Shown in pieces: positions 1 to 64,000 of a stretch of DNA of 64,000 nt. The number at the start of each line of letters is the position of its first letter. The first letter of the stretch is position 1. Both the position numbers and the translations under genes were made by a program. This stretch comes from Candidatus Methylomirabilis sp. (lineage in GTDB: Bacteria > Methylomirabilota > Methylomirabilia > Methylomirabilales > Methylomirabilaceae). The notes beneath the pieces are model-generated. The model saw only the letters and a list, made by a program, of their open reading frames with translations. It ran no database searches and was not told the DNA's origin. The stretch spans positions 1 to 64,000 of the forward strand of contig NZ_JAQUOY010000008.1 of the NCBI RefSeq assembly GCF_028716865.1, in the 5' to 3' direction.

Positions 1-441
1 CAGAATACCTTTACGCCGGCGGTTTCGTTGGTCATGGCGCTTCACGAGTCCCTCGCCGCGATCAGGGCGGAGGGTCTCACCGCGCTCTTCGCGCGGCATG
101 ACCGGCTTGCGCGGGCGACCCGCGCCGGTGTCAGGGCGCTCGGGCTTGAACTGTTCACGGAGCGGCCCACCCCGGCGCTGACCGCTGTGACTGCCCCGTC
201 GGGTATCGAGGCCGGTGCTATCGTGAAGAGGCTTCGAACGGCACACGGCATCACCATCTCGGGCGGACAGGCGCAGCTTAAGGGGAAGATCTTTCGTCTG
301 GCTCACCTGGGATATGCTGATGAATCCGATGTTGTTATCTGCCTCGCGGCACTGGAACGAACCCTCACCGACCTCGGCTATCCGGTTAAGCTAGGCGAAG
401 GGGTGCGGGCGGCCCAGGAGGTGCTGGGCCAGACAGGCTGA
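1..441 (+). CDS. Class V aminotransferase, C-terminal part (partial)
   Basis: The reading frame is open from the first base of the window, so the 5' end lies outside. The visible 146 residues begin QNTFTPAVSLV and continue through a C-terminal small domain with ITISGGQ and FRLAHLGY, as in the alanine-glyoxylate / serine-pyruvate aminotransferase family (PLP, fold type I). The PLP lysine lies upstream of the visible part. It sits 60 bp before serA, and this family supplies phosphoserine transaminase activity in several lineages lacking classical SerC. A serine-biosynthesis role is therefore inferred from context; a glyoxylate aminotransferase is equally compatible with the sequence. Confidence 0.85.
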   Translation, partial: QNTFTPAVSLVMALHESLAAIRAEGLTALFARHDRLARATRAGVRALGLELFTERPTPALTAVTAPSGIEAGAIVKRLRTAHGITISGGQAQLKGKIFRLAHLGYADESDVVICLAALERTLTDLGYPVKLGEGVRAAQEVLGQTG

Positions 442-446
442 GGGAA

Positions 447-482
447 AATAGCTTTCAGCCGATAGCTGATCGCTGATAGCTG
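447..482. repeat. Short imperfect CAGC/GATAGCTG repeat cluster
   Basis: The gap before serA is built from overlapping copies of GATAGCTG / GATCGCTG / TTTCAGC units, partly self-complementary. Similar units fill the gap before hisZ (2085-2160) and appear at 60744-60764. Function unknown; it may be a genome-wide intergenic repeat family. Confidence 0.5.
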
Positions 483-500
483 TTTTTTAGAGGGGAACGG

Positions 501-2081
501 ATGCGAATTCTTGTAAGTGATGGTCTCTCGCCACGCGGCATTGAGATTCTGCGCCAAGCCGAGGCGTTCGAGGTTGATGAGCGGCGCAAGTTGAGCCCCG
601 AGGCGCTGCAGGAGTGTATCGACCACTACGATGGCCTGATCGTCCGAAGTGCCACCAAGGTGACCGCCCCGATCCTGCGGGCAGCGCACCGACTGAAGGT
701 GGTCGGGAGGGCGGGCGTCGGGGTGGACAATATCGACGTCGAGGCGGCAACGGCTCGCGGAATCCTGGTGATGAATGCCCCGAGCGGTAATACCCTGACC
801 ACCGCCGAACATACCTTCTCGCTCCTGCTGGCCCTCGCTAAGAATATCCCACAGGCCACCGCCTCGATGAAGGGCGGCCGGTGGGAGAAGGGCGCGTTCG
901 TCAGTGTCGAGGTGGGGGGGAAGACATTGGGGATCATCGGCTTGGGTCGGATCGGAGGTGAGGTCGCTCGACGCGCGAAGGGGTTCGCCATGCGCGTCAT
1001 CGTCGCTGATCCCTTTGTCTCTGAGGAGACCGCGACAGCGCTGGGGGTCGAACTGGTGGAACTTCCAGACCTGTTCCAACGGTCGGATTTTATCACGATC
1101 CACACCCCCATCACCCCGGAGACGTACCATCTCATCGATCGCGACGCGATCGCGCAGATGAAGACGGGGGTTCGGATCATCAATTGCGCGAGGGGCGGGA
1201 TCGTCGACGAGACGGCCCTGTATGAGGCGATGAAGGCCGGCAAGGTTGCGGGCGCGGCGATGGATGTGTTTGAACAGGAGCCGACCACCGACTCGTCGCT
1301 GTTTACACTCAACAACTTTGTCTGCACCCCGCATATCGGCGCGGCGAGCGAGGAAGCGCAGGAGAATGTCGCTGTCGAGATCGCCCAGCAGGTCGTCGAG
1401 TACCTTCAGAAAGGGCTGATCAGGAACGCTGTGAATGCCCCGTCGATCGATCCAGCGCTGTACAAGGTACTTCAGCCGTATCTCACCCTGTCCGAGAAAC
1501 TGGGCCGCCTGGCCTCTCAGCTTGCCGAGGGGGGGCTGCGCCAGATTCGGATCGATTACCGGGGCGAGATTGCGGGCTACGACCCGGCGCCGCTCACCGC
1601 GTCCGTCGTCAAGGGGACGCTGGACCCCTTTTTGGGCGATGAGGTCAACTACGTCAACGCCTTGGCCCTGGCGAAAGGGCGCGGCATACGGATCATTGAG
1701 AGCAAGGTGCTGGAGGAGGCCGACTATGCGAGCCTCATCACCGTCTCGGTGAAGGGCGACCGTGGCACGAGTGAGGTCGCGGGGACGCTCTTCAGCCGCC
1801 GAGAGCCCAGGGTCGTCCGGATCAACGAATTCCGCTTGGAAGCCATCCCCGAAGGGTACCTCCTGATCTTCTCCAACCTGGACGTGCCTGGGGTCATCGG
1901 GACGATCGGCACCCTGCTCGGAAAGAACCGAGTCAACATCGCCGGAATGCAGTTGGGACGGGAGTTGCCTGGTGGCCGGGCTGTGTCAGTGGTGAATGTC
2001 GACAACCCTGTTCCCGCTCATGTCATAGACGAAATCCGGCGGCTCCCCAATATCGTCTTCGTTAAGCTTGTGAAGGCCTAA
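501..2081 (+). CDS. serA: D-3-phosphoglycerate dehydrogenase
   Basis: First step of serine synthesis: NAD-dependent oxidation of 3-phosphoglycerate to 3-phosphohydroxypyruvate in the cytosol. The 526-residue protein is the long form. Residues ~1-315 are the catalytic and Rossmann parts (GRAGVGVDNID, nucleotide loop GLGRIGGEVARRA, substrate/catalytic stretch INCARGGIVDE, and TPHIGAASEEA holding the catalytic His). They are followed by the extra ASB-type domain and a C-terminal ACT domain (FSNLDVPGVIGTIGTLLG), which in this family usually binds serine as feedback inhibitor. ATG start is preceded by AGAGGGGAACGG. Together with the upstream aminotransferase it suggests a serine operon. Confidence 0.97.
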   Translation: MRILVSDGLSPRGIEILRQAEAFEVDERRKLSPEALQECIDHYDGLIVRSATKVTAPILRAAHRLKVVGRAGVGVDNIDVEAATARGILVMNAPSGNTLTTAEHTFSLLLALAKNIPQATASMKGGRWEKGAFVSVEVGGKTLGIIGLGRIGGEVARRAKGFAMRVIVADPFVSEETATALGVELVELPDLFQRSDFITIHTPITPETYHLIDRDAIAQMKTGVRIINCARGGIVDETALYEAMKAGKVAGAAMDVFEQEPTTDSSLFTLNNFVCTPHIGAASEEAQENVAVEIAQQVVEYLQKGLIRNAVNAPSIDPALYKVLQPYLTLSEKLGRLASQLAEGGLRQIRIDYRGEIAGYDPAPLTASVVKGTLDPFLGDEVNYVNALALAKGRGIRIIESKVLEEADYASLITVSVKGDRGTSEVAGTLFSRREPRVVRINEFRLEAIPEGYLLIFSNLDVPGVIGTIGTLLGKNRVNIAGMQLGRELPGGRAVSVVNVDNPVPAHVIDEIRRLPNIVFVKLVKA

Positions 2082-2084
2082 AAA

Positions 2085-2160
2085 CAGCCATCAGCAGTCA
2101 GCGATCAGCAGTCAGAAAAGGCTGAGAGCTGATGGCTGAATGCTGATCTTCTGATCTTCA
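2085..2160. repeat. CAGC/GATCAGC-type intergenic repeats
   Basis: The whole serA-hisZ gap consists of degenerate units such as CATCAGCAGTCAGC, GATCAGCAGTCAG, GAGAGCTGATGGCTG and AATGCTGATC. The units occur in both orientations, so the transcript could fold on itself. Same family as 447-482. Confidence 0.5.
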
Positions 2161-3474
2161 ATGAGCGACTTCGAATATTCCTCCAAGACCGCTATTCCGA
2201 AAGGCGTCCGAGTCTTTCCGCCGGAGGAGACCGCGCTGCGCCGCTGGGCTGAGCGCCGGATCCTTACGGTCTTTGAGCGATGGGGGTTCCAAGAGGTCAT
2301 CACTCCGACCTTCGAATACCTGGAGGTCTTCTCGGGAGACTCGGAGGGGGAGGGCGGAGACAAGATCTTCAAGTTCGTCGACCGACAGACCGGCCGCCTG
2401 CTGGCGCTGCGGTACGACCCAACCCCCCAGGTGGCGCGCCTTGCGGCGACTACGTTTCGGCACCGTCCCTTGCCGTTGCGCCTCTCGTATGTGACGAATA
2501 TCTTTCGCTACGAAGCCCCTCAGGCCGGTCGGCAGCGCGAGCGTGTTCAGCTTGGCGTGGAGTTGATCGGGCTGGAGCGGCCGGAGGCCGATGCCGAAAT
2601 GGTGGCGATGGCGGTGGAGGGCTGCCGGGCCCTCGGCCTGCAGCGCTTTCAAATCGACGTCGGCCAGATCGAGTACGTCCGGGGGCTCGTCGATGCCCTG
2701 GGGCTCGGACCGGATCGACGCCGGGCGCTTGTCTCGGCTATCGACAGGAAGGATACCCCTGAGCTCGAGCTGCTCCTGCGAGGTCTGGACGCGGACGACA
2801 AGTCCAAGCGGGCCGTGCTGGATCTGCCGCTGCTCTATGGGGGGAAGGAGGTCCTGGCCCGCGCGGGTGATCTGGCGCCCAACCGGCGCTCGCAGGAGGC
2901 TCTGAGAAATCTTACCCAGGTCTATGAGGTGCTGGAGCAGTACGGTCTGGCGGATCAGGTGATCATCGATCTCGGCGAAGTAAGGGCCTTCGAGTACCAC
3001 ACCGGTGTAACCTTTGCGGCCTTTGCGCAGGGCCTGGGTTCGGAGATCTCGCGCGGCGGCCGATATGACGACCTGATCGGTGGGTTCGGGTATCCCTGCC
3101 CCGCCACCGGCTTCGCCTTTGACCTGGATAAGGTCCTGGAGGCTGTAGGTGCCGAGGGGCGGCCTCCGCTCCTTCCCGGCCAGAGGTTTCTGATTATCGA
3201 CTTTAACCCCGACAAGCGGTACGCCCTTCGTATCGCCCGGCTTCTGCGAGAACAGGGCTATTCGGTAGCGAGAGATATCATCACGCGGGACCTGGAAGGC
3301 TCATTTGACTATGCGGTAGCATCCGGGATCGGCCGAGCAATCGTGCTGGGCTTCCCTCATCTGCCTCAGGACGAGTTATTCATCAGGGATCTTGCCTCGG
3401 GAACTGAGGAGCGGGTCCCGGTCGAGCGGTTTTGCGGCGAGATCGAACGTGGAGAGCGACGATGGCCAATGTAA
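2161..3474 (+). CDS. hisZ: ATP phosphoribosyltransferase regulatory subunit
   Basis: A 437-residue class II aminoacyl-tRNA-synthetase-like protein (histidyl-tRNA synthetase paralog). HisZ proteins bind short-form HisG and are needed for its activity in the first step of histidine synthesis. Recognisable parts are the dimer/motif 2-like region (RYDPTPQVARLAA, LSYVTNIFRYEAPQAGRQRER) and a motif 3-like SRGGRYDDLIGGFG near residue 300. There is no full C-terminal anticodon-binding domain of HisRS, which favours HisZ over a tRNA synthetase. The 3' end overlaps purA by 13 bp, a hisZ-purA arrangement found in many bacteria. HisG is not in the window. Confidence 0.93.
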   Translation: MSDFEYSSKTAIPKGVRVFPPEETALRRWAERRILTVFERWGFQEVITPTFEYLEVFSGDSEGEGGDKIFKFVDRQTGRLLALRYDPTPQVARLAATTFRHRPLPLRLSYVTNIFRYEAPQAGRQRERVQLGVELIGLERPEADAEMVAMAVEGCRALGLQRFQIDVGQIEYVRGLVDALGLGPDRRRALVSAIDRKDTPELELLLRGLDADDKSKRAVLDLPLLYGGKEVLARAGDLAPNRRSQEALRNLTQVYEVLEQYGLADQVIIDLGEVRAFEYHTGVTFAAFAQGLGSEISRGGRYDDLIGGFGYPCPATGFAFDLDKVLEAVGAEGRPPLLPGQRFLIIDFNPDKRYALRIARLLREQGYSVARDIITRDLEGSFDYAVASGIGRAIVLGFPHLPQDELFIRDLASGTEERVPVERFCGEIERGERRWPM

Positions 3475-4772
3475 TCGTTGTCGGTACGCAGTGGGGCGAC
3501 GAAGGGAAGGGCAAGATCGTTGATCTCCTCTCAGAGTATTTCGATGCGGTGGCCAGGTACCAGGGCGGGTCCAACGCCGGCCATACGGTCGTGGTGGGGG
3601 AGGAGAAGATCGTCCTGCACTTGGTCCCGTCTGGCGTACTGAGGAAAGGGAAGGTTTGCATCCTGGGGAACGGCGTGGTGATTGATCTGACCGCCCTTAT
3701 CCAGGAAATGGATCAGCTCGGCAGGCTGCGCGTGAAGATCGAGGAGAACTTCTTTATCAGCAAGAACGCGCATCTGGTGCTCCCCTACCATCAGATCCTG
3801 GACGCCGAACTGGAACGGCTCCGAGAGGGACGGCAGATCGGGACCACGAGACGCGGGATCGGTCCGGCCTATGTCGATAAGATGGCGAGGACAGGAATCC
3901 GGGTGGGCGATCTGACCGACCGTGACCTCTTCAAGGAGCGCCTCCGCAGTAATCTTGAAGAGAAGCGAGCCCAGTTCCCCAGGCATCGGGAGCTGCAGGA
4001 ACTCGATCACGAAAAAATGGCGGCGGAGCAACTTGAGCAGTTCGAGCGCATTCGCGGCTTCGTGGTGGACAGCTCCCTCGTCATTTACGATCTGATCAAA
4101 GCCGGGAAGAGCGTCCTGTTTGAGGGGGCGCAGGGAACCCTCCTGGACGTCGATCTCGGGACCTACCCCTACGTTACCTCATCGAGCGCCACGGCCGGAG
4201 GCGCCTGCACCGGGATTGGGGTGAGTCCGCTTACGATCGACGGCGTCCTCGGCGTTACCAAAGCCTATACGACGCGTGTCGGCGAGGGTCCAATGCCGAC
4301 GGAGCTGACGGATGCAACCGGTCAGATGCTGCAGACGCGCGGGCAGGAGTTCGGAGCCACAACAGGGCGGCCGAGGCGCTGTGGCTGGTTCGATGCCGTT
4401 GCCGTCAGGTACAGCGCCAGGATCAACGGCCTCTCGGCCCTTGCCCTCATGAAGCTGGACGTCCTGGATGCCTGTGACTCGATCCGGATCTGCACGGGCT
4501 ACCGCTGCAACGGTGCGACCCTTCGAGAATTTCCGAACGAGACCGGTCTCTTACAAGCGTGTGAGCCGATCTATGAAGAGGTGCCAGGCTGGAACGAGAG
4601 TATTGCCGGCATCACCTCATACAAGCGCCTGCCGGCTAATTGCCGGGCCTATATCGAGCGAATTGAGGGGCTGACAGGGGTCAAGGCAGGGCTCATCTCC
4701 ACAGGGCCCCGGCGGGATCAGACGATCCTTCGCTCGACGCCGGCCTTGCGGCAGTGGGGGCTGGCACGCTAA
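3462..4772 (+). CDS. purA: Adenylosuccinate synthetase
   Basis: GTP-dependent ligation of IMP and aspartate to adenylosuccinate, the first committed step of AMP synthesis. The 436-residue protein opens with MANVIVVGTQWGDEGKGK, the family N-terminal P-loop signature. It retains the NAGHTVV loop, GTTRRGIGPAY, FEGAQGTLLD, and the C-terminal GTP-specificity region. The start at 3462 is chosen because the family normally begins MANVxVVGxQWG; an in-frame extension upstream would run into hisZ. It overlaps hisZ by 13 bp, so the two are probably translationally coupled. Confidence 0.97.
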   Translation: MANVIVVGTQWGDEGKGKIVDLLSEYFDAVARYQGGSNAGHTVVVGEEKIVLHLVPSGVLRKGKVCILGNGVVIDLTALIQEMDQLGRLRVKIEENFFISKNAHLVLPYHQILDAELERLREGRQIGTTRRGIGPAYVDKMARTGIRVGDLTDRDLFKERLRSNLEEKRAQFPRHRELQELDHEKMAAEQLEQFERIRGFVVDSSLVIYDLIKAGKSVLFEGAQGTLLDVDLGTYPYVTSSSATAGGACTGIGVSPLTIDGVLGVTKAYTTRVGEGPMPTELTDATGQMLQTRGQEFGATTGRPRRCGWFDAVAVRYSARINGLSALALMKLDVLDACDSIRICTGYRCNGATLREFPNETGLLQACEPIYEEVPGWNESIAGITSYKRLPANCRAYIERIEGLTGVKAGLISTGPRRDQTILRSTPALRQWGLAR

Positions 4773-4813
4773 GCTTCTTCTGAAACGCCCGCGTTTATAG
4801 CCTTCTGCATGAC

Positions 4814-4889
4814 GACCCGTTAGCTCAGTTGGCAGAGCTCCTGCCTTTTAAGCAGGGAGTCCCGGGTTCGAGTCCCGGACGGGTCACCA
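4814..4889 (+). tRNA. tRNA-Lys (anticodon UUU)
   Basis: A 76-nt cloverleaf. Acceptor stem GACCCGT / ACGGGTC, D-arm TAGCTCAGTTGGCAGAGC, anticodon stem CCTGC / GCAGG around loop CTTTTAA (anticodon TTT), T-arm CCGGGTTCGAGTCCCGG, discriminator A and encoded CCA. It decodes AAA/AAG. It marks the edge between the housekeeping block and the small accessory region that follows. Confidence 0.97.
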
Positions 4890-5225
4890 TAATTTCAAGT
4901 AGTTAGATGAGTTGACATGATGTTTTAGCGATGCAGACATCCTGCAGATTTCAGGAGAAGGTGTAGGATAGTGCAGACGGTTGTGCAGATGGACTGCCCA
5001 CTGATGTGGGCGGCCCACCGGATTGGCTCGCGGAGGGCGTACGAAAATGGCTGAGGCTTCCATTCTACCCTCAAATAGTCTTGCCTGCCGCGTTGCGGGC
5101 GGGGAACATCACTCGCTTCCGGATAAGTTCCGAAATGGCTGTGGGTCGATCACGTATGTTGGTACCTCCGGCTGTCTCATGTTATACTTCGTCCGGTATT
5201 CAATGACACCTCTGTGGGGGGTCCC
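4890..5225. other. Gap after tRNA-Lys, no recognisable gene
   Basis: About 335 bp. Short open frames exist but none resembles a known family. A run of TGCAGA-containing words (4935-4990) suggests decayed coding DNA. The 3' part contains TTATACTTCG just before the antitoxin gene, a possible -10 region without a convincing -35. No direct repeat of the tRNA 3' end was found. Confidence 0.4.
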
Positions 5226-5444
5226 ATGGGCACTACATTTACTATCCGTCTCGACGACAAAAGCGAGAAGGCGCTTCGGGAACTATGCACGGCGACAGGC
5301 AAGAGCCGCAGTGAGGTCGTCCGAGAGGCGCTGCGCCATGAGCAACTTCGGGTGGAACTCGCCGCTATTCGTGCGGAACTCGTGCCCAGGGCGCAGGCGG
5401 CTGGTTGGTTGACTGATGAGGATGTGTTCCGGGACGTCTCGTGA
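5226..5444 (+). CDS. Ribbon-helix-helix (CopG-type) antitoxin
   Basis: 72 residues with an N-terminal ribbon-helix-helix fold: strand TTFTIRLDD, helix KALRELCTATG, helix SRSEVVREALRHEQLR. The C-terminal tail is the usual toxin-binding part. The ATG at 5226 is preferred because GGGGGG lies 5 nt upstream and the RHH strand begins right after it. The stop overlaps the GTG start of the PIN-domain gene by 4 bp (GTGA), the typical coupling of a type II toxin-antitoxin pair. It is expected to neutralise the PIN protein and repress its own promoter. Confidence 0.85.
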   Translation: MGTTFTIRLDDKSEKALRELCTATGKSRSEVVREALRHEQLRVELAAIRAELVPRAQAAGWLTDEDVFRDVS

Positions 5445-5839
5445 GGGTCTTCCTCGACACCAACGTGTGGGTCAGCGCCTTTGCCGCGCGTGGAGTCTGC
5501 GAGGAGCTGCTATTGCGCTTGCTGGAAGACGGATCGGTGCTCACCAGTCCGCTGGTCTGGGAGGAGCTTACAGAGGTACTCACGCGCAAGGTGTTACCGT
5601 CACCCGTTGTATGGCAACGGATCCGCTCGTTGTGGTGCTCGGCTGAATCCGTGGAAGATGCTCCGGCGGAAAGAGAGGACAATGATTCACGGCTCATCGC
5701 GGCCGCTGCCGCAGCAGGAGCCGATCTCTTCGTAACCGGCGACAAAGAGGTACTGGCGCGGAGCCATTCAGGGAATATGCGCATCGTCTCCCCACGAGAT
5801 GCCTGGCTCATCCTCTATCCACCCGCTGCTCCGCACTGA
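5441..5839 (+). CDS. PIN-domain ribonuclease toxin
   Basis: 132 residues, PIN domain of the COG1569 'predicted nucleic acid-binding' type. Acidic catalytic residues are visible: Asp in VFLDTNVWVSAF (residue ~6), Glu in WEELTEVL (~40), Asp in REDNDSRLIAAA (~84), and the final acidic TGDKEVL (~103). PIN toxins cut RNA in a Mg2+-dependent way and are held by the antitoxin encoded immediately upstream. Start is a GTG overlapping the antitoxin stop. All four acidic positions are present, so the toxin is probably intact. Confidence 0.87.
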   Translation: MRVFLDTNVWVSAFAARGVCEELLLRLLEDGSVLTSPLVWEELTEVLTRKVLPSPVVWQRIRSLWCSAESVEDAPAEREDNDSRLIAAAAAAGADLFVTGDKEVLARSHSGNMRIVSPRDAWLILYPPAAPH

Positions 5840-5888
5840 CCGCCCCGCGATACTAAGGATTAAAGGCGACGCATTGACGATCCAGTGC

Positions 5889-6139
5889 CTAGGCGGCATG
5901 GATCTCTTCTCGGATCTCGTCAAACGTCACTGGTAGGCCGGTGTCTCGCGGCGGTAAAACTCCTCCAGGAACTCGGCGCGGCTCAAACGCTTGATCCCCG
6001 CAGCCTTGGCCTGGGACACCGTGCCTTGGGCGTACCACTACACCGTCGCAGCGATTCGCATCTCGCGCGCGAACTCATCCGGTGCCAGACGTAGCGCGCC
6101 GAATATCGCCAGGTCGAAATCAAACGTGATCGTTGCCAT
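5889..6139 (-). pseudogene. UPF0175-family antitoxin gene, broken
   Basis: Reading the minus strand from the ATG at 6139 gives MATITFDFD, then LAPDEFAREMRIAATV, then an in-frame TAG at 6040-6038 exactly where family members have a Lys before WY. Reading on gives WYAQGTVSQAKAAGIKRLSR, clearly UPF0175. Near 5945 the frame shifts, and the usual C-terminus GLPVTFDEIREEIHAA continues in another frame to a stop at 5891-5889. The gene therefore carries at least one nonsense codon and one frameshift. No partner PIN gene remains downstream on that strand. Confidence 0.8.
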
Positions 6140-6518
6140 GCCCCACCCTCATCACCGGTTGTGTTCTTGTGATGCGATCCGGCCGATTATGTGAACCGTC
6201 TCCGTCGCGTTCAATCCACCAAGCAGTTTTTCCAGCCATCCCGGTCTAGCCACTCTAGCGATACCCATTTTCGCTACTCCATCGCGCCCTTAGCGTGCTC
6301 TGATTTCCGTTGAAGAATGGCAGAGCATCAGCGGAAATGCAAAGTATTGCATGACGAGGCTGAGGCAAGATATCCGCGACTGCAGCAAGCGCTGTGAGCT
6401 AGATACTATGAGTTAATCGGAGAGTCGCGGGCTACTTGTAGGCATCCGTATAGCTGAAGTGCTCAGGTCGGTTGGTCCGTTCTCCGAGCGCACGCGCAGG
6501 GGCCAATACCGCGCGCTT

Positions 6519-6665
6519 GCAGCGCATCGAGGTCATTTATCGCCGGTTCCACCGGACCTACAGAAGCCCGAGCATTCAACGGGTTCTGCAGGGTGGAGTA
6601 CACGGGCCGGCACGAAACGCGTAACACAGCTGATGCGGACGGCGGGCCTCGAGGGGCGGAAGTGA
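6519..6665 (+). pseudogene. IS3-family transposase (OrfB HTH_21 part) remnant
   Basis: Two frames together give the start of an IS3-type OrfB: IEVIYRRFHRTYRSPSIQ matches the 'HR.YGSPRIH' region, then the frame changes and GTKRVTQLMRTAGLEGRK matches 'GRKRVARLMRAAGLRGR'. The DDE catalytic domain is absent, and I see no terminal inverted repeats. It is an old, truncated and frameshifted insertion-sequence fragment. Confidence 0.6.
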
Positions 6666-6780
6666 GGGTAACCCGTAGGGTCTCCGAGGCACATCGCTTC
6701 ATTGAGGCGATCGACAACCTCCGGGTGATGACGGTGCCCCCCCCATAGCGCCACCAAGAGAGTAGGGAAGGCACTCGACC

Positions 6781-6842
6781 TTGACAGCCGTTTACGAGTG
6801 TGCAATATTAGTGACTATAAAGTCGTCCATGACCAATTAGTC
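6781..6842 (+). promoter_or_regulatory. Promoter with two palindromic operators for TetR 1
   Basis: -35 TTGACA at 6781-6786, 17-bp spacer, -10-like AATATT at 6804-6809. Downstream lie two near-palindromes of the form GAC-N6-GTC: GACTATAAAGTC (6813-6824) and GACCAATTAGTC (6831-6842), starting 18 bp apart. The same pair with the same 18-bp spacing precedes the paralogous TetR gene at 12855. This suggests autoregulation by two TetR dimers. Confidence 0.7.
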
Positions 6843-6869
6843 AGAAATAACCTACAAGAGGAGGGGAAG

Positions 6870-7484
6870 GTGGCAACCGAACGGCGAGTGGAACGCCGAA
6901 TGGCAGCAACGCGAGAGAGGCTCGTCAATACAGCACTGGCATTATTCGCCAAGCAGGGAATCTATGCCACGACCGTGGAGGATGTCACGGAGGCGGCCGA
7001 TGTGGGAAAGGGGACCTTCTACCAGCACTTCCCTTCCAAGACCGCCATCATTCGACACCTGCTGCACGAGGGGTTTGGCGAACTCCTGAACCAGTGCCGC
7101 CATGAGGTGCAGTCGGCTGTGACTGCGCAAGAGCGCGTGGAACGCCTTTTGGAGGCCCAGTTCCGATTTTTCGGAAAACGGCGCGACCTCTTGATCCTGT
7201 TTCATCAAGTTCGCGGGTTAATCAAACTGCAACCGAAGGAGGCCCGCTTCCTCAAAAAGGAGTACGAACGGTACATTCGCTTTCTCGCCTCCCAACTTGC
7301 GGCGTCGTTAGACGGGAAGCGCTATTCGGAGGAGAGCTTACAGCAGATGGCATGCGCCATGGCCGGTCTCGTGACGGGTTATCTGTCCTACCTTGTGATC
7401 CTGGGCTTGAAAACAGATCGAGGGACAGAACTGGAAATCTCTACCAGAATGTTCCTGAAAGGGATCGTGGAACCATCTCAATAA
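6870..7484 (+). CDS. TetR/AcrR-family transcriptional regulator 1
   Basis: 204 residues. The N-terminal TetR DNA-binding domain is clear: RERLVNTALALFAKQG, TTVEDVTEAADVGKGTFYQHFPSK. The C-terminal ligand domain is not assignable to a known inducer. The GTG at 6870 is chosen because AGAGGAGGGG lies just upstream and the closely similar paralog at 12855 starts at the equivalent codon. It is transcribed from the operator-bearing promoter at 6781 and likely represses itself and perhaps the envelope genes that follow. Confidence 0.9.
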   Translation: MATERRVERRMAATRERLVNTALALFAKQGIYATTVEDVTEAADVGKGTFYQHFPSKTAIIRHLLHEGFGELLNQCRHEVQSAVTAQERVERLLEAQFRFFGKRRDLLILFHQVRGLIKLQPKEARFLKKEYERYIRFLASQLAASLDGKRYSEESLQQMACAMAGLVTGYLSYLVILGLKTDRGTELEISTRMFLKGIVEPSQ

Positions 7485-7701
7485 TGGGGTTGTCTGGGAT
7501 GAGGGATTTCTCCTTCGTGTGAGTTTCATTGCATCAATCGGCTGGCAGGAACCCGTGGAAATAGACCTGGTGGTCAGAAAGGAGGCGACGGATGGAGCGA
7601 GGTATCTGAGAAATCGGCTGTGAAGGTGGTTTGCTATGCAAGGCGAGTCACTGGATCACCGAAAGTAGAGATCTAGTGATCAATGAAGGAGGAAGTGAGC
7701 A

Positions 7702-8478
7702 ATGAAACGCTTGATGTCGTTATGTGGTGCAATACTGCTGCTGGCCTTCGGGGCATCCCAGGCCTTAGCCCACGGCGGTGGCAGCGATGCAATGGGTGAC
7801 TGGGACAAAGCGGATGCATGCAGTCAAGAGAAGGGCCACTACATCGTTCACCTTACTACCTATCAGCAGAAACGTGAAGCCTCAGAGGTTCGCACGCTGC
7901 AAGAAGTCGGGTCGGTGCAGTTTAAAGAGGAATTTCAGTCGTATTGCGGAGGTGTCCCGAGAACCGGAAAGATGTGGATGGCCTTTGACCTGTACAATGA
8001 AGAGCTCAGAACGGTGCCTGTCTCTGTCCGGATTGTCGAAGCCGAGGAGGGGGGACACGAACACACGGCTGGGGAGGGGAATCACGACCACTCCATTGTG
8101 TCCTTGCCCCCGACTGTGTACCGTGACGGCACGGTGAGGGTCTATACTGAGATTCCAAAGGCCGGCCACTATATGGCCATCCTGAAGTTGGAAAAGGTCG
8201 GACCTGGCATTGCCCATCACCCTCATCCCGCGTCCGATCCCGGCGAGTTGAACCGGGTCATTCACAGTCACGGCAGCGATGATCCAACACAGGCAGAAAT
8301 ACGTGCTGTTGATCCCACCTACCGCTTTCCCTTTACGGTGGGTCTGCAGATGAAGAAGCACCTGCCATGGTATTTCTCAAATCTGGGGTTTCAACTGGCC
8401 GGCACATTGCTCGGCATCTCGGGCCTGGTCGTCGGCGTGCGATACTACATGAACGGCAAGCGGAAAAAGGAGGCCTGA
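7702..8478 (+). CDS. Histidine-rich membrane-anchored periplasmic protein, unknown function
   Basis: 258 residues. Sec signal peptide (MKRLMSLCGAILLLAFGASQALA, cleavage near AHGGG), a periplasmic region with many histidines (HEHTAGEGNHDH, HHPHPAS, IHSHGSD), and one C-terminal transmembrane helix (residues ~230-248) followed by KRKKEA in the cytosol. A strong RBS (AAGGAGG) precedes the ATG. I do not recognise the family. Histidine clusters suggest metal binding, but this is only inference. It follows the TetR gene after ~215 bp, may belong to its regulon, and has no counterpart in the second TetR module. Confidence 0.75.
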   Translation: MKRLMSLCGAILLLAFGASQALAHGGGSDAMGDWDKADACSQEKGHYIVHLTTYQQKREASEVRTLQEVGSVQFKEEFQSYCGGVPRTGKMWMAFDLYNEELRTVPVSVRIVEAEEGGHEHTAGEGNHDHSIVSLPPTVYRDGTVRVYTEIPKAGHYMAILKLEKVGPGIAHHPHPASDPGELNRVIHSHGSDDPTQAEIRAVDPTYRFPFTVGLQMKKHLPWYFSNLGFQLAGTLLGISGLVVGVRYYMNGKRKKEA

Positions 8479-8651
8479 AACTGGTCATTGGCGCCTCAGT
8501 GACCGACCAGGCCGTCATTAAGGAGGGAAAAACGAAGCAGCGCTTGGAAGGCCTCAAAGTTGGGAACCATGTCTGGATGAGGTTCGAGCGGGTCAGCTCC
8601 GGCGACATCGCACAGTCGATCGTCGTCAAACGGGTGGAGAAGCAGGAGTAG
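8479..8651 (+). pseudogene. 5'-truncated paralog of the exported protein at 13543
   Basis: This stretch encodes LVIGASVTDQAVIKEG, then KTKQRLEGLKVGNHVWMRFERVSSGD in two blocks, matching the C-terminal half of the intact protein at 13543-13941 (LVVGARVTDQTVMKEG, VWMKFERVSDGD). The signal peptide and first half are gone. The fragment begins immediately at the stop of the 258-aa gene, so the deletion endpoint is sharp. It is probably untranslated, or read only as an out-of-frame extension. Confidence 0.75.
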
Positions 8652-8727
8652 GGCGCGGAGAGGCTGGGAACGGCATTGTGAGCATCGGAGAATGGGTGAG
8701 AATGTCTAGCAAAAAAGGAGGGAGGCG

Positions 8728-9318
8728 ATGAGTGAGATCGAAGGCTCCACCGAGGGGAACGAGATCAGGGGCCATCGCAGGGCCCAACGCATGAAGGCGC
8801 TGTGCATTGGCGCGCTCGGGGGGTTGGTGCTCCTGGCTGCCTGCGCGAAGCAATCCGGAGTCACCGCGATTCAACCGCCACCCCCCGACACTGGAGGGCC
8901 CCGCAGCGAGGTGGTGATGCCCCCGCCCGTAGTACCCGCCGAGCAACCGGTCAAGCAGGAGGCTCAAGCCGCGCGCCAGGAGTCGCCACTGAAGGACATC
9001 TTCTTTGATTTCGACAGGTCGAATGTTCGCCCCGATGCGAAAGCGGCTTTAGCTGATGACGTTGAATGGCTTCGGGTGCATGCGAAGGCTGCCATCACCA
9101 TTGAGGGTCATTGCGACGAGCGCGGGACGAGCGAGTATAACGTAGCCTTGGGGGAGCGCCGTGCCCAAGCGGCCAAAGACTATCTCGCGGCCTTAGGCAT
9201 CAACGCGAAACGTGTGACTACAGTGAGCTACGGCAAGGAGCGACCCTTTGTTCTCGGTCACGATGAGTCCGCTTGGAAGTGGAACCGGCGAGCCCACTTC
9301 GTCGTGGAAAGGGAGTAG
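8728..9318 (+). CDS. Peptidoglycan-associated (Pal/OmpA-like) lipoprotein
   Basis: 196 residues. A lipobox LLAAC places the lipidated Cys at residue 39; then comes a Pro-rich linker and a C-terminal OmpA-like domain (IFFDFDRSNVRPDA, EGHCDERGTSEYNVALGERRA, TVSYGKERP), the Pal signature that binds peptidoglycan. An outer-membrane lipoprotein tethering the membrane to the wall is expected. The ATG at 8728 has an excellent RBS (AAAAAAGGAGGGAGGCG) but leaves a long N-region. The ATG at 8791 would give a more typical lipoprotein signal. No tol genes lie nearby, so this may be an extra Pal-like protein rather than the main Pal. Confidence 0.88.
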   Translation: MSEIEGSTEGNEIRGHRRAQRMKALCIGALGGLVLLAACAKQSGVTAIQPPPPDTGGPRSEVVMPPPVVPAEQPVKQEAQAARQESPLKDIFFDFDRSNVRPDAKAALADDVEWLRVHAKAAITIEGHCDERGTSEYNVALGERRAQAAKDYLAALGINAKRVTTVSYGKERPFVLGHDESAWKWNRRAHFVVERE

Positions 9319-9323
9319 GGAAG

Positions 9324-9493
9324 AACGTTCGGCATCGAGGACAGGGATCAGACCTGGACGTGGGTGTATGTGCGGGCGACATGGCCGGGCCCTCTCCAAG
9401 GAGCTGTATGTCAAGTTCACCGAATGTGGGGTCGTCGAGTCGTACTTTTACATCTCAAATCTGCCGGAAGAGGTGCAGCGGCACACTCGGTGA
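9324..9493 (+). pseudogene. Truncated, frameshifted paralog of the BamE-like lipoprotein at 13988
   Basis: The DNA is clearly similar to 14155-14323. One frame gives GIEDRDQTWTWVYVRA, then the frame shifts and the match continues as LSKELYVKFTECG and SNLPEEVQRHTR to a stop at 9493. The lipoprotein signal and first third are missing. Together with 8479-8651 it shows that the first TetR module once carried the same two genes that stand intact behind the second TetR gene. Confidence 0.8.
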
Positions 9494-9526
9494 AGGTCTC
9501 GCGAAGATCGTAAGGGAGGTCGTCGT

Positions 9527-11320
9527 GTGATGGTCGATCATGCTCCGACTGGCGTCGAAATGGTCCAGCCTCTGCCATGGAGGCGTCGGCTCCAGTTGAA
9601 GACTGGTGATCTCCTGGCGCGTCTGAGGCTTCCACAGCCCACCACCCAGGTGCTTGTGGCCATTTCGGTTGGCATCGCGACAGGCTTGGGCGCCGTTGGC
9701 TTCATCCGGCTCTTGCAGCTTTGTACCGCCCTCTTCTTTGATGGCGGCCGCTGGCTTTTCTCCGGCCTCGGTCGGTATTATGTCCTCGTGCTCCCGGTCC
9801 TCGGCGGCCTGCTGGTGGGCCCGCTGATCGTCCATTTCGCCAGGGAGGCCAAGGGGCATGGCGTCCCGGAGGTGATGAGCGCGCTGGTGCTCCGAGGCGG
9901 TCGGATCCGAAGGCGGGTGGCCCTGGTCAAGATCCTCGCCTCCGCCATCACGATCGGCTCTGGCGGCTCCGCGGGCCGCGAAGGCCCGATGATCCAGATC
10001 GGCTCGAGCATCGGCTCCTCGGTCGCGCAATGGCTGCGGATGCCAACGGAGCGGGTGCGAACCCTCGTCGCCTGCGGGGCGGCGGGGGGCGTGGCGGCCA
10101 CCTTCAATGCCCCCATTGCCGGCGCGATGTTCGCGCTGGAGGTCCTCCTCGGGCAGTTCACCGCGGACTTCAGCTTGGTCGTCCTCTCCGCCTTCGCCGC
10201 CGCGGTCGTCTCCAGGGCCATGCTGGGCGATTTCCCAGCGTTCGCCATCCCCCCGTGGGGCCTGATCAGCGAAAAGGAACTGCTCTTCTACCCCCTCCTG
10301 GGCGTCTTCTCGGGTCTGGCCGCCACCGCCTTTGTAAAAATCCTCTATGCTTTCGAGGACCTCTTCGCCCGCTCCCGCTTACCAGAATTCCTGCAGCCGG
10401 CGGTTGGAGGTCTCGCCGTGGGCGGCATCGGGCTCTTCCTGCCCCAGGTGTTCGGCACAGGGCTGCCGACCATGGGGCAGCTCTTGGTGATGCAGGTCCC
10501 CGTGGGCACGATGCTCGCCTTGAAGCCGGCCAAGGTCCTGGCGACCTCGCTCACGTTAGGGTCGGGAGGCTCGGGAGGGGTGTTTGCTCCCTGCCTCTTT
10601 ATCGGGGGGCTGGTGGGCGGCACGTTCGGTTCGCTGGTCCACGCTCTCTTTCCTGCATTCACCGCCTCCTATGGCGCGTATGCCCTCGTCGGCATGAGTG
10701 CCACGTTCGGCGCGGCCGCCCAGGCGCCGATTACCGCGATCCTCATCCTGTTCGAAATGACCGGCGACTATCACATCATTCTTCCTCTCATGTCCACAAC
10801 CATTATCGCCGTTCTGCTCTACCGGGAGTTCAGCGCGAAGTCGATCTATACGTTGAAGCTGGAGCGTCAGGGGATCCAGTATGGGGCTGCTCCTGAGCGG
10901 GACCTGATGGCGGAGATCCCGGTGCAGGAAGCCCTGACCCACCCGCTGCTGGCCATTCCTCGAGAGGCCACCATCCAAGAGTTGTTGCGGCTCGTCGCGA
11001 AGACCGGTCATGAGTGGTTCCCAGTCCTCGACGGCCATGACGAACTGGCGGGCGTGGTGACCTATCGGGACGTGGCGAAGGCCGTGGACGAGGGCCGGTT
11101 GGAAGACCAGGTGCTGGGGTACGCGACGCGCGACGTGGTCTGTGCCTTTTCCGATGACAGCCTCCGCGAGGTCCTCATGAAATTCCACGAGCGCGATCTG
11201 GGCCACCTGCCGGTGGTGGATTCCACCAACCAGAAACGTCTGATTGGCATCATCTCCAGACGACACGTGATCAGAGCATATAATCGCGCCCTGGCGCGCT
11301 GGGGGATCAGATCACCATGA
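9527..11320 (+). CDS. ClC-family chloride channel/transporter with CBS domains
   Basis: 597 residues: ~10-12 helices of the ClC fold, then two CBS domains (about 455-590) that typically sense adenine nucleotides. Signature stretches are GSGGSAGREGP (residues 145-154; Glu152 is the gating glutamate), GVAATFNAPIAGAMFALE and GSGGSGGVFAP. The position equivalent to the internal proton glutamate of E. coli ClC-ec1 (Glu203) is Val206 (FALEVLLGQF), as in channel-type ClCs. Passive chloride conduction is therefore more likely than H+/Cl- exchange. Start is GTG 9527 (or ATG 9530) after AAGGGAGGT. It fits the salt/osmotic theme of the region. Confidence 0.92.
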   Translation: MMVDHAPTGVEMVQPLPWRRRLQLKTGDLLARLRLPQPTTQVLVAISVGIATGLGAVGFIRLLQLCTALFFDGGRWLFSGLGRYYVLVLPVLGGLLVGPLIVHFAREAKGHGVPEVMSALVLRGGRIRRRVALVKILASAITIGSGGSAGREGPMIQIGSSIGSSVAQWLRMPTERVRTLVACGAAGGVAATFNAPIAGAMFALEVLLGQFTADFSLVVLSAFAAAVVSRAMLGDFPAFAIPPWGLISEKELLFYPLLGVFSGLAATAFVKILYAFEDLFARSRLPEFLQPAVGGLAVGGIGLFLPQVFGTGLPTMGQLLVMQVPVGTMLALKPAKVLATSLTLGSGGSGGVFAPCLFIGGLVGGTFGSLVHALFPAFTASYGAYALVGMSATFGAAAQAPITAILILFEMTGDYHIILPLMSTTIIAVLLYREFSAKSIYTLKLERQGIQYGAAPERDLMAEIPVQEALTHPLLAIPREATIQELLRLVAKTGHEWFPVLDGHDELAGVVTYRDVAKAVDEGRLEDQVLGYATRDVVCAFSDDSLREVLMKFHERDLGHLPVVDSTNQKRLIGIISRRHVIRAYNRALARWGIRSP

Positions 11321-11485
11321 AGCGCTTGGAGGGGCCGTAACAACTGATTCGTTCGTTATCGGGTGGGGCTTGAGTTCGCCGTCGAGCGGTCGCTTGAGCG
11401 ATAGAGAGGCACAGCACGGGTCATTGTTTCGTAAAGTGGTGCATATAACGAGGAGATATCGTCGAGAACGGAAAGGAGCGAACCA

Positions 11486-12115
11486 TTGCGGACAACGGGG
11501 AGCGAGGTGAGGCGCAAGACGCGAACGGCAAGGCTCCAGGGGCACTCTCTTCTTCAGGGCGGGGTATTGCTCAGGGGAGCTGTTCTGACGTGTAGTCTTC
11601 TATTGGTCTCAGTCCTGAATGGGTGGAGTGATGAACCTCCCAAGGAGGGTGGACATCACCATCATCGGCTGGTGGGACCTCCGCCGGAGTTCACGCAACA
11701 GAGAGGTCCGGCGACGCAACAGTCAGGTTTCGCAACGCCTAAAGGGTGGCGGTTTGCTCTGCCGGCTGGAGATCATCACGCGGGGCGGCAGGTTTTTATC
11801 GACTTCGAATGCTTCAAGTGCCATGAAGTGCGTGGTGAAGATTTTCCCGCACCCAAAGCCGAACAAGGGGATGTGGGATCTGTCCTCTCGGGGATGGGGG
11901 CGATGCACCCGGCAGAGTATTTCGCCGAGGTGATCATCGACCCGAATGCCTCCGTGTCCTGGCGGGTCAAGCGCCATAAGGCTGAAACAAAAGGATATCT
12001 CGGCGCTGATGGTAAATCAAAGATGCCCAGCTATAACGAGACCATGACGGTCCAGCAACTCATCGATGTGGTGGCCTACATGAAGAGCTTGACCGCCGGT
12101 GGGCATCAGCATTGA
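11486..12115 (+). CDS. Exported monoheme c-type cytochrome
   Basis: 209 residues. An N-terminal hydrophobic signal (residues ~28-47) is followed by a His-rich stretch (EGGHHHHR) and one heme-binding CFKCH (Cys109, Cys112, His113). A likely distal ligand is the Met in KMPSYNETM, and YMKSL closes the cytochrome fold. It ends in GGHQH. The initiation codon is probably TTG 11486 because AAAGGAG lies at the right distance. Electron carrier in the periplasm; partner unknown. It lies after the ClC gene with a 165-bp gap holding no other gene. Confidence 0.82.
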   Translation: MRTTGSEVRRKTRTARLQGHSLLQGGVLLRGAVLTCSLLLVSVLNGWSDEPPKEGGHHHHRLVGPPPEFTQQRGPATQQSGFATPKGWRFALPAGDHHAGRQVFIDFECFKCHEVRGEDFPAPKAEQGDVGSVLSGMGAMHPAEYFAEVIIDPNASVSWRVKRHKAETKGYLGADGKSKMPSYNETMTVQQLIDVVAYMKSLTAGGHQH

Positions 12116-12510
12116 CAAGCGGTTTCCGGTTCCAAGGTCCAGGTGCCCGTTGTAAAATCCCCTCAGGGCATCTGGTACCCCGGAACCCGTTGCGAACGCG
12201 CTGTTCCACCTTTGGCCTTCGACGCTCTTCCTGCTCCCGGGAGGAACCTTAGCCTCAATCTATGGGCTATTTGTCCGCTAAGAGTAGAATCGGCTCTGGT
12301 GAGCCTCCGGACAAGCGCGCAGCCTGATTTACCTTGACTTCTCTCGATTTATGGCTATGCTATATAGTAAGTATGATCCGCTAACCAATGTGAAATAAAC
12401 GCCGGCTGGTGCCGCATGTTCGCGTCATTTTGCCCGGTCGCGGGGTGTTGGGGGTTGCTGCCGATCATCATAATGACTTCTTCTTATGACATAAAAGTGT
12501 GACAAGTTCT
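12116..12510. other. Intergenic stretch without recognisable gene
   Basis: About 395 bp with only short, unconvincing frames. TTGACT at ~12336 followed by TATGCT about 16 bp later could be a promoter for the leader element that follows; nothing else stands out. Confidence 0.35.
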
Positions 12511-12602
12511 TCTAGGAGGGTCCGGGGATAGCGTTCAGCTCTTTCCGGAGGACAGAGGGTGGTCGGGCCGCCATCCGCGAGAAGCGGAGGCGGCTTTTTT
12601 AT
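12511..12602 (+). promoter_or_regulatory. Attenuator/riboswitch-like RNA leader, copy 1
   Basis: A first hairpin pairs TCCGGG (12521) with TCCGGA (12544). Then comes a 37-nt block (12557-12593) identical to the one at 35257-35293. In that block GGTGG can pair with CCGCC (anti-terminator), while CCGCC can instead pair with GGCGG in a strong hairpin CCGCC-A-TCCGC-GAGA-AGCGGA-GGCGG followed by CTTTTTT (terminator). Mutually exclusive pairing plus two copies argue for a regulatory leader. No gene starts directly behind this copy; the next is TetR 2, which has its own promoter. It may be an orphan copy or an sRNA. Confidence 0.6.
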
Positions 12603-12760
12603 TTCACGAAACATGAACATCGGGTTGCGGCGGCTGAACACCTCTCTTGTGTGCGTTATTTCGACGGCGTCAACTGACGGTTCTAGTCTATGGAATGGAG
12701 GCCCATCGTATTCTTGAAGAGGCGCCATACCCACCCGGAGATTGGCGTTGTAAGTCCACC

Positions 12761-12828
12761 TTGACAGCCGTGAAGGAATGCATTAAATATATATATGGAC
12801 TACATGGTCATAAATGACTATATAGTCA
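12761..12828 (+). promoter_or_regulatory. Promoter with two palindromic operators for TetR 2
   Basis: -35 TTGACA 12761-12766, 17-bp spacer, -10 TAAATA 12784-12789. Two GAC-N6-GTC sites follow: GACTACATGGTC (12798-12809) and TGACTATATAGTCA (12815-12828, a perfect 14-bp palindrome). The core starts are 18 bp apart, exactly as before TetR 1. Binding by TetR 1, TetR 2 or both is inferred. Confidence 0.75.
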
Positions 12829-12854
12829 ACCAGTGCCTATGAGAAGGAGGAGAC

Positions 12855-13478
12855 ATGGCAGTCGAACGGCGGGTGGAACGCCGAATGGCGACAACGCGAG
12901 AGAGGCTCGTCAATACAGCACTGGCGTTGTTCGCGACGCATGGGATCTATGATGCCACCGTGGAGGACATTACGGAAGCGGCTGATGTCGGGAAGGGCAC
13001 CTTCTATCAGCACTTTCCTTCCAAGACCGCTATTATTCATCACATCCTGCACGACGGGGTGAGTGAACTCCTGGACCGATGCCGCCGTGAGAGTCAGCTG
13101 GCTAAGACCCATAAAGACCGGGTGAAACGCCTCCTGTCGGCTCAGTTCCGATTTTTTGATGAGCGGACTGACCTCTTGGTCCTGTTTCACCAAGTCCGGG
13201 GGCTGCTTAAACTGAAGCCGCGGGATGTGCGCTCTCTCCAAAAGGAGTACGACCGGTACATCCGGTTCCTTACCGCTGAGCTTGGGACCTTATTAGATCG
13301 GAGGCATTACTCCCGGACAAGACTGATGCAAATAGCCTGCTCGATGGCCGGCTTGGTGACGGGTTATCTGTCCTATCGAATGATTCTTGGGTTAAAGAAG
13401 CATGAGGCTATAGACCTCGAAGTGCCTACCCGCCTTTTCCTCGAAGGGATTGGAGGGAATGGCCAGGCGATGCCGTGA
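12855..13478 (+). CDS. TetR/AcrR-family transcriptional regulator 2
   Basis: 207 residues, clearly paralogous to the protein at 6870. The DNA-binding domain is nearly identical (RERLVNTALALFATHG, DVGKGTFYQHFPSK), while the ligand domain has diverged more. ATG 12855 has AGAAGGAGGAG upstream. The shared recognition helix and shared operators predict cross-talk between the two regulators. It heads the module of 13543 and 13988. Confidence 0.92.
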   Translation: MAVERRVERRMATTRERLVNTALALFATHGIYDATVEDITEAADVGKGTFYQHFPSKTAIIHHILHDGVSELLDRCRRESQLAKTHKDRVKRLLSAQFRFFDERTDLLVLFHQVRGLLKLKPRDVRSLQKEYDRYIRFLTAELGTLLDRRHYSRTRLMQIACSMAGLVTGYLSYRMILGLKKHEAIDLEVPTRLFLEGIGGNGQAMP

Positions 13479-13542
13479 ACCGATGGACAGGGTACACATG
13501 TTGCTTGTCTGTGCACATGGCTGCAAAAGGAGGGGGACTGCG

Positions 13543-13941
13543 ATGAAACGCGTGAAGTATTTGGCAACGATTACGGCTATCTTGACGCTGACAGCATTGG
13601 GAGGCGCAACACCGGGTCTGGCGGCTGAGGAGCAGGTGGCCACATCGAAGGCCGCTGAGAACGCGCAGGGAACAACGCCCCTGATCCGCACCATCTCCGG
13701 TACGGTGACCGCGGTAGTGCCGGATGCCAAGACCTTGGTGGTTACAGTGCCAAGAGGGACGACCGACGCCCTGGTCGTGGGCGCCCGGGTGACGGATCAA
13801 ACCGTCATGAAGGAGGGTACGGCGAAGAAGAGGTTGGAAGAGCTCAACGTTGGTGATCGGGTCTGGATGAAATTCGAGCGGGTGAGCGACGGTGATATCG
13901 CGCAGGTGATTGTGATCAAACGGGGCAGGCAGCGAGATTAA
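13543..13941 (+). CDS. Exported small beta-rich protein, unknown function
   Basis: 132 residues. Signal peptide with cleavage after GLAAE, then a short linker and a predicted beta barrel: TISGTVTAVVPDAKTLVV, LVVGARVTDQ, LEELNVGDRVWMKFER. The pattern 'xGxVxxVDxxxxxxxV ... GxxVxxxF' recalls the DUF5666/OB-like exported proteins; I am not certain of the family. ATG is preceded by AAAGGAGGGGG. A 5'-truncated paralog lies at 8479-8651. Immediately downstream is the BamE-like lipoprotein. Confidence 0.75.
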   Translation: MKRVKYLATITAILTLTALGGATPGLAAEEQVATSKAAENAQGTTPLIRTISGTVTAVVPDAKTLVVTVPRGTTDALVVGARVTDQTVMKEGTAKKRLEELNVGDRVWMKFERVSDGDIAQVIVIKRGRQRD

Positions 13942-13987
13942 CACAACACAGCACCTTCCGGTAACCCTTTCCAACAAGGAGGGCAAG

Positions 13988-14323
13988 ATGCGCTTCCGCT
14001 ATCGTCGTATCCTGGGCGTTGGATGCTTCGTCCTACTGCTTGTCGGATGTGTCTCGGTGGGTGAGGAATTTCGGACGCCCACTGCTGAGATGATCAAGAA
14101 CGGGGTGACCACGCGGGCTGAGCTGCTTCAACTCTTTGGGTCGCCGACCCAGGTCGGCATCGAAGACGGGGATCGGACCTGGACGTGGCTCCACGTGAGG
14201 ACGGGGGCCATAGGCCGGACCCTGTCCAAGGAGCTTCATGTCAAGTTCAACGAACGGGGCATTGTGAAGTCGCACTCTTACACCTCCACCCTTCCGGAGG
14301 AGGTCCAGCGGGAAAGCCGCTGA
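13988..14323 (+). CDS. SmpA/BamE-like lipoprotein
   Basis: 111 residues with lipobox LLVGC. The mature part begins with a helix bearing EMIKNGVTTRAELLQLFGSP, the 'xG.Tr.ev...lG.P' signature of the SmpA/OmlA/BamE and related 'lipoprotein small protein A' folds. Strands DRTWTWLHVRT and KELHVKFNERG follow. BamE itself helps the outer-membrane assembly machine. This paralog sits in an accessory cassette, so a stress-linked envelope role is more likely. Overlapping RBS AAGGAGGGCAAG. A decayed paralog is at 9324-9493. Confidence 0.8.
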   Translation: MRFRYRRILGVGCFVLLLVGCVSVGEEFRTPTAEMIKNGVTTRAELLQLFGSPTQVGIEDGDRTWTWLHVRTGAIGRTLSKELHVKFNERGIVKSHSYTSTLPEEVQRESR

Positions 14324-14351
14324 TGGCTCCGGGAAGAGTGGAGGTGAGGGG

Positions 14352-15413
14352 ATGATCGGAAAACAGATAATTGTAGAGTTGCTAGTTGCGGCCGCTGTGG
14401 GGCTTTTGTCGAGCGCCTGGTTGCTGTGGCTACGGCGGATCGGACTGCGCGCGCTCACCAGATTGGCCCGCACAACTGAGAGTAGACTCGACGACCTGGC
14501 GCTCTCGGCGTTTCGGCTTCCCTCACTGCTTTGGTGTCTTGTGCTTGGCGTTTATATCGGCCTGAGTGCCGCCCCTACCATGCCCACCAGGATCGGGCAA
14601 CTCGTCAATGATGTACTGGTGATCGTGCTCATCCTCTCTGTAACTATCGCCGTCGGTCGGTTCTTCGCAGCCTCCATCGTGTCCTATGCCGACCGTCTGG
14701 GTCTCGCAATTGCCGTGACAGGGCTCACCACCGCCCTGGTGAGAGGCGTCGTCTACCTGTGCGGCGCCCTCGTCCTACTGAACACGCTTGGAATATCGAT
14801 TACCCCTATCCTCACCGCCTTGGGTGTCGGCGGCCTGGCCGTAGCCTTAGCGCTTCAAGGTTCGCTGGCGAACCTGTTCGCCGGGATCCACATTCTAGTG
14901 GAAAAACCGATCCGCGTAGGGGATTACATCAAGTTGGAGTCGGGCCAGGAAGGGTACGTGGTCGATATCGGCTGGCGGACCACGCGGGTCCGCATGTTGC
15001 CCAATAACATGGTCATTGTGCCGAACGCCAAGTTGGCTGAGAGCATCGTGATTAACTACCACCTTCCAGAGAAACGGATGTCGGTCCTCATTCCCATCGG
15101 TGTTGGTTACCAGAGCGATCCCGCAAGGATCGAAGCGATCCTGATGGAGGAGGTCGCTTCCGCCATGGACCACGTCCCCGGGCTGTTGGCTGAACCTGCC
15201 CCCTTCGTTCGGTTCATTCCTGGGTTCGGCGAGTCGTCTCTTGATTTCACCTTAATCGTGCAGATCAACGAGGTTGCGGACCAGTACCTGGTTCAGCATG
15301 AGCTGCGAAAACGGATCTTCGCCCGCTTTCAGAAGGAGGGGATCGAGATCCCTTTTCCACAGCGAGTAGTCCACGTCCACGCGGCGTCTGTCGAGGTGCC
15401 GCCTGCCTGTTGA
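14352..15413 (+). CDS. mscS: MscS-family mechanosensitive channel
   Basis: 353 residues. Four to five N-terminal helices lead into the pore helix and upper vestibule: TALGVGGLAVALALQGSLANLFAGI, given here only as the conserved ALGVGGLAVALAL plus NLFAGIHILVEKP; then RVGDYIKLES and VPNAKLAES. Such channels open under membrane tension and release solutes on hypo-osmotic shock. It stands directly upstream of the compatible-solute genes, so synthesis and emergency release of osmolytes are encoded side by side. RBS GGTGAGGGG. Confidence 0.93.
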   Translation: MIGKQIIVELLVAAAVGLLSSAWLLWLRRIGLRALTRLARTTESRLDDLALSAFRLPSLLWCLVLGVYIGLSAAPTMPTRIGQLVNDVLVIVLILSVTIAVGRFFAASIVSYADRLGLAIAVTGLTTALVRGVVYLCGALVLLNTLGISITPILTALGVGGLAVALALQGSLANLFAGIHILVEKPIRVGDYIKLESGQEGYVVDIGWRTTRVRMLPNNMVIVPNAKLAESIVINYHLPEKRMSVLIPIGVGYQSDPARIEAILMEEVASAMDHVPGLLAEPAPFVRFIPGFGESSLDFTLIVQINEVADQYLVQHELRKRIFARFQKEGIEIPFPQRVVHVHAASVEVPPAC

Positions 15414-15502
15414 CACAGGCATTGCCAGGATGCGAGATGTCCAGGCTTCATGACGCCCTGGCACCCAATAAGCCTCCTAAAGAGAGACCCGAGGTGGGAT
15501 GA

Positions 15503-16174
15503 ATGCTTGAGCGTGCACAGGAGCCCTTCGAGTTTTGCTGTTGCATCGAGCTCCGCCAGATGCTGGGGCTGAAAGCGGAGACCGAAAAGGAACTGGCAGG
15601 CCTGATACAACAGGTCCCGCTGGATTCGATCTACTACCACACGTGCAGCCTCTTGATTCGTCACCGGTACAGGGCGGGGACGTTTTCCAACGACTTTGCG
15701 ACATGGCTGGCAGTCCAGGTGGGAGATCGAGTGCTGGGCGAGCGCCTTGCAGTGCTGGATCCCTTCAGTTTCGATACGTTGGTCGATCTGAGAGATGAGA
15801 TCGTTTCCATAATTGACAGTCACCTGAAGAGCATCGTCGTGGTTCCGCGTGTGGTGTACGGGGAATCGTTCAACTTCGTCCAATCTCGAATCGTGGCGGT
15901 GCCGGCAGGGATGGTGGCTCACACCCTGGAGGAGTTTCGGCAGGCCGTCAGTGAGATAGATGACAGGACCATTTACTACCACACTCTCGAAGCCCGAGTG
16001 CGGCGCAAGCACAGGCAAAACGACTTTTCCGCCTGGTTGCGAGATCGCCTCAGCCTGCCGGCCCTGGCCGCCAGGATCGAGGCCTTGAACCCCTTCACTG
16101 GGGGTCTGGAATGGGTGAGGATACAGATGTTAGCCTCTTGCGACCAGGTGCTCATCCAAGGGCGAGACTTATGA
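15503..16174 (+). CDS. DUF5752-family protein
   Basis: 223 residues made of two related halves: SIYYHTCSLLIRHRY followed by SNDFATWL at ~40-75, and TIYYHTLEARVRRKH followed by NDFSAWL at ~155-185. DUF5752 proteins commonly accompany trehalose synthase genes; the biochemical role is not established. The stop overlaps the ATG of the TreT-like gene (ATGA), so the two products are probably made together. No signal peptide or membrane segment. The internal duplication suggests a pseudo-dimeric fold. Confidence 0.8.
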   Translation: MLERAQEPFEFCCCIELRQMLGLKAETEKELAGLIQQVPLDSIYYHTCSLLIRHRYRAGTFSNDFATWLAVQVGDRVLGERLAVLDPFSFDTLVDLRDEIVSIIDSHLKSIVVVPRVVYGESFNFVQSRIVAVPAGMVAHTLEEFRQAVSEIDDRTIYYHTLEARVRRKHRQNDFSAWLRDRLSLPALAARIEALNPFTGGLEWVRIQMLASCDQVLIQGRDL

Positions 16175-17373
16175 ATGCCGTGAGCCTTGACGACTACCGG
16201 GGGGTCACGTCAAAAGGGACCATGTGCTTCCTCCGATCGCTCGCGGAACGTGTCCGGGGCCGACGGTTCCTGCATGTGAATTCCACCAGTCATGGCGGGG
16301 GGGTTGCCGAGATCCTCCATCGGCTGATTCCGATCATGGTTGGCCTTGGGGTCGATGCGCGCTGGGAGGTGATGAAGGGCAACTCTGCCTTCTTCTCTGC
16401 TACGAAAGCTCTTCACAACAGCCTCCAGGGACAGAAGGCGTCGATCACCAAAGAGATACTCAGCGACTACATCGAGACGAATCAAGAAAACGCCAGAAAC
16501 CTGTCGCTGGAAGGGGACGTGGTGCTCATCCACGACCCTCAGCCTGCGCCGCTCATCCAATATCGCTTACCGGAAGGGAAATGGGTCTGGCGCTGCCATA
16601 TCGATCTGTCGCATCCGCAATGGCCGGCCTGGCGAGCGCTCCGAAGGTTTGTCAAGAGGTACAATGCAGCCGTCTTCTCGTTGCCGAAGTTCGCGCAACG
16701 ACTCCCTCTCCCGCAGTACCTTGTGTATCCCTCAATCGACCCGCTCAGCAAGAAGAATTGCGACCTCAGCACGACCGAGGTAGACGAGATCCTGGCCCGA
16801 TTAGCAATCCCGAGGGACAAGCCGATTCTTCTCCAGGTATCCCGGTTCGACCGCTTCAAGGACCCTGTCGGGGTCATCAGGGCCTACCGGCTGGTGAAGA
16901 AGCACCACGATTGCCGACTGATCCTGGCGGGTGGGGGTGCGGAGGATGATCCGGAGGGAGCAGCGGTTTTAGCCGAGGTAAGAGAAGAGGCAGGCTACGA
17001 TCCGGACATCCATGTCCTCGAGTTGCCACCGGACGCGCACTTGGAGATCAACGCCTTGCAGCGGGCGGCCACGATTGTTGTACAAAAGTCGATCCGGGAA
17101 GGGTTCGGGCTGACCGTAGCAGAAGCGATGTGGAAGGGGAAACCCGTCGTGGGGGGTGCTGCCGGCGGAATCACGGTGCAGGTGATCGACGATGTGACCG
17201 GCTACACGGTGCATTCGATCGAAGGTGCGGCATTCCGTGTCAGGCACCTCCTCAACAATCCTGACCTGATCGCCAGAATGGGGGAGGCGGGGCGGGAGTA
17301 TATTCGGCGTGAGTTCCTGATCACTCGCCATCTGGCCGACTACTTGACGCTACTTATGGTGCTCACGGAGTGA
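16171..17373 (+). CDS. treT: Trehalose synthase, TreT-type glycosyltransferase (GT4)
   Basis: 400 residues with two Rossmann halves. N-terminal HVNSTSHGGGVAEILHRLIP (donor/acceptor loop) and HDPQPAPL; C-terminal ILLQVSRFDRFKDP, LAGGGAEDDPEG, and the EX7E-type motif REGFGLTVAEAMWKGKPVVG. TreT enzymes make trehalose directly from a nucleotide-glucose and glucose, reversibly. Start ATG 16171 overlaps the DUF5752 stop. With OtsA/OtsB just downstream, the organism appears to encode two independent routes to trehalose. Confidence 0.88.
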   Translation: MNAVSLDDYRGVTSKGTMCFLRSLAERVRGRRFLHVNSTSHGGGVAEILHRLIPIMVGLGVDARWEVMKGNSAFFSATKALHNSLQGQKASITKEILSDYIETNQENARNLSLEGDVVLIHDPQPAPLIQYRLPEGKWVWRCHIDLSHPQWPAWRALRRFVKRYNAAVFSLPKFAQRLPLPQYLVYPSIDPLSKKNCDLSTTEVDEILARLAIPRDKPILLQVSRFDRFKDPVGVIRAYRLVKKHHDCRLILAGGGAEDDPEGAAVLAEVREEAGYDPDIHVLELPPDAHLEINALQRAATIVVQKSIREGFGLTVAEAMWKGKPVVGGAAGGITVQVIDDVTGYTVHSIEGAAFRVRHLLNNPDLIARMGEAGREYIRREFLITRHLADYLTLLMVLTE

Positions 17374-17470
17374 GGAACTCAGAAACGGCAGGCAAAGCTG
17401 ACCTCAAAGTTGAGGTCGTTATGCAGCATACCTTCGATCGAATGAACTGATCGGAGGAGAGGAAGGGCAC

Positions 17471-19726
17471 ATGCGGGTTACTCTGCGGCTGGTTCTCGCA
17501 ATCGTGACGGTCGTGAGCGTGATCGTACTGGCTTTCACTCTTCTGCAGGTACGTCAGGAAAAGCTGAGGCAGATGAGTGATCTTGAGCGTCGGACCTCGC
17601 TGTTGGCTGAAAGTCTGGGGGAGACGGTCGAGCCCTTGGTTGGACAAGGCCAGTCAGCGCGGCTGCAGCGGATTGTCGAGAAGTTCGGGAACCGGGAACG
17701 GCTCGCCGGAGTAGCTGTCTACGATACGAAGGGGCTCCCGCTGGCCGTCACGCACACGCTCGCTGCCCATGTCGCAACGCCTCCAAAGCACGTGATCGAG
17801 GCAATAGCCGCAGATCACCAAATAGGCGATGTGATCACCATCGGTGAGAAGCTGATGTACGTGTTCGTTCTGCCGCTTCACCCTGAGGCGCAGGTCGCCG
17901 GCGCTCTTGCGCTCTTCCATGATGCGAGCTATATCCAGCATCGTCTTCGCGAGATATGGCAATACAATTTCCTGCGACTGTTGATTCAGGCCCTCTTGAT
18001 CTCATTGACGACGCTGCTCGTTGTGCGATTGACCCTCATCGGGCCCATCGTACGAGTAGCCGAGTGGATCAAGCGATTGCGCAAAGGAGAGCTGATCGAT
18101 GCCTCGCTACTCTCCGGTAAAGGCCTCCTGAACCCGCTGGTAAGGGAAGTTACGCACTTGGCAAAGAGCCTGTCGGCTGCAAAGGCCGCCGCCGAAGATG
18201 CCACGCTCAGGCAAGCGGGGGAAGCGCTCTGGACTCCCAGGTCATTGAAAGACCACCTGCGGCTAAAACTCCGGGGAAGATCGATCTTCGTCATCTCCAA
18301 TCGTGAGCCTTACATCCATGTCAACAATGGGAAGCAGGTGGAATGCCTCGTTCCGGCGAGTGGCTTAGTGACCGCACTGGAGCCTGTGCTGGCCGCCTGT
18401 GAAGGTACATGGATTGCCCATGGGAGCGGTGACGCCGATAGCCTGGTCGTGGATGACGCAGACAGGCTCAGGGTCCCTCCTGCAGACCCGAAATACATCC
18501 TGAAGAGAGTGTGGCTGACGAAGGCGGAAGAAAAGGGATACTACTATGGGTTTGCCAATGAGGGACTATGGCCCCTCTGCCACATTGCTCATACCCGGCC
18601 CGTCTTTCGAGCCGACGACTGGCGATACTATCGGGATGTGAACGGCAAGTTTGCGCAGGTTGCGTTGGCGGAGCTCGAAGGTGTTGAAGAGCCCTGTGTG
18701 CTTATCCAGGATTATCACTTTGCCCTCCTGCCACGGTTGATCAAGGAAAGGCGACCTGATGCTCGCGTGGGGCTCTTCTGGCATATCCCATGGCCCAATC
18801 CCGAATCGTTCGGTATCTGTCCGTGGCAGCGCGAACTGCTGCATGGGATGCTGGGTGCAGACCTGATCGGATTCCACATTCAGTTCCATTGCAACAATTT
18901 CCTGGACACGGTAGACCGGGCGCTGGAATCACGCATCGAGTGGGAGCACTTTGCCGTCAGGCGTGGCAACTCTACAACGTATGTCAAACCCTTCCCGATC
19001 AGTATCGCCTTCCCCGATGACGCGACAGCGCCGGGCGAAGGCACCGTGGAGCCACAGGGCAAGGATGCGCTGCTCATGGAATTCGGCGTTCGGACAACCT
19101 ATCTTGCCGTAGGCGTCGACCGCCTCGACTATACCAAAGGACTGCTTGAACGTCTGCGAGGCATCGAGCGGTTCTTGGAGAAATACCCGAAGTTCCAGGG
19201 GGAGTTTACCTTCGTGGAGCTCGGGGCGCCGAGCCGCACCCACATCAAGCAGTATCAGGACCTGATCGCCGCCATCGAGGCCGAGTCGGATCGCATCAAC
19301 TGGCGCTTCCAGAATAGCGACTGGAAACCCATTCTTCTCCTCAAACGGCACCACACCGGCCAGGCGATCCGGCGATTCTATAAGGCGGCCGATGCCTGCC
19401 TGGTCACATCGCTCCACGATGGGATGAACCTTGTTGCGAAGGAGTTCGTGGCGGCTCGGGAGGATGAACAAGGCGTCCTGATATTGAGTCGATTTACAGG
19501 GGCGTCTCGCGAGTTGCGCGATGCCCTTATCGTCAACCCCTACGACATTGAAGAGCTGGCAGACGCCGTCTATGCGGCCGTGAACATGACCAAGGAAGAG
19601 CAGACTATTCGCATGCGACGGATGCGTGACGTAGTGAAAGAGCACAACGTGTATCGATGGGCTGCCGATCTGATGACTGAGCTCGTGCAGGTTCGTGTGG
19701 AGGAGGCGCAGGTCCCAGTGGCCTGA
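17471..19726 (+). CDS. otsA: Membrane-anchored trehalose-6-phosphate synthase with sensor-like N-terminus
   Basis: 751 residues, far longer than a normal OtsA (~470). Residues ~5-25 form a first helix, ~26-165 an extracytoplasmic sensor-like region, ~168-190 a second helix and ~190-245 a HAMP-like linker. From ~265 on it is a GT20 synthase: [60 protein letters not shown] and [14 protein letters not shown] are all conserved. The enzyme makes trehalose-6-phosphate from UDP- or ADP-glucose and glucose-6-phosphate. The N-terminal architecture matches that of the histidine kinase at 20627. I infer that synthase activity is gated by a transmembrane signal. RBS GGAGGAGAGG. Confidence 0.93.
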
Positions 19727-19740
19727 CCTGATACGCCCCG

Positions 19741-20559
19741 ATGGAATGGCTGTGGTCCCAATGGCCGCAGGTCGCGGCGGAAATCTTGAGCAGTAGTCAT
19801 ACAGTGCTGTTCCTGGATTACGACGGCACATTGACGCGGATCGCTCCCACCCCGGAGCAGGCGACGCTTTCTGCTTCGACACGGTCGGTGCTCCGGGAGC
19901 TCGCGCACCGTCCTCGAATGACGGTTGCCGTGATCAGCGGCCGACGTCTCAATGAGCTGCGACGGCTGGTCAGGGTGCGAGATTTAATCTACATCGGCAA
20001 TCACGGACTGGAGATGTGGCAAGATGGTCAGCAGGTTGGAGTGATCGTGCCACAGCCGTTACAGGAAGCCGTCGCCCATATTCGCTCTCAGCTCACCAGT
20101 CTTGTGGCAGAAATCCCTGGTGTGCTGATCGAGGACAAAGGCCTGTCGGTCAGCCTGCATTACCGGTTGGTGCCGACCAGGCTGGAGAGTCAGCTCAAGA
20201 CGGTGGTCCTGCGCGACGTGCTTCCCCGTGTGTACTCATCAGGACTGACAGTCCTTCACGGAAAGAAGGTCATCGAACTCCGCCCCAATCTCAACTGGAC
20301 AAAGGGTCATGCCGCACTGAGGTTGATGAAGCACATCCGCCGACGCTCGGTCCTGCCGGTTTATATCGGCGACGATCGAACTGACGAAGATGCATTTAGA
20401 GCACTGGCCGAGGGCATCACGATACGGGTCGGCGCCCATGAGGGATCGAAGGCCCACTATTACGTGCGGGACGTGAAGGAAGTGATTGCGCTGCTCCGAT
20501 GGATAGCGCAACCTTCTCAGCGGGATAGTGACGGGCCTCATGGCCGGCGCAGCCGATGA
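19741..20559 (+). CDS. otsB: Trehalose-6-phosphate phosphatase
   Basis: 272 residues, HAD superfamily. Catalytic DYDGTLTRI (nucleophile Asp and acid/base Asp), VISGRRL, GNHGLEMW, KGHAALRL (conserved Lys) and GDDRTDEDAF (metal-binding). It converts trehalose-6-phosphate to trehalose, completing the OtsA route 14 bp upstream. The last bases run into the stretch preceding the histidine kinase. Confidence 0.93.
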   Translation: MEWLWSQWPQVAAEILSSSHTVLFLDYDGTLTRIAPTPEQATLSASTRSVLRELAHRPRMTVAVISGRRLNELRRLVRVRDLIYIGNHGLEMWQDGQQVGVIVPQPLQEAVAHIRSQLTSLVAEIPGVLIEDKGLSVSLHYRLVPTRLESQLKTVVLRDVLPRVYSSGLTVLHGKKVIELRPNLNWTKGHAALRLMKHIRRRSVLPVYIGDDRTDEDAFRALAEGITIRVGAHEGSKAHYYVRDVKEVIALLRWIAQPSQRDSDGPHGRRSR

Positions 20560-20626
20560 GCATGGTATTCCTGCACATAGGCAATCAACTTTAGTCAATG
20601 TAGAGCAACACGTGAAGCGGTTTTCC

Positions 20627-22069
20627 ATGAGAATTGGGACAAGGCTGGTTACCTCCCTGACGATTGCGGTAGCGATCGTGACGGGTCTGTATCTGTACCG
20701 ACAGTTGAGTGCGGAGCGGGACGCGCTGATCGAGCAGCGTGAGCGGGAAATTCTGGTGATGGCCAGGACCTTGGAGGTGGCAGTCCGGAATGCCGTCCGC
20801 CGCGACCAGTGGGAGGACGTTCAAGAGCTCTTCGAGGAGGCGAAGGGATACGCCGGAGTCGCTCGCGTGACACTCTTTCTGGCCGACGGCACTCCTCTTG
20901 TTGGGGGGGACCAGGAAGGGATCGAGGTGACGCCTGCCAAGGCGGAGTTCCAAGAGGCTATCCAGCAGAACAAGGCGAAGCGCTTCTTCCATACGTTGAA
21001 CGGGGAGCAGGCCCTCCACTACCTACGTCCCATCCGACTGGTCAAAAGAGGCCCGGCCCTTCTTGAGATTGTGTATCGGACCTCGCAGATCGAGGGAGCC
21101 TACCTTCGCCGCCGAGACGAGATCGTCTTAGCCGGGATCGCCATCATGGGGGCGATTGCCATGGTGTTCTGGTACCTGACAAAACGAAACATCTCCAGGC
21201 CTATTCAAGCGCTGATTGAGGGAGCCGCCGCTATTGGGGCTGGGGAATTGGATCGACGGATACCTATTATACGTAGGGATGAATTGGGCCGATTGGCGGC
21301 TGAGTTCAATCGGATGACGGAAAACCTGAAACAGGCCAGGGAGCAGATTTTGGAGGAGACGGTCAAGAAGCTTGAACTGGAACGACAGCTTCAGCATTCC
21401 GAGAAGCTGGCGGCGGTGGGACGGCTCGCCGCAGGTCTGGCTCACGAGATCGGGACGCCTCTGAACGTCATCTCCGGGAGGGCGGAGTATCTGCTCCCGG
21501 AGCTTTCTGGAGGTGATCTCAGATCAAAGAGCCTGCAAATTATTGTCGAGCAGATCGGGCGGATCAGGCGGACCGTCGAACAGCTCCTCGGATACGCCAG
21601 AGTTCACCCGCCCCACATCGCCCCTACGCCGCTGCCGAGCATCCTCTCGAATGTCGTGGCGCTGCTGGACCACGAGCTGACCAGAGGAGGGATCCGTGTT
21701 GAGCTGAAGATTCCCGCAACCCTTCCCAGTGTCGCCGCTGATCCTGACTTGCTTCAGCAGGTCTTCGTCAATCTCCTGATAAATGCCCTTGACGCTATGC
21801 CGGATGGCGGGGATGTACAGGTGGCGGCTGAGGCTCATGAGGGCGTGATTGAGGTACGTGTAGAAGATACCGGATGCGGTATCCCTTCTGAAAGCCTCCC
21901 CCGGATCTTCGACCCATTCTTTACCACCAAGAAGGTCGGGAAGGGGACCGGTCTGGGGCTCTCCGTGGTTTACGGGATCGTGAAGGATCATGGAGGAACC
22001 ATCGAGGCGAAGAGCGAGCCTGGTGTGGGAACGACCTTTCGGATCACCTTTCCGGTATACCGCCCGTAG
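20627..22069 (+). CDS. Membrane sensor histidine kinase
   Basis: 480 residues: N-terminal helix, extracytoplasmic single sensor domain (~40-170), second helix (~180-200), HAMP (~205-255), HisKA with H-box [12 protein letters not shown], and HATPase with N-box [16 protein letters not shown]1 VEDTGCGIP and G2 [11 protein letters not shown]. Start chosen at ATG 20627 (MRIGTRLV, typical of HAMP kinases); a GTG at 20612 is an alternative. It sits in the trehalose/glucosylglycerate cluster and probably signals to the receiver protein at 23506. Its input half is organised like that of OtsA. Confidence 0.92.
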
Positions 22070-22147
22070 CCCAACATCCTGGTTCCCACGGCAAGGGATC
22101 ACACGCGGCTCAATGAGCCTGCAAAGGAGATAAGGCGAGGCTACTTG

Positions 22148-23440
22148 ATGGACTTTTCAACGGCTCAGCGCAAGCTTCTTGACCTATTCAGATTCATTCT
22201 GGATTTCTGCGATATCGGTCGCGCGTTCGATCGTTGTCGGGTAGAGGACGTGATCGGGTCTGCGCATCATACCCAGGGAAGGATATACGTCGTCGCGATA
22301 GGGAAGAGCGCACCCGGCATGGCGGAGGAACTTCTCAGGAGATCGGGCATTGCCCCATTTGCCGGCGTGTTAGCCAGTCCTGTGCTCAATGGCTGGAGTC
22401 ATCCTCGATTTCAGACCTTCGAAGGTGGGCACCCAATGCCGAACAAGGAGAGCATTGATGCCGCAAGGGCTACCTTATCCATGATGAATGGACTGACCGG
22501 CAATGATGCAGTGATCTTCCTGGTGTCCGGCGGGGGGTCGGCATGCTTCGAGTTGCCGATAAGTGATGCTATTACTCTCACTGACCTTGTGGAGATAAAC
22601 CGTGTACTGATTTCAGGGGAGTTGACCATCGTCGAGACCAACACGGTGAGGAAGCACCTATCCAAAGTGAAGGGCGGAAGGCTCGCTATAGCTGCAGCGC
22701 CGGCACAGCAACTGACGCTGTACATCTCCGATGTACCTCGCGGTTATCCTTCCTTTGTGGCGTCAGGGCCGTCGATGCCGGATGATTCCTCCATTCAGGA
22801 CATGGATACGCTCATCCAGAGACATAAGCTGACACCACTACTCCCGAACTCCATTAAGATGCTCATCCGGTGCGGTATCGTGCCCGAAACACCGAAATCT
22901 GGACATCCAGCCTTCCGGACGGCACGTTGGTGCAAGCTTCTGGACAACGATGATGCCATCACAGCGGCAGTGAGATTCGCTGAACAGTCCGGATGGAAGC
23001 CTATTGTAGTCGAGCTTTCGGACGATATCTCCGTTCGTGATGCGGCCAGGACACTAACCGAGCGGGCTGAAAATGAAGTCGATGGCGGTGATGGAAAGCC
23101 CGTTGTGATAATATCCGGCGGTGAACTGGTATCTCCGGTCCGAGGTCGTGGACGAGGGGGTCGAAATCAGGCATTCGCCTTGGAATGTGCAGAGGTCATT
23201 GCAGGCAAACGGATATCAGTTCTCAGTGCAGGGACTGATGGAATTGACGGAAACTCAGATGCAGCGGGAGCTCTCGCAGACAGTACGACTCTCGGTAGAT
23301 CTCTCGCGGCTGGACTGGTTGTGGCGAAGGCCCGCGAGGCATCCGATTCCAATGGATTCTTCGACCGACTTGGAGATGCAATTGTGACAGGACCAACGGG
23401 TATCAATGTTCGTGATCTCAGGATCGTGCTGGCATGGTGA
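22148..23440 (+). CDS. Glycerate 2-kinase (MOFRL/GckA family)
   Basis: 430 residues. N-terminal DUF4147 domain (VVAIGKSAPGMAEELL, GGHPMPNKES, FLVSGGGSACFELP) and C-terminal MOFRL domain (ISGGELVSPVRGRGRGGRNQ, LSAGTDGIDGNSDAAGA). These kinases phosphorylate D-glycerate to 2-phosphoglycerate. In this setting it may return glycerate released from glucosyl- or mannosyl-glycerate to central metabolism, or simply serve one-carbon/serine metabolism. ATG 22148 chosen; a TTG directly before it is the alternative. It splits the histidine kinase from its likely receiver. Confidence 0.9.
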   Translation: MDFSTAQRKLLDLFRFILDFCDIGRAFDRCRVEDVIGSAHHTQGRIYVVAIGKSAPGMAEELLRRSGIAPFAGVLASPVLNGWSHPRFQTFEGGHPMPNKESIDAARATLSMMNGLTGNDAVIFLVSGGGSACFELPISDAITLTDLVEINRVLISGELTIVETNTVRKHLSKVKGGRLAIAAAPAQQLTLYISDVPRGYPSFVASGPSMPDDSSIQDMDTLIQRHKLTPLLPNSIKMLIRCGIVPETPKSGHPAFRTARWCKLLDNDDAITAAVRFAEQSGWKPIVVELSDDISVRDAARTLTERAENEVDGGDGKPVVIISGGELVSPVRGRGRGGRNQAFALECAEVIAGKRISVLSAGTDGIDGNSDAAGALADSTTLGRSLAAGLVVAKAREASDSNGFFDRLGDAIVTGPTGINVRDLRIVLAW

Positions 23441-23505
23441 AGCCTGAACTGAGTGTGAGCACGCATGACAGGAGAATGGCTATTGCATAAGTGGAGGTTT
23501 CGTCA

Positions 23506-23901
23506 ATGACCTCATGTGAAGTGTACAGACCGAAGATCCTGGTCGTTGATGACGATCAGGAGATGCGTCAACTTCTGGACGATGTCCTGACCCGGGAAGG
23601 ATTCCATGTCGCCCAGGCAGCGAATGGATCAGAGGCCCTTGTTGCGATCCGAGGCACCGCATACAATGTGATCGTCCTCGACAAGATCATGACCGACATG
23701 AGCGGACTGGAAATCCTCCCCGAGATCAAGCGCCTCCAGCCTGGGGCTCAGGTCATCCTCATTACGGCCTTCGGCGACCGGGAGACGGGTGTGGAAGCCA
23801 TAGGGAAGGGAGCGACAGCCTACCTCGCAAAGCCTTTCGGAATATCCGTTTTGGTTCAGATGGTCAAGAAGGTTCTCGAACAGAAGATCGGCGAAGCGTA
23901 A
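23506..23901 (+). CDS. Stand-alone response-regulator receiver protein
   Basis: 131 residues, a single CheY-like domain: acidic pocket VVDDDQE, phospho-acceptor Asp in VIVLDKIMTDMSG, conserved Thr/Ser in LITAFGD and Lys in LAKPF. There is no output domain, so it must act by protein contact. ATG 23506 is chosen because GGAGG lies 9 nt upstream. Likely partner is the kinase at 20627; the target could be one of the osmolyte enzymes next to it. Confidence 0.9.
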   Translation: MTSCEVYRPKILVVDDDQEMRQLLDDVLTREGFHVAQAANGSEALVAIRGTAYNVIVLDKIMTDMSGLEILPEIKRLQPGAQVILITAFGDRETGVEAIGKGATAYLAKPFGISVLVQMVKKVLEQKIGEA

Positions 23902-23926
23902 CGACTGTTCAATTGGAGGGAATCGA

Positions 23927-25135
23927 ATGGGTGATTTCCATCAGACAGGCGTGATCACGACACTCCATCGGCTTGGAAAGCCAAACCTGGAGCAGCTTGA
24001 GAAGGAACTGGAAGAAACACTGCTGTATCGGCCTATCGCCTTGGTGCTGCCGTGTCTCTACTCTGAACTGGAGGGCCAGGCGCTACCCAGGATCGTCGAT
24101 GAACTGGCCCAGGTCCGGTATCTGCGAGAGATCGTCGTTGGCCTGGGACGGGCCGGCAAAGAGGAGTTCCTGAGGGCCAAGGCGTTCTTTGCGCCTCTTC
24201 CTCAGGCGCCCCTTCTGCTCTGGAACGACGGACCCAGGATCCAGGCCCTCTACCAACTACTGGAGGAACGCGGCATCTCTGCAGGTCCTGATGGCAAAGG
24301 GAGGTCGGCGTGGATGACGTTCGGCTACGTCCTGGCTCGTGGCCAAAGCGACGTCATCGCCCTCCACGACTGCGACATCCTGACCTACCATCGAGAACTG
24401 CTTGCTCGACTGTGTTATCCGGTGGCGAATCCCCGATTGGCCTTCGAGTTTGCAAAAGGCTACTACAGCCGGGTGACGGATCGGCTCCACGGGAGAGCTG
24501 TCAGACTCTTGGTGGTGCCCCTCATCCGAGCCCTCCAGCGGATCTTGGACCAGCAACCGTTTTTGACCTACCTGGATAGCTTCAGATACCCTTTAGCCGG
24601 CGAATTCTCCATGATCGCCGATCTGGCCCGGGTGAACAGGATCCCGTCGGATTGGGGGCTGGAAGTTGGGGTGCTGGCTCAGGTCTATCGGAACTGTGCC
24701 GTGGGCAGGGTCTGCCAGGTCGACCTCGCCGACACCTATGAACACAAGCATCAGGCTCTCTCCGCGACCGATCCGAGCAAGGGTCTCACACGGATGGCGA
24801 TCGACATCACCAAGAGCATCCTCAGGACATTGGCTGAAGAGGGGACCGTCCTTTCCGATGGGCTCTTAAAGACCCTGCCGATCACCTATATCAGAACAGC
24901 CCGTGATATGCTGAGCCGATACCAGAATGACGCGTATATCAACGGGCTTGTGTATGACCAACATCAAGAAGGGCAAGCCGTAGAAGCCTTCGCGAAGGCA
25001 ATCCAGTTGGCGATTGAGGGATTTCTGGCTGACCCACTAGGTGTCCCTTTGATTCCCAACTGGAACCGTGTCCTGGCCGCGATTCCTGACTTCTTGACCA
25101 GGCTTCGGGAGGCGGTGGATGCTGATAACGCATAG
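23927..25135 (+). CDS. Glucosyl-3-phosphoglycerate synthase-like glycosyltransferase
   Basis: 402 residues, GT-A fold of the GT81/GpgS type. Visible: metal-binding ALHDCDILTY (DxD-like), GKGRSAWMTFGYVLARG, the acceptor-site stretch YPLAGEFSMIADL with WGLEVGVLAQVY, and a conserved His in DTYEHKHQ. GpgS enzymes transfer glucose to 3-phosphoglycerate, giving the precursor of the compatible solute glucosylglycerate. The phosphatase gene needed for the next step follows after 40 bp. Specificity for glucose versus mannose cannot be settled by eye. RBS TTGGAGGGAATCGA. Confidence 0.82.
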   Translation: MGDFHQTGVITTLHRLGKPNLEQLEKELEETLLYRPIALVLPCLYSELEGQALPRIVDELAQVRYLREIVVGLGRAGKEEFLRAKAFFAPLPQAPLLLWNDGPRIQALYQLLEERGISAGPDGKGRSAWMTFGYVLARGQSDVIALHDCDILTYHRELLARLCYPVANPRLAFEFAKGYYSRVTDRLHGRAVRLLVVPLIRALQRILDQQPFLTYLDSFRYPLAGEFSMIADLARVNRIPSDWGLEVGVLAQVYRNCAVGRVCQVDLADTYEHKHQALSATDPSKGLTRMAIDITKSILRTLAEEGTVLSDGLLKTLPITYIRTARDMLSRYQNDAYINGLVYDQHQEGQAVEAFAKAIQLAIEGFLADPLGVPLIPNWNRVLAAIPDFLTRLREAVDADNA

Positions 25136-25174
25136 CTCAAGGCAGAGCAGGAGGTAAAGAGGAAAAAGGTTGTG

Positions 25175-25999
25175 ATGGGCAGCGAGGCACATCTTATCAT
25201 CTACACAGATCTGGATGGGACATTGCTGGACCATGAGACGTACAGTTTCGGTCTGGCCCAGGAGGCCCTGAAGGAGGTCGAGCGGAGAGGAATCCCCCTC
25301 GTCCTTTGTACGAGCAAGACGAGGGCTGAGGTAGAGCAGTACCGGCAACTCCTGAACAATCACGACCCGTTTATCGTGGAGAACGGCGGCGCCACCTTTA
25401 TCCCTAAAGGTTATTTCGCCTTTGCCTATCCTTACCAGAAGGAGATCGCCGAGTACCACGTTATCGAAGCTGGAATCCCTTACCCCCAACTGGTCGCGGC
25501 GTTGAACATGGCGAGAGAGGAAAGCGGCGTCAAGGTCGTGGGCTTTTCGGATCTGAGCGCGGAAGAGGTAGCTCGACTCACGGGTCTTCTTCCGGAGGAG
25601 GCGCGCCTGGCGAAGGAGCGAGAGTACGACGAACCCTTCTTGGTTCATGGGTCAGAAGAAGAAGCGGAACGGGTGAAAGTGCTTTTGAGGAAGCAGGGTT
25701 TCCTGTGCACGCAGGGAGGGAGGTTCGACCACCTCACCGGACGCAACGACAAGGGGAGGGCGGTCTCAACGTTGACCGGACTTTTTCAGCAGGCATGGGG
25801 AAGGGTGCGTACCGTGGGAATCGGAGACAGCCAGAACGATCTTCCAATGCTTCGGACTGTGGATGTCGCCATCCTCGTCCAGCGGCCAGACGAAACACAC
25901 GACCCTACGGTCAGGGTTCCTAACCTTATCCGTGTTCGGGGTATCGGGCCGCAGGGCTGGCGAACGGCCGTCCTGGACCTATTGGTTCGTCAGGACTGA
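25175..25999 (+). CDS. Mannosyl/glucosyl-3-phosphoglycerate phosphatase (HAD, MPGP-type)
   Basis: 274 residues, HAD Cof-type. IIYTDLDGTLLDHETYS contains the nucleophile Asp, CTSKTRAEVEQY the second motif, ENGGATFIPKGYF is typical of the mannosyl-3-phosphoglycerate phosphatase family, and GIGDSQNDLPML binds Mg2+. It would remove phosphate from glycosyl-3-phosphoglycerate to give glucosyl- or mannosylglycerate. Start at ATG 25175; a GTG lies 3 nt upstream. It is placed between two glycosyltransferases, as expected for a compatible-solute operon. Confidence 0.88.
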   Translation: MGSEAHLIIYTDLDGTLLDHETYSFGLAQEALKEVERRGIPLVLCTSKTRAEVEQYRQLLNNHDPFIVENGGATFIPKGYFAFAYPYQKEIAEYHVIEAGIPYPQLVAALNMAREESGVKVVGFSDLSAEEVARLTGLLPEEARLAKEREYDEPFLVHGSEEEAERVKVLLRKQGFLCTQGGRFDHLTGRNDKGRAVSTLTGLFQQAWGRVRTVGIGDSQNDLPMLRTVDVAILVQRPDETHDPTVRVPNLIRVRGIGPQGWRTAVLDLLVRQD

Positions 26000-26004
26000 A
26001 GAAG

Positions 26005-27258
26005 GTGGAACAGTTCCTTTATGAACCGGTTGTGGAGAGGCTGCAAGAGATCCGGAAGGCCGACATCCTGATCGGGATTCCGAGCTACAACAACGCCGGC
26101 ACGATCGGGGATGTGGTCAAGACAATCGCCTCCGGACTCACCATATACTTCCCCAAAGCTCGATCCGTCATCGTCAACTCCGATGGGGGCTCTCAGGATG
26201 GGACCTCGCAGGCTGTTGAGGCCGCTCTTGAAGACCCCTCCCTCCTTCTCGTTCAGCATCCCGTGCCTCCCATCCACAAGATCATCACCCCGTACCATGG
26301 CATTCCCGGAAAGGGGAGTGCCTTTCGAACGATCTTTAAGATTGCCGAAACGCTTCAGGTGCAGGCCTGTGCGGTTGTCGACTCAGACCTTCGTTCCATC
26401 TCGCCCGAGTGGGTGGAGCGGTTGATCCGACCCGTCTACGAGGGGGGATTCGATTATGTGGCGCCGCTGTACCATCGCCATAAGTACGATGGGACCATTA
26501 CCAACAGCATCGTCTACCCCCTCACTAGGGCCCTGTATGCCCAACAGATTCGACAACCTATCGGTGGCGATTTTGGCTTTTCAGGGAAGCTGGCCGCCCT
26601 GTATCTCACCAAGCAGGTATGGGGGACCGATGTGGCCCGCTTCGGGATCGATATCTGGATGACGGTCACCGCGGCGGCTGAGAAATATCGGATCTGTCAG
26701 GCGTTCCTTGGGGCCAAAGTTCACGAGCACAAGGACCCCGGGCTGCATCTCTCCGGGATGCTAGTGCAGGTGGTGGGTTCGCTCTTCAGCCTCATGGAGG
26801 AGTATCAGAGCGTATGGCAAGCCACGCAAGAGTCGAGTCCTGTTCCCATCTTCGGACCGTTACGCGAGGTGGAGGTTGAGCACGTCTCGGTGAACGTCGA
26901 ACGGATGGTGAACGCCTTTAAGCAGGGAGTTCGCGATCTGCTACCCATCTGGGAGATCATTCTGGCACCCGAGACTTTGACCGAACTGCTGCTCATTGCT
27001 CCATTGGAGACGGAGGAGTTCCGATTTCCGATGGATGTCTGGGTCTCTGTGGTTTATGATTTCGCTCTCGCCTACCACCATCGGGCCCTGCACCTGGAGC
27101 ATCTACTCAAGGCCCTGACCCCGCTCTACCTCGGCAGGACCGCCTCCTTTGTCCTGGAGACGCGAGAGAGCGGCCATCAGCAGGTCGAAGGGGTCATCGA
27201 GACGATGGCTGAACAGTTTGAGGCAATGAAGCCGTACCTGGTGGCGCGTTGGAGGTGA
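26005..27258 (+). CDS. Second glycosyltransferase of the glycerate-osmolyte cluster (GT2-like)
   Basis: 417 residues, GT-A fold: ILIGIPSYNNAGTIGDVV, VVDSDLRSISPEW (DxD), PIGGDFGFSGKL, and KVHEHKDPGL with a conserved His. The C-terminal ~150 residues are helical. Start is GTG; the gap to the phosphatase is 5 bp. A plausible role is adding a second sugar to glucosyl-(phospho)glycerate, as in mannosylglucosylglycerate synthesis described in Petrotoga. It could equally be an alternative GpgS. The substrate is not decidable from sequence alone. Confidence 0.75.
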   Translation: MEQFLYEPVVERLQEIRKADILIGIPSYNNAGTIGDVVKTIASGLTIYFPKARSVIVNSDGGSQDGTSQAVEAALEDPSLLLVQHPVPPIHKIITPYHGIPGKGSAFRTIFKIAETLQVQACAVVDSDLRSISPEWVERLIRPVYEGGFDYVAPLYHRHKYDGTITNSIVYPLTRALYAQQIRQPIGGDFGFSGKLAALYLTKQVWGTDVARFGIDIWMTVTAAAEKYRICQAFLGAKVHEHKDPGLHLSGMLVQVVGSLFSLMEEYQSVWQATQESSPVPIFGPLREVEVEHVSVNVERMVNAFKQGVRDLLPIWEIILAPETLTELLLIAPLETEEFRFPMDVWVSVVYDFALAYHHRALHLEHLLKALTPLYLGRTASFVLETRESGHQQVEGVIETMAEQFEAMKPYLVARWR

Positions 27259-27262
27259 AACC

Positions 27263-27970
27263 ATGAATGAGCTGTGGCAAGAGGCTATGCTCGATGCCGT
27301 TCAAAACACCGGTAAACGGCTGACCCTCTTTCTACCAAACATCCTGGCTATGATGACCCTCGTCGTGATCGGCCTTGTGGCAGGGTGGATCGTGAAAAGC
27401 CTCCTCCACCGGATCCTGTTGGCCGTGAAGTTCGATCCGCTCTGTGAGCGATGGGGATTGAGCCAGTCCCTGACTAAGGCGGGGGTGAGGCGATCTTGCT
27501 CCTATCTCGTCGGCCGCCTGAGCTTCTGGGCCGTCTTCCTGGTCTTTACCTTCATGGGGATCGACGCCCTGAATCTCGCGGCGGCCACTCGCCTCACTAC
27601 AGGCGCCCTGGACTTCTTACCCCAACTACTGACCGCCCTTCTCCTCCTCTGGGCCGGATGGCTTTTGGCCATTTTTTTAGCTCAAGGGGCCCTTATTACG
27701 GCAGTTAATGCCCAGTGGCGGGGAGCACACCTCATCGCTACCCTGATTCGGTGGGGTGTCCTAATCTTCACGGCGGCGACGGTCCTCACCCAATTAGGAA
27801 TCGCCAAGGAGATGGTGGTGGCGGCATTCTCTATCGCCTTCGGTGGCGTGGTACTGGCCTTGGCGCTCGCCTTTGGCCTGGGCGGCAGGGACCTGGCCAG
27901 AGAGCTGCTTGAACGCCGCCTTCGCAACGAGAAGGATCAGGAGGAGAAGAATGAGATCTCCCATCTCTAA
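27263..27970 (+). CDS. Conserved TM-helix (MscS-related) membrane protein
   Basis: 235 residues with five predicted helices. It contains two copies of the 'conserved TM helix' repeat (NILAMMTLVVIGLVAGWIV; LPQLLTALLLLWAGWLLAI) and ends in FGGVVLALALAFGLGGRDLA, the pore-helix-like sequence of small MscS relatives. It lacks the beta vestibule of a full MscS. It starts 4 bp after the glycosyltransferase stop, so it is cotranscribed with the osmolyte genes. Probably a tension-responsive or regulatory membrane protein; transport activity is not shown. Confidence 0.82.
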   Translation: MNELWQEAMLDAVQNTGKRLTLFLPNILAMMTLVVIGLVAGWIVKSLLHRILLAVKFDPLCERWGLSQSLTKAGVRRSCSYLVGRLSFWAVFLVFTFMGIDALNLAAATRLTTGALDFLPQLLTALLLLWAGWLLAIFLAQGALITAVNAQWRGAHLIATLIRWGVLIFTAATVLTQLGIAKEMVVAAFSIAFGGVVLALALAFGLGGRDLARELLERRLRNEKDQEEKNEISHL

Positions 27971-27984
27971 TGAGGTAGAGAACC

Positions 27985-29754
27985 GTGGACTCTAAGTCTT
28001 CTTGGAAGCGCCCTGCTTGGGCTGACATCCGTGCACTGCTTGGGTCCACAGTGAACGTCCTGCGGACGGCTCTGGCCTATCTCCTTGGCGTGAGCGAGGA
28101 GAGAAAGCCGGAGATTTATCTTCGGCTGGCTCAGACAGCATCCCTAGCGGAGTTAAACTACTGGCTACAACTTGTGTTCTCTTGTGGTATCGCCACACTC
28201 GGGCTGGTCCTCAACAGTCCGGCAGTTGTCATTGGCGCAATGCTGGTTTCGCCCATGATGGGCCCTATCATGGCGACCGGTCTTTCGCTCGTGGTAGGTG
28301 ATGTGTACCTGGGTTTCAAGTCGCTAGTCAACATCTTCCTCAGCTCCTTCATGGCGGTCTGCATCTCCGCACTCTTGGTAGCGTTCCTACCGTTCACAGC
28401 GGTCACAGAAGAGATCGCCGCCAGGATTCAGCCGACAGTGCTCGATATGGCCGTCGCACTGTTGTGCGGGTTGGCTGGAGCCGTGGCCAGTTGTCTCAGC
28501 CGGACCCAAGTTGGAACTGCCGCACCTGGTGTTGCGATTGCGGTTGCGCTGATGCCGCCGCTGTGCGTGGTCGGATTCGGGGTTGGCATCGGGTTTGACT
28601 GGCCCATTGTGAAAGGCGGTGGACTGTTATTCCTCGCAAATCTGGTGGCTATTATTGTGACTTCGGCGCTCGTCTTTTTTACTGTTCGCATGGATACCGA
28701 TGAGGTGCAGGAGTGCGCTTTCCAATGGGAAGAGAGTCAAGCGACGCCGGACAGCAGGTTTGCTCATCTGGTGCAGTGGGTGCCTCTCTATCGGAGAGTG
28801 AGACGCGTCGGGTCTCTCCCTGGCCGGCTCACGATCATCCTGCTCTTCCTGATCCTGATCTTCATTCCGCTGAAACAAGCCTTGACCCGTGTGACGCGGG
28901 AGGTGACCATCCGCCAAGAGGTCAATAAACGCGTGAAGGCGTTTGCGCAGCGTGGGCGTTCGGCGATTGATGCGAAGGACACGATCATCAGCGAAGGTAA
29001 GATCATCGTTCTGTTGCGAATTTCGACCGCCGAGCTATATAGGCAAGCGGATCGGGAGCGCTTCGAGCGGGAGACATCGGCTGTCCTGGGGGCGCCGGTT
29101 GAGCTGGAGTTGACGCAAAATCTGGCCAGCATCGGCGAAGGCGATACGATCTCGCGGCTGCTGAAGCCCGGCGCGTCGGTGGCTCAGAGCAAATCTAAGA
29201 CACTCATGCAGCTTACGCTGGACCTGAGCCATCGCCTCCATCAGATGACAACCGTGCTGCCCTTCCCGCCCGAATCGGTTCTCGCGGAGATGCGAACGGT
29301 CGTTTCTGACCGCACGGGGCGTCTAGGCATGGAGGTAATCTATTTGGGGGAGCGGGATCTTGCTCCGGACACGCAGGCAGTTATTAACCAAGTGATCGGA
29401 CGCGAGGCAGCCATCGCCGATCTCGATGTCTCCTATCGGCGCATTGCCGGAGGAGTGCGGTTTCGCATACCGTTTGGATTCGGGTCGGCCACTCCAGGGA
29501 GGAGGGCCACGGAAGCTATTGATCGTGCTGGTCGTGTGCTGGCCAAGTACCCCTCGCTCGCCGCGCATCTCGCCGGGAACGCCGAGTCGGACGAGTCGCA
29601 GCGAAACGGGAAACTGGCCGAACAACGCGCGATAGCGGTCCGCCTATCGCTCCTGGAGCGTTGGCACATCGACCCCAAACGCATCATCGTGGAGACAGGG
29701 AAGGAACCTCGGAGGGCTGTGACCATAGCTCTTTCTCAGTCTTTAAGCTCTTAA
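27985..29754 (+). CDS. DUF389 membrane protein with OmpA-like C-terminal region
   Basis: 589 residues. Residues ~50-240 form the DUF389 core (AVVIGAMLVSPMMGPIMA, IAVALMPPLCVVGFG). One more helix lies at ~275-295, then a ~290-residue periplasmic part. Its last ~90 residues (EAIDRAGRVLAKYP, EQRAIAVRLSLLERW, IDPKRIIVETGKEPRR) resemble an OmpA/MotB peptidoglycan-binding fold. Function of DUF389 is unknown. The combination suggests an inner-membrane protein contacting the cell wall, attractive for sensing turgor but unproven. GTG start with GAGGTAGAG upstream. Confidence 0.82.
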   Translation: MDSKSSWKRPAWADIRALLGSTVNVLRTALAYLLGVSEERKPEIYLRLAQTASLAELNYWLQLVFSCGIATLGLVLNSPAVVIGAMLVSPMMGPIMATGLSLVVGDVYLGFKSLVNIFLSSFMAVCISALLVAFLPFTAVTEEIAARIQPTVLDMAVALLCGLAGAVASCLSRTQVGTAAPGVAIAVALMPPLCVVGFGVGIGFDWPIVKGGGLLFLANLVAIIVTSALVFFTVRMDTDEVQECAFQWEESQATPDSRFAHLVQWVPLYRRVRRVGSLPGRLTIILLFLILIFIPLKQALTRVTREVTIRQEVNKRVKAFAQRGRSAIDAKDTIISEGKIIVLLRISTAELYRQADRERFERETSAVLGAPVELELTQNLASIGEGDTISRLLKPGASVAQSKSKTLMQLTLDLSHRLHQMTTVLPFPPESVLAEMRTVVSDRTGRLGMEVIYLGERDLAPDTQAVINQVIGREAAIADLDVSYRRIAGGVRFRIPFGFGSATPGRRATEAIDRAGRVLAKYPSLAAHLAGNAESDESQRNGKLAEQRAIAVRLSLLERWHIDPKRIIVETGKEPRRAVTIALSQSLSS

Positions 29755-29811
29755 TCTGCAATGAGTGAAGGGAGATCAGTACTGTCCACCCCTAAGCGAG
29801 GGGACTTAGAG

Positions 29812-31092
29812 ATGCGGAAGGCCGCTTCGACGGCGTTGGCTTTTTTTATTGTCATCGGGTTCGGGTGTACCCAGGAAAGGTCTCTGACAGAGAGAAAAAC
29901 TGAGCCCCGAATCGTGTTCGCCCATTTCAAGGTGCCCTCTCCTGAAACCCTTTCGGGGTTGATCGAGGCGTTTGAGCGGCAGAACCCTGGGGTCAAGGTC
30001 ATCGAGGAGATCCTCCCTGCCTCTACGGACCAGCAGCATCAGTTCTACGTGACAGCTCTCGAAGGCCGGTCCGCGGCCTTTGACGTATTCGCGCTGGACG
30101 TCATCTGGGTGCAGGAGTTCGCCAGAGCAGGGTGGCTCCTGGATCTGAGCCCGAGATTGGGGGGTGAGAGGTTAGCAGAGTTTCTGCCAGGCCCTGTTGA
30201 GGCTGCGACCTACAACGATCGCATCCATGCGGTCCCTTGGTTCGCGAACGCGGGCATCCTGTATTTTCGAAAGGACCTGCTGTCGAAGTACGGATTTGCG
30301 CCTCCACGGACCTTTAAAGAGCTGTCCCACCAAGCGGTGACCATCTTGGCAGGGGAACAAGATCCGGATCTCAAGGGTTTCGTCTGGCAGGGGAAGCAGT
30401 ATGAGGGGTTGATCTGTGTCGCCCTGGAGTTCATCCACGGAAATGGGGGTAGTGTTCTGGAGGGGCACCACTCGGCCCTTCGGGATAAGCAGGCTGTTGA
30501 GGCTCTCCAGTTGATGCATGACCTCATCGCTATCAACAAGGTGTCTCCCCCCCTTGTGACATCGGCGGATGAGGAGGCCACCCGTCACCTCTTCGGAGCC
30601 GGCCGGGCGATTTTCATGCGGAACTGGCCCTATGCCCTGGCACTGTATGAGCAGGAAGGCTCGAAGGTACGGGGCAAGGTCGGCATTGCCCCGCTCCCTT
30701 CCTTTGAGGGGTATCAAAGCGCTCCGACACTGGGGGGCTGGTTGCTCGGGGTCAACCGTTTCTCAACACGTCCGGACCTGGCCCGGAAACTCGTCGAGTT
30801 CCTGACCAGTCAGGCCGCTCAGAAGGCTCTGGCCATAAAGCTCGGGTTTCCACCGGCGCGCGATGCCCTCTATCACGATGCAGAGCTCAAAATGGCGAAC
30901 CCCTTTATCTCGCCTCTGTACGAGGCGATGCGCCGGGCCCGTCCAAGGCCCATCACTCCCTTCTACCTCATGATCTCTCAAGTCCTCCAACCGGAGCTGA
31001 GCGCGGCCATCATGGGGGTGAAACCGCCTGAGCGGGCCCTGGAGGACGCCTCCCGACTCATCGAGCACATCTTGAAGCTGGAGGTGCAATGA
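29812..31092 (+). CDS. Sugar ABC transporter, substrate-binding lipoprotein
   Basis: 426 residues, family 1 solute-binding protein (MalE/UgpB-like). Signal and lipobox MRKAASTALAFFIVIGFGC; ligand-site region FDVFALDVIWVQEFARAGWL, AVPWFANAGILYFRKDLL, and GGWLLGVNRFS. ATG 29812 is preferred over 29761 because it yields a proper lipoprotein signal, with GAGGGG upstream. Its stop overlaps the first permease. The likely ligand is a disaccharide such as trehalose, given the neighbours. Confidence 0.92.
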   Translation: MRKAASTALAFFIVIGFGCTQERSLTERKTEPRIVFAHFKVPSPETLSGLIEAFERQNPGVKVIEEILPASTDQQHQFYVTALEGRSAAFDVFALDVIWVQEFARAGWLLDLSPRLGGERLAEFLPGPVEAATYNDRIHAVPWFANAGILYFRKDLLSKYGFAPPRTFKELSHQAVTILAGEQDPDLKGFVWQGKQYEGLICVALEFIHGNGGSVLEGHHSALRDKQAVEALQLMHDLIAINKVSPPLVTSADEEATRHLFGAGRAIFMRNWPYALALYEQEGSKVRGKVGIAPLPSFEGYQSAPTLGGWLLGVNRFSTRPDLARKLVEFLTSQAAQKALAIKLGFPPARDALYHDAELKMANPFISPLYEAMRRARPRPITPFYLMISQVLQPELSAAIMGVKPPERALEDASRLIEHILKLEVQ

Positions 31093-31964
31093 GAAAGGAC
31101 GAGATCAGGCCGGCCTTGCTTATGATTCTGCCGGCCTGCCTGTTCATCGGGGCTCTGGCCATCTTCCCGATCCTTCACGCCTTCAGGATCAGTCTCGATC
31201 GGAGGATGCCTGTATTTGGTATCTCGTACTTCGTGGGTCTCGACAACTACCGCTTCCTCCTCCAAGACCCTCGCTTTTGGCAAAGCTTCTTGAATACCGC
31301 ATACTTCTCCCTGCTCTCCGTCTCCCTGGAGCTGGCTCTCGGCCTTCTCCTGGCCATACTCCTTCACGGGTCTTTTCGAGGACGGGGCCTCTTTAGGGCT
31401 GTCGTGCTCATCCCATGGGCTATCCCCACCGTGGTCTCGGCCAGGATGTGGGAATGGATCTTAAACCCCGACTTCGGCTTGCTGAATTACCTTCTGCAGC
31501 AGATAGGCCTGCTGTCCTCCCCGCTCAATTGGCTTGGGGATCGCGTCCTGGCCATGCATGCGCTCATCCTGGCCGACGTCTGGAAGACCAGCCCCTTCGT
31601 AGCCCTCATCCTGTTGACCGGCCTCCAGATGATCCCTGAGGAGTTGTATGAGGCGGCGAGAGTTGACGGCGCAGGCAGGTGGCAGATCTTCCGGCGGATT
31701 ACCTTTCCTCTTCTGTTGCCCTTTATCCTCATCGCCCTTCTCTTCAGAACGCTCGATGCCTTCCGGATCTTCGATCTGGTCTATGTGCTGACAGGAGGCG
31801 GACCGGCCAACACCACCGAGACGTTAAGCCTCTACGCCTATAAGCTCCTTTTCCAAACCCTTCAGTTCGGCTACGGCTCTGCGGTGGCCGTAGCGACCTT
31901 TCTCACCGTCCTGCTCATCAGCGCTGCGTACATCTCCCTCTTGAGAAGGCAGCATCATGGATAG
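31089..31964 (+). CDS. Sugar ABC transporter permease, MalF-like
   Basis: 291 residues, six helices, with the EAA loop EELYEAARVDGAGRWQIFRRI, of which EAARVDGAGRWQ is diagnostic. It forms the transmembrane channel with the next permease. Overlaps the binding-protein gene by 4 bp and the next gene by 8 bp. Confidence 0.93.
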   Translation: MRKDEIRPALLMILPACLFIGALAIFPILHAFRISLDRRMPVFGISYFVGLDNYRFLLQDPRFWQSFLNTAYFSLLSVSLELALGLLLAILLHGSFRGRGLFRAVVLIPWAIPTVVSARMWEWILNPDFGLLNYLLQQIGLLSSPLNWLGDRVLAMHALILADVWKTSPFVALILLTGLQMIPEELYEAARVDGAGRWQIFRRITFPLLLPFILIALLFRTLDAFRIFDLVYVLTGGGPANTTETLSLYAYKLLFQTLQFGYGSAVAVATFLTVLLISAAYISLLRRQHHG

Positions 31965-32793
31965 CCGGACAAGGCGGGTCGCAAGACGGTCGATCTTTTG
32001 GGCGCTCTTAACAGGGATGGCTACCTTCTGTCTCTTGCCCTTCCTGTGGCAACTGCTCACATCGCTCAAGCCCACTTCCGAGATCAGTACGCTGCCGCCG
32101 CTCTTACCGACAAGGCCGGTCTTCGACCATTACCTCGCGGTCTTTCAAGACCGTCCATTCGGTCGATTTATCCTGAACAGCGTGATTGTCGCCTCCCTGA
32201 CCACCGTGTCCTGCCTCTCCATCGGCTCCCTTGCAGCATTCGCCATTGCCAAGCTTCAGTTCCGAGGCAGGAACCTCCTGCTCTTCCTGGCCCTCTCCAT
32301 CTCCATGTTCCCTCCCATTGCCGCGGTGAGTCCGCTCTATCTGATCATCCGAATCCTGGGATGGCGGGATACCTACGCCGGGCTTGTTGTCCCCTATACC
32401 ACCTTTGCCCTCCCCCTGGCCATCTGGATCCTATGGAGCGTCTTCAGGGAGATCCCGGACGAGTTGTACCTGGCGGCTCTGGTAGACGGCTGTACACCGT
32501 TTCAGGTCTTCGTTCGGATCTTCCTCCCCCTCGCCGCGCCGGGGATCGGGGCCGCCGCCATACTAGTCTTTATCTTTGCCTGGAATGAATTCCTCTATGC
32601 GCTGACCTTCACCTCAAGTGAGGCGATGCGGACGATCCCTGTGGCCATCGCCCTCTTTCCGGGTCTCCACGAGGTTCCCTGGGGAGAGATGGCGGCCGCC
32701 ACGATCGTCGTCACCACGCCGTTGGTCCTCCTCGTCCTCTTCTTCCAACGCCGTATCGTCTCCGGTCTCACGGCCGGTTCAGTGAAGGGGTAG
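31957..32793 (+). CDS. Sugar ABC transporter permease, MalG-like
   Basis: 278 residues, six helices; EAA loop DELYLAALVDGCTPFQVFVR with the conserved Ala-Asp-Gly core. Second half of the membrane channel. Hydrophobic LLPFLWQLLTSLKP at the N-terminus and FAWNEFLYALTFTS near the C-terminus are family features. Confidence 0.93.
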   Translation: MDSRTRRVARRSIFWALLTGMATFCLLPFLWQLLTSLKPTSEISTLPPLLPTRPVFDHYLAVFQDRPFGRFILNSVIVASLTTVSCLSIGSLAAFAIAKLQFRGRNLLLFLALSISMFPPIAAVSPLYLIIRILGWRDTYAGLVVPYTTFALPLAIWILWSVFREIPDELYLAALVDGCTPFQVFVRIFLPLAAPGIGAAAILVFIFAWNEFLYALTFTSSEAMRTIPVAIALFPGLHEVPWGEMAAATIVVTTPLVLLVLFFQRRIVSGLTAGSVKG

Positions 32794-32831
32794 AGTTGAG
32801 AAACAGACTCACAGTATCGGGTGAGTAAGGT

Positions 32832-33863
32832 ATGGCAACGGTTGAAATTAAAGGGATCACTAAACAGTTCGGAACCATTCGGGCTGTGGACGGCGTGGAC
32901 CTGCTCGTCAATGACGGGGAATTCTTCGTCCTCCTGGGGCCATCGGGGTGCGGAAAGTCCACTCTTCTTCGGATCGTCGCCGGCATAGAGCAACCCACGT
33001 GTGGAGAGGTGCGGATAGGAGGACGGGTGGTGAACGATCTTCCGCCGCAGGCAAGGCAGGTGGCCATGGTCTTCCAGAGCTATGCCCTTTACCCCCATAT
33101 GACGGTCTTCAAAAACATCGCCTTTCCCCTCGAGGTCCAGGGAATTGGGCGGGAGGCTATCGGGCAGAAAGCGAAGAAGGCAGCCGCGATGTTCGGGATC
33201 GAGCACCTGCTCGATCGGAAGCCCCGCGAACTGTCAGGGGGCGAGCGGCAACGGGTAGCCCTGGCCAGGGCATTAGTTCGAGAGCCGGCGGTGTTCCTTC
33301 TCGATGAGCCCCTCTCCAACCTTGACGCAAAACTTCGAACCGCAGCCCGAGAGGAGCTCTTGCAGTTGCAACGGCGGATCGGGACCACTACCCTCTATGT
33401 TACCCATGACCAGATGGAAGCCATGGGGCTTGCAGACCGGATTGCGGTGATGCATGCAGGGAGGGTCAGGCAGCTTGGAACGCCTCAGGAGATCTACGAT
33501 GAGCCGGCTGATACCTTTGTGGCCGGCTTCCTGGGATCACCTCCCATGAACCTGGTTGCGCATGGGGATACTATCATCGGCCTCCGCCCCGAGCACCTGC
33601 TTCCGAAGGGGGTCTATAGAGGAGAAGGCAAGCCGGTGTCCTTTCAGCTCAACGTCACGCGAGTGGAGTATCTGGGGGCAGATCGAATCATCTATGGCTG
33701 CTTAGAGGAGAAGTTTGGGAATGCCCATGTACTGGTCAGGCTTCCCTCGGATATTACGATTTCCTGCCTACAAGGCCGAAGGTACGAATTCGCCATCGAG
33801 GAGAGCGCGATCAAGTTTTTCGATCGAGCGACTGAGTTCAGAATCGGGCCAAGGCCTCTCTAG
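32832..33863 (+). CDS. Sugar ABC transporter ATPase, MalK/UgpC-like
   Basis: 343 residues. Walker A LGPSGCGKST, Q-loop VFQSYALYPHMTV, signature LSGGERQRVALARAL, Walker B VFLLDEPLSNLD, switch His in VTHDQMEAM, then a C-terminal TOBE/OB region. It energises the importer encoded upstream; members of this family often serve several sugar transporters. A degraded copy of its last ~100 bp lies at 34998-35120. Confidence 0.93.
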   Translation: MATVEIKGITKQFGTIRAVDGVDLLVNDGEFFVLLGPSGCGKSTLLRIVAGIEQPTCGEVRIGGRVVNDLPPQARQVAMVFQSYALYPHMTVFKNIAFPLEVQGIGREAIGQKAKKAAAMFGIEHLLDRKPRELSGGERQRVALARALVREPAVFLLDEPLSNLDAKLRTAAREELLQLQRRIGTTTLYVTHDQMEAMGLADRIAVMHAGRVRQLGTPQEIYDEPADTFVAGFLGSPPMNLVAHGDTIIGLRPEHLLPKGVYRGEGKPVSFQLNVTRVEYLGADRIIYGCLEEKFGNAHVLVRLPSDITISCLQGRRYEFAIEESAIKFFDRATEFRIGPRPL

Positions 33864-33957
33864 GAGTGCTTCATGTCCGGCGGTATGCCGATACCGGGTA
33901 ACAACCCCAAGATCAGCGGAGGCGGTTTGTACATTTTCCTTAAACAGGAGGCGACAA

Positions 33958-34707
33958 ATGAAGCTCACGGTTCTCATGGCAATCATGATTCCAGTATTCA
34001 CCTTTGCTCTCCAGAACGCTGCCGCAACGCCGCCGGCTCAAGACGACGTGGAGATGGTGGCCGTCCCGGCAGGCGAGTTCATCATGGGCTCCGATGATCC
34101 AGAGGCCGATGACAATGAGAAACCGGCCACGAAGGTTTACGTCAGACCCTTTTCGATTGACAAGTTCGAGGCGACGAACGCTCGCTACCTCCGGTGCATC
34201 GAGGCGGGAGCCTGCACCCGTCCTATCCCGCTGGGATATGACGCGACCACCAGGGCCAACCTGCCGGTGACGGTCGTGAGTTGGCAGCAGGCGGTGGCGT
34301 ACTGCCGATGGGTCGGCAAGCGCCTGCCGACTGAAGCGGAGTGGGAAAGGGCTGCTCGCGGCACTGATGGCCGACGTTATCCATGGGGTAATACCTTCGA
34401 GGCTGAACGGGCCAACGTCGGATACTCGGTCGGGTCCGCCACCCCTGTGGGGAGCTACCCAAAAGGGGCCTCCCCTTACGGGGTGATGGACATGGCCGGC
34501 AATGTCTGGGAGTGGACGTCGTCGCTGTACAAGCCCTACCCCTACGATCCACACGACGGTCGAGAGGATCCAAACGCCAGAGGTAGTCGAGTCGAGCGCG
34601 GCGGGGGGTGGTACACTCCCGAGTGGCATGCGCGGACGACCCGGCGGACCGCTGCCGGCCATGTCTATCGCCGCTTCAGCGACCTTGGGTTCCGCTGCGC
34701 CAAGTAA
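33958..34707 (+). CDS. SUMF1/FGE-type (sulfatase-modifying factor) exported protein
   Basis: 249 residues. Signal peptide (first ~24 residues), then a full formylglycine-generating-enzyme fold: MVAVPAGEFIMGSDD, WQQAVAYCRWVGKRLPTEAEW, GVMDMAGNVWEWT, SRVERGGGWY and DLGFRCAK. No sulfatase lies nearby and I do not see the paired catalytic cysteines of true FGE, so a structural or C-type-lectin-like ligand-binding role is more probable. ATG 33958 follows ACAGGAGGCG. An unusual neighbour for a sugar transporter. Confidence 0.85.
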   Translation: MKLTVLMAIMIPVFTFALQNAAATPPAQDDVEMVAVPAGEFIMGSDDPEADDNEKPATKVYVRPFSIDKFEATNARYLRCIEAGACTRPIPLGYDATTRANLPVTVVSWQQAVAYCRWVGKRLPTEAEWERAARGTDGRRYPWGNTFEAERANVGYSVGSATPVGSYPKGASPYGVMDMAGNVWEWTSSLYKPYPYDPHDGREDPNARGSRVERGGGWYTPEWHARTTRRTAAGHVYRRFSDLGFRCAK

Positions 34708-34938
34708 CGCGGTCTACTGGAGCTCATCATGCCATCTCGGATGATTGATCAGTTGCCGGATGACTGTGACTCAGCGACCTCTATGGGTACCTTGCAAGCT
34801 TTTCCGAGCCGATGGCATACCTATATGGGCTCCAGCGTTACGGGTGGGTAGTCCATTTTCGCACGGTCGCTATGGAGGGACCGTCTGCCCGTCGATACCG
34901 CTACGATAGGGAAGGCCGACATTGAGGTGAATATCTTG
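34708..34938. other. Gap without recognisable gene
   Basis: About 230 bp after the SUMF1-type gene. No coding frame that resembles a protein family and no clear terminator. It leads into the duplicated gene fragments described next. Confidence 0.3.
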
Positions 34939-34992
34939 AGGCAGCGTATCTTCGCGCGAATGAATTGATCGGTACGAGAGGATAGGCACATC
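34939..34992 (+). repeat. Degenerate copy of the otsA leader
   Basis: GCAGCGTATCTTCG, GCGAATGAATTGATCGG and GAGAGGATAGGCACAT here match, in the same order and spacing, the bases just before the otsA start (17421-17473: GCAGCATACCTTCG, CGAATGAACTGATCGG, GAGAGGAAGGGCACAT). The gene that should follow is missing; the sequence jumps straight into a copy of the ABC ATPase 3' end. Confidence 0.65.
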
Positions 34993-34997
34993 CGAGG

Positions 34998-35120
34998 ACA
35001 CGAATTCGCCATCGAGGAACACGCGATGAGGTTTTCGACCGAGCGACTACGCTGAGGATCGGCATAAGACCCCTCTAGCAGGGCTGTGTGTGCGGCAGGA
35101 TGTTTCTACCAGGCAATAAC
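34998..35120 (+). pseudogene. Degraded copy of the 3' end of the ABC ATPase gene
   Basis: CGAATTCGCCATCGAGGA, GCGATGAGGTTTTCGACCGA and CCCCTCTAGCAG correspond in order to 33784-33870 of the intact ATPase gene, and the similarity runs on past its stop (TGCGGCAGGATG... ACCAGGCAATAAC versus 33880-33905). Frames are broken. It indicates a past second copy of the ATPase gene or of the whole segment. Confidence 0.7.
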
Positions 35121-35211
35121 CTTACTGCGATCCGATGTGCGAGTGAGCGTACTGGGGATTTTCACTGGTCATCGCACTAATGTCTATGGTATAAGATCGG
35201 CGATGAATATG

Positions 35212-35303
35212 TCCTAAGAGGTCCGGAGATGCGAGTGTCAATTTCCGGAGGATACTGGGTGGTCGGGCCGCCATCCGCGAGAAGCGGAGGCGGTTTTTTA
35301 TTT
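35212..35303 (+). promoter_or_regulatory. Attenuator/riboswitch-like RNA leader, copy 2 (before cytochrome c-nhaA)
   Basis: Same architecture as 12511-12602. TCCGGA (35222) pairs with TCCGGA (35244). The 37-nt block at 35257-35293 is identical and contains alternative GGTGG:CCGCC and CCGCC:GGCGG helices, and the terminator hairpin is followed by GTTTTTTATTTT. The loop of the first hairpin differs in sequence between copies while pairing is kept (G-U versus A-U). The next genes are a cytochrome and nhaA, so an ion-responsive leader of the kind known upstream of nhaA genes is a reasonable hypothesis. I cannot confirm a named class. Confidence 0.65.
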
Positions 35304-35456
35304 TGTTCGGTTGCGATCGTAAATCCGGTTGATCATGAGGTACCTGGCGGTTACGATGAACAGGCTGCGGAACCGGCATCTTGTCGGAGAGGCGCTTACA
35401 GAACCGGTGTAAATCTCAATCGTCGCTTGGCTGGCCGGCGCAAAGGGAGGCTCGAA

Positions 35457-35879
35457 ATGATCGGCAAGCTGACGAAGATCGCTAAGAGAGTCGCTGTCCT
35501 CACGTTCGCTGCGAGTCTGATTCTCGTGTCATGCCGTAGTACTCCGGAGCTGCCTACCGGACAGGCCCTCTATCTTCGGCATTGCGCCTCGTGCCACGGC
35601 GAGTCCGGAGACGGCAACGGTCCGTTGGCAGCATCCTTACGACGACCCCCATCCGACCTTCGAGTAATTACGAAGCGCCACGGCGGGCGATTTGATGAAG
35701 CCTATGTGATGCAAATCATCGACGGCAGGCGCACAGTGGCCGAGCATGGGACCAGGGAGATGCCTGTCTGGGGGGCGGTGTTCGAGGGCGAGCATCGACC
35801 TGAAGGCTACCCGGCCTACACCTCGCTTTTGCACTCACGAGCCCTCACCGACTACCTGGGTTCGATTCAGCAGGAGTAG
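35457..35879 (+). CDS. Monoheme c-type cytochrome lipoprotein
   Basis: 140 residues. Lipobox ILVSC (Cys26), heme motif CASCH (Cys43-His47) followed by GESGDGNG as in small class I cytochromes, and a probable Met ligand in REMPVWGAVF. ATG 35457 follows AAAGGGAGG. Only 5 bp separate it from nhaA. Electron donor/acceptor role in the envelope; partner not evident, though NirK lies further downstream. Confidence 0.87.
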   Translation: MIGKLTKIAKRVAVLTFAASLILVSCRSTPELPTGQALYLRHCASCHGESGDGNGPLAASLRRPPSDLRVITKRHGGRFDEAYVMQIIDGRRTVAEHGTREMPVWGAVFEGEHRPEGYPAYTSLLHSRALTDYLGSIQQE

Positions 35880-35884
35880 GCAGT

Positions 35885-37251
<1,367 letters not shown>

Positions 37252-37255
<4 letters not shown>

Positions 37256-39747
37256 CCTACGTGGTGTCTGACAAGTCGGGGAATCGGCGCGTTGAGCTCC
37301 CCGTGAGTGGCCTGACCTGCGATAAGTGCGTCCAGACGGTTGAGCGCGCCCTCCGCGCAGTGCCAGGGGTCGCCACGGCAATCGTCAATCTCGTGAGCAG
37401 CCGTGCTGTCGTGGAATACGACCCAGGGCAGACGGGTCTCCCCGCACTGCACGAGGCTATCAAGGCTGCGGGGTACCGTGTCGACGCGGCCAAGACGCGT
37501 TTCGCCATACGGGGGATTACCTGCGCCTCCTGCGTCACGAAGATCGAACAGGCGCTGCTCGCCACTCCCGGTGTATTGAAAGCGAGCGTGAACCTGGGGA
37601 CAGAGGAGGCGGAGGTGGTGTACCTGCCGAGTGTGGCCGACCTGGCGGCGGTTAAGGGGGCAGTCGGGTCGGCCGGGTACGAGGTTGTCGAGGCGCCGCC
37701 GCTGGCGAGTCCGGAAGCGACGGACCGAGAGGCCAAGGCTCGCGAGCAGGAGTATCGGAGCCTCATGCGAAAATGGTGGTTCGGGGCGGCGGTCGGGACA
37801 TTCACGATGACCATGAGCTACCCGTGGCTTTTCCCGATCCTCGACACGTGGTTCCCGCGCGACAGCCCCCAGCTCTGGTATATCTGGGCCGGAATGGGGG
37901 TCGCGGCGCTGGCGGTGATGCTGTACAGCGGAGGCCACTTCTACACCGGCGCCTGGCGGGCACTCAAGCATCGGGCCGCGAACATGCACACACTGATCGC
38001 CCTCGGTACCGGGGTCGCTTGGGTCTACTCCACGATCGCGCTCCTCTTCCCACAACTCTTCCCCTCTGCCGCCTTTGCCGACGTCTACTACGACGTGACG
38101 GTGGTCGTGATTGCCCTTGTGGACTTGGGGCTGGCCATGGAGTTGAAGGCGAAAGGCCGGACGTCAGAAGCCATCAAGAAGCTGATCGGCTTGCAGGCGA
38201 GGACCGCGCGCGTGGTGAGAGACGGGCAGGAAGTGGACATCCCGGTTGAGGAGGTACTGGTCGGGGACCTCGTGGTCGTTCGCCCCGGAGAGAAGATCCC
38301 CGTAGACGGGGAGATCACCGAGGGCTCCTCGGCAGTCGATGAGTCCATGGTTACCGGGGAGTCGCTCCCGGTCGAGAAGAAAGCTGGCGATGAGGTGATC
38401 GGGGCCACGATCAACAAGACCGGAGCTTTTAAGTTTAGGGCTACGAAAGTCGGGAAGGATACTGCGCTCGCCAACATCATCCGGATGGTGCAGGACGCTC
38501 AGGGCTCGAAGGTTCCGGTCCAGCGGATCGTGGACGTCGTTTCGGGCTACTTCACGCCCTCCGTGGCGATCCTCGCCATCCTGGGGTTCATGATCTGGTA
38601 CACGTTCGGGCCGCCGCCAGCGGTGATCTACGCGCTTATCGTGGCGGTGACCACGCTGATCATCGCCTGCCCATGCGCCCTTGGCATGGCGACGCCGATG
38701 TCGCTGACGACCGGCGTCGGCCTCGGAGCGCTCAACGGAATCCTGATCCGGGGCGGCGAGTCCCTCCAGACCGCGCAGAACCTCCAGACGATCATCCTGG
38801 ACAAGACCGGCACCATCACGCACGGCAAGCCCATATTGACCAACGTCGTGGTGGCTGGATCTTTCAGGGAGGAGGAATTGCTGCGCCTGGCCGGTGGCGT
38901 CGAGAAGTCGTCAGAGCACCCCCTGGCCGCCGCCATCGTCGAGGGCGCCAAGGGGCGCGGCCTCGCGCTCCCCGACGCGGATACCTTCAACGCGATCCCC
39001 GGTCACGGGATCGAGGCCGGCATCGAGGGGCGCACACTGCTCCTGGGGAATCTCAAACTGATGCGGGATCGCCAGGTGGCTCTGGATAGGCTGGAACAAA
39101 CGGCCATCACGCTCGCCGACGACGGGAAGACGCCAATGTACGTGGCCATCGACGGGAGGGCGGCCGGCGTCATTGCCGTGGCCGACACCGTGAAGGACGA
39201 CTCCAAGGTGGCGATTCAAACCCTTAAAGCGATGGGACTCGAGGTGGTCATGATCACCGGCGATAACGAGCGAACGGCCCAGGCCATCGGTCGGCTGGTC
39301 GGCATCGACCGTGTCCTGGCCGAAGTGCTGCCGCAGGATAAGGCCTTCAATGTTCAAAAGCTGCAACTCGAAGGGAAGAAAGTCGCAATGGTCGGTGATG
39401 GGATCAACGACGCCCCCGCCCTCGCCCAGGCGGACGTGGGCTTTGCCATCGGGACGGGCACCGACGTGGCTATTGCCGCATCGGACATCACGCTGATCAA
39501 GGGAAGCCTCCGAGGCGTCGTCCTGGCTATCCAGATCAGCCGGGCGACCATGCGCAACGTCTACCAGAACCTTGCCGGAGCCTTCTTGTATAATGTCCTC
39601 GGTCTGCCGATCGCCCTGGGTATTCTCTACCCCTTCTTCGGGATCCTGCTTTCCCCGATGCTGGCGGCCATCGCCATGTCGTTCAGCTCCGTCACCGTCG
39701 TCACCAATGCCAACCGGCTGAAGCGGTGGAAGCCGGCCGCCGCGTGA
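37252..39747 (+). CDS. copA: Copper-exporting P1B-type ATPase
   Basis: 831 residues. Two N-terminal heavy-metal-associated domains ([10 protein letters not shown] and [10 protein letters not shown]), eight helices, TGE loop in [10 protein letters not shown], transmembrane [11 protein letters not shown], phosphorylation [19 protein letters not shown], and [16 protein letters not shown]. Cu+ is pumped out of the cytosol. ATG 37252 is chosen because it begins just before the first metal domain and overlaps the nhaA stop. The cupredoxin gene 13 bp downstream could receive the exported metal. Confidence 0.95.
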
Positions 39748-39760
39748 AGGAGGCTCTCTG

Positions 39761-40138
39761 ATGTCCTGGGACAAGATCGTCGTGGATGTCGTCGGGCTCG
39801 GGCTGATCGGGTTTATCGTATGGTTTTTCTGGCTCGTCAAAGCCAAGGGAGTAAAGGCCGCCCTGACCAGCGGCGGCTATCAGGAACAACTCGTACTCGT
39901 GAAGGGTGGCTACACGCCCGACGTCATTGTTGTAGAGCGCGGGAAACCGGTCCGGCTCAAGTTCGTGCGTCAGGAGTCGGCATCCTGCTCGGAAATGGTG
40001 TTGATTCCCGCGTTCGACAAGAACGTCAGGCTTCCAGAGGGTGAGACCGTCCCGATCGAGCTTCTGCCCAAGGAGCCGGGCGAGTACGAGTTCGCCTGTC
40101 AGATGGGGATGTTTCGCGGCAAGCTAATCGTGGAGTGA
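39761..40138 (+). CDS. Membrane-anchored cupredoxin-like protein
   Basis: 125 residues: one N-terminal helix (~8-27), then a small beta domain of the cupredoxin_1 type. Visible: YTPDVIVVERGKPVRLKF, SASCSEMVLIPAF, and EYEFACQMGMFRGKLIVE, in which Cys and Met could be copper ligands. It is typically found next to or fused with copper ATPases and is presumed to bind copper on the outer face of the membrane. RBS AAGGAGG. Confidence 0.82.
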   Translation: MSWDKIVVDVVGLGLIGFIVWFFWLVKAKGVKAALTSGGYQEQLVLVKGGYTPDVIVVERGKPVRLKFVRQESASCSEMVLIPAFDKNVRLPEGETVPIELLPKEPGEYEFACQMGMFRGKLIVE

Positions 40139-40376
40139 GCGCGTTGAACGCGGGAGGGATGCAATGAACCGGGTCTCGATTGGTCAGCACTGCTATGCGC
40201 AATCCACGTACCTGGACGCGTAGCAGGAGATCGTGACGGACGTCGGCTGGCGCGGGATGGTCTCACGCTGGTGAAATCACTCCTGTGAACAGCGTTAGGA
40301 CGGGACGACTACGTTGCCCGGTTTACTCAATGGTTGGCTTACCGGGCGCCAAGGCTCTCAACATAAAGGAGAAGGT
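40139..40376. other. copA-nirK intergenic region with a possible decayed small ORF
   Basis: Contains a possible 19-codon frame from ATG 40164 (RBS GGGAGGG) reading MNRVSIGQHC and then a TAG; coding-like sequence continues after the stop (IVTDVGWRGMVSRW). It looks like a dead small gene. No clear FNR/NnrR-type box (TTGAT-N4-ATCAA) was seen before nirK. Confidence 0.3.
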
Positions 40377-41465
40377 ATGCGCACGATACTGACTGTCATT
40401 CTTGGCATCAGTGTCTTACTGGGCTGCTTTGCGAATACATGGGCGGAGAACGCCTCCCAGGTGAAGACACTGGAACGCGTCACTCAGAGGCTTGTCGCCC
40501 CGCCGTTCCTGCCCGCCCATGAGCAAGTGGCGCAGGGGCCGCCAAAGGTCGTGCAAGTGCGCATGGTAATCGAGGAGAAGCGCATGACAATCAGCCCGGA
40601 TGGCGCCACGATCTGGGCCATGACCTTCAACGGGAGCGTCCCAGGGCCGATCGTCGTGGTTCATCAAGACGACTATGTGGAACTGACACTGGTCAACCCG
40701 ACAACGAACACATTGCGGCACAATATCGATTTTCACGCAGCCACCGGAGCCTTGGGTGGTGGAGAGCTGACCCATGTCGCCCCGGGGCAGGAGGTTGTCC
40801 TCCGATTCAAAGCGATCAAAGCGGGGGTCTTTGTCTATCACTGCGCCCCTGGCGGACCCATGATCCCATGGCACGTCGTGTCGGGGATGAACGGAGCCAT
40901 CATGGTTCTCCCGCGAGACGGCCTGCGAGATGCCGAAGGGAAGCCGGTCCGATACGACAAAGCCTACTATATAGGTGAGCAAGACTTTTACATCCCCAAG
41001 GACGCGAACGGAAAGTACAAGGCGTACCCGACGCCCATCGCCGGCCTGGAGGATATGCTCGAGGTCATGAGGACCCTGACGCCCACCCATGTGGTGTTTA
41101 ACGGAGCCGTGGGCGCCCTCACAGGCGAGCATGCCCTAACGGCTAAGGTCGGGGAGAGGGTGTTGTTCATCCACGCTCAAGCCAATAGAGACTCTCGCCC
41201 CCATCTGATCGGCGGGCACGCTGACCTGATGTGGAGCGGCGGCTCTTTCAAGGACAGGCCGGCGACGAATCTGGAGACATGGTTCGTGGCAGGCGGCTCT
41301 GCGGTAGCCGCGCTGTATCAGTTTCGACAGCCCGGTCTGTATGTTTATCTCAATCATAACCTGATCGAAGCGATGTTGCTGGGCGCAGCCGCCCATATCA
41401 AAGTAGAAGGGGTATGGAATAACGATCTTATGGAACAGATCCACAAGCCTGGTTCGATCAAGTAG
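40377..41465 (+). CDS. nirK: Copper-containing nitrite reductase
   Basis: 362 residues with two cupredoxin domains and a signal peptide (cleavage near TWAEN). Type 1 copper ligands: His115, Cys156, His166, Met171. Type 2 copper ligands: His120, His155, His327. Catalytic pair: Asp118 ([12 protein letters not shown]) and His276 (RPHLIGGH). The set is complete, so it should reduce nitrite to nitric oxide in the periplasm. ATG 40377 follows AAAGGAGAAGGT; an upstream in-frame extension lacks a signal. It lies behind the copper-export genes, which fits its metal need. Confidence 0.96.
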
Positions 41466-41751
41466 CAGAAAACCCTTCACTGTCTACAGCGTTTGCATCT
41501 ACGTCGGGCCCGATTTCGGCAGCGGGCGACGTAAGGCGCTGGGCCGGCACGTGTCAGCGATGACGTGAGTGTTCGATGAGGAGCACGCGGCCAAGGCGGT
41601 CAGCTGAAACGTTGCGGGTGTGGACGCCCTGCGGACGCGCCGGAATAGTTATAATGGCACCCCGAGGGAAGGCGTCGACCGGTTGGCGCTTCAACGGTGA
41701 GGCATCCGGGAAGATGAGGATCACGCGTAGGCTCCCCGCAGGCATTCGGGA
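41466..41751. other. Gap after nirK, possible gene fragment on the minus strand
   Basis: No plus-strand gene. The minus strand at 41745-41557 reads [20 protein letters not shown] and continues with codon use that looks coding (RGAIITIPARPQGVHTRN), but I recognise no family. It may be a fragment left by the rearrangements that created the adjoining chimeric pseudogenes. Confidence 0.3.
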
Positions 41752-42003
41752 ATGATCGTCCTTACGGTGAACTGCGGCAGTTCGTCCGTGAAGTGTCGAG
41801 TGTTCGACGCGACGAACCACCAACAACCGGCAGCCGTACGAGTGTTGGCGGAGGGCTCGGTCGGAGGCGTTCCGGAGGATCCCGTGATGGTGCTGCGCAC
41901 CGAGGCGGGTGACCTGCGGAAGGCGATCGCCGTGGACGACGACGCGGGCGGTGTCCGACATCTTCTCCGAGAGTTGACGGGCGTCTTTGGCCTTTCGCGG
42001 ATC
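41752..42003 (+). pseudogene. ackA: Acetate kinase, 5' fragment
   Basis: Opens with [20 protein letters not shown], the ackA N-terminal phosphate-binding signature, and continues for ~83 codons through [15 protein letters not shown]. The next expected acetate-kinase residues (AVGHRVVHGG) do not follow. Instead the frame runs directly into phosphoketolase sequence. More than three quarters of the enzyme, including its catalytic residues, is missing. Confidence 0.85.
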
Positions 42004-42664
42004 GAGGCGGACGGCCAGAACACCGAAGGCTCGTGGCGTTCGCATCAGGTACCGCTCGGCGACATGGCCGACAACCCCGAACACCTCCGGCTCCTAGAGA
42101 AGTGGCTGAAGCGCTACCGGCCGGAGAAGCTCTTCGACGGGAACGGGGCACTGAGGCCCGAGTTGGCAACCCTCGCGCCAACGGGCGCACGCCGCATGGG
42201 CGCTAATCCCCACGCCAACGACGGCCTGCTGCTCAAGGGTCTGACGCTGCCCGACTTCCATGACTATGCTGTGGAGGTGACCAAGCCGGGTGTGCTGGTT
42301 GCCGAGGCGACACGCGTCCTCGGGGGCTTCCTACGCGACGTTATGAAACTCAACATGGACGCCCGAAACTTCCGGGTATTCGGTCCCGACGAGACCGCAT
42401 CAAATCGCCTCGGCGACCTCTTCGAGGCAACTGATCGGACCTGGATGGCCGAGACGCTGCCAGAGGACGACCACCTCGCGCCGGACGGCCGCGTGATGGA
42501 GATCCTGAGCGAGCATACCTGCCAGGGGTGGCTAAGGGGTACCTGCTCACCGGTCGCCACGGCCTCTTCTCCTGCTACGAGGCGTTCATCCACATCGTGG
42601 ACTCGATGTTCAACCAACACGTCAAATGGTTGAAGGTGTGCAATGAGATTCCTTGGCGGCGAGG
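42004..42664 (+). pseudogene. xfp: Phosphoketolase, internal fragment
   Basis: From [15 protein letters not shown] onward the sequence is a phosphoketolase: [71 protein letters not shown] one-base loss near 42535 shifts the frame; the match resumes as [16 protein letters not shown] and [17 protein letters not shown] and then stops at ~42664. N-terminal (thiamine diphosphate) and C-terminal thirds are absent. It is joined in frame to the ackA fragment upstream. Confidence 0.87.
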
Positions 42665-42831
42665 ATCGCCTGGGCCGTCAGCTTCTTGCTGGTGTCGTCG
42701 TAGATGTCGAAGTGGCGCTGATCGGCCCGCCAGCCGTCGATGACGGCCTTCTGGGGATCGATGTTCTTCTTGAACTTGTAACGGGCGAAGAGGTTCTCGA
42801 CGTTGAAGGTGCCGATTCGGATGGTGGCCAT
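42655..42831 (-). pseudogene. Endonuclease/exonuclease/phosphatase-family gene, 5' fragment
   Basis: Minus strand from ATG 42831: MATIRIGTFNVENLFARYKF, then [19 protein letters not shown] and AQAILAAK. This is the start of an EEP-fold hydrolase ('TFNVENLF'). It has a textbook RBS (AATAAAGGAGGTTCTT). The sequence ends in the phosphoketolase fragment at a shared CCTTGGCGGCGA, so only ~58 codons remain of a protein normally several hundred residues long. Confidence 0.75.
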
Positions 42832-42885
42832 AAGAACCTCCTTTATTGGAAGGGATGGCTTTGCGGCTGCTTTTTCGTTGGTGCA

Positions 42886-42914
42886 AATTTAGACCTGACG
42901 TTGCGAAACGTCAA
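42886..42914 (-). promoter_or_regulatory. Promoter with palindromic operator for the truncated nuclease gene
   Basis: On the minus strand: -35 TTGACG (42914-42909), 17-bp spacer, -10 TAAATT (42891-42886). The -35 overlaps a perfect palindrome GACGTT-TCGC-AACGTC (42912-42897), a likely repressor site. It would drive transcription into the pseudogene block. Confidence 0.55.
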
Positions 42915-42981
42915 GAGGGATGCTTCTTCAGCTATGGATCGGCCGAGAGCGTCCGTTCTGGGGGAGCTGTAACGGCTGTTC

Positions 42982-43259
42982 TCAGAGACGATGAAAGTCG
43001 GATGCCCCAACCACCTCGCAGTCGATGCCGCCAAAGGTGATGGTGGCCCGTAAGAGCGGGTGATAGGACCGGGGCTCCGGCCATGATATGCTTGCGTGTC
43101 TGATAGACCCGCTCATCTTCCCCCTGACCCTCAAGTTCACGAACGCGGGGAAGGAGGCCAGATCCCCTGATCCTTACCTCAACGGATGCGCGATTCGATA
43201 GGCCTACTTTTTCACAAGAGCCTGGACTTTCAGGGGGTTTTTCGATAAGTTCCCGGGTA
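42982..43259. other. Gap with a possible unassigned gene end on the minus strand
   Basis: Minus-strand reading ends ...ATITFGGIDCEVVGASDFHRL before a TGA at 42984-42982, and upstream frames also look coding but shifted. I cannot assign it to a family. It is probably another decayed piece of the 41.5-43.2 kb rearranged zone. Confidence 0.3.
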
Positions 43260-43292
43260 GTGTTCGGTCATGAGAGGGAGCAGGGCGAGATA

Positions 43293-43676
43293 GTGGAGAC
43301 CTCTGAGGCGATTAGGATCATTGAGGCGCTGGCCAATGGTGCAGACCCTGTTACCGGCGAACTGCTACCGGAATCGAGCCCCTATAATAACCCACAGGTC
43401 ATCAGGGCGCTGTTTCAGGCCCTCCAAGCTCTGGAACACCTTAATGAGAGAGGAAGGCGCCAGCGCACCCTCCCCCCTTATGCCGGAAAACCCTGGACCG
43501 AGGAGGAGGATCGCCTGCTCGCGGAAGCATTCGACGGCAGTGCCTCGTTGAAGGATCTCGCTCTGAAGCACGGTCGTACTGAAGGCGCCATAGCTGCCCG
43601 ACTTACTAAGCTTGGCAAAGTATCGGAACGCGCAGAGGCGTATGATCGCGCCGGAAACCCAGGCCAGGGAACATAG
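43293..43676 (+). CDS. Myb/SANT-like small DNA-binding protein
   Basis: About 127 residues. N-terminal part: EAIRIIEALANGADPVTGEL and PYNNPQVIRALFQALQALE. C-terminal helix-turn-helix: KPWTEEEDRLLAEAFD, SLKDLALKHGRTEGAIAARL, a Myb/SANT-like or GcrA-like arrangement. The family is common in bacteria, often near helicase genes, but its role is unknown. Start uncertain: GTG 43293 with a nearby AGGGCGAG, or GTG 43260. It is the first gene of the defence region and could be its regulator. Confidence 0.7.
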   Translation: METSEAIRIIEALANGADPVTGELLPESSPYNNPQVIRALFQALQALEHLNERGRRQRTLPPYAGKPWTEEEDRLLAEAFDGSASLKDLALKHGRTEGAIAARLTKLGKVSERAEAYDRAGNPGQGT

Positions 43677-43922
43677 CTTCAGCAGGAGCGCTACCGATTC
43701 TGCTTAAACTCCAGTCCACTTGTACCGACACGTGTTTTTGCGCAGTTGAATGCGGCAGGCAGGCGGCAAAGGGGCACTTGGCTGAGTGACGTGGCTACAA
43801 CACCTTGAACCTGGCAGCAATCCTCTCAGTGGCGGGGACATGAGTTGCGGAATGCGTCGACCAACGGCCTCTGGAGTACTGTGAAGAGACAGAATCAAGA
43901 AGGTAGGATTGAGGTAGGCAAC

Positions 43923-46900
43923 TTGGATAAAGACTTCGCCCCTGGTGACGTGGTCGCGGGGCTGGACGCGTCCGAACTCGTCGAGATTCAGCGGGTCGCC
44001 CCCTTCGGCGGTAAGACGCTCCTTGAGGGAGTCGGGCTTCAGTCCCGCCGACTGGTGAAGCGCCCCTTGGCCACGGAAGAGCTTGCAGCACTCGTCAAGG
44101 TACGCGGCGGGCAGCACACGTTCAACGGCGATGCCAGCCTCTTCCTTCTCTGCGCCGAGGCAGAACGTATCCGCATCGCTCACCAGTTTGATCCGCTCTT
44201 CGCCGTCAACTCCAGCATCGTTGACCCACTCCCGCATCAAGTGGAGGCGGTCTATCGGTACCTCCTCCCCTTGCCGAGAATCCGTTTCCTGTTGGCCGAC
44301 GACACAGGAGCGGGTAAGACGATCATGACTGGGCTCTTGATCAAGGAGCTGCTATTCCGGGGAGTGCTTCAGAAGGTCCTGATCATTGTTCCAGGCGGCC
44401 TGACGAAGCAGTGGAAGGAAGAGGAGCTCCAAGAGAAGTTCGGGCTTTACGCACGGCTCGTCAACCGCGCGTCCTTCGAAGCAGAACCGGGCCAGTTCTC
44501 CCGGTATGAAGACGGCATCTTCGTCACGTCCATCGATTTCCTGGCCCGTAATGAAGGCTGTCTCAAGGCCGCCGCTGAAACCCAGTGGGATCTCGTGGTG
44601 GTCGACGAGGCCCATAAGCTCTCGGCCTACGAGTACGGCACGAAGTTGGAAGAGAGCGAGCGGTACAAGGCGGTGAAGGCGCTCACTCGCAAAACTGACC
44701 ACCTCCTGTTCCTTACGGCGACTCCGCACCGCGGAAGAAAGGACACGTTCCGCCGGCTACTCCTGCTTCTCGATGAGGACCTCTTCCAGAAGGACGAGCA
44801 TGTTGCCGACCGGGTACGCGAGCAGGCGGCACCCTACGGCGCATCCAGCGAAGAAAACCTCGACACCGAGCGCCCGATCAGCAAGGCGCGGAATCGATTC
44901 TTCCTTCGTCGCCTGAAAGAGGAGATGGTTGATTGGGACAACCAAGCGCTCTTCAAGAATCGCCATACGAAGACGACCGGCTATGATCTGACACCGGAGG
45001 AAAAGATCCTCTATAACGAGGTGACAAGCTACGTTCGCTCAAAGCGCAAGGAGGCCAAGGCGAAGAAGAACCGGAACGTCGAGTTGACCCTCATGGTCAT
45101 GCAGCGCCGCCTGGCCAGCAGCCTCTACGCCATCACGCGGACCCTTGATAACCGACTCCGGGCTCTGAATGAGGTCCTCTCCATACTCAGAGATCCCAGC
45201 CGTTCAGAGGCGGAGAAAAAGCGACTGTTCCGGGAGACTCCAGACCCAAGCGATCCGCGGGATATCACAGAATACGAGGACCTGACCGAGGAGGAACGCG
45301 AGCGGGTCGACCGGCGGATCTTCCGCCAGGTCCTAACGGATGATCCGAACAAGGTCGAGGAAGAACGCGACGAAGTCGAACGGCTCTTCCGGCTGGCCGA
45401 CAGCCTAAAGCACCACAAGGAGGCGAAGTTTGTCGAGCTTCTCACCGTCTTGGATTCCTCCGATGTGATCCGAGCAGAGGATGAAAAGCTCCTGATCTTT
45501 ACCGAACACCGCGACACGCTCAACAGCCTTGCCAAGCGCCTCGAGGGAAAGGGGTACACCGTCGCTACGATCCATGGCGGCATGGACGTGGATACGCGCA
45601 AACAGGCCCAGCGCACGTTTCGCGCGCGGGCCAAGATCATGGTCGCCACCGACGCGGCAGGTGAAGGCATTAACCTTCAGTTCTGTCGCTACCTCATCAA
45701 TTGGGACATCCCGTGGAATCCCAACAGACTTGAACAGCGGATGGGGCGCATCCACCGGTATGGCCAGGCCGATGACGTGTGGGTCTACAACTTGGTTGCC
45801 AGCAATACTCGGGAGGGATCGGTCCTCCAGAAGATCCTCTCGAAACTGGACATCATGCGCGAACAGATGGGGTCTGACCGAGTCTACGACGTGATCGACG
45901 AGTGGCTGGAGGATGTGCCGCTGGTACGACTGATTGAAAGTGCCATTGATGCGGACGATGAATCGGCGAGTTCCAGAGACACCGACGTTGCGCTGGCGGC
46001 GGCATCACGCGAGAGGGCCGAGCAGCTCATGGCTATCCAGAAGAAGATCTCGCTTGCTTCACGCCTCGATTTGAGATCCGCCCGCGAGCTGCGCGACGCA
46101 TCGGACGAGCGCCGACTTCAGCCATTGTTTATCCAGCGGTTCTTTGAACGTGCGTGGACGGCAAGTGGGGGCACCGTCCGTAAGGACGATCACTGTCCGG
46201 TCTGGCACATCGGCTCTACGCCAACCGCCCTGCTCGAACTCGCCAGGGAGCAGCGACAGGCTCTATCCGAGAACTACGGTACTCCCTTCGTGTTCGACAA
46301 GCAGCTCGTGAGCGTCGCGAGCAAAGTGCGTACCCCTGAGCGCACGAAGCTCATGGGACCCGGGCACCCGCTGTTCGATACCCTAATCGAGTGGGCGATT
46401 CGTGAGGCGCGTCAAGCCTTTGCCAAAGGGGCAACCCTCGTGGACCCCAATATCGCCAAGCCACAGCGAGTCTGGCTCGTCCGTTCAACCATTGAGGATG
46501 GACGTCGGCAATGGCGTCAGGATCGTCGTAAGCCACCGGCCCATGAGCGGCTGGCCATAGTGGTTCACGACCATATGGGTCTTCGCACGACCTCACCGTC
46601 GTACTTGCTCAACTGTACGGCTCCGGAGGCTGCCATCCCGGTTCCCGATGTGGTATCGAAGTCCGCCGAGGAGATTCAGGCATGGGCCTACGAGCAGATC
46701 ACCGAGCGGCAGCTCGACCAGGTGACAACTATCCGCACTGAGGAGTGCGACCTGCGCCGGGAATACCTGAACACGGCCTTCACGGATCTTATCCTCGACC
46801 TGCAGGGAGAACTGAACGACCTTCAGCAGGCACTACTGTACGGCGACGACGATGCTCAGGAACGTGAGCGACTTCAACAGCGAGTTGAAGATCTGAAGGC

Positions 46901-47453
46901 TCGGAAGGTGGAACGGCTCAAGGAGTTGGAGCTTATGATGAAGTTGACCGCCAACCTTCCCGATCTTCTGACGGAGGCTGTGATCGCCCCGGTTCCTGTG
47001 GCGACGGTGGAAAGCGAGGAGGAGGCGCCGGCGAAAGGCTTCCCGATGCGCCGCGACGACGAAGTCGAGGCCATCGCGATGGATGTGGCTATGCGCTACG
47101 AGCGCAGTCGTGGATGGACGCCCACAGACGTGAGCCGGGATGGAGAGCACTACGACGTTCGATCTGAGGGGCCGGGTGGCGAGAAACGGTTCATCGAGGT
47201 CAAAGGCCGAGCCCAGTCGGGCGCTATCATCCTGACGGGTCCAGAATTGGACAAGTTGGGTCAGCTCGGCGAGCGGGCTTGGCTCTACGTCATTACCTTC
47301 TGCAAGGGTGAGCGGCCGCGGTTACGGATTATCCAAGACCCAATTTCGAAGCTCACCCCGGAGATGCTGTACCGACAGATCCAGTACCTCATTGAAGAGA
47401 ACGACTGGGCGGGACAGGGGGTTGAAGTCGCACCGGACGGATGGTCGGAATGA
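43923..47453 (+). CDS. SNF2-type superfamily 2 helicase with C-terminal DUF3883 domain
   Basis: ~1176 residues. Walker A LADDTGAGKTIMTGLL (~125), DEAH box VVVDEAHKLS (~226), motif III FLTATPH, C-terminal lobe TDAAGEGINLQFCRYLINWD and motif VI QRMGRIHRYGQ (~606). Coiled-coil-rich middle, then DUF3883, a restriction-endonuclease-like fold with RFIEVKGRAQSGAIILTG (~1095), and a 46-residue tail RPRLRIIQDPISKL... Similar helicases occur in DISARM (DrmD-like) and in the COG1743/COG1483 defence clusters. Start uncertain: TTG 43923 has GAGG 8 nt upstream; TTG 43845 and GTG 43881 are alternatives. The tail sequence reappears twice downstream. Confidence 0.9.
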   Translation: MDKDFAPGDVVAGLDASELVEIQRVAPFGGKTLLEGVGLQSRRLVKRPLATEELAALVKVRGGQHTFNGDASLFLLCAEAERIRIAHQFDPLFAVNSSIVDPLPHQVEAVYRYLLPLPRIRFLLADDTGAGKTIMTGLLIKELLFRGVLQKVLIIVPGGLTKQWKEEELQEKFGLYARLVNRASFEAEPGQFSRYEDGIFVTSIDFLARNEGCLKAAAETQWDLVVVDEAHKLSAYEYGTKLEESERYKAVKALTRKTDHLLFLTATPHRGRKDTFRRLLLLLDEDLFQKDEHVADRVREQAAPYGASSEENLDTERPISKARNRFFLRRLKEEMVDWDNQALFKNRHTKTTGYDLTPEEKILYNEVTSYVRSKRKEAKAKKNRNVELTLMVMQRRLASSLYAITRTLDNRLRALNEVLSILRDPSRSEAEKKRLFRETPDPSDPRDITEYEDLTEEERERVDRRIFRQVLTDDPNKVEEERDEVERLFRLADSLKHHKEAKFVELLTVLDSSDVIRAEDEKLLIFTEHRDTLNSLAKRLEGKGYTVATIHGGMDVDTRKQAQRTFRARAKIMVATDAAGEGINLQFCRYLINWDIPWNPNRLEQRMGRIHRYGQADDVWVYNLVASNTREGSVLQKILSKLDIMREQMGSDRVYDVIDEWLEDVPLVRLIESAIDADDESASSRDTDVALAAASRERAEQLMAIQKKISLASRLDLRSARELRDASDERRLQPLFIQRFFERAWTASGGTVRKDDHCPVWHIGSTPTALLELAREQRQALSENYGTPFVFDKQLVSVASKVRTPERTKLMGPGHPLFDTLIEWAIREARQAFAKGATLVDPNIAKPQRVWLVRSTIEDGRRQWRQDRRKPPAHERLAIVVHDHMGLRTTSPSYLLNCTAPEAAIPVPDVVSKSAEEIQAWAYEQITERQLDQVTTIRTEECDLRREYLNTAFTDLILDLQGELNDLQQALLYGDDDAQERERLQQRVEDLKARKVERLKELELMMKLTANLPDLLTEAVIAPVPVATVESEEEAPAKGFPMRRDDEVEAIAMDVAMRYERSRGWTPTDVSRDGEHYDVRSEGPGGEKRFIEVKGRAQSGAIILTGPELDKLGQLGERAWLYVITFCKGERPRLRIIQDPISKLTPEMLYRQIQYLIEENDWAGQGVEVAPDGWSE
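47313..47450 (+). repeat. Helicase-tail repeat T1 (parent copy)
   Basis: Last 46 codons of the helicase (RPRLRIIQDPISKL, EMLYRQIQYLIEENDW). Related sequences occur at 48823-48945 (T2) and 50958-51086 (T3), keeping I-x-DPISKL-x2-EMLYRQ-x-Q-Y/F-LV/I at the protein level and long identical DNA stretches such as GAGATGCTGTACCG. Confidence 0.88.
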
Positions 47454-48814
47454 TCGAAGGATTCCTGGCCCGTGACGAGGGTAAGACGCTGGAGTTCAAG
47501 GAGAACTGCCGCCCGCTCCAGGGTATCGTGCGGACTGCCGTCGCCTTTGCCAACACTGCGGGTGGTACTATTGTCATCGGCGTGAAGGACAAAACGAAAG
47601 AGGTGATCGGCATCGCTGATCCTCTGCTGAACGAGGAGCGGCTGGCCAATGCTTTTGCTGATGGCATCCGCCCGCTGCTGGTTCCCGACATCCAAATCCA
47701 CGCCTGGCGAAAGCGCCAACTGCTTGTTGTGACGGTGCCGCATGCTGTGGGACCGTTTTACGTCCGCTCCGAAGGGTCTGAAGCCGGTGTCTATATCCGG
47801 CTCGGATCGACCAACCGCCCGGCGGGACCGGAATTGCTCGCAGAACTCCAACGCCTGGCCCGAAACACGTTCTTTGACGAGCAACCCTGCTCGGAAACGA
47901 ACTCGGACGATATTGACGTCCGAGCAGCGTCCGAGTTCTTCGCGGCCGTCTCCAGACCGCTGAGCCCGGCAAAACAGCGGTCCCTGGGGCTGCTGGTGGG
48001 ACAAGGTACACGAGCAGTGCCGAGTATCGGAGCCGTACTCCTCTTCGGCAAGACGCGGGGGCGCCTGTTCCCCTCGGCTACGATACGCTGCGCGCGATTC
48101 CTCGGGAAGGACACAGCCAAGTTCCTGGATCAAACCGAGATTGATGAGTATCTGCCGAAGTCCGTGGACAGCGCGGTGGCGTTCATCGAGCGCCACACGC
48201 GGCAGGGCATCGAGATTGGGCGCGTTCGACGGCGCGACGTGCCGGAGTACCCGGTCGAGGCGGTGCGCGAGGCGATCATCAATGCTATCGTCCACGCCGA
48301 CTACAGCATTGGCGGGGCCGGTACGAAGATCGCCATCTTCGACGACCGGATCGAGATCACGAACCCTGGCTTGCTCCCGTTTGGACTGACGCTGGAGGCC
48401 GCTCTGGCAGGTGTCTCACGCCTCCGCAACCGCGTGATTGGCCGAACGTTCCGCGAACTGGGACTCATCGAGCAGTGGGGCTCAGGTCTCGGACGGATCA
48501 CGGTCGCCTGCGCAAACGCCGGCCAGCCTGCCCCGCGATTCGAGGAACTGGGCACCAACTTCCGGGTCACCTTGTTCGGGGAGCGCGTGAAGGCTCCAGC
48601 GCAGCCGGAGTGGCAGTCTGAGTTGCTGGGGTACCTCGCGAAGAAAAATCGAATCTCCACTCGGGTGGCCGGAGAGTTGTGGAAGATTCCCGACCGTACG
48701 GCAAGAAGGCGCCTGCGCCGACTGGTTGATGACGGGCTGCTTGTCGAGGTTGGCAGCGGTCCCAAGGACCCGTACCGTGCGTACGTGTTGAGGGAAGAGA
48801 GGCGTGGCCGATGA
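47450..48814 (+). CDS. AlbA_2 (Schlafen-like) / HATPase_c_4 protein
   Basis: 454 residues. N-terminal AlbA_2 domain: TLEFKENCRPLQGIVRTAVAFANTAGG, of which LEFKEN and AFANTAGGTIVIGV are diagnostic. The central part ends with a GHKL-type fold: YPVEAVREAIINAIVHADYS and IEQWGSGLGRI. The C-terminus is a winged helix (ISTRVAGELWKIPDRTARRRLRRL). Often annotated as transcriptional regulators or RecG-like; the AlbA_2 fold occurs in nucleases of the Schlafen family. ATG 47450 overlaps the helicase stop (ATGA). Could be operon regulator or effector. Confidence 0.87.
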   Translation: MIEGFLARDEGKTLEFKENCRPLQGIVRTAVAFANTAGGTIVIGVKDKTKEVIGIADPLLNEERLANAFADGIRPLLVPDIQIHAWRKRQLLVVTVPHAVGPFYVRSEGSEAGVYIRLGSTNRPAGPELLAELQRLARNTFFDEQPCSETNSDDIDVRAASEFFAAVSRPLSPAKQRSLGLLVGQGTRAVPSIGAVLLFGKTRGRLFPSATIRCARFLGKDTAKFLDQTEIDEYLPKSVDSAVAFIERHTRQGIEIGRVRRRDVPEYPVEAVREAIINAIVHADYSIGGAGTKIAIFDDRIEITNPGLLPFGLTLEAALAGVSRLRNRVIGRTFRELGLIEQWGSGLGRITVACANAGQPAPRFEELGTNFRVTLFGERVKAPAQPEWQSELLGYLAKKNRISTRVAGELWKIPDRTARRRLRRLVDDGLLVEVGSGPKDPYRAYVLREERRGR

Positions 48815-48822
48815 GGAGAGGT

Positions 48823-48948
48823 ATGATCCACGATCCCATCTCGAAGCTCAACCCGGAGATGCTGTACCGGCAGTTGCAGTTCTTGGTTGACGAGAGCAAC
48901 TGGCAACGCTACGAGATCGAGGCAGGAAATGGCAAAGAACATTCATGA
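48823..48948 (+). CDS. 41-aa free-standing copy of the helicase tail (T2)
   Basis: ATG 48823 with RBS GAGGAGAGG starts a 41-codon frame: MIHDPISKLNPEMLYRQ, QFLVDESNWQRYEIEAG, ending NGKEHS. Residues 3-28 are homologous to the helicase C-terminus at 47313-47450. It begins 8 bp after the AlbA_2 gene and its 3' part overlaps the start of the HD gene. Either a scar of an exchanged or deleted helicase gene, or a real small protein. Conservation of frame and RBS favours translation, but function is unknown. Confidence 0.6.
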   Translation: MIHDPISKLNPEMLYRQLQFLVDESNWQRYEIEAGNGKEHS

Positions 48949-50296
48949 GATTCGGGACCCGATCCACGTATTTGTGAGGCTGGATTCACACGAGCGTCAG
49001 GTCCTTGACTCACGTCCGTTCCAGCGTCTTCGGCATATCCACCAGCTAGCGTTGTCTCACCTCGTATACCCGGGGTGCACACACAGGCGTTTCGAACACT
49101 CGCTCGGTGTTATGGAGCTAGCCGGTCGCGTCTTCGATGTCATTACACAACAAGACGCAATAACCGATGAGATTAAGCAACAGCTTCCCCAGATATCTTG
49201 TACGGATGCGCTTGCTTACTGGAAACGTGTTCTGCGGATGGCCGCTCTCTGTCATGACATTGGCCACTTGCCTTTCTCGCATACATCGGAAGACCTTCTC
49301 CCAGCGGGCTGGACTCACGAAATCCTGACGGCGGAGATCATCAAGAGTGCAGAGATGCAGGATATCTGGCAGAACATGACGCCACCGCTCCGGGCTGAGG
49401 ACATCGTCAAGCTAGCAATCGGCCCGAAGAAAGCTGCTAAGGTTGGGGTTAAGGCGTTCTCCGATTGGGAAGCAATTCTCGCTGAAATCATCGTTGGGGA
49501 TGCTTTCGGCGTGGACCGAATGGACTATCTTCTTCGAGATTCGTATCACGCTGGTGTAACCTATGGCAAGTTTGACCACTATCGCTTGATCGATACGTTG
49601 CGTATTCTTACACCGCCGCCAGTTAAGAAAACGGAGCGGATGGAGGCTGAAGGGCGATCAGCAGACGACAGCAAGGAAGTAATGCTGGGGATAGAGGTCG
49701 GTGGTCTACATTCAGCCGAGTCACTTCTGTTGGCGCGGTACTTTATGTTTATGCAGGTCTATTGCCACCCGGTACGCCGCATCTATGATATCCACCTACG
49801 GGATTTCCTTAAAGAGTGGCTACCGCACAGTACCTTCAGCACAGACATCGAACAACACTTAGCCATGACGGATATCGAAGTCATGCACGCTCTGCGCGGC
49901 GCTTGTTGTGACGAGGCAATTGCGGGCCATAAGCACGCAAAGCTCATCCTGCACCGGAAACACTTCAAGGTTCTATACGCAAGGAACCCAGACGACACAC
50001 AAAAGAATCCCGACGCAGTTGCCACCATTCACACAGCTGTTAGCGAGCGTTTTGGTGAAGCGAACGTCAGAATAGACACTTATACTCAGAGCGGAGGAGC
50101 ACCTGAGTTCCCAGTGCTAGAGAATGACGGACGTATTGTATCGTCACTGGCGGAGTCGCAACCCTTGAGGAACCTACCTGTTGTTGCAACGGGTTACGTC
50201 TTTATCAACCGGGATTGTCGAGAAAAGGCCAAGGTGTGGCTTGAAGGGAATCGTGACGATATCCTCGCGAAACAGGAGGGGGAGGAGGAAGGATGA
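48929..50296 (+). CDS. HD-domain phosphohydrolase (SAMHD1/dGTPase-like, COG1078)
   Basis: 455 residues. IHEIRDPIHVFVRLD and RLRHIHQLALSHLVYPGCTHRRFEHSLG include the first metal His (written here as HLVYPGCTHRRFEHS). Then MAALCHDIGHLPFSH holds the HD pair, and DAFGVDRMDYLLRDSYHAG the last Asp. Such enzymes hydrolyse dNTPs or other nucleotides; dNTP depletion is a known anti-phage strategy. ATG 48929 follows GGCAGGA. It is followed by a 4-bp overlap with the next gene, and the two form one cargo unit between tails T2 and T3. Confidence 0.9.
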   Translation: MAKNIHEIRDPIHVFVRLDSHERQVLDSRPFQRLRHIHQLALSHLVYPGCTHRRFEHSLGVMELAGRVFDVITQQDAITDEIKQQLPQISCTDALAYWKRVLRMAALCHDIGHLPFSHTSEDLLPAGWTHEILTAEIIKSAEMQDIWQNMTPPLRAEDIVKLAIGPKKAAKVGVKAFSDWEAILAEIIVGDAFGVDRMDYLLRDSYHAGVTYGKFDHYRLIDTLRILTPPPVKKTERMEAEGRSADDSKEVMLGIEVGGLHSAESLLLARYFMFMQVYCHPVRRIYDIHLRDFLKEWLPHSTFSTDIEQHLAMTDIEVMHALRGACCDEAIAGHKHAKLILHRKHFKVLYARNPDDTQKNPDAVATIHTAVSERFGEANVRIDTYTQSGGAPEFPVLENDGRIVSSLAESQPLRNLPVVATGYVFINRDCREKAKVWLEGNRDDILAKQEGEEEG

Positions 50297-50844
50297 GCAT
50301 GAAACCGAGGCAAAGGCAAGCCGTATTGTTGCAACTGGTCAATGGCATGAGTGAGCATGGTAGTTGGTGCGGAGAGACTCATGTGCAGAAGGCGGCCTAT
50401 TTTTTGAAAGAACTCACAGCAATTCCACTGGAACTGGATTTCATTCTCTACAAACATGGCCCGTTCTCATTCGATTTGCGGGATGAGCTAACGGCTATGC
50501 AGGCCGATGGGTTACTGCAAATGCGCATTCAACAGCCGCCATATGGTCCCTCGTTGAAGCCAACGAACAATGGAGAGGAGCTTATGCGCCGCTGGCCAGT
50601 GACGCTGAAGCGAAATCATAAGCGGATCGAGTTTGTGGCAAATCGTCTCGGTCCACTTAGAGTGACGGAGCTTGAGCGCCTAGCAACGGCGCTCTACGTC
50701 ACGAAGGAAGATCCTGGGATGGATGCTGAGACACGTGCCCAGCGCGTCAATGCGCTAAAACCACATGTATCTGTAATGGAAGCACGGACAGCGATTAATG
50801 CTATTGACGATATGATCAAGGAATGTCCAAGTACAATGGCATGA
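50293..50844 (+). CDS. YwgA/SocA-like (Panacea-type?) small protein
   Basis: 183 residues: THVQKAAYFLKELTAIPL, DFILYKHGPFSFDLRDELTAM, LKPTNNGEELMRRW. The 'KL/VQK..Y...F..Y.(H/Y)GPFS..L...l..l' pattern is that of YwgA and SocA/DUF4065-like proteins, which act as antitoxins or proteolytic adaptors in some systems. ATG overlaps the HD stop; its own stop overlaps the start of the 82-aa chimeric gene (ATGA). A role controlling the HD enzyme is a reasonable guess, not shown. Confidence 0.65.
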   Translation: MSMKPRQRQAVLLQLVNGMSEHGSWCGETHVQKAAYFLKELTAIPLELDFILYKHGPFSFDLRDELTAMQADGLLQMRIQQPPYGPSLKPTNNGEELMRRWPVTLKRNHKRIEFVANRLGPLRVTELERLATALYVTKEDPGMDAETRAQRVNALKPHVSVMEARTAINAIDDMIKECPSTMA

Positions 50845-51089
50845 ACAACGACTGTCCCCACCTGATCGAGGTGGCGCTTCCGATGCGGGAGATCTCGGCG
50901 GAGAGTGTGCATCAGAGGAAGGCGCAGCGTGGGCACATCTCGGCATTACACCTTTGGCGGCCGCGGTTGCGCATTATCCGGGACCCCATCTCGAAGCTCA
51001 ACCTGGAGATGCTGTACCGGCAAGTCCAGTACCTGGTTGAAGAGGAAGACCGGAGCCGACAGGGTATTGTCGTGCAGGAGGTGCCGTGA
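50841..51089 (+). CDS. 82-aa chimera: methylase N-terminus fused to helicase tail (T3)
   Basis: Residues 1-39 (CPHLIEVALPMREISAESV, GHISALHLW) are homologous to the first 39 residues of the DUF1156 methylase at 52868 (CPRLIEVALPIREISAESV, AHISHLHIW). Residues 40-82 (RPRLRIIRDPISKL, EMLYRQVQYLVEE) are homologous to the helicase C-terminus at 47313. ATG overlaps the preceding stop and the stop overlaps the GTG of the next gene, so it is fully built into the operon. A clean in-frame deletion product of a methylase...helicase gene set is the simplest origin; retention suggests it may be translated. Confidence 0.8.
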   Translation: MNNDCPHLIEVALPMREISAESVHQRKAQRGHISALHLWRPRLRIIRDPISKLNLEMLYRQVQYLVEEEDRSRQGIVVQEVP

Positions 51090-52249
51090 GCGAAAAGTCG
51101 AAAGACGTAAAGCGGTTTTCCAAGATTGTGCTTGAGAACTGGAAGAATTTTGCGCGTGTTGAAGTACCACTCCAGCGGCGCGTTTTTCTAGTGGGGCCGA
51201 ACGCTTCAGGAAAATCAAACTTTCTCGATGTATTCCGATTCCTGGGTCATCTGGCGTCTCCAGGCGGAGGTTTTCGAGAAGCCATCATGCGGCGCGGTGG
51301 CGTCAGCGCCATTCGGTGTCTGGCGGCGAGGCGCTATCCTGACGTTGCGGTCAGCGTAATCGTTGAGGCGGGCGACGGATCGGCGAGATGGGAATACGAA
51401 TTGAGGTTTTACCAAGATAATCAGCGCCGGCCGCTTGTCCGCAAGGAGAAAGTGATTCTGGACGGGAACGTACTGCTGAATCGCCCTGACGAAGATGATA
51501 AGAAAGACCCGGAGCGCTTAACCCAGACGCACTTGGAGCAGGTCAACGTGAACCGATCATTTCGAGAGATTGTGAGCTACTTCGAGTCGGTACGTTACCT
51601 GCACATCGTTCCGCAGCTCGTGCGGGAACCAGATCGCTCGGTGGGGCGACCCAACGACCCATATGGTGGAGACTTCCTGGAACAGTTGGCGAAAACGCAG
51701 GAGCGCACCAGAATGGCGCGTCTAAGGCGTATTCAGGATGCACTTCGTGTGGCCGTCCCGCAGCTCAAGGAGATCGAGTTGTGGCGTGATGCTCGGGGCA
51801 CACCGCATCTGCGCGGCAAGTATGAGCACTGGAGACCCCAAGGAGCATGGCAGACCGAGGAGCAGTTCTCGGACGGTACTCTACGACTGATGGGGCTTCT
51901 CTGGGCCGTGATGGAAGGTAGTGGTCCGGTCTTGCTTGAGGAGCCCGAGCTTTCACTCCATCCCGAAATCGTGCATTTTCTTCCGCAGATGTTCGCCCGC
52001 GTTCAACGACGAACGGGGAAACAGATCATCCTGAGCACCCACTCGCCGGACTTGCTCCGGGATGAGGGAATCGGGCTCGACGAGGTGCTATTGCTAAGCC
52101 CCAGCCTGGAGGGAACTGCGGTCAGGCCTGCAAGCGACTTCGACGAAATACGCCACCTTCTCGAGGGCGGGGTGACGCTTGCCGAGGCTGTGATCCCCAA
52201 GACCCGGCCGGAGAAGGCGGAGCAACTGTCGCTCTTTGGGGATCTTTGA
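51086..52249 (+). CDS. RecF/OLD-like AAA ATPase
   Basis: 387 residues, AAA_15/AAA_21 type. IVLENWKNFARVEVPL, Walker A VGPNASGKSNFLD (~36), signature-like FSDGTLRLMGLLWAV (~261), Walker B VLLEEPELSLHP (~283) and STHSPDLL (~317). ABC-type dimerising ATPases of this kind pair with TOPRIM nucleases in OLD, Gabija and PARIS-like systems; the next gene is such a partner. Start GTG 51086 overlaps the chimeric gene. Probably senses DNA ends or a phage trigger and activates the nuclease. Confidence 0.88.
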   Translation: MSEKSKDVKRFSKIVLENWKNFARVEVPLQRRVFLVGPNASGKSNFLDVFRFLGHLASPGGGFREAIMRRGGVSAIRCLAARRYPDVAVSVIVEAGDGSARWEYELRFYQDNQRRPLVRKEKVILDGNVLLNRPDEDDKKDPERLTQTHLEQVNVNRSFREIVSYFESVRYLHIVPQLVREPDRSVGRPNDPYGGDFLEQLAKTQERTRMARLRRIQDALRVAVPQLKEIELWRDARGTPHLRGKYEHWRPQGAWQTEEQFSDGTLRLMGLLWAVMEGSGPVLLEEPELSLHPEIVHFLPQMFARVQRRTGKQIILSTHSPDLLRDEGIGLDEVLLLSPSLEGTAVRPASDFDEIRHLLEGGVTLAEAVIPKTRPEKAEQLSLFGDL

Positions 52250-52250
52250 T

Positions 52251-52871
52251 ATGGCCGGGGAGTTCGTCGTCACGGCTGCGGTGGAGGGAATCGTTGATGA
52301 AGCAGTGGTGCGCACACTACTCAACCATGTCGGCGTGACTCCCGGAGATGTCCACGGAAAGAACGGCAAGGCGCATTTGTGTCAGAGGATTCCAGGCTAC
52401 AACAACGCGGCACGCCATGCGCCCTGGATCGTTCTCGTTGATCTTGACCGCGATGCCGACTGCGCACCACCATTGCGACGCGCTTGGCTGTCCCACCCCG
52501 CACCTTATATGTGCTTCCGCGTCGCGGTCCGGGCTGTGGAAGCATGGCTACTCGCGGATGGTGAGCGCATAGCCTCGTTTCTACGGGTGGCCAGGCAAAG
52601 GATTCCAACCGACCCGGAAGGCTTGGAGAATCCCAAAGAGACGATGGTCAACCTTGCGCTTCAATCGAGGCGACGGGACGTGCGAGAAGACATGGTTCCT
52701 CGTCCCGGCAGCGGCAGGTCGGTAGGTCCCGCCTACTCGTCACGACTCATCGAGTTCGCTGCGAATTACTGGCGCCCGCAAGTCGCCGTCGAGCAATGTG
52801 ACAGTTTGAGACGGGCTACCGAATGTTTGACGCGGCTCGCGCGAGAATGGTCATCACGGAAGAATGCATGA
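52251..52871 (+). CDS. TOPRIM-like (DUF4276-type) partner of the ATPase
   Basis: 206 residues. FVVTAAVEGIVDEAVVRTLL carries the conserved Glu of TOPRIM folds (written AAVEGIVDEAV), and WIVLVDLDRDADC the DxD; VRAVEAWLLADGE follows, as in DUF4276 proteins. Expected to cleave DNA or RNA, or to act as effector under control of the ATPase 1 bp upstream. ATG 52251 has GGGGA 8 nt before it. Its stop overlaps the methylase ATG. Confidence 0.72.
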   Translation: MAGEFVVTAAVEGIVDEAVVRTLLNHVGVTPGDVHGKNGKAHLCQRIPGYNNAARHAPWIVLVDLDRDADCAPPLRRAWLSHPAPYMCFRVAVRAVEAWLLADGERIASFLRVARQRIPTDPEGLENPKETMVNLALQSRRRDVREDMVPRPGSGRSVGPAYSSRLIEFAANYWRPQVAVEQCDSLRRATECLTRLAREWSSRKNA

Positions 52872-55834
52872 CCGAATTTTGCCCGCGCCTGATTGAGGTA
52901 GCGCTGCCGATTCGGGAGATCTCCGCTGAGAGCGTGCGGGACAAGAACATTCACCATGCCCACATCAGCCACTTGCACATCTGGTGGGCTCGCCGGCCCT
53001 TGGCGGCTTCACGCGCGGTGGTGTTCGCCTCTCTGGTTCCCGATCCGGACGATCCCCAGTGCCAGGCGGACTTCCGGGCGGCCGTCGAGCGCCATCTCAA
53101 AACGCATGTGCCCTCGGAACTGAAGCACTACCGGCGTGGCCGAGAAACCCGCCGGGACGAGGACCCTTACCGTCCCTACGACGGCATGCCGGATACGCTG
53201 CGGAACCGGCTCCTGATGTTCATCGCCAAGTGGTCCCCGGAGTCCCTGGCGTTCGATGCCGGAAAGCGACAGAACGCTGCCCCGCCTAAGGAACTCCTCG
53301 ACGACCGCTCGCTGGTGAAGTGGGAGACCTCTGATCCCGAGAACAATCAGGGTCAGGAAGTTCTTCGGATTGCTCGTGACCTCGTGAGGATCGCCCATGG
53401 CGGGAGGACGCCAAGCGTTCTGGACCCCTTTGCCGGCGGCGGGGCGATTCCGTTGGAAGTAGGACGGCTCGGTTGCCGGGCCCTCGCCAATGACTATAAC
53501 CCCGTCGCGCATCTGATCTTGCGGGCCACGTGTGAGTTCCCGCAGAAGTACGGCAAGCCAGGCAAGAGGAAGGCACTGGTCGAGGAGTTCGGTAAGAAGG
53601 TCGAGCGAGAAATCGACGTGCCGAACGTCCTCGTACATGACTTGGAGACATGGGCGAACTGGGTTCTGGAGAGCACGCGGCGGAAGATCGAGCATCTGTA
53701 CCCTGCTGGCAAGGACGGCCGCCCCGCCCTTGCCTACCTATGGGCGAGGACGGCTCCCTGCTCCAATCCTTCGTGTCAGGGCCAGATCCCGTTGATGCGT
53801 AGTCTTGTCGTGTGCAGCAAGGGCAGCAAAACCGCGCTCACGATGAACGTGGACAAGGCGCGAAAGGAGGTCTGCTTCGGCGTCGCCAAGGGTAAGGCCA
53901 TCAAGCGGACGGAGGGAACGAAGCGGGAACGGGGCCCTGCGATCTGCCCGTTCTGCGAGCAGCCGACCTCTGAAGGGGAGATTCGCGCGGCGGGCCGGGC
54001 TGGCAGAATGGGCGAACAGATGATGGCTGTAGTTGTCCAGGGAAAGGGCGAGAAGCACTATCGGGCGGTCGAGGACGCCGACCTCCGTGCGGTGATCACG
54101 GCGCAGACAATTCAGACGGCTGGCCCCGGGGAGTACGTAATCCCTGAGATCACGGGGCCGAACGCCTCGGCCGATGCCGGCGGGCACGCAAGCATTCGAG
54201 TGCAGCTCTACGGCTTTACCCGCTGGGGTCAGCTCTTCAGCCATCGCCAGCTCGTGGTCTTGGACCACTTGGTGAAGGGCCTTCATCAGGCCGTTGCGGA
54301 GATGGAGCGGACGATTCCAGACCTCGAGTATCGGCGTGCGGTTGCCACATACTTAGCTCTTTGGATCGACCGCATTGCCGCGTTCGGAAACACGTTTACG
54401 CGCTGGCGTGCAAGCCACGAGAAGAGTGAGACGCCATTCAGCGGTCAGTCGATCCCGATGATGTGGGACTACCCGGAGGTAAACCCGTTTGCTGACTCTT
54501 CCGGTACCGCCTCGACACAGCTCGCGTATATGCTCAGGGTTGTCTCCCATGAGCAGACGCACGATTTCGTGCCCACCCCTCGCGTTATCTTAGGGTCAGC
54601 GGCGAAGATGGGCGCTGTCGAGTCCTTGTCGTCCGACTGCGTTGTTACCGATCCTCCCTACGGAAACTCGATCGCGTACGCTGATCTTGCTGACTTCTTC
54701 TACGTGTGGTTGAAGCGCAGCCTCGGCGATCTATGGCCAGACCTGTTCCGTACACCCCAGACGCCGAAGGACGAAGAGACGACGAGCCACAAGCACCGCC
54801 ACAATGGTTCTCAAGAACGCGCCAACGTGTTCTACCGACGTCTCCTCACGGAGAGCTTCAGGGAAAGCAAGCGGGCGGCCAAGGATCCGAAACTCGTCAC
54901 GATCATGTTCGCGCACCAGTCCACGGATGCCTGGACTGCTTTGCTGTCCGCACTCTTTGACGCAGGGCTCTCGCCTGATGCGACGTGGCCGATTGCGACG
55001 GAGATGCTCAACACTGCTCTCGCTTTGGGCACCGCGTCGTTGGAGACATCGGTGACCGTTGCCTGCCGCCCGCGGGTTGTTGGGAGCGCAATTGCCTTCA
55101 AACAGGTTCGGGTGGAGATCGAAGATGTCGTGAAGCGCTCCGTGAAACGGTTCTGGTCTTACGGCTTTCGGGGCGCTGACCTTATCGTCGCCTGCTACGG
55201 CCCCGCAGTCGGTGTCTTCGGAAAGTACGAGCGGGTGGAGAAGGCCGACGGTACGCCCGTAGGGATTCCCGAACTTCTGGAGCTTGCTAAGCAGGCGGCA
55301 CGAGATGCCATCGCGGGTGAGTTCCGTGGCGATAATCTCTCCACGCTCTACTACGTCTGGGCCAATCTTTACGGCGCGGCGGAGCAAGCGTGGGATGACG
55401 CCAGGCTGGTCGTACAGATTGGGGGAGAAGAAGATAACGCCATGGAGATCGCCCGCGGGCACGGGATCTTTGTGGTGGATGGTTCCCGGTGCCGACTTGC
55501 CCTTCTCGAAGACCGTGCCAGCCGCCGAGGGCTGGGCATCGATCAGAACCCGCCCCATATCGATGCGCTCCATCGGAGCATGTTCTTCTGGAAGGAAGAA
55601 AAGCGCGGGGAGCTGGTCGATTATCTCGCCGAGCGTGACCTCTTGGAGGACGGCCCGTTCTGGAAACTGGCACAGGCGCTCTTCGAGGTCCTCCCCCGCG
55701 ATTTGGAGGACTGGAAACTGGTCAACGCCCTGCTCGGTGAGCGCCAGACACTGCGAGCTGAGGGCAAGCGTACGGCGTTCAGAAACGCGCAACGGGATCT
55801 GTCCTTCGACGAAGGAGGTGAAGAACGATCATGA
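52868..55834 (+). CDS. DUF1156 adenine-specific DNA methylase (COG1743)
   Basis: 988 residues. The N-terminal DUF1156 part (IEVALPIREISAESV, HIWWARRPLAASRAVV) is followed by SAM-binding motif I DPFAGGGAIPLE (~185), a zinc-finger-like insertion (CSNPSCQG..., CPFCEQPT), and catalytic DPPYGNSIAYADLADFF (~594), typical of N6-adenine methylases. Modifies host DNA or marks self in predicted anti-phage clusters with DUF499 and SNF2 helicases. ATG 52868 overlaps the preceding stop; the 3' end overlaps DUF499. Its first 39 codons are duplicated at 50841. Confidence 0.92.
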   Translation: MTEFCPRLIEVALPIREISAESVRDKNIHHAHISHLHIWWARRPLAASRAVVFASLVPDPDDPQCQADFRAAVERHLKTHVPSELKHYRRGRETRRDEDPYRPYDGMPDTLRNRLLMFIAKWSPESLAFDAGKRQNAAPPKELLDDRSLVKWETSDPENNQGQEVLRIARDLVRIAHGGRTPSVLDPFAGGGAIPLEVGRLGCRALANDYNPVAHLILRATCEFPQKYGKPGKRKALVEEFGKKVEREIDVPNVLVHDLETWANWVLESTRRKIEHLYPAGKDGRPALAYLWARTAPCSNPSCQGQIPLMRSLVVCSKGSKTALTMNVDKARKEVCFGVAKGKAIKRTEGTKRERGPAICPFCEQPTSEGEIRAAGRAGRMGEQMMAVVVQGKGEKHYRAVEDADLRAVITAQTIQTAGPGEYVIPEITGPNASADAGGHASIRVQLYGFTRWGQLFSHRQLVVLDHLVKGLHQAVAEMERTIPDLEYRRAVATYLALWIDRIAAFGNTFTRWRASHEKSETPFSGQSIPMMWDYPEVNPFADSSGTASTQLAYMLRVVSHEQTHDFVPTPRVILGSAAKMGAVESLSSDCVVTDPPYGNSIAYADLADFFYVWLKRSLGDLWPDLFRTPQTPKDEETTSHKHRHNGSQERANVFYRRLLTESFRESKRAAKDPKLVTIMFAHQSTDAWTALLSALFDAGLSPDATWPIATEMLNTALALGTASLETSVTVACRPRVVGSAIAFKQVRVEIEDVVKRSVKRFWSYGFRGADLIVACYGPAVGVFGKYERVEKADGTPVGIPELLELAKQAARDAIAGEFRGDNLSTLYYVWANLYGAAEQAWDDARLVVQIGGEEDNAMEIARGHGIFVVDGSRCRLALLEDRASRRGLGIDQNPPHIDALHRSMFFWKEEKRGELVDYLAERDLLEDGPFWKLAQALFEVLPRDLEDWKLVNALLGERQTLRAEGKRTAFRNAQRDLSFDEGGEERS

Positions 55835-58683
55835 GCGAAAACCTGAAACCCTGGTACGCCGTTGCGACACCTCACGAGGACATCCGCGAAGGACGTCTCG
55901 CAGAGGCCGTCTTCGCCGCGAACGTCTGGGCGGTCGTCCAGGGCACCGCGCCGGAGGTTTACCTTGACCCCGAGGAGTTCTTCCGCAAAACGTATCTGAC
56001 GACCGGACTGTCCACCGTCCTGAATCGGGTCGCGGGGGCGCTGCGACGCGGCGGGGAGACCGGAGACCGCATTATCAGTCTGCAGACTGCCTTCGGCGGC
56101 GGCAAAACGCACACGCTCGTTGCCTTGTGGCATCTGGCGAAACATGCGGATCGGTTGAAGGCGTCACCTCACGCGGAGGGACTTCGGAAGGCCGTCGGCG
56201 GGCGACTGCCGGAGAAGGTGAAAGGCGTTGCCGTCTTTACGAACCAGACCTGCGATGCCACCCAGGGACGTAAGGCCCCAGAAGGCATTCACCTACGCAC
56301 GTTGTGGGGAGAGTTGGCGTTCCAGCTTGGTGGAAAGGCTCTCTACGAACGTGTGCGGGCGAACGATGAGAGCCAGCGCGTGCCGCAGGGGCTCTTCTTC
56401 GAGGTTCTGCAGGCCGCTTCCCCGTGCCTGATCCTGCTCGACGAGTTGGCGGACTACTGCGTGGGGGCGGCGGCGGTACCGGTCGGCGATACAAGCCTGG
56501 CGGATCAGACCGTCTCCTTTATCCAGCAACTGACCGAGTCCGTGCAGCAAGTCCCGGGCGCGGTCGTGGTCGCCACGCTGCCGGCGAGCAAGTACGAGGT
56601 CGCCCAGAGTGAGAAAGGACAGGAGGCCTTCGTAACGCTGGAGAAGCGCTTCCAGCGCCTCGGAGCCGACATCAAACCGGTCTCCGACGAGGAAATCTAC
56701 GACGTCGTCCGCGCTCGTCTGTTCGAGTCCATCGCGCCAGACAGCGAGTCGGACTATCCGAAGAAGGTCGCCCAGGTCTATCAGGGGATGTACGCGGCCC
56801 ACGCCGGAGAGGTGCCCTCGGAGGTCGCGAGGAACACGTACCGCGAGCAGCTCCAGCGGGCTTATCCATTTCATCCGCTGCTCATCGATGCGCTGTATAC
56901 CCGCTGGGGCAGCCATCCTGACTTTCAGCGAACGCGGGGCGTATTGCGACTGCTCGCGAGTATCGTCGGCGACCTCTGGAAGCGCCGCCAGGGGAATACC
57001 GAAACGCAGCACTTAATCCAGCCGTGTCATGTCCATTGGTCCGTCGATGCTCTGCAGGCGGCTCTGACACGCCTATGGGGGCCGCCGTACCAATCCGTTG
57101 CCGCTGCAGATGTGATTGGGGAGCGGTCGAATGCCGGTATCTTCGATGAGGAGCGTGGCGGCGACTATCGGAGCGAGGCTATTGGGCAAGGGCTGGCATC
57201 CGCCATACTCCTTGGCTCCTTCGGCGGTCAGGGCGGTCGGAGCGGGTTTAGCTCCAAGGATCTGAAACTGGCGTGCTCCCGGCATGGTCTGAACTGGAAC
57301 TATGTCGATGGGGCCTTGCTGGAGTTGGAGAACCGCAGCTTCTACCTCCACACGACTTCGGCCGGAAGCCTGGGTAAACGCTATTGGTTCGGTACGAAAC
57401 CCGCACTCACCATGTTGGTGGTTCAGTACCGCCAGCAGATGGCCAAGGAGAACTTCGAGGAAGAGATCCTGGAAGACCTGCGGGCCGAGGCACAGAAGGG
57501 CGCATTGGCTGGGGCCACATGGCGTGTGATCGTCAACCCAGCGAAGGATCTGCCGGAGCAGAAGTCGCTGACCCTTCTGATTTTACCGCCGTCGCTGGCC
57601 TGGGACGAGAACGGGGGTACCAAGGAGGCGATCCGTGAACATGTCAAGTCGATCAGTCTCCGGTGCGGAGCAAAGGATCGCATCTATCGTAACACCCTTC
57701 TCTTTCTGCTGGGAACTGTTCGGGGGCTCAATAAGCTGCGGCAAGTCCATCGAGAGTGGACAGCCCTGGATGGGGTACGGACGGACTACTGGGGACAGCT
57801 TGACGAAGAGCAACGCGAGGATCTCGGGAGGCGTCTGGACGCAGCACGGCGGGCTACCATGGAGGCGCTGGGTCCCGCGTACACGGTTGCTCTGCGAGTA
57901 CGCGGACACGAGGTAGAGGCGTGTTCGCTTTCTGATGCGCGGCGTACCTTGCAGGAACACCTCGGCTATCTGTGGACGACGCTCGTCGAGGATGAGGAAT
58001 GGATTCTGCGAAGCGTCGGCTCGGTGACGTTGGAGAGTACGGGCCTGATCCCGAAGGAAGGCGGATTACGATTGAAGGATGCTGTTGAGGCCTTCCTGCG
58101 GTTTACCGACAAGCCGATGGTCGCGACTAGGGAAGCGGTGACGACCGGGCTCGCGCAAGCCTGCGCTGATGGACTGGTAGGCGTCGGTCGTGGTGGGAGC
58201 CTCTCGACGCTCCTCGCCCGGTACTGCAAGGAATCGGTCTCACTGGACCCGAGCGAGGATGGTCTCTGGATCATCCCGCCGTTTACACCGGAGCCGGCGA
58301 AGTATCCAGAGAGCGCAGAGGCTACAGGCGCCAGAGTCGGTACCGGAGAATCTGGTGCTATAGGAGGAATAAGCCCAGACGCGGCCAGCAGGGACACCTC
58401 GGGAACGGCCATCGCGGCGAAGGGCGGGGTCAAGAGCACCGTTCGGCGGTTCGTTGTCCGCGGTAACGTTCCGATCGAAAACTGGGGGGAGCTCTTCCGA
58501 TGCTTCGTCGGGCCTGCTGCGCGGATGAACCTCAAGAAGCTCCACTTGGGCGTGCAGTTCGAAATGGAGCTTCCTGAGGGAGGGACGTTGAGCGAGAACG
58601 ATCCGGCATTGAAGGCGATGAAGGAAGCCGCACGGCAACTCGGACTTGCATTAGAAGTATTGGAGGCCGAATTTGATAGGTAG
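55831..58683 (+). CDS. DUF499 AAA+ ATPase (COG1483)
   Basis: 950 residues. Walker A TAFGGGKTHTLVALW (~86), Walker B CLILLDELADYC (~201), and VVVATLPASKYE; the large C-terminal part is helical with a likely winged helix and the final RRFVVRGNVPIENWGELFR. DUF499 proteins accompany DUF1156 methylases in predicted defence systems, as BREX BrxC-like ATPases do in BREX. Start ATG overlaps the methylase stop. Last gene of the operon; its stop codon sits inside a hairpin. Confidence 0.9.
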   Translation: MSENLKPWYAVATPHEDIREGRLAEAVFAANVWAVVQGTAPEVYLDPEEFFRKTYLTTGLSTVLNRVAGALRRGGETGDRIISLQTAFGGGKTHTLVALWHLAKHADRLKASPHAEGLRKAVGGRLPEKVKGVAVFTNQTCDATQGRKAPEGIHLRTLWGELAFQLGGKALYERVRANDESQRVPQGLFFEVLQAASPCLILLDELADYCVGAAAVPVGDTSLADQTVSFIQQLTESVQQVPGAVVVATLPASKYEVAQSEKGQEAFVTLEKRFQRLGADIKPVSDEEIYDVVRARLFESIAPDSESDYPKKVAQVYQGMYAAHAGEVPSEVARNTYREQLQRAYPFHPLLIDALYTRWGSHPDFQRTRGVLRLLASIVGDLWKRRQGNTETQHLIQPCHVHWSVDALQAALTRLWGPPYQSVAAADVIGERSNAGIFDEERGGDYRSEAIGQGLASAILLGSFGGQGGRSGFSSKDLKLACSRHGLNWNYVDGALLELENRSFYLHTTSAGSLGKRYWFGTKPALTMLVVQYRQQMAKENFEEEILEDLRAEAQKGALAGATWRVIVNPAKDLPEQKSLTLLILPPSLAWDENGGTKEAIREHVKSISLRCGAKDRIYRNTLLFLLGTVRGLNKLRQVHREWTALDGVRTDYWGQLDEEQREDLGRRLDAARRATMEALGPAYTVALRVRGHEVEACSLSDARRTLQEHLGYLWTTLVEDEEWILRSVGSVTLESTGLIPKEGGLRLKDAVEAFLRFTDKPMVATREAVTTGLAQACADGLVGVGRGGSLSTLLARYCKESVSLDPSEDGLWIIPPFTPEPAKYPESAEATGARVGTGESGAIGGISPDAASRDTSGTAIAAKGGVKSTVRRFVVRGNVPIENWGELFRCFVGPAARMNLKKLHLGVQFEMELPEGGTLSENDPALKAMKEAARQLGLALEVLEAEFDR

Positions 58684-58708
58684 AGGGGCCATGAGGCCCC
58701 TTTCTACC
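58679..58708 (+). terminator. Hairpin at the end of the defence operon
   Basis: GGTAGA-GGGGCC, loop ATGA, GGCCCC-TT-TCTACC: a 12-bp stem with a 2-nt bulge, overlapping the DUF499 stop codon. No U-run follows, so it may be a weak terminator or an RNA-stabilising hairpin. Confidence 0.55.
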
Positions 58709-58804
58709 CCGATTAGGCTACATAGAGCCGCAGAACGTGATATCATCGGGATTCCCTGTCGGTCTACCATGGTTCCGTCCCGGTCAGCAATGGCTTGACG
58801 GCGC

Positions 58805-59044
58805 TCACAATTCCTCAAGATACCGCTCATACTCGCCCCTAGTAAACCAATCGACCAACGGCTTCTCGCAGTGCTCTGGCAGCTCCCACTGAATCGCGAG
58901 GGTGTACCCCTCGCCGCTCTTATCGGCCCTGGTGACCTCGCCGAGGGTATCCTTCGGTACGCCGGAGAACTCGACCAGGGTTTTGATCCGCCGACCGACC
59001 TTGGCCAGCGCCGCGCTCTCATCAAACAATATCCGTTCAGACAT
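58805..59044 (-). CDS. Small hypothetical protein
   Basis: 79 residues: MSERILFDESAALAKVGRR, then EFSGVPKDTLGEVTRADKS, YTLAIQWELPE, ending LVDWFTRGEYERYLEEL. Minus strand, RBS GGGAGG 6 nt before ATG 59044. The pattern resembles small beta-barrel proteins carried on plasmids and integrative elements; family not recognised. It is the last gene of the minus-strand cluster and converges on the defence operon. Confidence 0.7.
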   Translation of the reverse strand: MSERILFDESAALAKVGRRIKTLVEFSGVPKDTLGEVTRADKSGEGYTLAIQWELPEHCEKPLVDWFTRGEYERYLEEL

Positions 59045-59130
59045 AGCAACCTCCCTAAAACTCACGGGTTGTGGTGAAGGGACCGGCCCAGTATCCACCA
59101 GACCGGTCCCGTTCGCAATAGGAGTTCAGG

Positions 59131-59946
59131 TCAGGTGATGTCAGCGGCGCATCGGCGGCGGAAGGGGCACTCGGGACACCGCCAGCTCCGCACAGGGTAA
59201 TAGGCTCCCGCCTCGATGGCATACAGCACGCGTCGGATCAGCGCCAGGGTCCAGGCCTCGTCCTCCTCGGCCTTGACGGCGTAGTAGCTCTCCATATCGG
59301 GCGCCTTGGTCTTCAGCAGGACGTCGAACCGGATCAGGACGTTCTGCCCGTCCGTGGTGTAACCCAGGCGCCGGAGGGCATAGGCGTAAAGTGTTGACTG
59401 AAGGTGGTTGTCGGCCTGGTTCTCGGTGTAGCGACGTGCGGAGGTCTTCAGATCCGCGATGGTCATGGTTCCGTCGGCATCGCTCTCGATCAGGTCGAAG
59501 ATCCCTGCGAGCTTCGTCTCGAGGATCTCGCCCGTGGCGGGATCGATCAGGTCCACCAGGAACGGCATCTCCACCGCCTCAATGGTCTGGGGACGGGCCT
59601 TGGCGTGAAAGACCTCCAGGAGCCCGTCGCCCTTCTCCCGCATTGACCGCTCGCTCTCGCCATCCTTGTACAGGACCTCGATGTCTTTGGGGATAGCCTC
59701 CTTGAACTCCGCATGAAAACAAGCCTTCAGGACCCCGACAATGAGCGGCTCCCCGAACTGCTTCAGGTGCCGGTAGTAGTGGGCGACGGCAGCATGGATC
59801 GCCCGGCCAAAGGCGAGCGAGGCGGGCAGGTGCTCCCAGGGTGCCCCCTGAACGTACTGGTAGTTGTACCTTTGGGGGCACCCCAGGAAGGTGTCAAGCT
59901 GGCTGTGGGAGGTGTGCAGATGGTTGCTGAACTCGTTGACGGTCAT
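59131..59946 (-). CDS. RecB-family PD-(D/E)XK exonuclease
   Basis: 271 residues. TSHSQLDTFLGCPQRYNYQY includes an early Cys, with SLAFGRAIHAAVAHYY next; the catalytic core IFDLIES...TIADLKTSAR supplies Asp-x-Lys; Gln in QSTLYAYAL is the RecB QxxxY motif; the C-terminal CPECPFRRRC completes a four-Cys Fe-S site, as in AddB and Cas4-type nucleases. Likely a 5'-3' exonuclease for recombination, working with the RAD52-like annealase next door. RBS AGGAGGG. No CRISPR array or cas genes in the window, so a Cas4 role is not supported. Confidence 0.87.
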   Translation of the reverse strand: MTVNEFSNHLHTSHSQLDTFLGCPQRYNYQYVQGAPWEHLPASLAFGRAIHAAVAHYYRHLKQFGEPLIVGVLKACFHAEFKEAIPKDIEVLYKDGESERSMREKGDGLLEVFHAKARPQTIEAVEMPFLVDLIDPATGEILETKLAGIFDLIESDADGTMTIADLKTSARRYTENQADNHLQSTLYAYALRRLGYTTDGQNVLIRFDVLLKTKAPDMESYYAVKAEEDEAWTLALIRRVLYAIEAGAYYPVRSWRCPECPFRRRCAADIT

Positions 59947-59973
59947 GGGTGATCCCTCCTGTTCTGAAGTGAA

Positions 59974-60027
59974 GGGTGAGGAGTAAGGGTTAAGCGCTTT
60001 TCCTTCTGGTCCCCCTGCTCCTCACCC
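59974..60027. repeat. Inverted repeat between nuclease and annealase genes
   Basis: Perfect 10-bp arms GGGTGAGGAG (59974-59983) and CTCCTCACCC (60018-60027) enclose a pyrimidine-rich loop. It could fold in the polycistronic RNA as a processing or stability hairpin, or be a weak terminator. Confidence 0.5.
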
Positions 60028-60041
60028 CGGTGGCCTGATGG

Positions 60042-60722
60042 TTATGCAGGCGACTGCAGATGCTGGATGAAGTCGGCGGCGCTTTGGTAGGTCAGGTACG
60101 GGACCTGAACGCCATACCGGTTGAGCGAATCCTGGTTCAGCTCGATCGGGGAGAGCCCGCGCCGTTTGGCGGTAGTCAGGATCGCGCTGTGCTGGGCATT
60201 GGTCAGGCGGCCATTGGTGTTCGATCCTTCTGGCTGGTCGGACTGACCGTTCGTGGGCTCAGGTTTTTTGGTTCCAGCGTCCCGGCTCGTACGGCGAGCG
60301 GTCGTCCCCTGCGATTGGCCGGCGCCGTTCTCTCGCCCGGCCAACCGAGCCGAGCGCTCCCCGTAGAGGTGAAGACCTACGCCCAGGAACGTGGCGCACT
60401 TCTTGAGGGCATCGGTCGCCGCCGCCTTCAGGTCGTCGCCGATGGAGATGATCGACTTGCTGTCACGGTCACGGGTGATCTGAGTACTGCCGAACTGCAT
60501 CTTGACCACTCCCTCCGCGGACAGCTTCCCCAGAACCAGGATCTCATCCTTCTCCTCGACGATCTGGTGATCGAGGACCTCAAAGGACCAGGCGCCCTCG
60601 AAGGCATCGTTCAGGCGCTGGATGATGGAGTGGCCCTCCACGTAGTCCAGCATGCCGTTCCTGCCCTTGCGCTGCTTGATCTGGGCAGGTTCAAAGGGTT
60701 TCTGCAAAAGTTCGCGATTCAT
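60042..60722 (-). CDS. RAD52-family single-strand annealing protein
   Basis: 226 residues. The N-terminal ~120 residues match the Rad52/Rad22 family: MLDYVEGHSIIQRLNDAFEGAW, given as YVEGHSIIQRLNDAF, then SFEVLDHQIVEEKDEILVLG, RDSKSIISIGDDLKAAATDALKKCA and FLGVGLHLYG. The rest is low-complexity plus a small C-terminal helical region (LTNAQHSAILTTAKRRGL). Anneals complementary single strands during phage or plasmid recombination. RBS AAAGGAGC. It forms an exonuclease-annealase pair with 59131-59946, analogous to lambda Exo/Beta. Confidence 0.87.
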   Translation of the reverse strand: MNRELLQKPFEPAQIKQRKGRNGMLDYVEGHSIIQRLNDAFEGAWSFEVLDHQIVEEKDEILVLGKLSAEGVVKMQFGSTQITRDRDSKSIISIGDDLKAAATDALKKCATFLGVGLHLYGERSARLAGRENGAGQSQGTTARRTSRDAGTKKPEPTNGQSDQPEGSNTNGRLTNAQHSAILTTAKRRGLSPIELNQDSLNRYGVQVPYLTYQSAADFIQHLQSPA

Positions 60723-60743
60723 CGTGAGCTCCTTTCTTAACCA

Positions 60744-60764
60744 ATCAGCGTTCAGCTATCAGTT
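60744..60764. repeat. CAGC/TATCAG intergenic repeat unit
   Basis: ATCAGCGTTCAGCTATCAGT resembles the repeats at 447-482 and 2085-2160. The 3' end of the small gene at 60752-60949 runs into it. This shared repeat type links the mobile-looking segment to the same chromosome. Confidence 0.45.
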
Positions 60765-60949
60765 TCTGAATCCGGATCCGGAACCTTGACGCTCGCGAGC
60801 CATCGAGTAGCCGGGGTCTCGAAGGAGATCCAGATCAGTACCGTGTCCCAGTACTCGACGGCTCCGCAAGGTTCAACATTGTCGGTGGAATTCTCCCTGC
60901 CAGTCGCCTGCGCGACGCAGACAGGGTCCGCCAAGCTCTCTTCGATCAT
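60752..60949 (-). CDS. Small hypothetical protein (65 aa)
   Basis: MIEESLADPVCVAQATGREN then AVEYWDTVLIWISFETPA. Good RBS (GGAGGGAGAAC) before ATG 60949, and ATGA overlap with the 51-aa gene upstream. No family recognised. Its last codons lie in a repeat unit, so the C-terminus may have been replaced. Confidence 0.6.
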   Translation of the reverse strand: MIEESLADPVCVAQATGRENSTDNVEPCGAVEYWDTVLIWISFETPATRWLASVKVPDPDSETDS

Positions 60950-61101
60950 GTTCTCCCTCCTTCTTGCTCGCGTTCGGCATCAAGGGCATGGGCAAGCCGC
61001 CTCTCCATCTCGCGGCTGCGGGCGAGGTCGAGCGCCTCGTCCAACGGCATGGCCTCAAGTTGATCGAGCCACTCGTCATACCCCTCGTAATCACCCGGCA
61101 T
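60946..61101 (-). CDS. Small acidic hypothetical protein (51 aa)
   Basis: Begins at ATG 61101 with RBS GGGAGGTGAGAGCG: MPGDYEGYDEWLDQLEAMPL, DEALDLARSREMERRLAHAL, ending in GGRT. Highly helical and acidic. Overlaps the RHH gene upstream by 11 bp and the 65-aa gene downstream by 4 bp, so it sits in a tight operon. Function unknown; adjacency to an RHH protein makes a small regulatory pair possible. Confidence 0.6.
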   Translation of the reverse strand: MPGDYEGYDEWLDQLEAMPLDEALDLARSREMERRLAHALDAEREQEGGRT

Positions 61102-61282
61102 CGCTCTCACCTCCCTTCACCGTCCCAGCGCCGTTATGACCGGCCTGGGGCTGCTCGCCATCAACGCTTGCCAATGCCTCCTGCAGGATCTCGCTCACGA
61201 GGCGCGTCATGGGAACGCGCCTGGCCTTGGCCAGTCGGTACAGGGGCGGGATGAGCGCCTCATCGATCCGTGGGCTGTACAT
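61091..61282 (-). CDS. Small ribbon-helix-helix-like protein
   Basis: 63 residues: MYSPRIDEALIPPLYRLAK, RVPMTRLVSEILQEALAS. A short strand followed by two helices, with the pattern 'P...LV.E.L..al' of Arc/CopG-type DNA-binding proteins. ATG 61282 is chosen since AAAGGAGG lies 8 nt upstream; GTG 61291 and ATG 61288 are too close. The leader shares a repeat with the radC gene. Confidence 0.65.
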   Translation of the reverse strand: MYSPRIDEALIPPLYRLAKARRVPMTRLVSEILQEALASVDGEQPQAGHNGAGTVKGGESDAG

Positions 61283-61290
61283 GACCATCA

Positions 61291-61324
61291 CCTCCTTTCA
61301 CCAGCCCAACAGACCCGATCCCAT
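61291..61324 (-). promoter_or_regulatory. Shared leader block, copy 1 (before the RHH gene)
   Basis: On the minus strand ATGGGATCGGGTCTGTTG (61324-61307) is followed within ~10 nt by AAAGGAGG. The identical 18-mer at the same distance from the RBS precedes the radC-like gene (61936-61904). Possibly a common operator or translational leader. Confidence 0.55.
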
Positions 61325-61393
61325 TCCTTGACGGCATCGCAGACAACAAGAGCCTGACGCTCGCTGCCCCGACCATGCGAGGGGAAAGCAGTT

Positions 61394-61894
61394 CTAAACC
61401 TGCTGATGCTGCGCCATGGAGTAGTAGCTTCCGGCCGGCTCGATGATGATGTGATCGTGGAGCTTCAGCGCCAGCGTCTCGGCCGCAAGTACGAGCAAGT
61501 GGGTGAGATCGAGGTCGTGCTGGCTTGGCTGGGTGTTGCCGGAGGGGTGGTTGTGGGCAACGATGATCGCCGCTGCACCAAAGAGCAGGGCGAATCGGAA
61601 GACGATCTTTGAATCAACAGTGGTTTGGTCTTGGCCGCCGCTTGCAGCGACCTTATAGCCCGTGATCCGGCTGCGGGAGTTTAGGCAGAGCACCACAAAA
61701 TGCTCTTGGTCGGCATCCAACTGCCGGTAGATGGCCTGAAGGATGGCAACCGCCTCCCCTACCGATCCGCAACGCTCATCGAGCCCGGGCTCTCTGACCT
61801 CCAGTGTCACCGTTGCGGTCTTAAGCCTGTAGCGGGTCGCTGGGGCTTCAGACCTTACACTTGGCAAGAGCGCTAATTGCACGTGCTTTCCCAT
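61394..61894 (-). CDS. RadC-family JAB/MPN domain protein
   Basis: 166 residues. Strand-helix core FVVLCLNSRSRITGYKVAASG, written here as FVVLCLNSRSRI; JAMM metal motif in VAHNHPSGNTQPSQHDLDLT; final LALKLHDHIII. RadC-like proteins are frequent on plasmids, prophages and integrative elements; they are metalloproteases/isopeptidase folds of uncertain function. ATG 61894 with AAAGGAGG 9 nt upstream. Supports a mobile origin of the 58.8-64 kb cluster. Confidence 0.9.
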   Translation of the reverse strand: MGKHVQLALLPSVRSEAPATRYRLKTATVTLEVREPGLDERCGSVGEAVAILQAIYRQLDADQEHFVVLCLNSRSRITGYKVAASGGQDQTTVDSKIVFRFALLFGAAAIIVAHNHPSGNTQPSQHDLDLTHLLVLAAETLALKLHDHIIIEPAGSYYSMAQHQQV

Positions 61895-61903
61895 GCCTCC
61901 TCA

Positions 61904-61936
61904 CCTCCTTTCACCCCACAACAGACCCGATCCCAT
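61904..61936 (-). promoter_or_regulatory. Shared leader block, copy 2 (before radC)
   Basis: ATGGGATCGGGTCTGTTG (61936-61919) followed by AAAGGAGG (61911-61904), as in copy 1 at 61324-61291. Confidence 0.55.
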
Positions 61937-62249
61937 CCGGCGAAGCCGGAGAGGGGACGACCCCAGCGATAGGGAACTAAAGGAGAGTGGAAAGTGGGAG
62001 GGATCAGGGCGCGGAGTCTGGGGGCACGGATCAGGCGGAGCCTGTTCCGTGAGGCGCGGCGAGGGAAGGCGGGGCGGCCAAGCATTGCGGTATTTAGGTG
62101 CAAGGCGCAGGACCCCCAGCCCGAGCGAGGTCCGTCAGGATCTCGCGGCAGCCGATGCCGCGCCGTACCCAGGTGGAGCGCCCGATCGGCGGCAGGGGGA
62201 GCCCCAAGGGGGCGGTGGCGGGAGGGCGGGGGAAGAGGACCATCCGCAC
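61937..62249. other. GC-rich gap without recognisable gene
   Basis: About 310 bp between the SLOG gene and radC. Frames are open on both strands because of high GC, but none has a convincing RBS, family signature or codon pattern. It includes several GGCGG/GGGAG runs. Confidence 0.35.
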
Positions 62250-62277
62250 AAAAAAGGCCCCGGTCAGGTCGCCGGGG
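62250..62277 (-). terminator. Rho-independent terminator of the SLOG gene
   Basis: On the minus strand CCCCGG-CGACCTGA-CCGGGG is followed by CCTTTTTTGTG. The TGA in the loop is the stop codon of the SLOG-domain gene. It separates that gene from the radC operon. Confidence 0.75.
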
Positions 62278-63721
62278 TCATGGCCGCCTTGCGGCTCTGG
62301 TAAGCGCCCCACAGGACGGCCCATTCGTGCGAAGGGAGCGATCCGAGACCGTTTCGCTGGCGCCGGTGCAGCTCGGTTCCAAGCTTCGGCACGTCGTGCT
62401 CGTGAGCCCGAGCGATCCGACGGAGCAGCGCCGCGGCGTGGGTCGAGAGACGCATCCCACGGTGAAGCTCGTCCTTGCGCTGTCGGTAGCGTGTCCAGGC
62501 CGCGCCCGCCTGATCGTGGGTGAGGGACATTCCGTAGAGCGCCCGACCCAGTTCCGCCAGATCGGGGAGGGATGGGCAGGCATCGATCCGGCCGACAAGG
62601 TCACGGAACCAGGCCGGCTGGGTCTCGAGCCATGGCGTAACATCGGGTTCGGGGCCGAGATGCCCGACCACGTGATAGCCGACGGAGGACAGCACGGGGG
62701 TCTCCTCTTCGGCCTCACCCTCCTCCTGGTACGGTTCGGCATCGTCCATAGGATCGTCGGCCTGTTCCAGCATGGCCAGTTGCACCACCAAGCGGAAGAG
62801 CCCACGCCGGACGGTCTCAGTGCCCCATTCGAGAGCCTCAGCCACGTAGTAGGCAACGACCTGTTCATCGGCATCGAGCGCAAGGAAGAGTTCGCCCAGT
62901 TCCACCGCCGTAGCGGCGTCACAGCCGAACCGTTTTCGGAGCGCCGGGACCGAGAGGAACGCGGGCCGACCGTCCGAGTCATTCAAGTGCGGCGCGACGA
63001 TCGTGTCACCCGCCACCTCGCAACGCTCGAACCAGAGCCGGTCGCCTTGCGACAGCGACGCGACATGGACGAAGGTTTCGTGAATGGGGCAGCCGCCCTC
63101 GGCGGGGATACGAACGATCTCCGGCAACGATTTGAAAGGCGAGGGTGATTCGGGGGGATCCGGCACCCACCGGAAGCCACCCGCCCAAGCGTCCGAAGAA
63201 CACCGCAGCGGAACCCAGCGCCCCCCATCGAACGTCGGCAGGACCGCGCCCCCGCCACAGACGAACGCCACCACCCGAAGGCCCCGAGCCAGGGCACAAC
63301 GGAGGGTGAAGTGAGTGCCCCGTGACGGGCCGTGCAGGAAGGCCACGACCCCCGCCGCCGATTCCACCAAGGCCGCCGTGCGTGATTTAAGGGCGGCAAC
63401 GGCGACATCCCGCGAAGCCCCGCGAACGAGCGACCCGGACACCACCGAGCCCCCCAGCGCCGAGAACCGGGCCAGGGACCCACGGCAATCCCGAGGCGCA
63501 ACGGAGACATCGCCGGGAAGGGTGACGACCGACGTGGCGCAGGCCCCGCCACCCGCGTTGACAAGGGACCGAAGCGTGAACAGATCAGCCCCGACCGCCC
63601 CGCCCGACCCGACACCGAGGCCACGACCCAGGAGGGAGCGGACCACCGAAGCAACCCGGGGTTCCCACGACGACGGAAGCGACCGCGAACCAACAACCGC
63701 AACGTAACGACCAGCAGCCAT
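62264..63721 (-). CDS. SLOG (DprA/LOG-like) domain protein with unknown C-terminal half
   Basis: 485 residues. N-terminal Rossmann-type SLOG domain: YVAVVGSRSLPSSWEP, GRGLGVGSGGAVGADLFTL, GVVAFLHGPSRGTHFTL. Such domains bind nucleotide-derived ligands in DprA, LOG and many predicted defence sensors. Residues ~215-485 contain HLNDSDGRPAFLSVPALRKRF and acidic helices but match nothing I know. Very GC-rich, unlike its neighbours in the defence operon. RBS GGGAGG before ATG 63721. Could be a DNA-processing protein or a ligand-sensing effector. Confidence 0.72.
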   Translation of the reverse strand: MAAGRYVAVVGSRSLPSSWEPRVASVVRSLLGRGLGVGSGGAVGADLFTLRSLVNAGGGACATSVVTLPGDVSVAPRDCRGSLARFSALGGSVVSGSLVRGASRDVAVAALKSRTAALVESAAGVVAFLHGPSRGTHFTLRCALARGLRVVAFVCGGGAVLPTFDGGRWVPLRCSSDAWAGGFRWVPDPPESPSPFKSLPEIVRIPAEGGCPIHETFVHVASLSQGDRLWFERCEVAGDTIVAPHLNDSDGRPAFLSVPALRKRFGCDAATAVELGELFLALDADEQVVAYYVAEALEWGTETVRRGLFRLVVQLAMLEQADDPMDDAEPYQEEGEAEEETPVLSSVGYHVVGHLGPEPDVTPWLETQPAWFRDLVGRIDACPSLPDLAELGRALYGMSLTHDQAGAAWTRYRQRKDELHRGMRLSTHAAALLRRIARAHEHDVPKLGTELHRRQRNGLGSLPSHEWAVLWGAYQSRKAAMTPAT

Positions 63722-63847
63722 GACGCACCTCCCGAAGCAACGGCCGGGACCAGCCCCGACACCACCCGCAAGCCCAATGCAAGCAGGTATAAAAAGGAGA
63801 CCGCCCCAGGTGGAGCAAGGCCGATGTTCGGAAGAGAGAGTTATGCT

Positions 63848-64000
63848 ATGGCAACAGATAGAGGGAGGCCGGATTGGTGGGGATCGGCAACCATCGGAAG
63901 GCCGCTGCGGAATGGTTTCGCCGGAGTCACCGAAGGCCGAAACGAAGTGGAGGACCTCCGGCCCAGCCCCCGAGGAATAAATGGAGGGGACCCGCTGGGG
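63848..64000 (+). CDS. Possible partial gene at the window edge
   Basis: ATG 63848, preceded by AGAGAGAG, opens 51 codons that remain open to the end (MATDRGRPDWWGSATIGRPL...). TATAAA at ~63789 could be a -10 element for it. No family recognised; GC-rich DNA makes chance openness likely. Confidence 0.25.
   Translation, partial: MATDRGRPDWWGSATIGRPLRNGFAGVTEGRNEVEDLRPSPRGINGGDPLG

Follow-up and report, generated by a model that had tools for sequence, protein, structure and literature searches.

The gene at 17,471 in the window, the 64,000-nucleotide stretch of Candidatus Methylomirabilis DNA that was analysed, encodes a trehalose-6-phosphate synthase (TPS) of the GT20 family preceded by a complete receptor module of the TM-Cache-TM-HAMP type. 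The module spans residues 1 to about 245, and a short conserved linker joins it to the catalytic domain (Table 1). From its sequence, this protein, hereafter receptor-TPS, is probably a one-component transmembrane receptor-enzyme whose output is the synthase itself, with signal control of that output suggested. The same layout and the same start recur in about 100 genomes examined, distributed over at least 10 phyla. The sensor fusion is thus a widespread predicted TPS subfamily that extends beyond a single genome, a point absent from the initial annotation.

Table 1 Features of the receptor-TPS gene, its neighbours and the antiporter-GT20 frames. Window coordinates unless a locus is named.
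Feature	Position	Strand	Basis
MscS-type mechanosensitive channel	14352..15413	+	PF00924, PF21082, PF21088
DUF5752 protein, conserved partner of TreT	15503..16174	+	PF19027 1.4e-59
TreT-like GT4 trehalose glycosyltransferase (start possibly further downstream)	16111..17373	+	PF21269; NF041139 below its cut-off
TM-sCache-TM-HAMP-linker-GT20 TPS, 751 aa, whole gene	17471..19726	+	ORF, Pfam, family alignment
Transmembrane helix 1, residues 7-25	17489..17545	+	Hydropathy; AF2 helix 2-59
Extracytoplasmic single-Cache (PAS-like) sensor, residues ~27-160	17549..17950	+	Profile, fold search, sCache_3_2
Transmembrane helix 2, residues 167-185	17969..18025	+	Hydropathy, AF2
HAMP domain (by homology), residues ~188-240	18032..18190	+	Colinear with histidine-kinase Pfam HAMP; PDB HAMP matches at 167-237; conservation
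Conserved coupling linker, residues 241-271	18191..18283	+	Conservation; low local pLDDT at 242-251
GT20 synthase domain, about residues 272-742 (PF00982 match 273-738), catalytic residues intact	18287..19684	+	PF00982 1.7e-112; PDB TPS structures; active-site conservation
OtsB, trehalose-6-phosphate phosphatase	19741..20559	+	PF02358 / TIGR00685 above cut-off
Histidine kinase with homologous TM-Cache-TM-HAMP input module	20627..22069	+	Pfam, BLASTP, family profile
Antiporter-GT20 frame, L213	2421-5342	+	PF00999 Na_H_Exchanger by Pfam
Antiporter-GT20 frame, L176	1471-4395	-	PF00999 Na_H_Exchanger by Pfam
Antiporter-GT20 frame, L212	1007-5053	-	PF00999 Na_H_Exchanger by Pfam
Antiporter-GT20 frames, L210 and L211			Similar multi-TM extension

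The reading frame opens with ATG and runs through 751 codons without a stop, forming a single continuous protein. The sequence GGAGGAGAGGAAGG lies directly 5' of the frame, and a strong Shine-Dalgarno stretch precedes the ATG. A misassembly or a wrongly placed start, with the synthase proper starting at about residue 255, was considered, and in-frame TTG codons do occur at residues 230 and 259; TTG259, however, has no obvious Shine-Dalgarno stretch, and the N-terminus is kept as protein, with the same start, in about 100 genomes. A scan with one genome per species returned at least 574 relatives, and nearly all of the best 80 have alignments spanning residue 1 to about 745. When their frames were extracted (matches beginning at residues 1-22), a start codon was found at or beside the receptor-TPS position in essentially all of the 80, the exception being L068, with no start codon in reach. 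No conserved internal start near residue 260 was found among the relatives. Shine-Dalgarno-like motifs occur internally somewhere in 37 of 106 members and before the annotated start in just 35 of 105, so this motif test does not discriminate. The initial annotation had considered that the start might be artefactual and that OtsA might begin near residue 260; the conservation of the N-terminus and of its start rules out such an internal start, and an artefact of either kind is scarcely credible.

The receptor half contains two membrane helices, an extracytoplasmic domain and a HAMP-like linker ahead of a full GT20 domain, as first proposed, and this architecture is well supported. Residues 1-271 lie outside any known enzyme portion of a TPS in Pfam and PDB comparisons. 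Both membrane segments are present in 106/106 relatives by hydropathy. Six Lys or Arg residues fall within positions 186-206 versus two within 150-166, and this charge distribution fits a predicted cytoplasmic location of the N-terminus and the HAMP domain. With the window protein alone, Pfam yields only weak SMP_2 and CHASE8 matches, HAMP and sCache remaining below their cut-offs, while across 84 family members sCache_3_2 is matched in 23 and HAMP in 16 (best 4.9e-6). A phmmer search of the PDB with the window N-terminus alone gave no match, and the family profile was required: it retrieves the Cache domain of WalK (E=2.4e-4) and, with weaker matches at residues 167-243, HAMP regions from chemoreceptors, AF1503 and NarQ. 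In the AF2 monomer model of residues 1-275 (pLDDT 87, locally low at 242-251), a long helix leads into a PAS-like sheet, which is followed by another long helix and a pair of HAMP-like helices. The top match of this model in the fold search is WalK, whose entire TM-Cache-TM-HAMP part is covered (Z 16.4 over 263 residues), followed by the sensors of WalK, CitA, KinD and DcuS (Z 13.7-15.7); the match of the sensor fold to 4ywz reaches Z 15.7 over 136 residues. A PAS-like extracytoplasmic fold with a long N-terminal helix, the hallmark of a single Cache domain, is therefore present in the model and in the fold search. Residues ~188-240 directly follow the second membrane helix, carry a proline in helix 1 and a glutamate opening helix 2, and are colinear with bona fide HAMP domains; by homology, this predicted segment is a HAMP domain.

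The same layout had been ascribed to the histidine kinase 0.9 kb downstream, and the comparison bears this out. The N-terminal family profile aligns with the kinase at 92 bits, colinear over 245 residues from the start methionine through HAMP, and the kinase start at 20627 (MRIGTRL) falls on profile position 1. Plain BLASTP between the two sensors gives E=3e-4. Three kinases in related genomes, carrying Pfam HAMP, HisKA and HATPase_c, score 91-108 bits with the profile, so that the supposition that HAMP or sensor similarity might be lacking fails. These colinear matches to HAMP-bearing kinases indicate, at the level of sequence, that the input half of receptor-TPS is the descendant of a kinase-type receptor. 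WalK-type kinases and the downstream kinase share with receptor-TPS the first membrane helix, the single Cache, the second helix and the HAMP domain in colinear homology, whereas their output is HisKA-HATPase and that of receptor-TPS is a biosynthetic glycosyltransferase.

The catalytic half scores 377 bits against PF00982 (cut-off 32.5), and PDB searches with receptor-TPS returned solved trehalose-6-phosphate synthases. Twelve substrate-binding residues were mapped on the PDB alignments and followed over 84 diverse members: Arg278, Gly298, Tyr358, Trp367, Asp414, His438, Arg551, Lys556, Arg589, Asp650, Asn653 and Glu658 are identical in 84/84. Four of them, Tyr358, Lys556, Asp650 and Glu658, correspond to Y89, K285, D379 and E387 of C. 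albicans Tps1, each essential for activity (PMC5527307). Receptor-TPS resembles E. coli OtsA and other GT20 synthases in its GT-B fold, its substrate-binding residues and the adjacent otsB, and differs from them in carrying a receptor module; relative to E. coli OtsA, it also falls in a subclade with [10 protein letters not shown]-type motifs. Its score against the NCBIfam OtsA equivalog TIGR02400 is 409.5 bits, below the cut-off of 564.85, and it is therefore called a TPS subclade and not an OtsA equivalog.

Carriers of the fusion include members of Acidobacteriota, Elusimicrobiota, Nitrospirota, Omnitrophota, Bacteroidota, Verrucomicrobiota, Gemmatimonadota, Myxococcota/Deltaproteobacteria, Edwardsbacteria and Patescibacteria; most are metagenome-assembled genomes, so that single assignments may be wrong. 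The fused enzyme is the usual form in Methylomirabilota (52 full-length fused, 7 unfused and 1 TPS-TPP), and of 28 genomes from various phyla that were searched, 23 have receptor-TPS as their sole GT20 above threshold. A cultured carrier, Niastella soli (L070), additionally has a TPS-TPP gene (L121). Several genomes of the window's genus are without it, including a single-contig genome of 100% completeness, and the near-complete genomes G005, G009 and G004 of this genus yielded no match to GT20, so the trehalose route is unevenly distributed among its members. A tree built from 92 GT20 domains groups the fused enzymes with just 2 label changes and does not reject their forming one clade (p-AU 0.69), which fits a single origin of the sensor-fused enzymes. 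Sensor distances correlate with catalytic distances (r=0.72); the two halves have therefore been largely inherited together.

Unfused near relatives exist in the window's own order and in Aminobacter, so the catalytic domain can in principle do without the receptor. The Aminobacter aminovorans plasmid pAA02 (L228:3782-5599) encodes an unfused TPS that shares 55% identity with the GT20 domain of receptor-TPS, a natural soluble control from a cultured alphaproteobacterium. Five loci from the phylum of the Nitrospirota locus L004 (L191, L198, L202, L206 and L208) have a shorter, divergent sensor and a degenerate HAMP domain and keep the linker tryptophan. In other phyla, frames about 750 aa long were told apart from TPS-TPP fusions by the position of GT20, and the apparent N-terminal extensions of L164, L166, L175 and L215 look like open frame with no protein domain.

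Five genomes from the phylum to which locus L012 belongs (recorded as Terriglobia/Acidobacteriota) show a different extension, each with a single frame that joins an antiporter to GT20. The antiporter part has 12-13 membrane segments, and in the GT20 tree these frames adjoin the clade holding the HAMP fusions. By their predicted domains, they amount to another membrane fusion of the same TPS lineage, distinct from the first. Since this lineage has also been joined to a cation/proton antiporter, membrane control may be a recurring theme for TPS. Whether the fused enzymes form a widespread, undescribed receptor class with an osmolyte-making output, in which the kinase was replaced once by a TPS and membrane control recurs, is an evenly balanced proposition.

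Receptors with HAMP and Cache domains are known for outputs in signalling, namely kinases, cyclases, phosphatases and chemoreceptors. No description of a HAMP domain on a TPS was found in the freely available papers searched, the sole co-mention being an unrelated fungal study. SMP_2, the commonest Pfam match in the receptor-TPS family, is placed in the Cache superfamily by a census that, SMP_2 apart, gives Cache proteins known signal-transduction outputs and in its relevant passages mentions no biosynthetic enzyme output (PMC4822843). Receptor-TPS shares with the Cache receptors of that census the extracytoplasmic Cache input and differs from them in its biosynthetic output (PMC4822843). Both halves belong to known families, and the novelty lies in their combination, in how broadly it occurs and in how well it is conserved. 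The output is a metabolic enzyme making a stress protectant, and it is the sole TPS of many genomes in several phyla.

If signal control holds, the fusion would offer a compact means of reading out a transmembrane signal as enzyme turnover and would account for on-demand trehalose in these mostly uncultured bacteria. The extracytoplasmic single-Cache domain between the two membrane helices would detect a cue, and the HAMP domain would relay a conformational change through the short linker to the cytoplasmic GT20 domain. The signal would alter the rate of trehalose-6-phosphate formation, and OtsB from the next gene would turn the product into trehalose. Membrane localisation and HAMP-mediated dimerisation are expected for such a protein, the catalytic rate presumably changes with the signal, and the cue may be osmotic or envelope-related. 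Control of this kind would bypass transcription. TPS enzymes can be controlled allosterically, as with mycobacterial OtsA, on which 2-oxoglutarate and 2-phosphoglycerate act at the tetramer interface (PMC6879718). The proposed control of receptor-TPS would likewise be allosteric, but through a transmembrane module and not at that interface. Of the mycobacterial OtsA domains, the N-terminal one shows the greater dynamics, and movement of its first helix in the course of catalysis is reported (PMC6879718), which makes the linker junction of receptor-TPS a plausible control point; there the linker enters the synthase immediately ahead of the first strand and of the Arg278 motif.

The distribution of conserved residues bears on whether the receptor half signals at all. 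Only HAMP Glu226, at the second-helix position, and linker residues Trp254 and Leu259 are absolutely invariant (84/84) within the N-terminal 260 residues, and HAMP Pro192 is kept in 82/84. Trp254 is also kept in the divergent Nitrospirota fusions, even where the HAMP region is degenerate, and in the unfused L215, and is absent from the unfused L111 and L115. Within the Cache domain, only Arg41 and Gly80 reach at least 90% conservation, so the sensor is freer than the HAMP, linker and catalytic residues; with so few invariant sensor residues, no ligand can be named. This poor sensor conservation, together with MscS and TreT just upstream in the window and the activation of a TPS by complex formation in the msc-gt-tpsp operon of T. 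tenax (PMC3634074), would suit the main rival explanation, namely that the receptor half serves only to tether the synthase to the membrane, close to MscS or in a complex with OtsB and TreT, and does not signal. A mere anchor, however, would not be expected to keep the Cache fold, Glu226 and Trp254 across phyla, and the kinase-type input module has been kept at full length and not eroded to a membrane anchor. Such scaffolding is accordingly judged unlikely. Direct transmembrane control of the synthase is the most economical reading of the predicted protein, because the HAMP domain and linker are under strong purifying selection.

The neighbourhood of the gene suggests what the controlled pathway may answer to. 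In the window, MscS is followed in order by DUF5752, TreT, receptor-TPS, OtsB, the histidine kinase, the glycerate kinase, a single-domain response regulator and a glucosyl-3-phosphoglycerate synthase-like gene. Close relatives keep most of this order, with MscS directly upstream in several. Of 46 distant loci flanked by 3.5 kb or more on each side, 34 have OtsB within 3.5 kb of receptor-TPS, 28 have TreT, 28 DUF5752, 7 MscS and 2 the kinase. OtsB, TreT and DUF5752 are therefore recurring partners, and the kinase is a local one. The frequency of otsB supports the predicted TPS product, and from MscS, OtsB, TreT and GpgS with glycerate kinase we infer a putative osmotic cue. The DUF5752 gene overlaps the start of TreT (15503-17373), and the two occur as a pair near receptor-TPS in 28/46 distant loci. 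We know of no function for DUF5752.

Two of these partners could themselves be the activators. In the archaeon Thermoproteus tenax, the GT4 protein of the msc-gt-tpsp operon activates TPS via complex formation (PMC3634074), and the window likewise encodes a mechanosensitive channel, a GT4 and a TPS together (14352, 16111 and 17471). TreT or DUF5752 might thus activate the synthase, with the sensor regulating that complex, a possibility in keeping with the frequency of both genes and with the glycosyltransferase-dependent activation demonstrated in T. tenax. Each of the two genes is absent nearby in 18/46 loci, however, and the T. tenax enzyme is a receptor-less, GT4-regulated TPS-TPP fusion, whereas OtsB is a separate gene in the window; nor has the T. 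tenax GT been shown to be a TreT. As a replacement for direct control, this arrangement is improbable, but by analogy a GT4 partner could act additionally.

Downstream of the kinase, at 22145-25135, lie a glycerate-kinase-like gene (MOFRL), the single-domain response regulator and the GpgS-like gene, which suggests that the same cluster may make a second compatible solute, glucosylglycerate.

Follow-up and report, generated by a model that had tools for sequence, protein, structure and literature searches.

Scars of core-gene ends point to stacking of cargo modules in an Hma defence operon of Candidatus Methylomirabilis

Two short reading frames that carry copies of a helicase tail (T2 and T3) in a predicted anti-phage operon of Candidatus Methylomirabilis sp. 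are very probably scars left by the stacking of modules in an Hma operon, and most likely do not act as genes in their own right; the stacking of modules as such is well supported. Unrelated bacteria show scars of the same kind, and this suggests a general route by which Hma operons may gain new defences. The operon lies in a stretch of 64,000 nt (NCBI RefSeq assembly GCF_028716865.1, contig NZ_JAQUOY010000008.1, positions 1 to 64,000), hereafter the window.

Homologues of HmaA, HmaB, and HmaC stand in one operon of the window, in that order, with cargo between the first two (PADLOC), and the operon is predicted to be an anti-phage Hma system composed of the HmaA helicase, the HmaB methylase, and the HmaC DUF499 ATPase. 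According to a published passage, an HmaA helicase has been demonstrated to act in phage defence elsewhere. The cargo includes the HEC-01A ATPase and HEC-01B, a named pair located between hmaA and hmaB (PADLOC); HEC is spelled out as "Hma embedded candidates" in a table of PMC10855318. The gene order is T1, AlbA_2, T2, HD, YwgA-like, T3, HEC-01A, HEC-01B, methylase, and DUF499, just as the first-pass annotation had read it (Pfam, PADLOC):

43845-47453, plus strand: hmaA, SNF2-type helicase with a NOV_C C-terminal domain (PADLOC HmaA PDLC00659, E 2e-189; Pfam SNF2-rel_dom, Helicase_C, NOV_C)
47313-47453, plus strand: T1, the hmaA 3' end (repeat search, T1 peptide search)
47441-48814, plus strand: cargo module 1, AlbA_2/HATPase_c_4 protein of 457 aa (Pfam SLFN_AlbA_2, E 4e-21; HATPase_c_4, E 7.5e-25)
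48811-48948, plus strand: T2, short ORF with a free hmaA tail (repeat search, T1 peptide search)
48929-50296, plus strand: cargo module 2a, HD-domain protein, dGTPase-like (Pfam HD, E 1.5e-8; HD_assoc_2, E 4e-12; PADLOC dGTPase, E 8e-8)
50293-50844, plus strand: cargo module 2b, labelled YwgA-like in the first-pass annotation, resembling the DarG model (PADLOC DarG, E 5e-12)
50841-50957, plus strand: T3 left part, hmaB 5' end of 39 codons (DUF1156, E 1.4e-6; PADLOC HmaB, E 1.1e-6; HmaB N-terminal window match)
50958-51089, plus strand: T3 right part, an hmaA 3' end that continues the reading frame of the hmaB part (repeat search, T1 peptide search, sequence)
51086-52249, plus strand: cargo module 3a, HEC-01A AAA ATPase (PADLOC PDLC04180, E 1e-162; Pfam AAA_21)
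52236-52871, plus strand: cargo module 3b, HEC-01B, earlier labelled TOPRIM-like (PADLOC PDLC04194, E 3e-67)
52823-55834, plus strand: hmaB, DUF1156 DNA methylase (PADLOC HmaB, E 4e-126; Pfam DUF1156, E 1e-21)
55831-58683, plus strand: hmaC, DUF499 ATPase (PADLOC HmaC, E 6e-131; Pfam DUF499)

The AlbA_2 start codon (47441) lies inside T1, the T2 start sits on the AlbA_2 stop (ATGA) while its end overlaps the HD start, the T3 start codon overlaps the YwgA-like stop (ATGA), and the T3 stop overlaps the HEC-01A start (GTGA); these overlapping stop and start codons at the joints suggest translational coupling. The HD gene is called by Pfam and PADLOC from 48938, the ATG at 48929 being a reading of the sequence. 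The Pfam search gave no match for the YwgA-like protein or for HEC-01B, TOPRIM included. A YwgA-like and HD gene pair is also present in another locus (L160), and the loci compared included none in which HD/YwgA comes immediately after hmaA.

The repeat search returned one 113-nt direct-repeat family at 47312-47424 (T1), 48807-48919 (T2, 70%), and 50957-51069 (T3, 81%), and the three peptides share 16 columns identical in 3/3, including DPISKL and EMLYRQ. When the T1 peptide was searched against the whole genome at E <= 10, only these three places matched (E 1.0e-23, 1.2e-13, and 4.9e-10), which confirms the earlier claim of three related tails at the helicase end, in a free ORF, and in a chimera; of the 95 genomes in the phylum to which the window belongs, 2 matched, namely the window genome and its sister G004. 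The free ORF had been placed correctly but given as 41 aa at 48823-48948, which begins at the second ATG; the full T2 ORF has 45 codons from the ATG at 48811. The chimeric nature of T3 is borne out by its hmaB-like first part, an hmaB start being joined in frame to an hmaA end. The dS of T3 is 0.55 to T1, 0.51 to T2, and 0.76 to the tail of locus L043; because the value to T1 is smaller than that to L043, T3 may be a displaced native tail of the window locus.

Hma loci were surveyed in genomes taken as one per species. The HmaA loci were sampled as 69 and 46 stretches from two HmaA match lists, with most fragments and short-downstream loci omitted; 154 loci were examined, 147 with an HmaA C-terminal ORF and 144 with its stop inside the stretch, while the HmaB survey held 126 loci with hmaB downstream, 92 with a gap over 150 nt. 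Windows of 60 aa sliding along HmaA were compared with the locus's own downstream DNA, and windows sliding along HmaB with the hmaA-hmaB interval. Different cargo was found at the same place in other loci, with free tails between modules, as the first-pass annotation had anticipated. Extra same-locus copies of the HmaA C-terminal window were present in 9/144 loci (7/131 once the window and 12 tail-selected loci are excluded), against 4 and 1 loci for the next two windows and 0-2 for each other offset. HmaB N-terminal copies were found in 7/92 and 6/91 loci at the first two offsets and in 0-2 elsewhere, and in 6/83 without the window and eight tail-selected loci. The scars are thus nearly restricted to two gene ends, with hmaB 5' ends trapped about as often as hmaA tails.

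The cross-locus comparison, at a cut-off of 33 bits that leaves the L025 copy uncounted, gave matches to HmaA ends in 8 loci versus 1, 0, 0, 0, 0, and 0 for six internal HmaA windows (minus-strand control, 0 loci), and to HmaB starts in 7 loci versus 1, 3, 3, 3, 1, 2, and 0 for seven internal HmaB windows; the minus-strand control for HmaB gave one locus (L159), which is matched by all HmaB windows and has an additional hmaB-type gene. One of the eight HmaA-end loci, L051, was rejected as a scar, being an HmaA frameshift artefact; HmaA hits at offsets 870-900 came from L030, where the frame of HmaA extends into unrelated sequence upstream, and HmaB hits in L124, L039, L142, and L174 lay at internal offsets and so were not counted. 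The DPISKL tail is one of several unrelated HmaA tails found as copies, Hma families with unrelated tails carrying copies of their own kind. The first-pass annotation had proposed a modular locus that swaps effectors at a fixed sequence, the helicase tail: the tails do border cargo modules, but a fixed swap site is not supported, since several unrelated HmaA tails behave alike and hmaB starts are trapped as well.

The scars are unevenly distributed among groups, being found in 5/14 loci of the window's own phylum (L021, L023, L025, L029, and L033), in 2/67 and 3/46 loci of two other phyla, and in 0/4 plasmid loci. Of the loci whose gap exceeded 150 nt, 83 remained once the selected ones were set aside; among these, scars were present in 8/21 with a gap of at least 3 kb and in 1/62 with a shorter one (P = 4e-5), the 3-kb cut having been picked after the gaps were seen; a 2-kb cut gave 8/34 vs 1/49 (P = 0.003), and 13/21 long-gap loci had no detectable scar. 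In a follow-up set of 20 loci (phyla of G096 and G102, out of 57 stretches chosen), 2 of the 14 loci whose gap exceeded 150 nt carried hmaB-start scars, in both cases with a gap shorter than 2 kb, no tail copy was found, and the single long-gap locus was scar-free; therefore, the recurrence was repeated for hmaB starts, and the link to gap length was not. Searches of viral contigs gave 38 pattern matches for HmaA and 9 for the tail profile, with no relative among them, and a tail peptide had zero matches in plasmids. The tail profile matched 6 of the 392 genomes of G103's phylum, five already known and one weak. A tail before HEC-01A/B in L056 (91% to L046) was considered as a stacking scar or a module departed from its Hma locus and rejected: the sequence to its left aligns with what immediately precedes hmaA in L046 (97 nt, 73%), so that hmaA was probably deleted in place. 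In L047, a tail beside an AlbA_2 gene fragment with no preceding hmaA, perhaps a decayed locus, was left out of the evidence.

Hma loci hold cargo between hmaA and hmaB, and the proposed explanation is that when two loci with different cargo recombine, one stretch of hmaA 3' end, cargo, and hmaB 5' end would be appended to another, one complete hmaA, hmaB, and hmaC being kept. What would be left between modules is a short hmaA end, an hmaB start, or both fused; T3 would be a joint of an hmaB start and an hmaA end, and T2 an hmaA end joined directly behind AlbA_2. The event itself may consist of one-sided homologous pairing in a shared Hma gene with a non-homologous joint on the other side. Joints that leave a short reading frame between the stop codon of one cargo and the start codon of its successor would be favoured, as the starts of cargo genes lie on or within the hmaA end and the overlapping codons suggest coupled translation. 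Joints of unrelated genes are seen; no joint has both parents at high identity, the parents being too diverged for micro-homology to be read.

Fusions of an hmaB start with an hmaA end were found in four loci (the window, L029, L033, and L141), 4/4 in frame, with a chance of 1 in 81. They would be explained in one step if Hma operons had stood head to tail in tandem and a deletion had run from the first hmaB start to the second hmaA end, and G008 with two divergent hmaA about 15 kb apart, G549 with two hmaA on one strand about 47 kb apart, and L095 with two adjacent hmaB-type genes are in keeping with it. This is nevertheless unlikely as the account of the scars: a core gene is matched more than once in 12/164 regions, of which 10 have the look of frameshift splits, the remaining two (L095 and L159) have extra hmaB-type genes, and two separate hmaA genes occur in none of the 164 regions within the stretch read. 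Tandem operons alone also leave unexplained the joints without an hmaB start (T2, L050) and the hmaB starts without an hmaA end (L023, L154, L209). Such a deletion is a variant of the stacking reading, with the same scars and a different event.

As an alternative, the first-pass annotation had suggested that the tails form a family of small proteins which mimic the helicase C-terminus, here taken as kept by selection. The open frames of T2, T3, and the copies in L029, L033, L041, L050, and L054, the in-frame state of all four fusions, and dN/dS values below 1 agree with it, but it is very improbable, as Hma families with unrelated tails copy their own kind, the copies in L025, L057, and L143 contain stops or frameshifts, the upstream parts of the small ORFs differ, and methylase starts are likewise trapped. 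The dN/dS ratio was discarded as a test of peptide function, since the ranges of free-tail pairs (0.16-0.58) and intact tails (0.08-0.32) overlap and prove neither constraint nor its loss.

Stacking is further supported by free tails that run on without a break into downstream cargo in the same way as where that cargo follows an intact hmaA. Among alignments overlapping the tail zone, the only ones considered, three such cases of 1.7-1.8 kb at 70-90% were found: L141 vs L139 (1809 nt, 90.4%), the window's T3 with HEC-01 vs L043 (1811 nt, 70.4%, starting at the T3 joint), and L057 vs L040 (1675 nt, 69.9%). The free tail of L141 scores 112 bits with the HmaA of L139 vs 82 with its own and is adjoined by a divergent hmaB start (64%); the donor of this insert was not found among the loci compared. 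Similarly, the free tail of L029 scores 100 with the HmaA of L191 vs 86 with its own, and its first cargo and hmaB start align in one piece with those of L191. A purely local event, in which the hmaA end was duplicated in tandem and no cargo was brought in, would fit L021 and L143, whose copies score best with their own HmaA, and the smaller dS of T3 to T1 and T2 than to the L043 tail; it is nonetheless highly implausible in view of the foreign best scores of L141 and L029, the homology reaching into cargo found behind other hmaA genes, and the fusion of T3 to an hmaB start.

The tail copies begin 131, 132, and 192 nt from the hmaA stop in the three best cases, and the window diverges from G004 inside the AlbA_2 gene (94% identical), not at a tail, which does not agree with the earlier expectation of breakpoints at a fixed DPISKL segment. 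Site-specific integration into the hmaA 3' end, as of islands in tRNA genes, with the displaced end left behind, is hardly credible: hmaA of L141 is 92.6% identical to that of L139 until 46 nt before the stop and then changes, an L139-like end returning behind the new cargo, but the copied length varies with no fixed core repeat, the cargo genes of the window include no recognised integrase (Pfam, PADLOC; cargo of other loci annotated in part), and hmaB starts are trapped too, the fused hmaB piece lying outside any such site.

The window shares core genes, their order, cargo inside the operon, and the HEC-01A/B pair with the Hma/HEC systems of PADLOC and the Type-1 DUF499-centred BREX-related system, described with auxiliary nucleases nearby in passages of PMC8565338 and PMC12839542. 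The passages of these two papers and of PMC10855318 mention neither core-gene-end copies at module borders nor a route of cargo gain, and the main text of PMC12839542 does not use the word "recombination" at all. For the T6SS effector-immunity arrays of Vibrio cholerae, passages of PMC5361080 propose homology-facilitated illegitimate recombination; there, as is proposed for Hma, modules are added at a shared gene, older ones are pushed downstream, and a displaced effector 3' end is left. In those arrays, immunity genes pile up behind one active effector, whereas in Hma the units that stack are entire defence modules lying between two core genes, whose ends on either flank are both trapped and sometimes fused. 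Gene-end fragments also precede mobile modules in rhs C-terminal displacement (Jackson 2009) and in orphan cdiA-CT/cdiI modules, where, according to the passages of PMC3150448, their upstream homology is variable and they match full-length genes elsewhere; the CDI/rhs orphan fragment is described as the toxin itself, while the Hma fragment is only the edge of a core gene and the cargo consists of separate genes. Core-gene end fragments at Hma module borders match core genes of other loci, and by this analogy Hma stacking is regarded as a variant of the displacement arrays described for Rhs, CDI, and T6SS. A wider reading, possible but tentative, is that Hma operons are open cargo arrays, in which any Hma locus could take up a module from another through recombination at its two inner gene ends, with the in-frame fusions of hmaB start and hmaA end as translational bridges that would couple every added module to its predecessor, in an integron-like and integrase-free manner.

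The gain of modules by defence operons is usually inferred from gene content alone, while here the joints can be read as a record of the trapped gene end, the kind of Hma locus it derives from, and the cargo that accompanied it. The scars provide a means to find embedded defence modules without prior knowledge, and could order acquisition events within a locus and guide the search for donors across phyla. They also carry a warning for annotation, as small ORFs such as T2 and T3 are probably joints rather than genes. A further suggestion from the scars is that one defence operon can offer others a place to land, comparable to the role of Rhs and T6SS loci for toxins; if the open-array reading is true, anti-phage modules would stack in an integron-like way without an integrase, readable genome-wide from the scars.

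The 113-nt repeat family of the window bears out the repeated helicase tails that the first-pass annotation had reported in a defence operon, and a search of the window's genome at E ≤ 10 returned no T1-type copies beyond the three known. PADLOC models for HmaA (helicase), HmaB (DUF1156 DNA methylase) and HmaC (DUF499 ATPase) match the genes around the repeats, which identifies an Hma operon, placed among the BREX-related DUF499 systems by a 2026 paper (PMC12839542). Cargo inside Hma loci is already known, because a table in PMC10855318 expands HEC to "Hma embedded candidates". The hmaA–hmaB interval of the window reads as follows:

Repeat copy at 47312 (T1): hmaA 3' end, containing the AlbA_2 start codon
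Cargo set 1: AlbA_2/HATPase_c_4 gene
Repeat copy at 48807 (T2): free hmaA tail, starting on the AlbA_2 stop (ATGA) and overlapping the HD start
Cargo set 2: HD gene and YwgA-like gene, the latter similar to the DarG model
Repeat copy at 50957 (T3): fusion of an hmaB-like start on the left (39 codons; ATG overlapping the YwgA-like stop, ATGA; DUF1156 match in Pfam) and, in frame with it, an hmaA end on the right, whose stop overlaps the HEC-01A start (GTGA)
Cargo set 3: HEC-01A/B

T3 thus keeps the usual borders, cargo to hmaB on its left and hmaA to cargo on its right. No donor locus with HD/YwgA behind hmaA was found among the loci compared; HD and YwgA-like apparently form a separate module, as a second such pair (51% and 36% identity) lies near the Hma locus of L160 (6490–8311; L numbers denote the loci compared), on the other strand from the forward hmaA.

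Tail and cargo travel together, as seen in three uninterrupted alignments running from a trapped tail into cargo that lies behind an intact hmaA in the second locus: L141/L139 (1809 nt, 90.4%), window T3/L043 (1811 nt, 70.4%), and L057/L040 (1675 nt, 69.9%), the distance from the start of homology to the hmaA stop being 192, 131, and 132 nt, respectively. The resident hmaA of L141 is 92.6% identical to that of L139 up to 46 nt before its stop and is followed by SIR2-like and HerA-type genes (Pfam), a divergent hmaB start, an L139-like hmaA end and a GmrSD/AlbA_2 gene; what came in was apparently the cargo plus hmaB start, which would make the free tail the native end pushed downstream. A single alignment with L191 (66%) covers the first cargo of L029 (AAA_14/DUF4143) together with the hmaB start, and the L029 free tail fits the HmaA of L191 better than its own (100 vs. 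86 bits). In L154, a frameshifted hmaB start, almost the same in sequence as the resident hmaB, precedes a 1423-aa ORF (21–162 of the stretch behind hmaA); its position directly behind hmaA is the mirror image of tail displacement.

Most likely, such scars (hmaA ends or hmaB starts trapped in the cargo region) would arise when gene transfer brings Hma loci together and one module is linked to another through pairing in a shared Hma gene and, at the opposite side, a non-homologous joint. Judged from sequence, the overlap of cargo starts with the hmaA end would mean that the start region of the cargo travels with the piece carried along. Tandem Hma operons followed by deletion are a possible route as well, since Hma genes lie near one another in some genomes (G008, with two divergent hmaA genes about 15 kb apart at about 157–179 kb of contig C8; G549; and L095, with two adjacent hmaB-type genes in one locus, 8156–15311); however, two separate hmaA genes occurred in 0 of 164 regions.

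A scan for the DPISKL tail of the window's HmaA, with one genome per species, gave 18 loci, by record title from many phyla (17 MAG, one isolate), six of which carried the tail outside a full hmaA. The predicted tail copies at module junctions recur among them, near AlbA_2 in L041, L050, and L054; the last three lines below give single-cargo loci:

L041: second tail copy behind an AlbA_2-type gene
L050: second tail copy behind an AlbA_2-type gene, before a DarT gene (Pfam)
L054: tail behind AlbA_2
L057, 2999–3292: frameshifted hmaA tail with a fused left partner, before a UvrD-like gene, on a contig without hmaA or hmaB
L047: tail in a remnant
L056, 1050–3043: sequence from upstream of hmaA running directly into the final 97 nt of the gene, then HEC-01A/B (90% to L046)
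L043, L046: hmaA, HEC-01, hmaB; the contig of L055 ends after HEC-01
L048, L051: hmaA, AlbA_2, hmaB
L040: hmaA, UvrD, hmaB; L042 has a UvrD remnant instead

L056 is better read as an hmaA deletion in place than as a free tail, because its left-hand flank is similar to the sequence immediately preceding hmaA in L046; no hmaB was found behind HEC-01A/B on this short contig. The left partner in L057 is presumably a radC start, so that genes outside the Hma set may also be trapped on this side. A string like AL(K/Q)RALxxxPSExxQSS follows the AlbA_2-type gene in L019 (9751–9801), L041 (2055–2105), and L054 (669–719).

What is trapped is mostly gene ends, the HmaA C-terminus and the HmaB N-terminus. 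The sample was enlarged by 115 stretches from two phyla, those of G107 (record titled Chloroflexi) and G110 (Acidobacteria), where HmaA matched at E 1e-70 in 92/350 and 56/347 genomes, respectively. When 60-aa HmaA windows were compared with the downstream DNA of their own locus (144 loci), extra copies appeared in nine loci at the C-terminus (7/131 without the window and tail-selected loci), in four and then one at the next steps, and in 0–2 elsewhere. HmaB windows had extra copies in the hmaA–hmaB interval in 7/92 loci at the N-terminus (6/83 without selected loci), 6/91 at the next step, and 0–2 elsewhere. With all ends set against all intervals at a cut of 33 bits, HmaA ends matched in eight loci (one of them, L051, an artefact) vs. 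1, 0, 0, 0, 0, and 0 for internal windows, and HmaB starts in seven vs. 1, 3, 3, 3, 1, 2, and 0; the contrast is thus weaker for HmaB, whose internal windows match in 0–3 loci. The hmaB-start::hmaA-end fusions of four loci (window, L029, L033, and L141) are all in frame (chance, 1 in 81), but stops in the hmaB part of L141 mean that an open bridge is not universal. L023 has three hmaB starts, two beginning on the stop of the preceding ORF. The trapped hmaB starts of T3, L029, L192, and L209 end near a common motif, HxSTLHxW; with so few cases, this may reflect a breakpoint preference or chance.

Effector swapping at a fixed sequence, with breakpoints at the DPISKL segment, was not upheld in the sister genome G004. 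It shares hmaA (98%, interrupted in G004) and AlbA_2 with the window, and similarity drops at window position 48621, inside AlbA_2, from about 95% to about 60%; thus, a recent exchange can break within cargo. No T2 was found in the G004 locus, where AlbA_2 is followed by a UvrD-like gene running on into another coding stretch, which we take to be transposase-like. An independent DPISKL domain family is made less likely by extra HmaA-end copies of unrelated tails in their own loci (L021, L025, L029, and L033). Around the window's operon lie the following:

41752–42633 (+): ORF bordering the defence region on its left, with the two-part appearance of a fused pseudogene, presumably acetate kinase-like then phosphoketolase-like; the G004 locus also matches this area (L019 15890–16063, opposite strand)
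43260–43676 (+): ORF of 138 aa immediately before hmaA, with no match in Pfam or PADLOC, a possible regulator whose C-terminal half we take to resemble a helix-turn-helix
59131–63721 (−): PD-(D/E)XK nuclease and Rad52/22 family genes with a DprA-type match below the Pfam cut-off, which looks like mobile-element or plasmid-type DNA
61394–61894 (−): ORF, presumably RadC-like

Among 83 loci with an hmaA–hmaB gap over 150 nt (window and tail-selected loci left out), scars were found in 8/21 with gaps of at least 3 kb and 1/62 below (P = 4e-5), a cut picked after the gaps were seen; at 2 kb, the counts were 8/34 and 1/49 (P = 0.003). By source, self hits occurred in 5/14 loci of the window's phylum, 2/67 and 3/46 of two other phyla, and 0/4 on plasmids, so scars are commoner near home. 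No tail copy turned up in a follow-up sample of the G096 and G102 phyla (20 loci), and hmaB-start scars were present in two (L209 and L210) of the 14 loci whose gap exceeded 150 nt, both gaps being short; this sample confirms scar recurrence, not the link to gap length.

No published description of such scars in a defence operon was found in the titles and abstract beginnings of the open-licence papers searched. Orphan cdiA-CT modules, as described in PMC3150448, look similar to the Hma scars. For T6SS immunity arrays, Kirchberger et al. (PMC5361080) proposed the same recombination route as is proposed here for Hma, one-sided pairing with a non-homologous joint.

Follow-up and report, generated by a model that had tools for sequence, protein, structure and literature searches.

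A small helicase-methylase chimera in a Hma defence operon is very probably a recombination seam

Is the 82-aa open reading frame (ORF) at positions 50841-51089 of the window, the 64,000-nucleotide stretch of a Candidatus Methylomirabilis contig analysed here, a gene selected for its product, or a trace of how its operon acquired new modules? The ORF joins, in frame, about 39 residues from the start of HmaB, a DUF1156 methylase, to about 43 residues from the end of HmaA, a DUF3883 helicase. Such a fusion of methylase start and helicase end had been proposed in a first-pass annotation, and its composition and coordinates proved exact when checked by protein alignment, DNA alignment and Pfam. 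The evidence collected here argues strongly that the ORF is a recombination seam, or scar, and not a gene maintained for its protein.

The surrounding operon was identified by PADLOC models as a Hma system with HmaA, HmaB and HmaC contiguous on one strand (+). The gene order is hmaA, an AlbA gene, a copy of the hmaA tail, an HD gene, the gene of a 183-aa protein, the chimera of hmaB head and hmaA tail, HEC-01A, HEC-01B, hmaB and hmaC. The SNF2/DUF3883 helicase gene hmaA (43845-47453; PADLOC HmaA, E 2e-189) contributes the repeated tail, which corresponds to its last ~40 codons (47313-47450). Cargo 1 (47450-48814), ATGA-coupled to hmaA, encodes a protein with SLFN_AlbA_2 and HATPase_c_4 domains in Pfam. 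It is followed by a small ORF (48811-48949), a tail-only seam recognized by its similarity to the hmaA 3' end, and by cargo 2, which comprises an HD-domain protein (HD and HD_assoc_2 in Pfam; 48929-50296) and the 183-aa protein (50293-50844), for which PADLOC reports weak similarity to DarG/PDC-M19A models and no Pfam family was found. Beyond the chimera, both HEC-01A (an AAA_21 ATPase; 51086-52249; PADLOC E 1e-162) and HEC-01B (52245-52871, start codon uncertain; E 3e-67) are embedded between hmaA and hmaB, directly before the latter. The operon ends with an intact hmaB, encoding the DUF1156 DNA methylase (52868-55834; E 4e-126), and hmaC, encoding a DUF499 ATPase (55831-58683; E 6e-131). Individual cargo modules of the window are also found in simpler operons: locus L062 has the order hmaA, HEC-01A, HEC-01B, hmaB, and L064 the order hmaA, AlbA, hmaB. 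The L064 AlbA protein is 78.6% identical to cargo 1 and directly follows hmaA with the same ATGA junction. The HEC-01A protein of the window shares 76-79% of its amino acids with those of L037, L043 and L050, whereas the hmaB products of these loci are just ~32% identical to that of the window, which indicates that cargo moves between Hma types.

Both parts of the chimera show significant similarity to their parents at the protein and the DNA level. In comparisons within the window, residues 1-42 share 59.5% amino acid identity with the beginning of HmaB at 52868 (E 7e-12), and residues 40-78 share 71.8% with the final part of HmaA at 47313-47429 (E 7e-15). At the DNA level, 50853-50910 is 82.8% identical to 52880-52937 over 58 bp, and 50957-51064 is 81.5% identical to 47312-47419 over 108 bp. 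The head, hmaB codons 1-39, occupies 50841-50957, and the tail 50958-51089, as assigned by sequence match; for the head, Pfam adds a DUF1156 hit on residues 12-45 of the chimera (29.0 bits, cut-off 24). The ORF starts with an ATGA at 50841-50844 that overlaps the stop of the preceding gene and ends in a GTGA that forms a 4-bp overlap with the HEC-01A start at 51086, so that the previously noted stop/start overlaps are present at both flanks. Identity between the head and the resident hmaB DNA is unevenly distributed, with 82% over the first 17 codons followed by 52% over 14 codons. As the close match is limited to the first half, the head does not represent a recent duplicate of the present-day hmaB. 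No good match for the second half was found among the sampled hmaB genes; its last 17 codons are best matched by an L038-type hmaB (37/51 versus 29/51 for the window's own hmaB). The head may be a mosaic of two hmaB types, but both motifs are combined in lineages such as L108 and L065. The second half of the head lies within 50841-50957 (HQRKAQRGHISALHLW) and has ~52% DNA identity to the resident hmaB.

The chimera is accompanied by an additional copy of the HmaA end that was missed in the first-pass annotation. Located between the genes of the AlbA and HD proteins, this small ORF (48811-48949) is ATGA-coupled to cargo 1 and shares ~21 bp with the beginning of the HD gene. Its homology to the hmaA end spans 48823-48903, with 80% DNA identity to hmaA itself and 85% to the tail of the chimera, and its pN/pS is raised.

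Whether such gene-end copies are a general feature of Hma operons was addressed by a survey of hmaA-hmaB slots. Short stand-alone HmaB heads had already emerged when 95 genomes of the window's phylum were initially searched with a HmaB model. One row of the head profile (A1), number 12, had been completed manually; the local HMM was built without this row, whereas the profile used for genome searches included it. An alignment (A3) that placed heads over tails was not used. From 142 collected loci, 88 carry hmaA and hmaB on one strand, and the gap between the two genes ranges from none, in ~25% of the loci, to 7.2 kb. For the 62 loci whose slot measures 250 bp or more (140 kb of slot in total), 50-aa tiles of each locus's own HmaA and HmaB were searched against the slot. 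Seven loci contain a further copy of the last 50 aa of HmaA there, three a copy of the penultimate HmaA tile and four a copy of the first 50 aa of HmaB, and the 29 other tiles yielded only the continuation of a relic in L068 and one low-complexity artefact. Across these 62 loci, the duplications are confined to the two slot-facing gene ends. All independent seams touch an end tile (10/10; p ~6e-7 even if four tiles are allowed for each). Additional seams, located outside the tile-test set or below its threshold, are present in L037, L059, L050 and L099. Short head matches in L067/L079, L048, L070 (2329-2449), L077 and L085-L087 were left out as frameshifts or contig ends, and solitary heads lacking a downstream hmaB (L035, L036, L039, L072-L076) were not counted as seams.

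Fourteen seams could be compared for integrity; eight are open and coupled to the next gene, and six are broken. Decay is seen in L050, L051, L117 and L068. L050 shares with L037 and L043 the seam that precedes HEC-01A, but its copy lacks the start, is shortened and has gained stops, beside an intact HEC-01A gene. The seam of L187 has undergone an internal deletion that keeps the reading frame. The breakpoints within hmaB first seemed to cluster at residues 36-42, and site-specific integration at the HISTLHIW codons was considered; later breakpoints at residues ~11, 25, 140 and 185 weakened this idea. Two further observations stem from the same set of loci. A small HTH-like gene of L043 (7847-8182) starts with the first ~11 hmaB codons (VIPKDCKRLAE...), fused in frame; here a cargo gene may owe a new N-terminus to an insertion seam. 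L137 (G710:C92, 132860 and 136173) contains two HmaB-type heads with long frames, 3.3 kb apart on one strand.

A search for the same chimera elsewhere had been suggested, and two further fusions of hmaB head and hmaA tail were detected, in L038, from the same genus as the window, and in L068, from a member of the Chloroflexota. In L038 the order is hmaA, an ATPase gene, the head-tail chimera, a gene for a 558-aa protein and hmaB. Its head likewise ends at HISTLHIW, and its tail is 79% identical to the hmaA of L046, with the hmaA of L038 itself ranking lower. In L068 (G514:C10), ~185 codons of hmaB head are fused in the same frame to a hmaA tail and contain, as a unit, two in-frame stops. This relic tail is 90% identical to L109 and 71% to the L068 hmaA, and the hmaA bodies of the two loci are 95% identical. 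L109 is the matching locus without the insert: the left flanks agree (92.6%) up to near the hmaA end, and the right flanks (89.6%) from inside the hmaA tail, across the old cargo and on into hmaB. Between these aligned blocks, L068 has an extra ~3.5 kb, with 144 bp of the hmaA end on both sides, that consists of SIR2 (PADLOC E 1.5e-138) and HerA (E 8.9e-222) followed by a hmaB head. The comparison indicates that a defence module followed by a hmaB start entered the operon at the 3' end of hmaA, pushing the old tail downstream and thereby forming the chimera. The two loci come close to a before-and-after picture of an insertion; for the window itself, no pre-insertion relative with equal flanks was found. 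In L109, the following gene already overlaps the old tail with its start, and this overlap is the one kept to the right of the L068 seam; couplings beside such chimeras are therefore no sign of selection.

These data fit a model in which the hmaA-hmaB slot would take up accessory defence modules that arrive on the DNA of another Hma operon, with its hmaA end in front or its hmaB start behind. Homology with the resident hmaA or hmaB would allow uptake of one end of the incoming DNA, and the other would be joined without long homology. The old cargo would stay, and the join would be marked by a fragment of the hmaB head, of the hmaA tail or of the two in fusion. The overlaps of the window's chimera would be those already held by a pair of the 183-aa gene and hmaB and a pair of hmaA and HEC-01A; they were probably inherited from parent operons, and the seam would be translated only incidentally. 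The molecular mechanism could be homology-facilitated illegitimate recombination or the crossover of a circular fragment; integration of such a circle through a single crossover in the tail would yield an identical product. Under this model, the window would hold three modules, with the hmaA tail copy between AlbA and the pair of HD and 183-aa genes, and the head-tail chimera between that pair and HEC-01A/B; the order in which they entered is likewise inferred.

Several observations count against a scar and have to be weighed together with the other explanations of the chimera. Chance similarity or an assembly error can practically be dismissed. The window does stem from a draft assembly of 53 contigs, but the E-values of the two parts (of the order of 1e-12 and 1e-15) oppose chance, the repeats are just 80-85% identical and hence too diverged to confuse an assembler, and the recurrence of independent seams in other genomes refutes both. 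The idea that the ORF encodes a translated decoy or adaptor carrying the docking ends of HmaA and HmaB is very unlikely to hold. Its open frame is coupled on both sides, its first half scores above the Pfam cut-off for DUF1156 and its tail retains conserved core residues. The chimera's tail has pN/pS values of 0.17-0.32 against intact tails, which overlap the range of intact genes and count against a scar, although the low values may be ancestral. Against a selected protein stand the differing content of comparable seams, of which 6/14 are broken, the decay of the L037/L043-type seam in L050 beside an intact HEC-01A, the two stops in the L068 chimera and the outcome of AlphaFold, which gave no confident fold (pLDDT 53, pTM 0.30) with an alignment (A2) that contains one out-of-frame row (L057). 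Moreover, no full-length relative of the 82-aa protein beyond the chimera itself was found in 784 genomes (its own and 783 from two further phyla), in 72,556 plasmids, which yielded only DUF1156 heads, or among viral contigs. The search for the chimera elsewhere returned chimeras of the same kind in L038 and L068 and no full-length ortholog, and with overlaps that were probably inherited, the decoy or adaptor role is not supported.

A seam could also be kept open as a translational coupler from upstream to downstream cargo, with the frame rather than the sequence under selection. This is conceivable, if doubtful, and it draws on the same facts that weigh against a scar: 8/14 seams are open and end in ATGA, GTGA or TAATG on the next gene, more than expected for pure junk of great age, and all three head-tail joints are in frame (chance 1/27), as is L187 after its internal deletion. 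Six of the 14 seams are nevertheless broken while the downstream gene persists, couplings of this type already exist in parent-type operons (L109; the ATGA between hmaA and AlbA in L064), and HEC-01A has a ribosome-binding-like sequence of its own, CAGGAGG, before 51086. The poor match of the head's second half to every sampled hmaB is a further point against a scar. The first-pass annotation had derived the chimera from a second methylase-to-helicase cassette that collapsed in place, which would call for a tandem pair of complete Hma operons and a single large deletion spanning everything between the beginning of the first hmaB and the 3' end of the second hmaA. The chimera does imply a past contribution of DNA from a second Hma operon; a whole operon and a single deletion were not established, and this route appears rather improbable. 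It would give the same end product, genomes with two nearby hmaB-type genes exist (136173 and 132860 in G710:C92; G554:C4), and the tail in L038 is foreign, as a second operon would supply. It also needs a larger ancestral structure and more steps, and the deletion must land near both outer ends, as the surviving heads comprise at most ~185 of ~990 codons and the tails at most ~85 of ~1200. By itself it offers no explanation for remnants that are always short outer ends. In L068, the same type of chimera came with a 3.5-kb segment in which only a cargo module and a hmaB head were added, and the comparison with L109 gave no sign of a second complete operon.

The Hma defence system and its Hma-embedded candidates (HEC) are known from PMC8565338 and PMC12988326, the latter citing Payne et al. 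(2024; bioRxiv 10.1101/2024.01.29.577857), the primary preprint on embedding, and PMC12839542 views Hma as DUF499-centred BREX-related systems. The window resembles these systems in its complete set of hmaA, hmaB and hmaC with embedded HEC-01A/B, all of which give good model scores. In the passages of PMC8565338, PMC12988326 and PMC12839542 consulted, no mention of gene-end scars between embedded modules was found. The embedding of defence genes in Hma operons has served to discover new defence genes, and in these texts the route of entry is not described. Serial displacement is known from Rhs/CDI orphan modules, in which new modules enter beside a conserved gene and displaced ones keep a fragment of that gene (PMC6336857 and references therein). 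In Hma slots, too, displaced modules carry a fragment of the neighbouring core gene on the same strand, and, as the tile test revealed, this fragment is always derived from the end next to the variable region, as in displacement of the Rhs/CDI/T6SS type. In Rhs/CDI, however, the toxin end of one gene and an immunity gene are displaced, whereas Hma slots accommodate whole accessory defence genes between two core genes, with fragments of either or both. For the effector-immunity arrays of the Vibrio cholerae T6SS, sequential insertion by homology-facilitated illegitimate recombination with retention of old genes and remnants has been proposed (PMC5361080). There, the insertion replaces the effector; in Hma operons the core gene is restored, the cargo is kept and no effector-immunity logic applies. 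The window's cargo (AlbA/HATPase, HD, AAA_21 and HEC-01B) contains no polymorphic toxin/immunity pair. By analogy with these arrays and with orphan cdi modules, the Hma slot would use a homologous anchor at one end and an illegitimate join at the other. SIR2-HerA, identified by PADLOC as inserted cargo in L068 and not in the window, illustrates the kind of DNA that the slot accepts.

If the chimera is a scar, seams of this type are a readable trace that marks module borders and makes the order and mechanism of insertion testable. They would show that modules such as SIR2-HerA enter on the DNA of other Hma operons, and similar scars in the same slot of related operons would record how an operon collected its modules. 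They also call for caution in annotation, as a small ORF in an operon of this kind may be a scar, for which the label DUF1156 protein should be avoided. More speculatively, the gene-end copies might serve as short same-strand direct repeats that turn the Hma slot into a loss-and-gain array, in which single defence modules are removed or exchanged by recombination between tail or head copies, hmaA and hmaB are restored, and frame-keeping seams keep the array translated.

Other repeats of the window lie apart from the Hma genes. A diverged duplicated block (73-76%) retains the same order in both copies (6775-7465/12755-13450, 8481-8634/13771-13924 and 9329-9507/14154-14337) and includes two TetR-family regulators. 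Two short direct repeats are located far from the Hma operon, one of 63 bp and 94% identity (12542-12604 and 35242-35303) and one of 37 bp and 92% identity (61288-61324 and 61901-61936).
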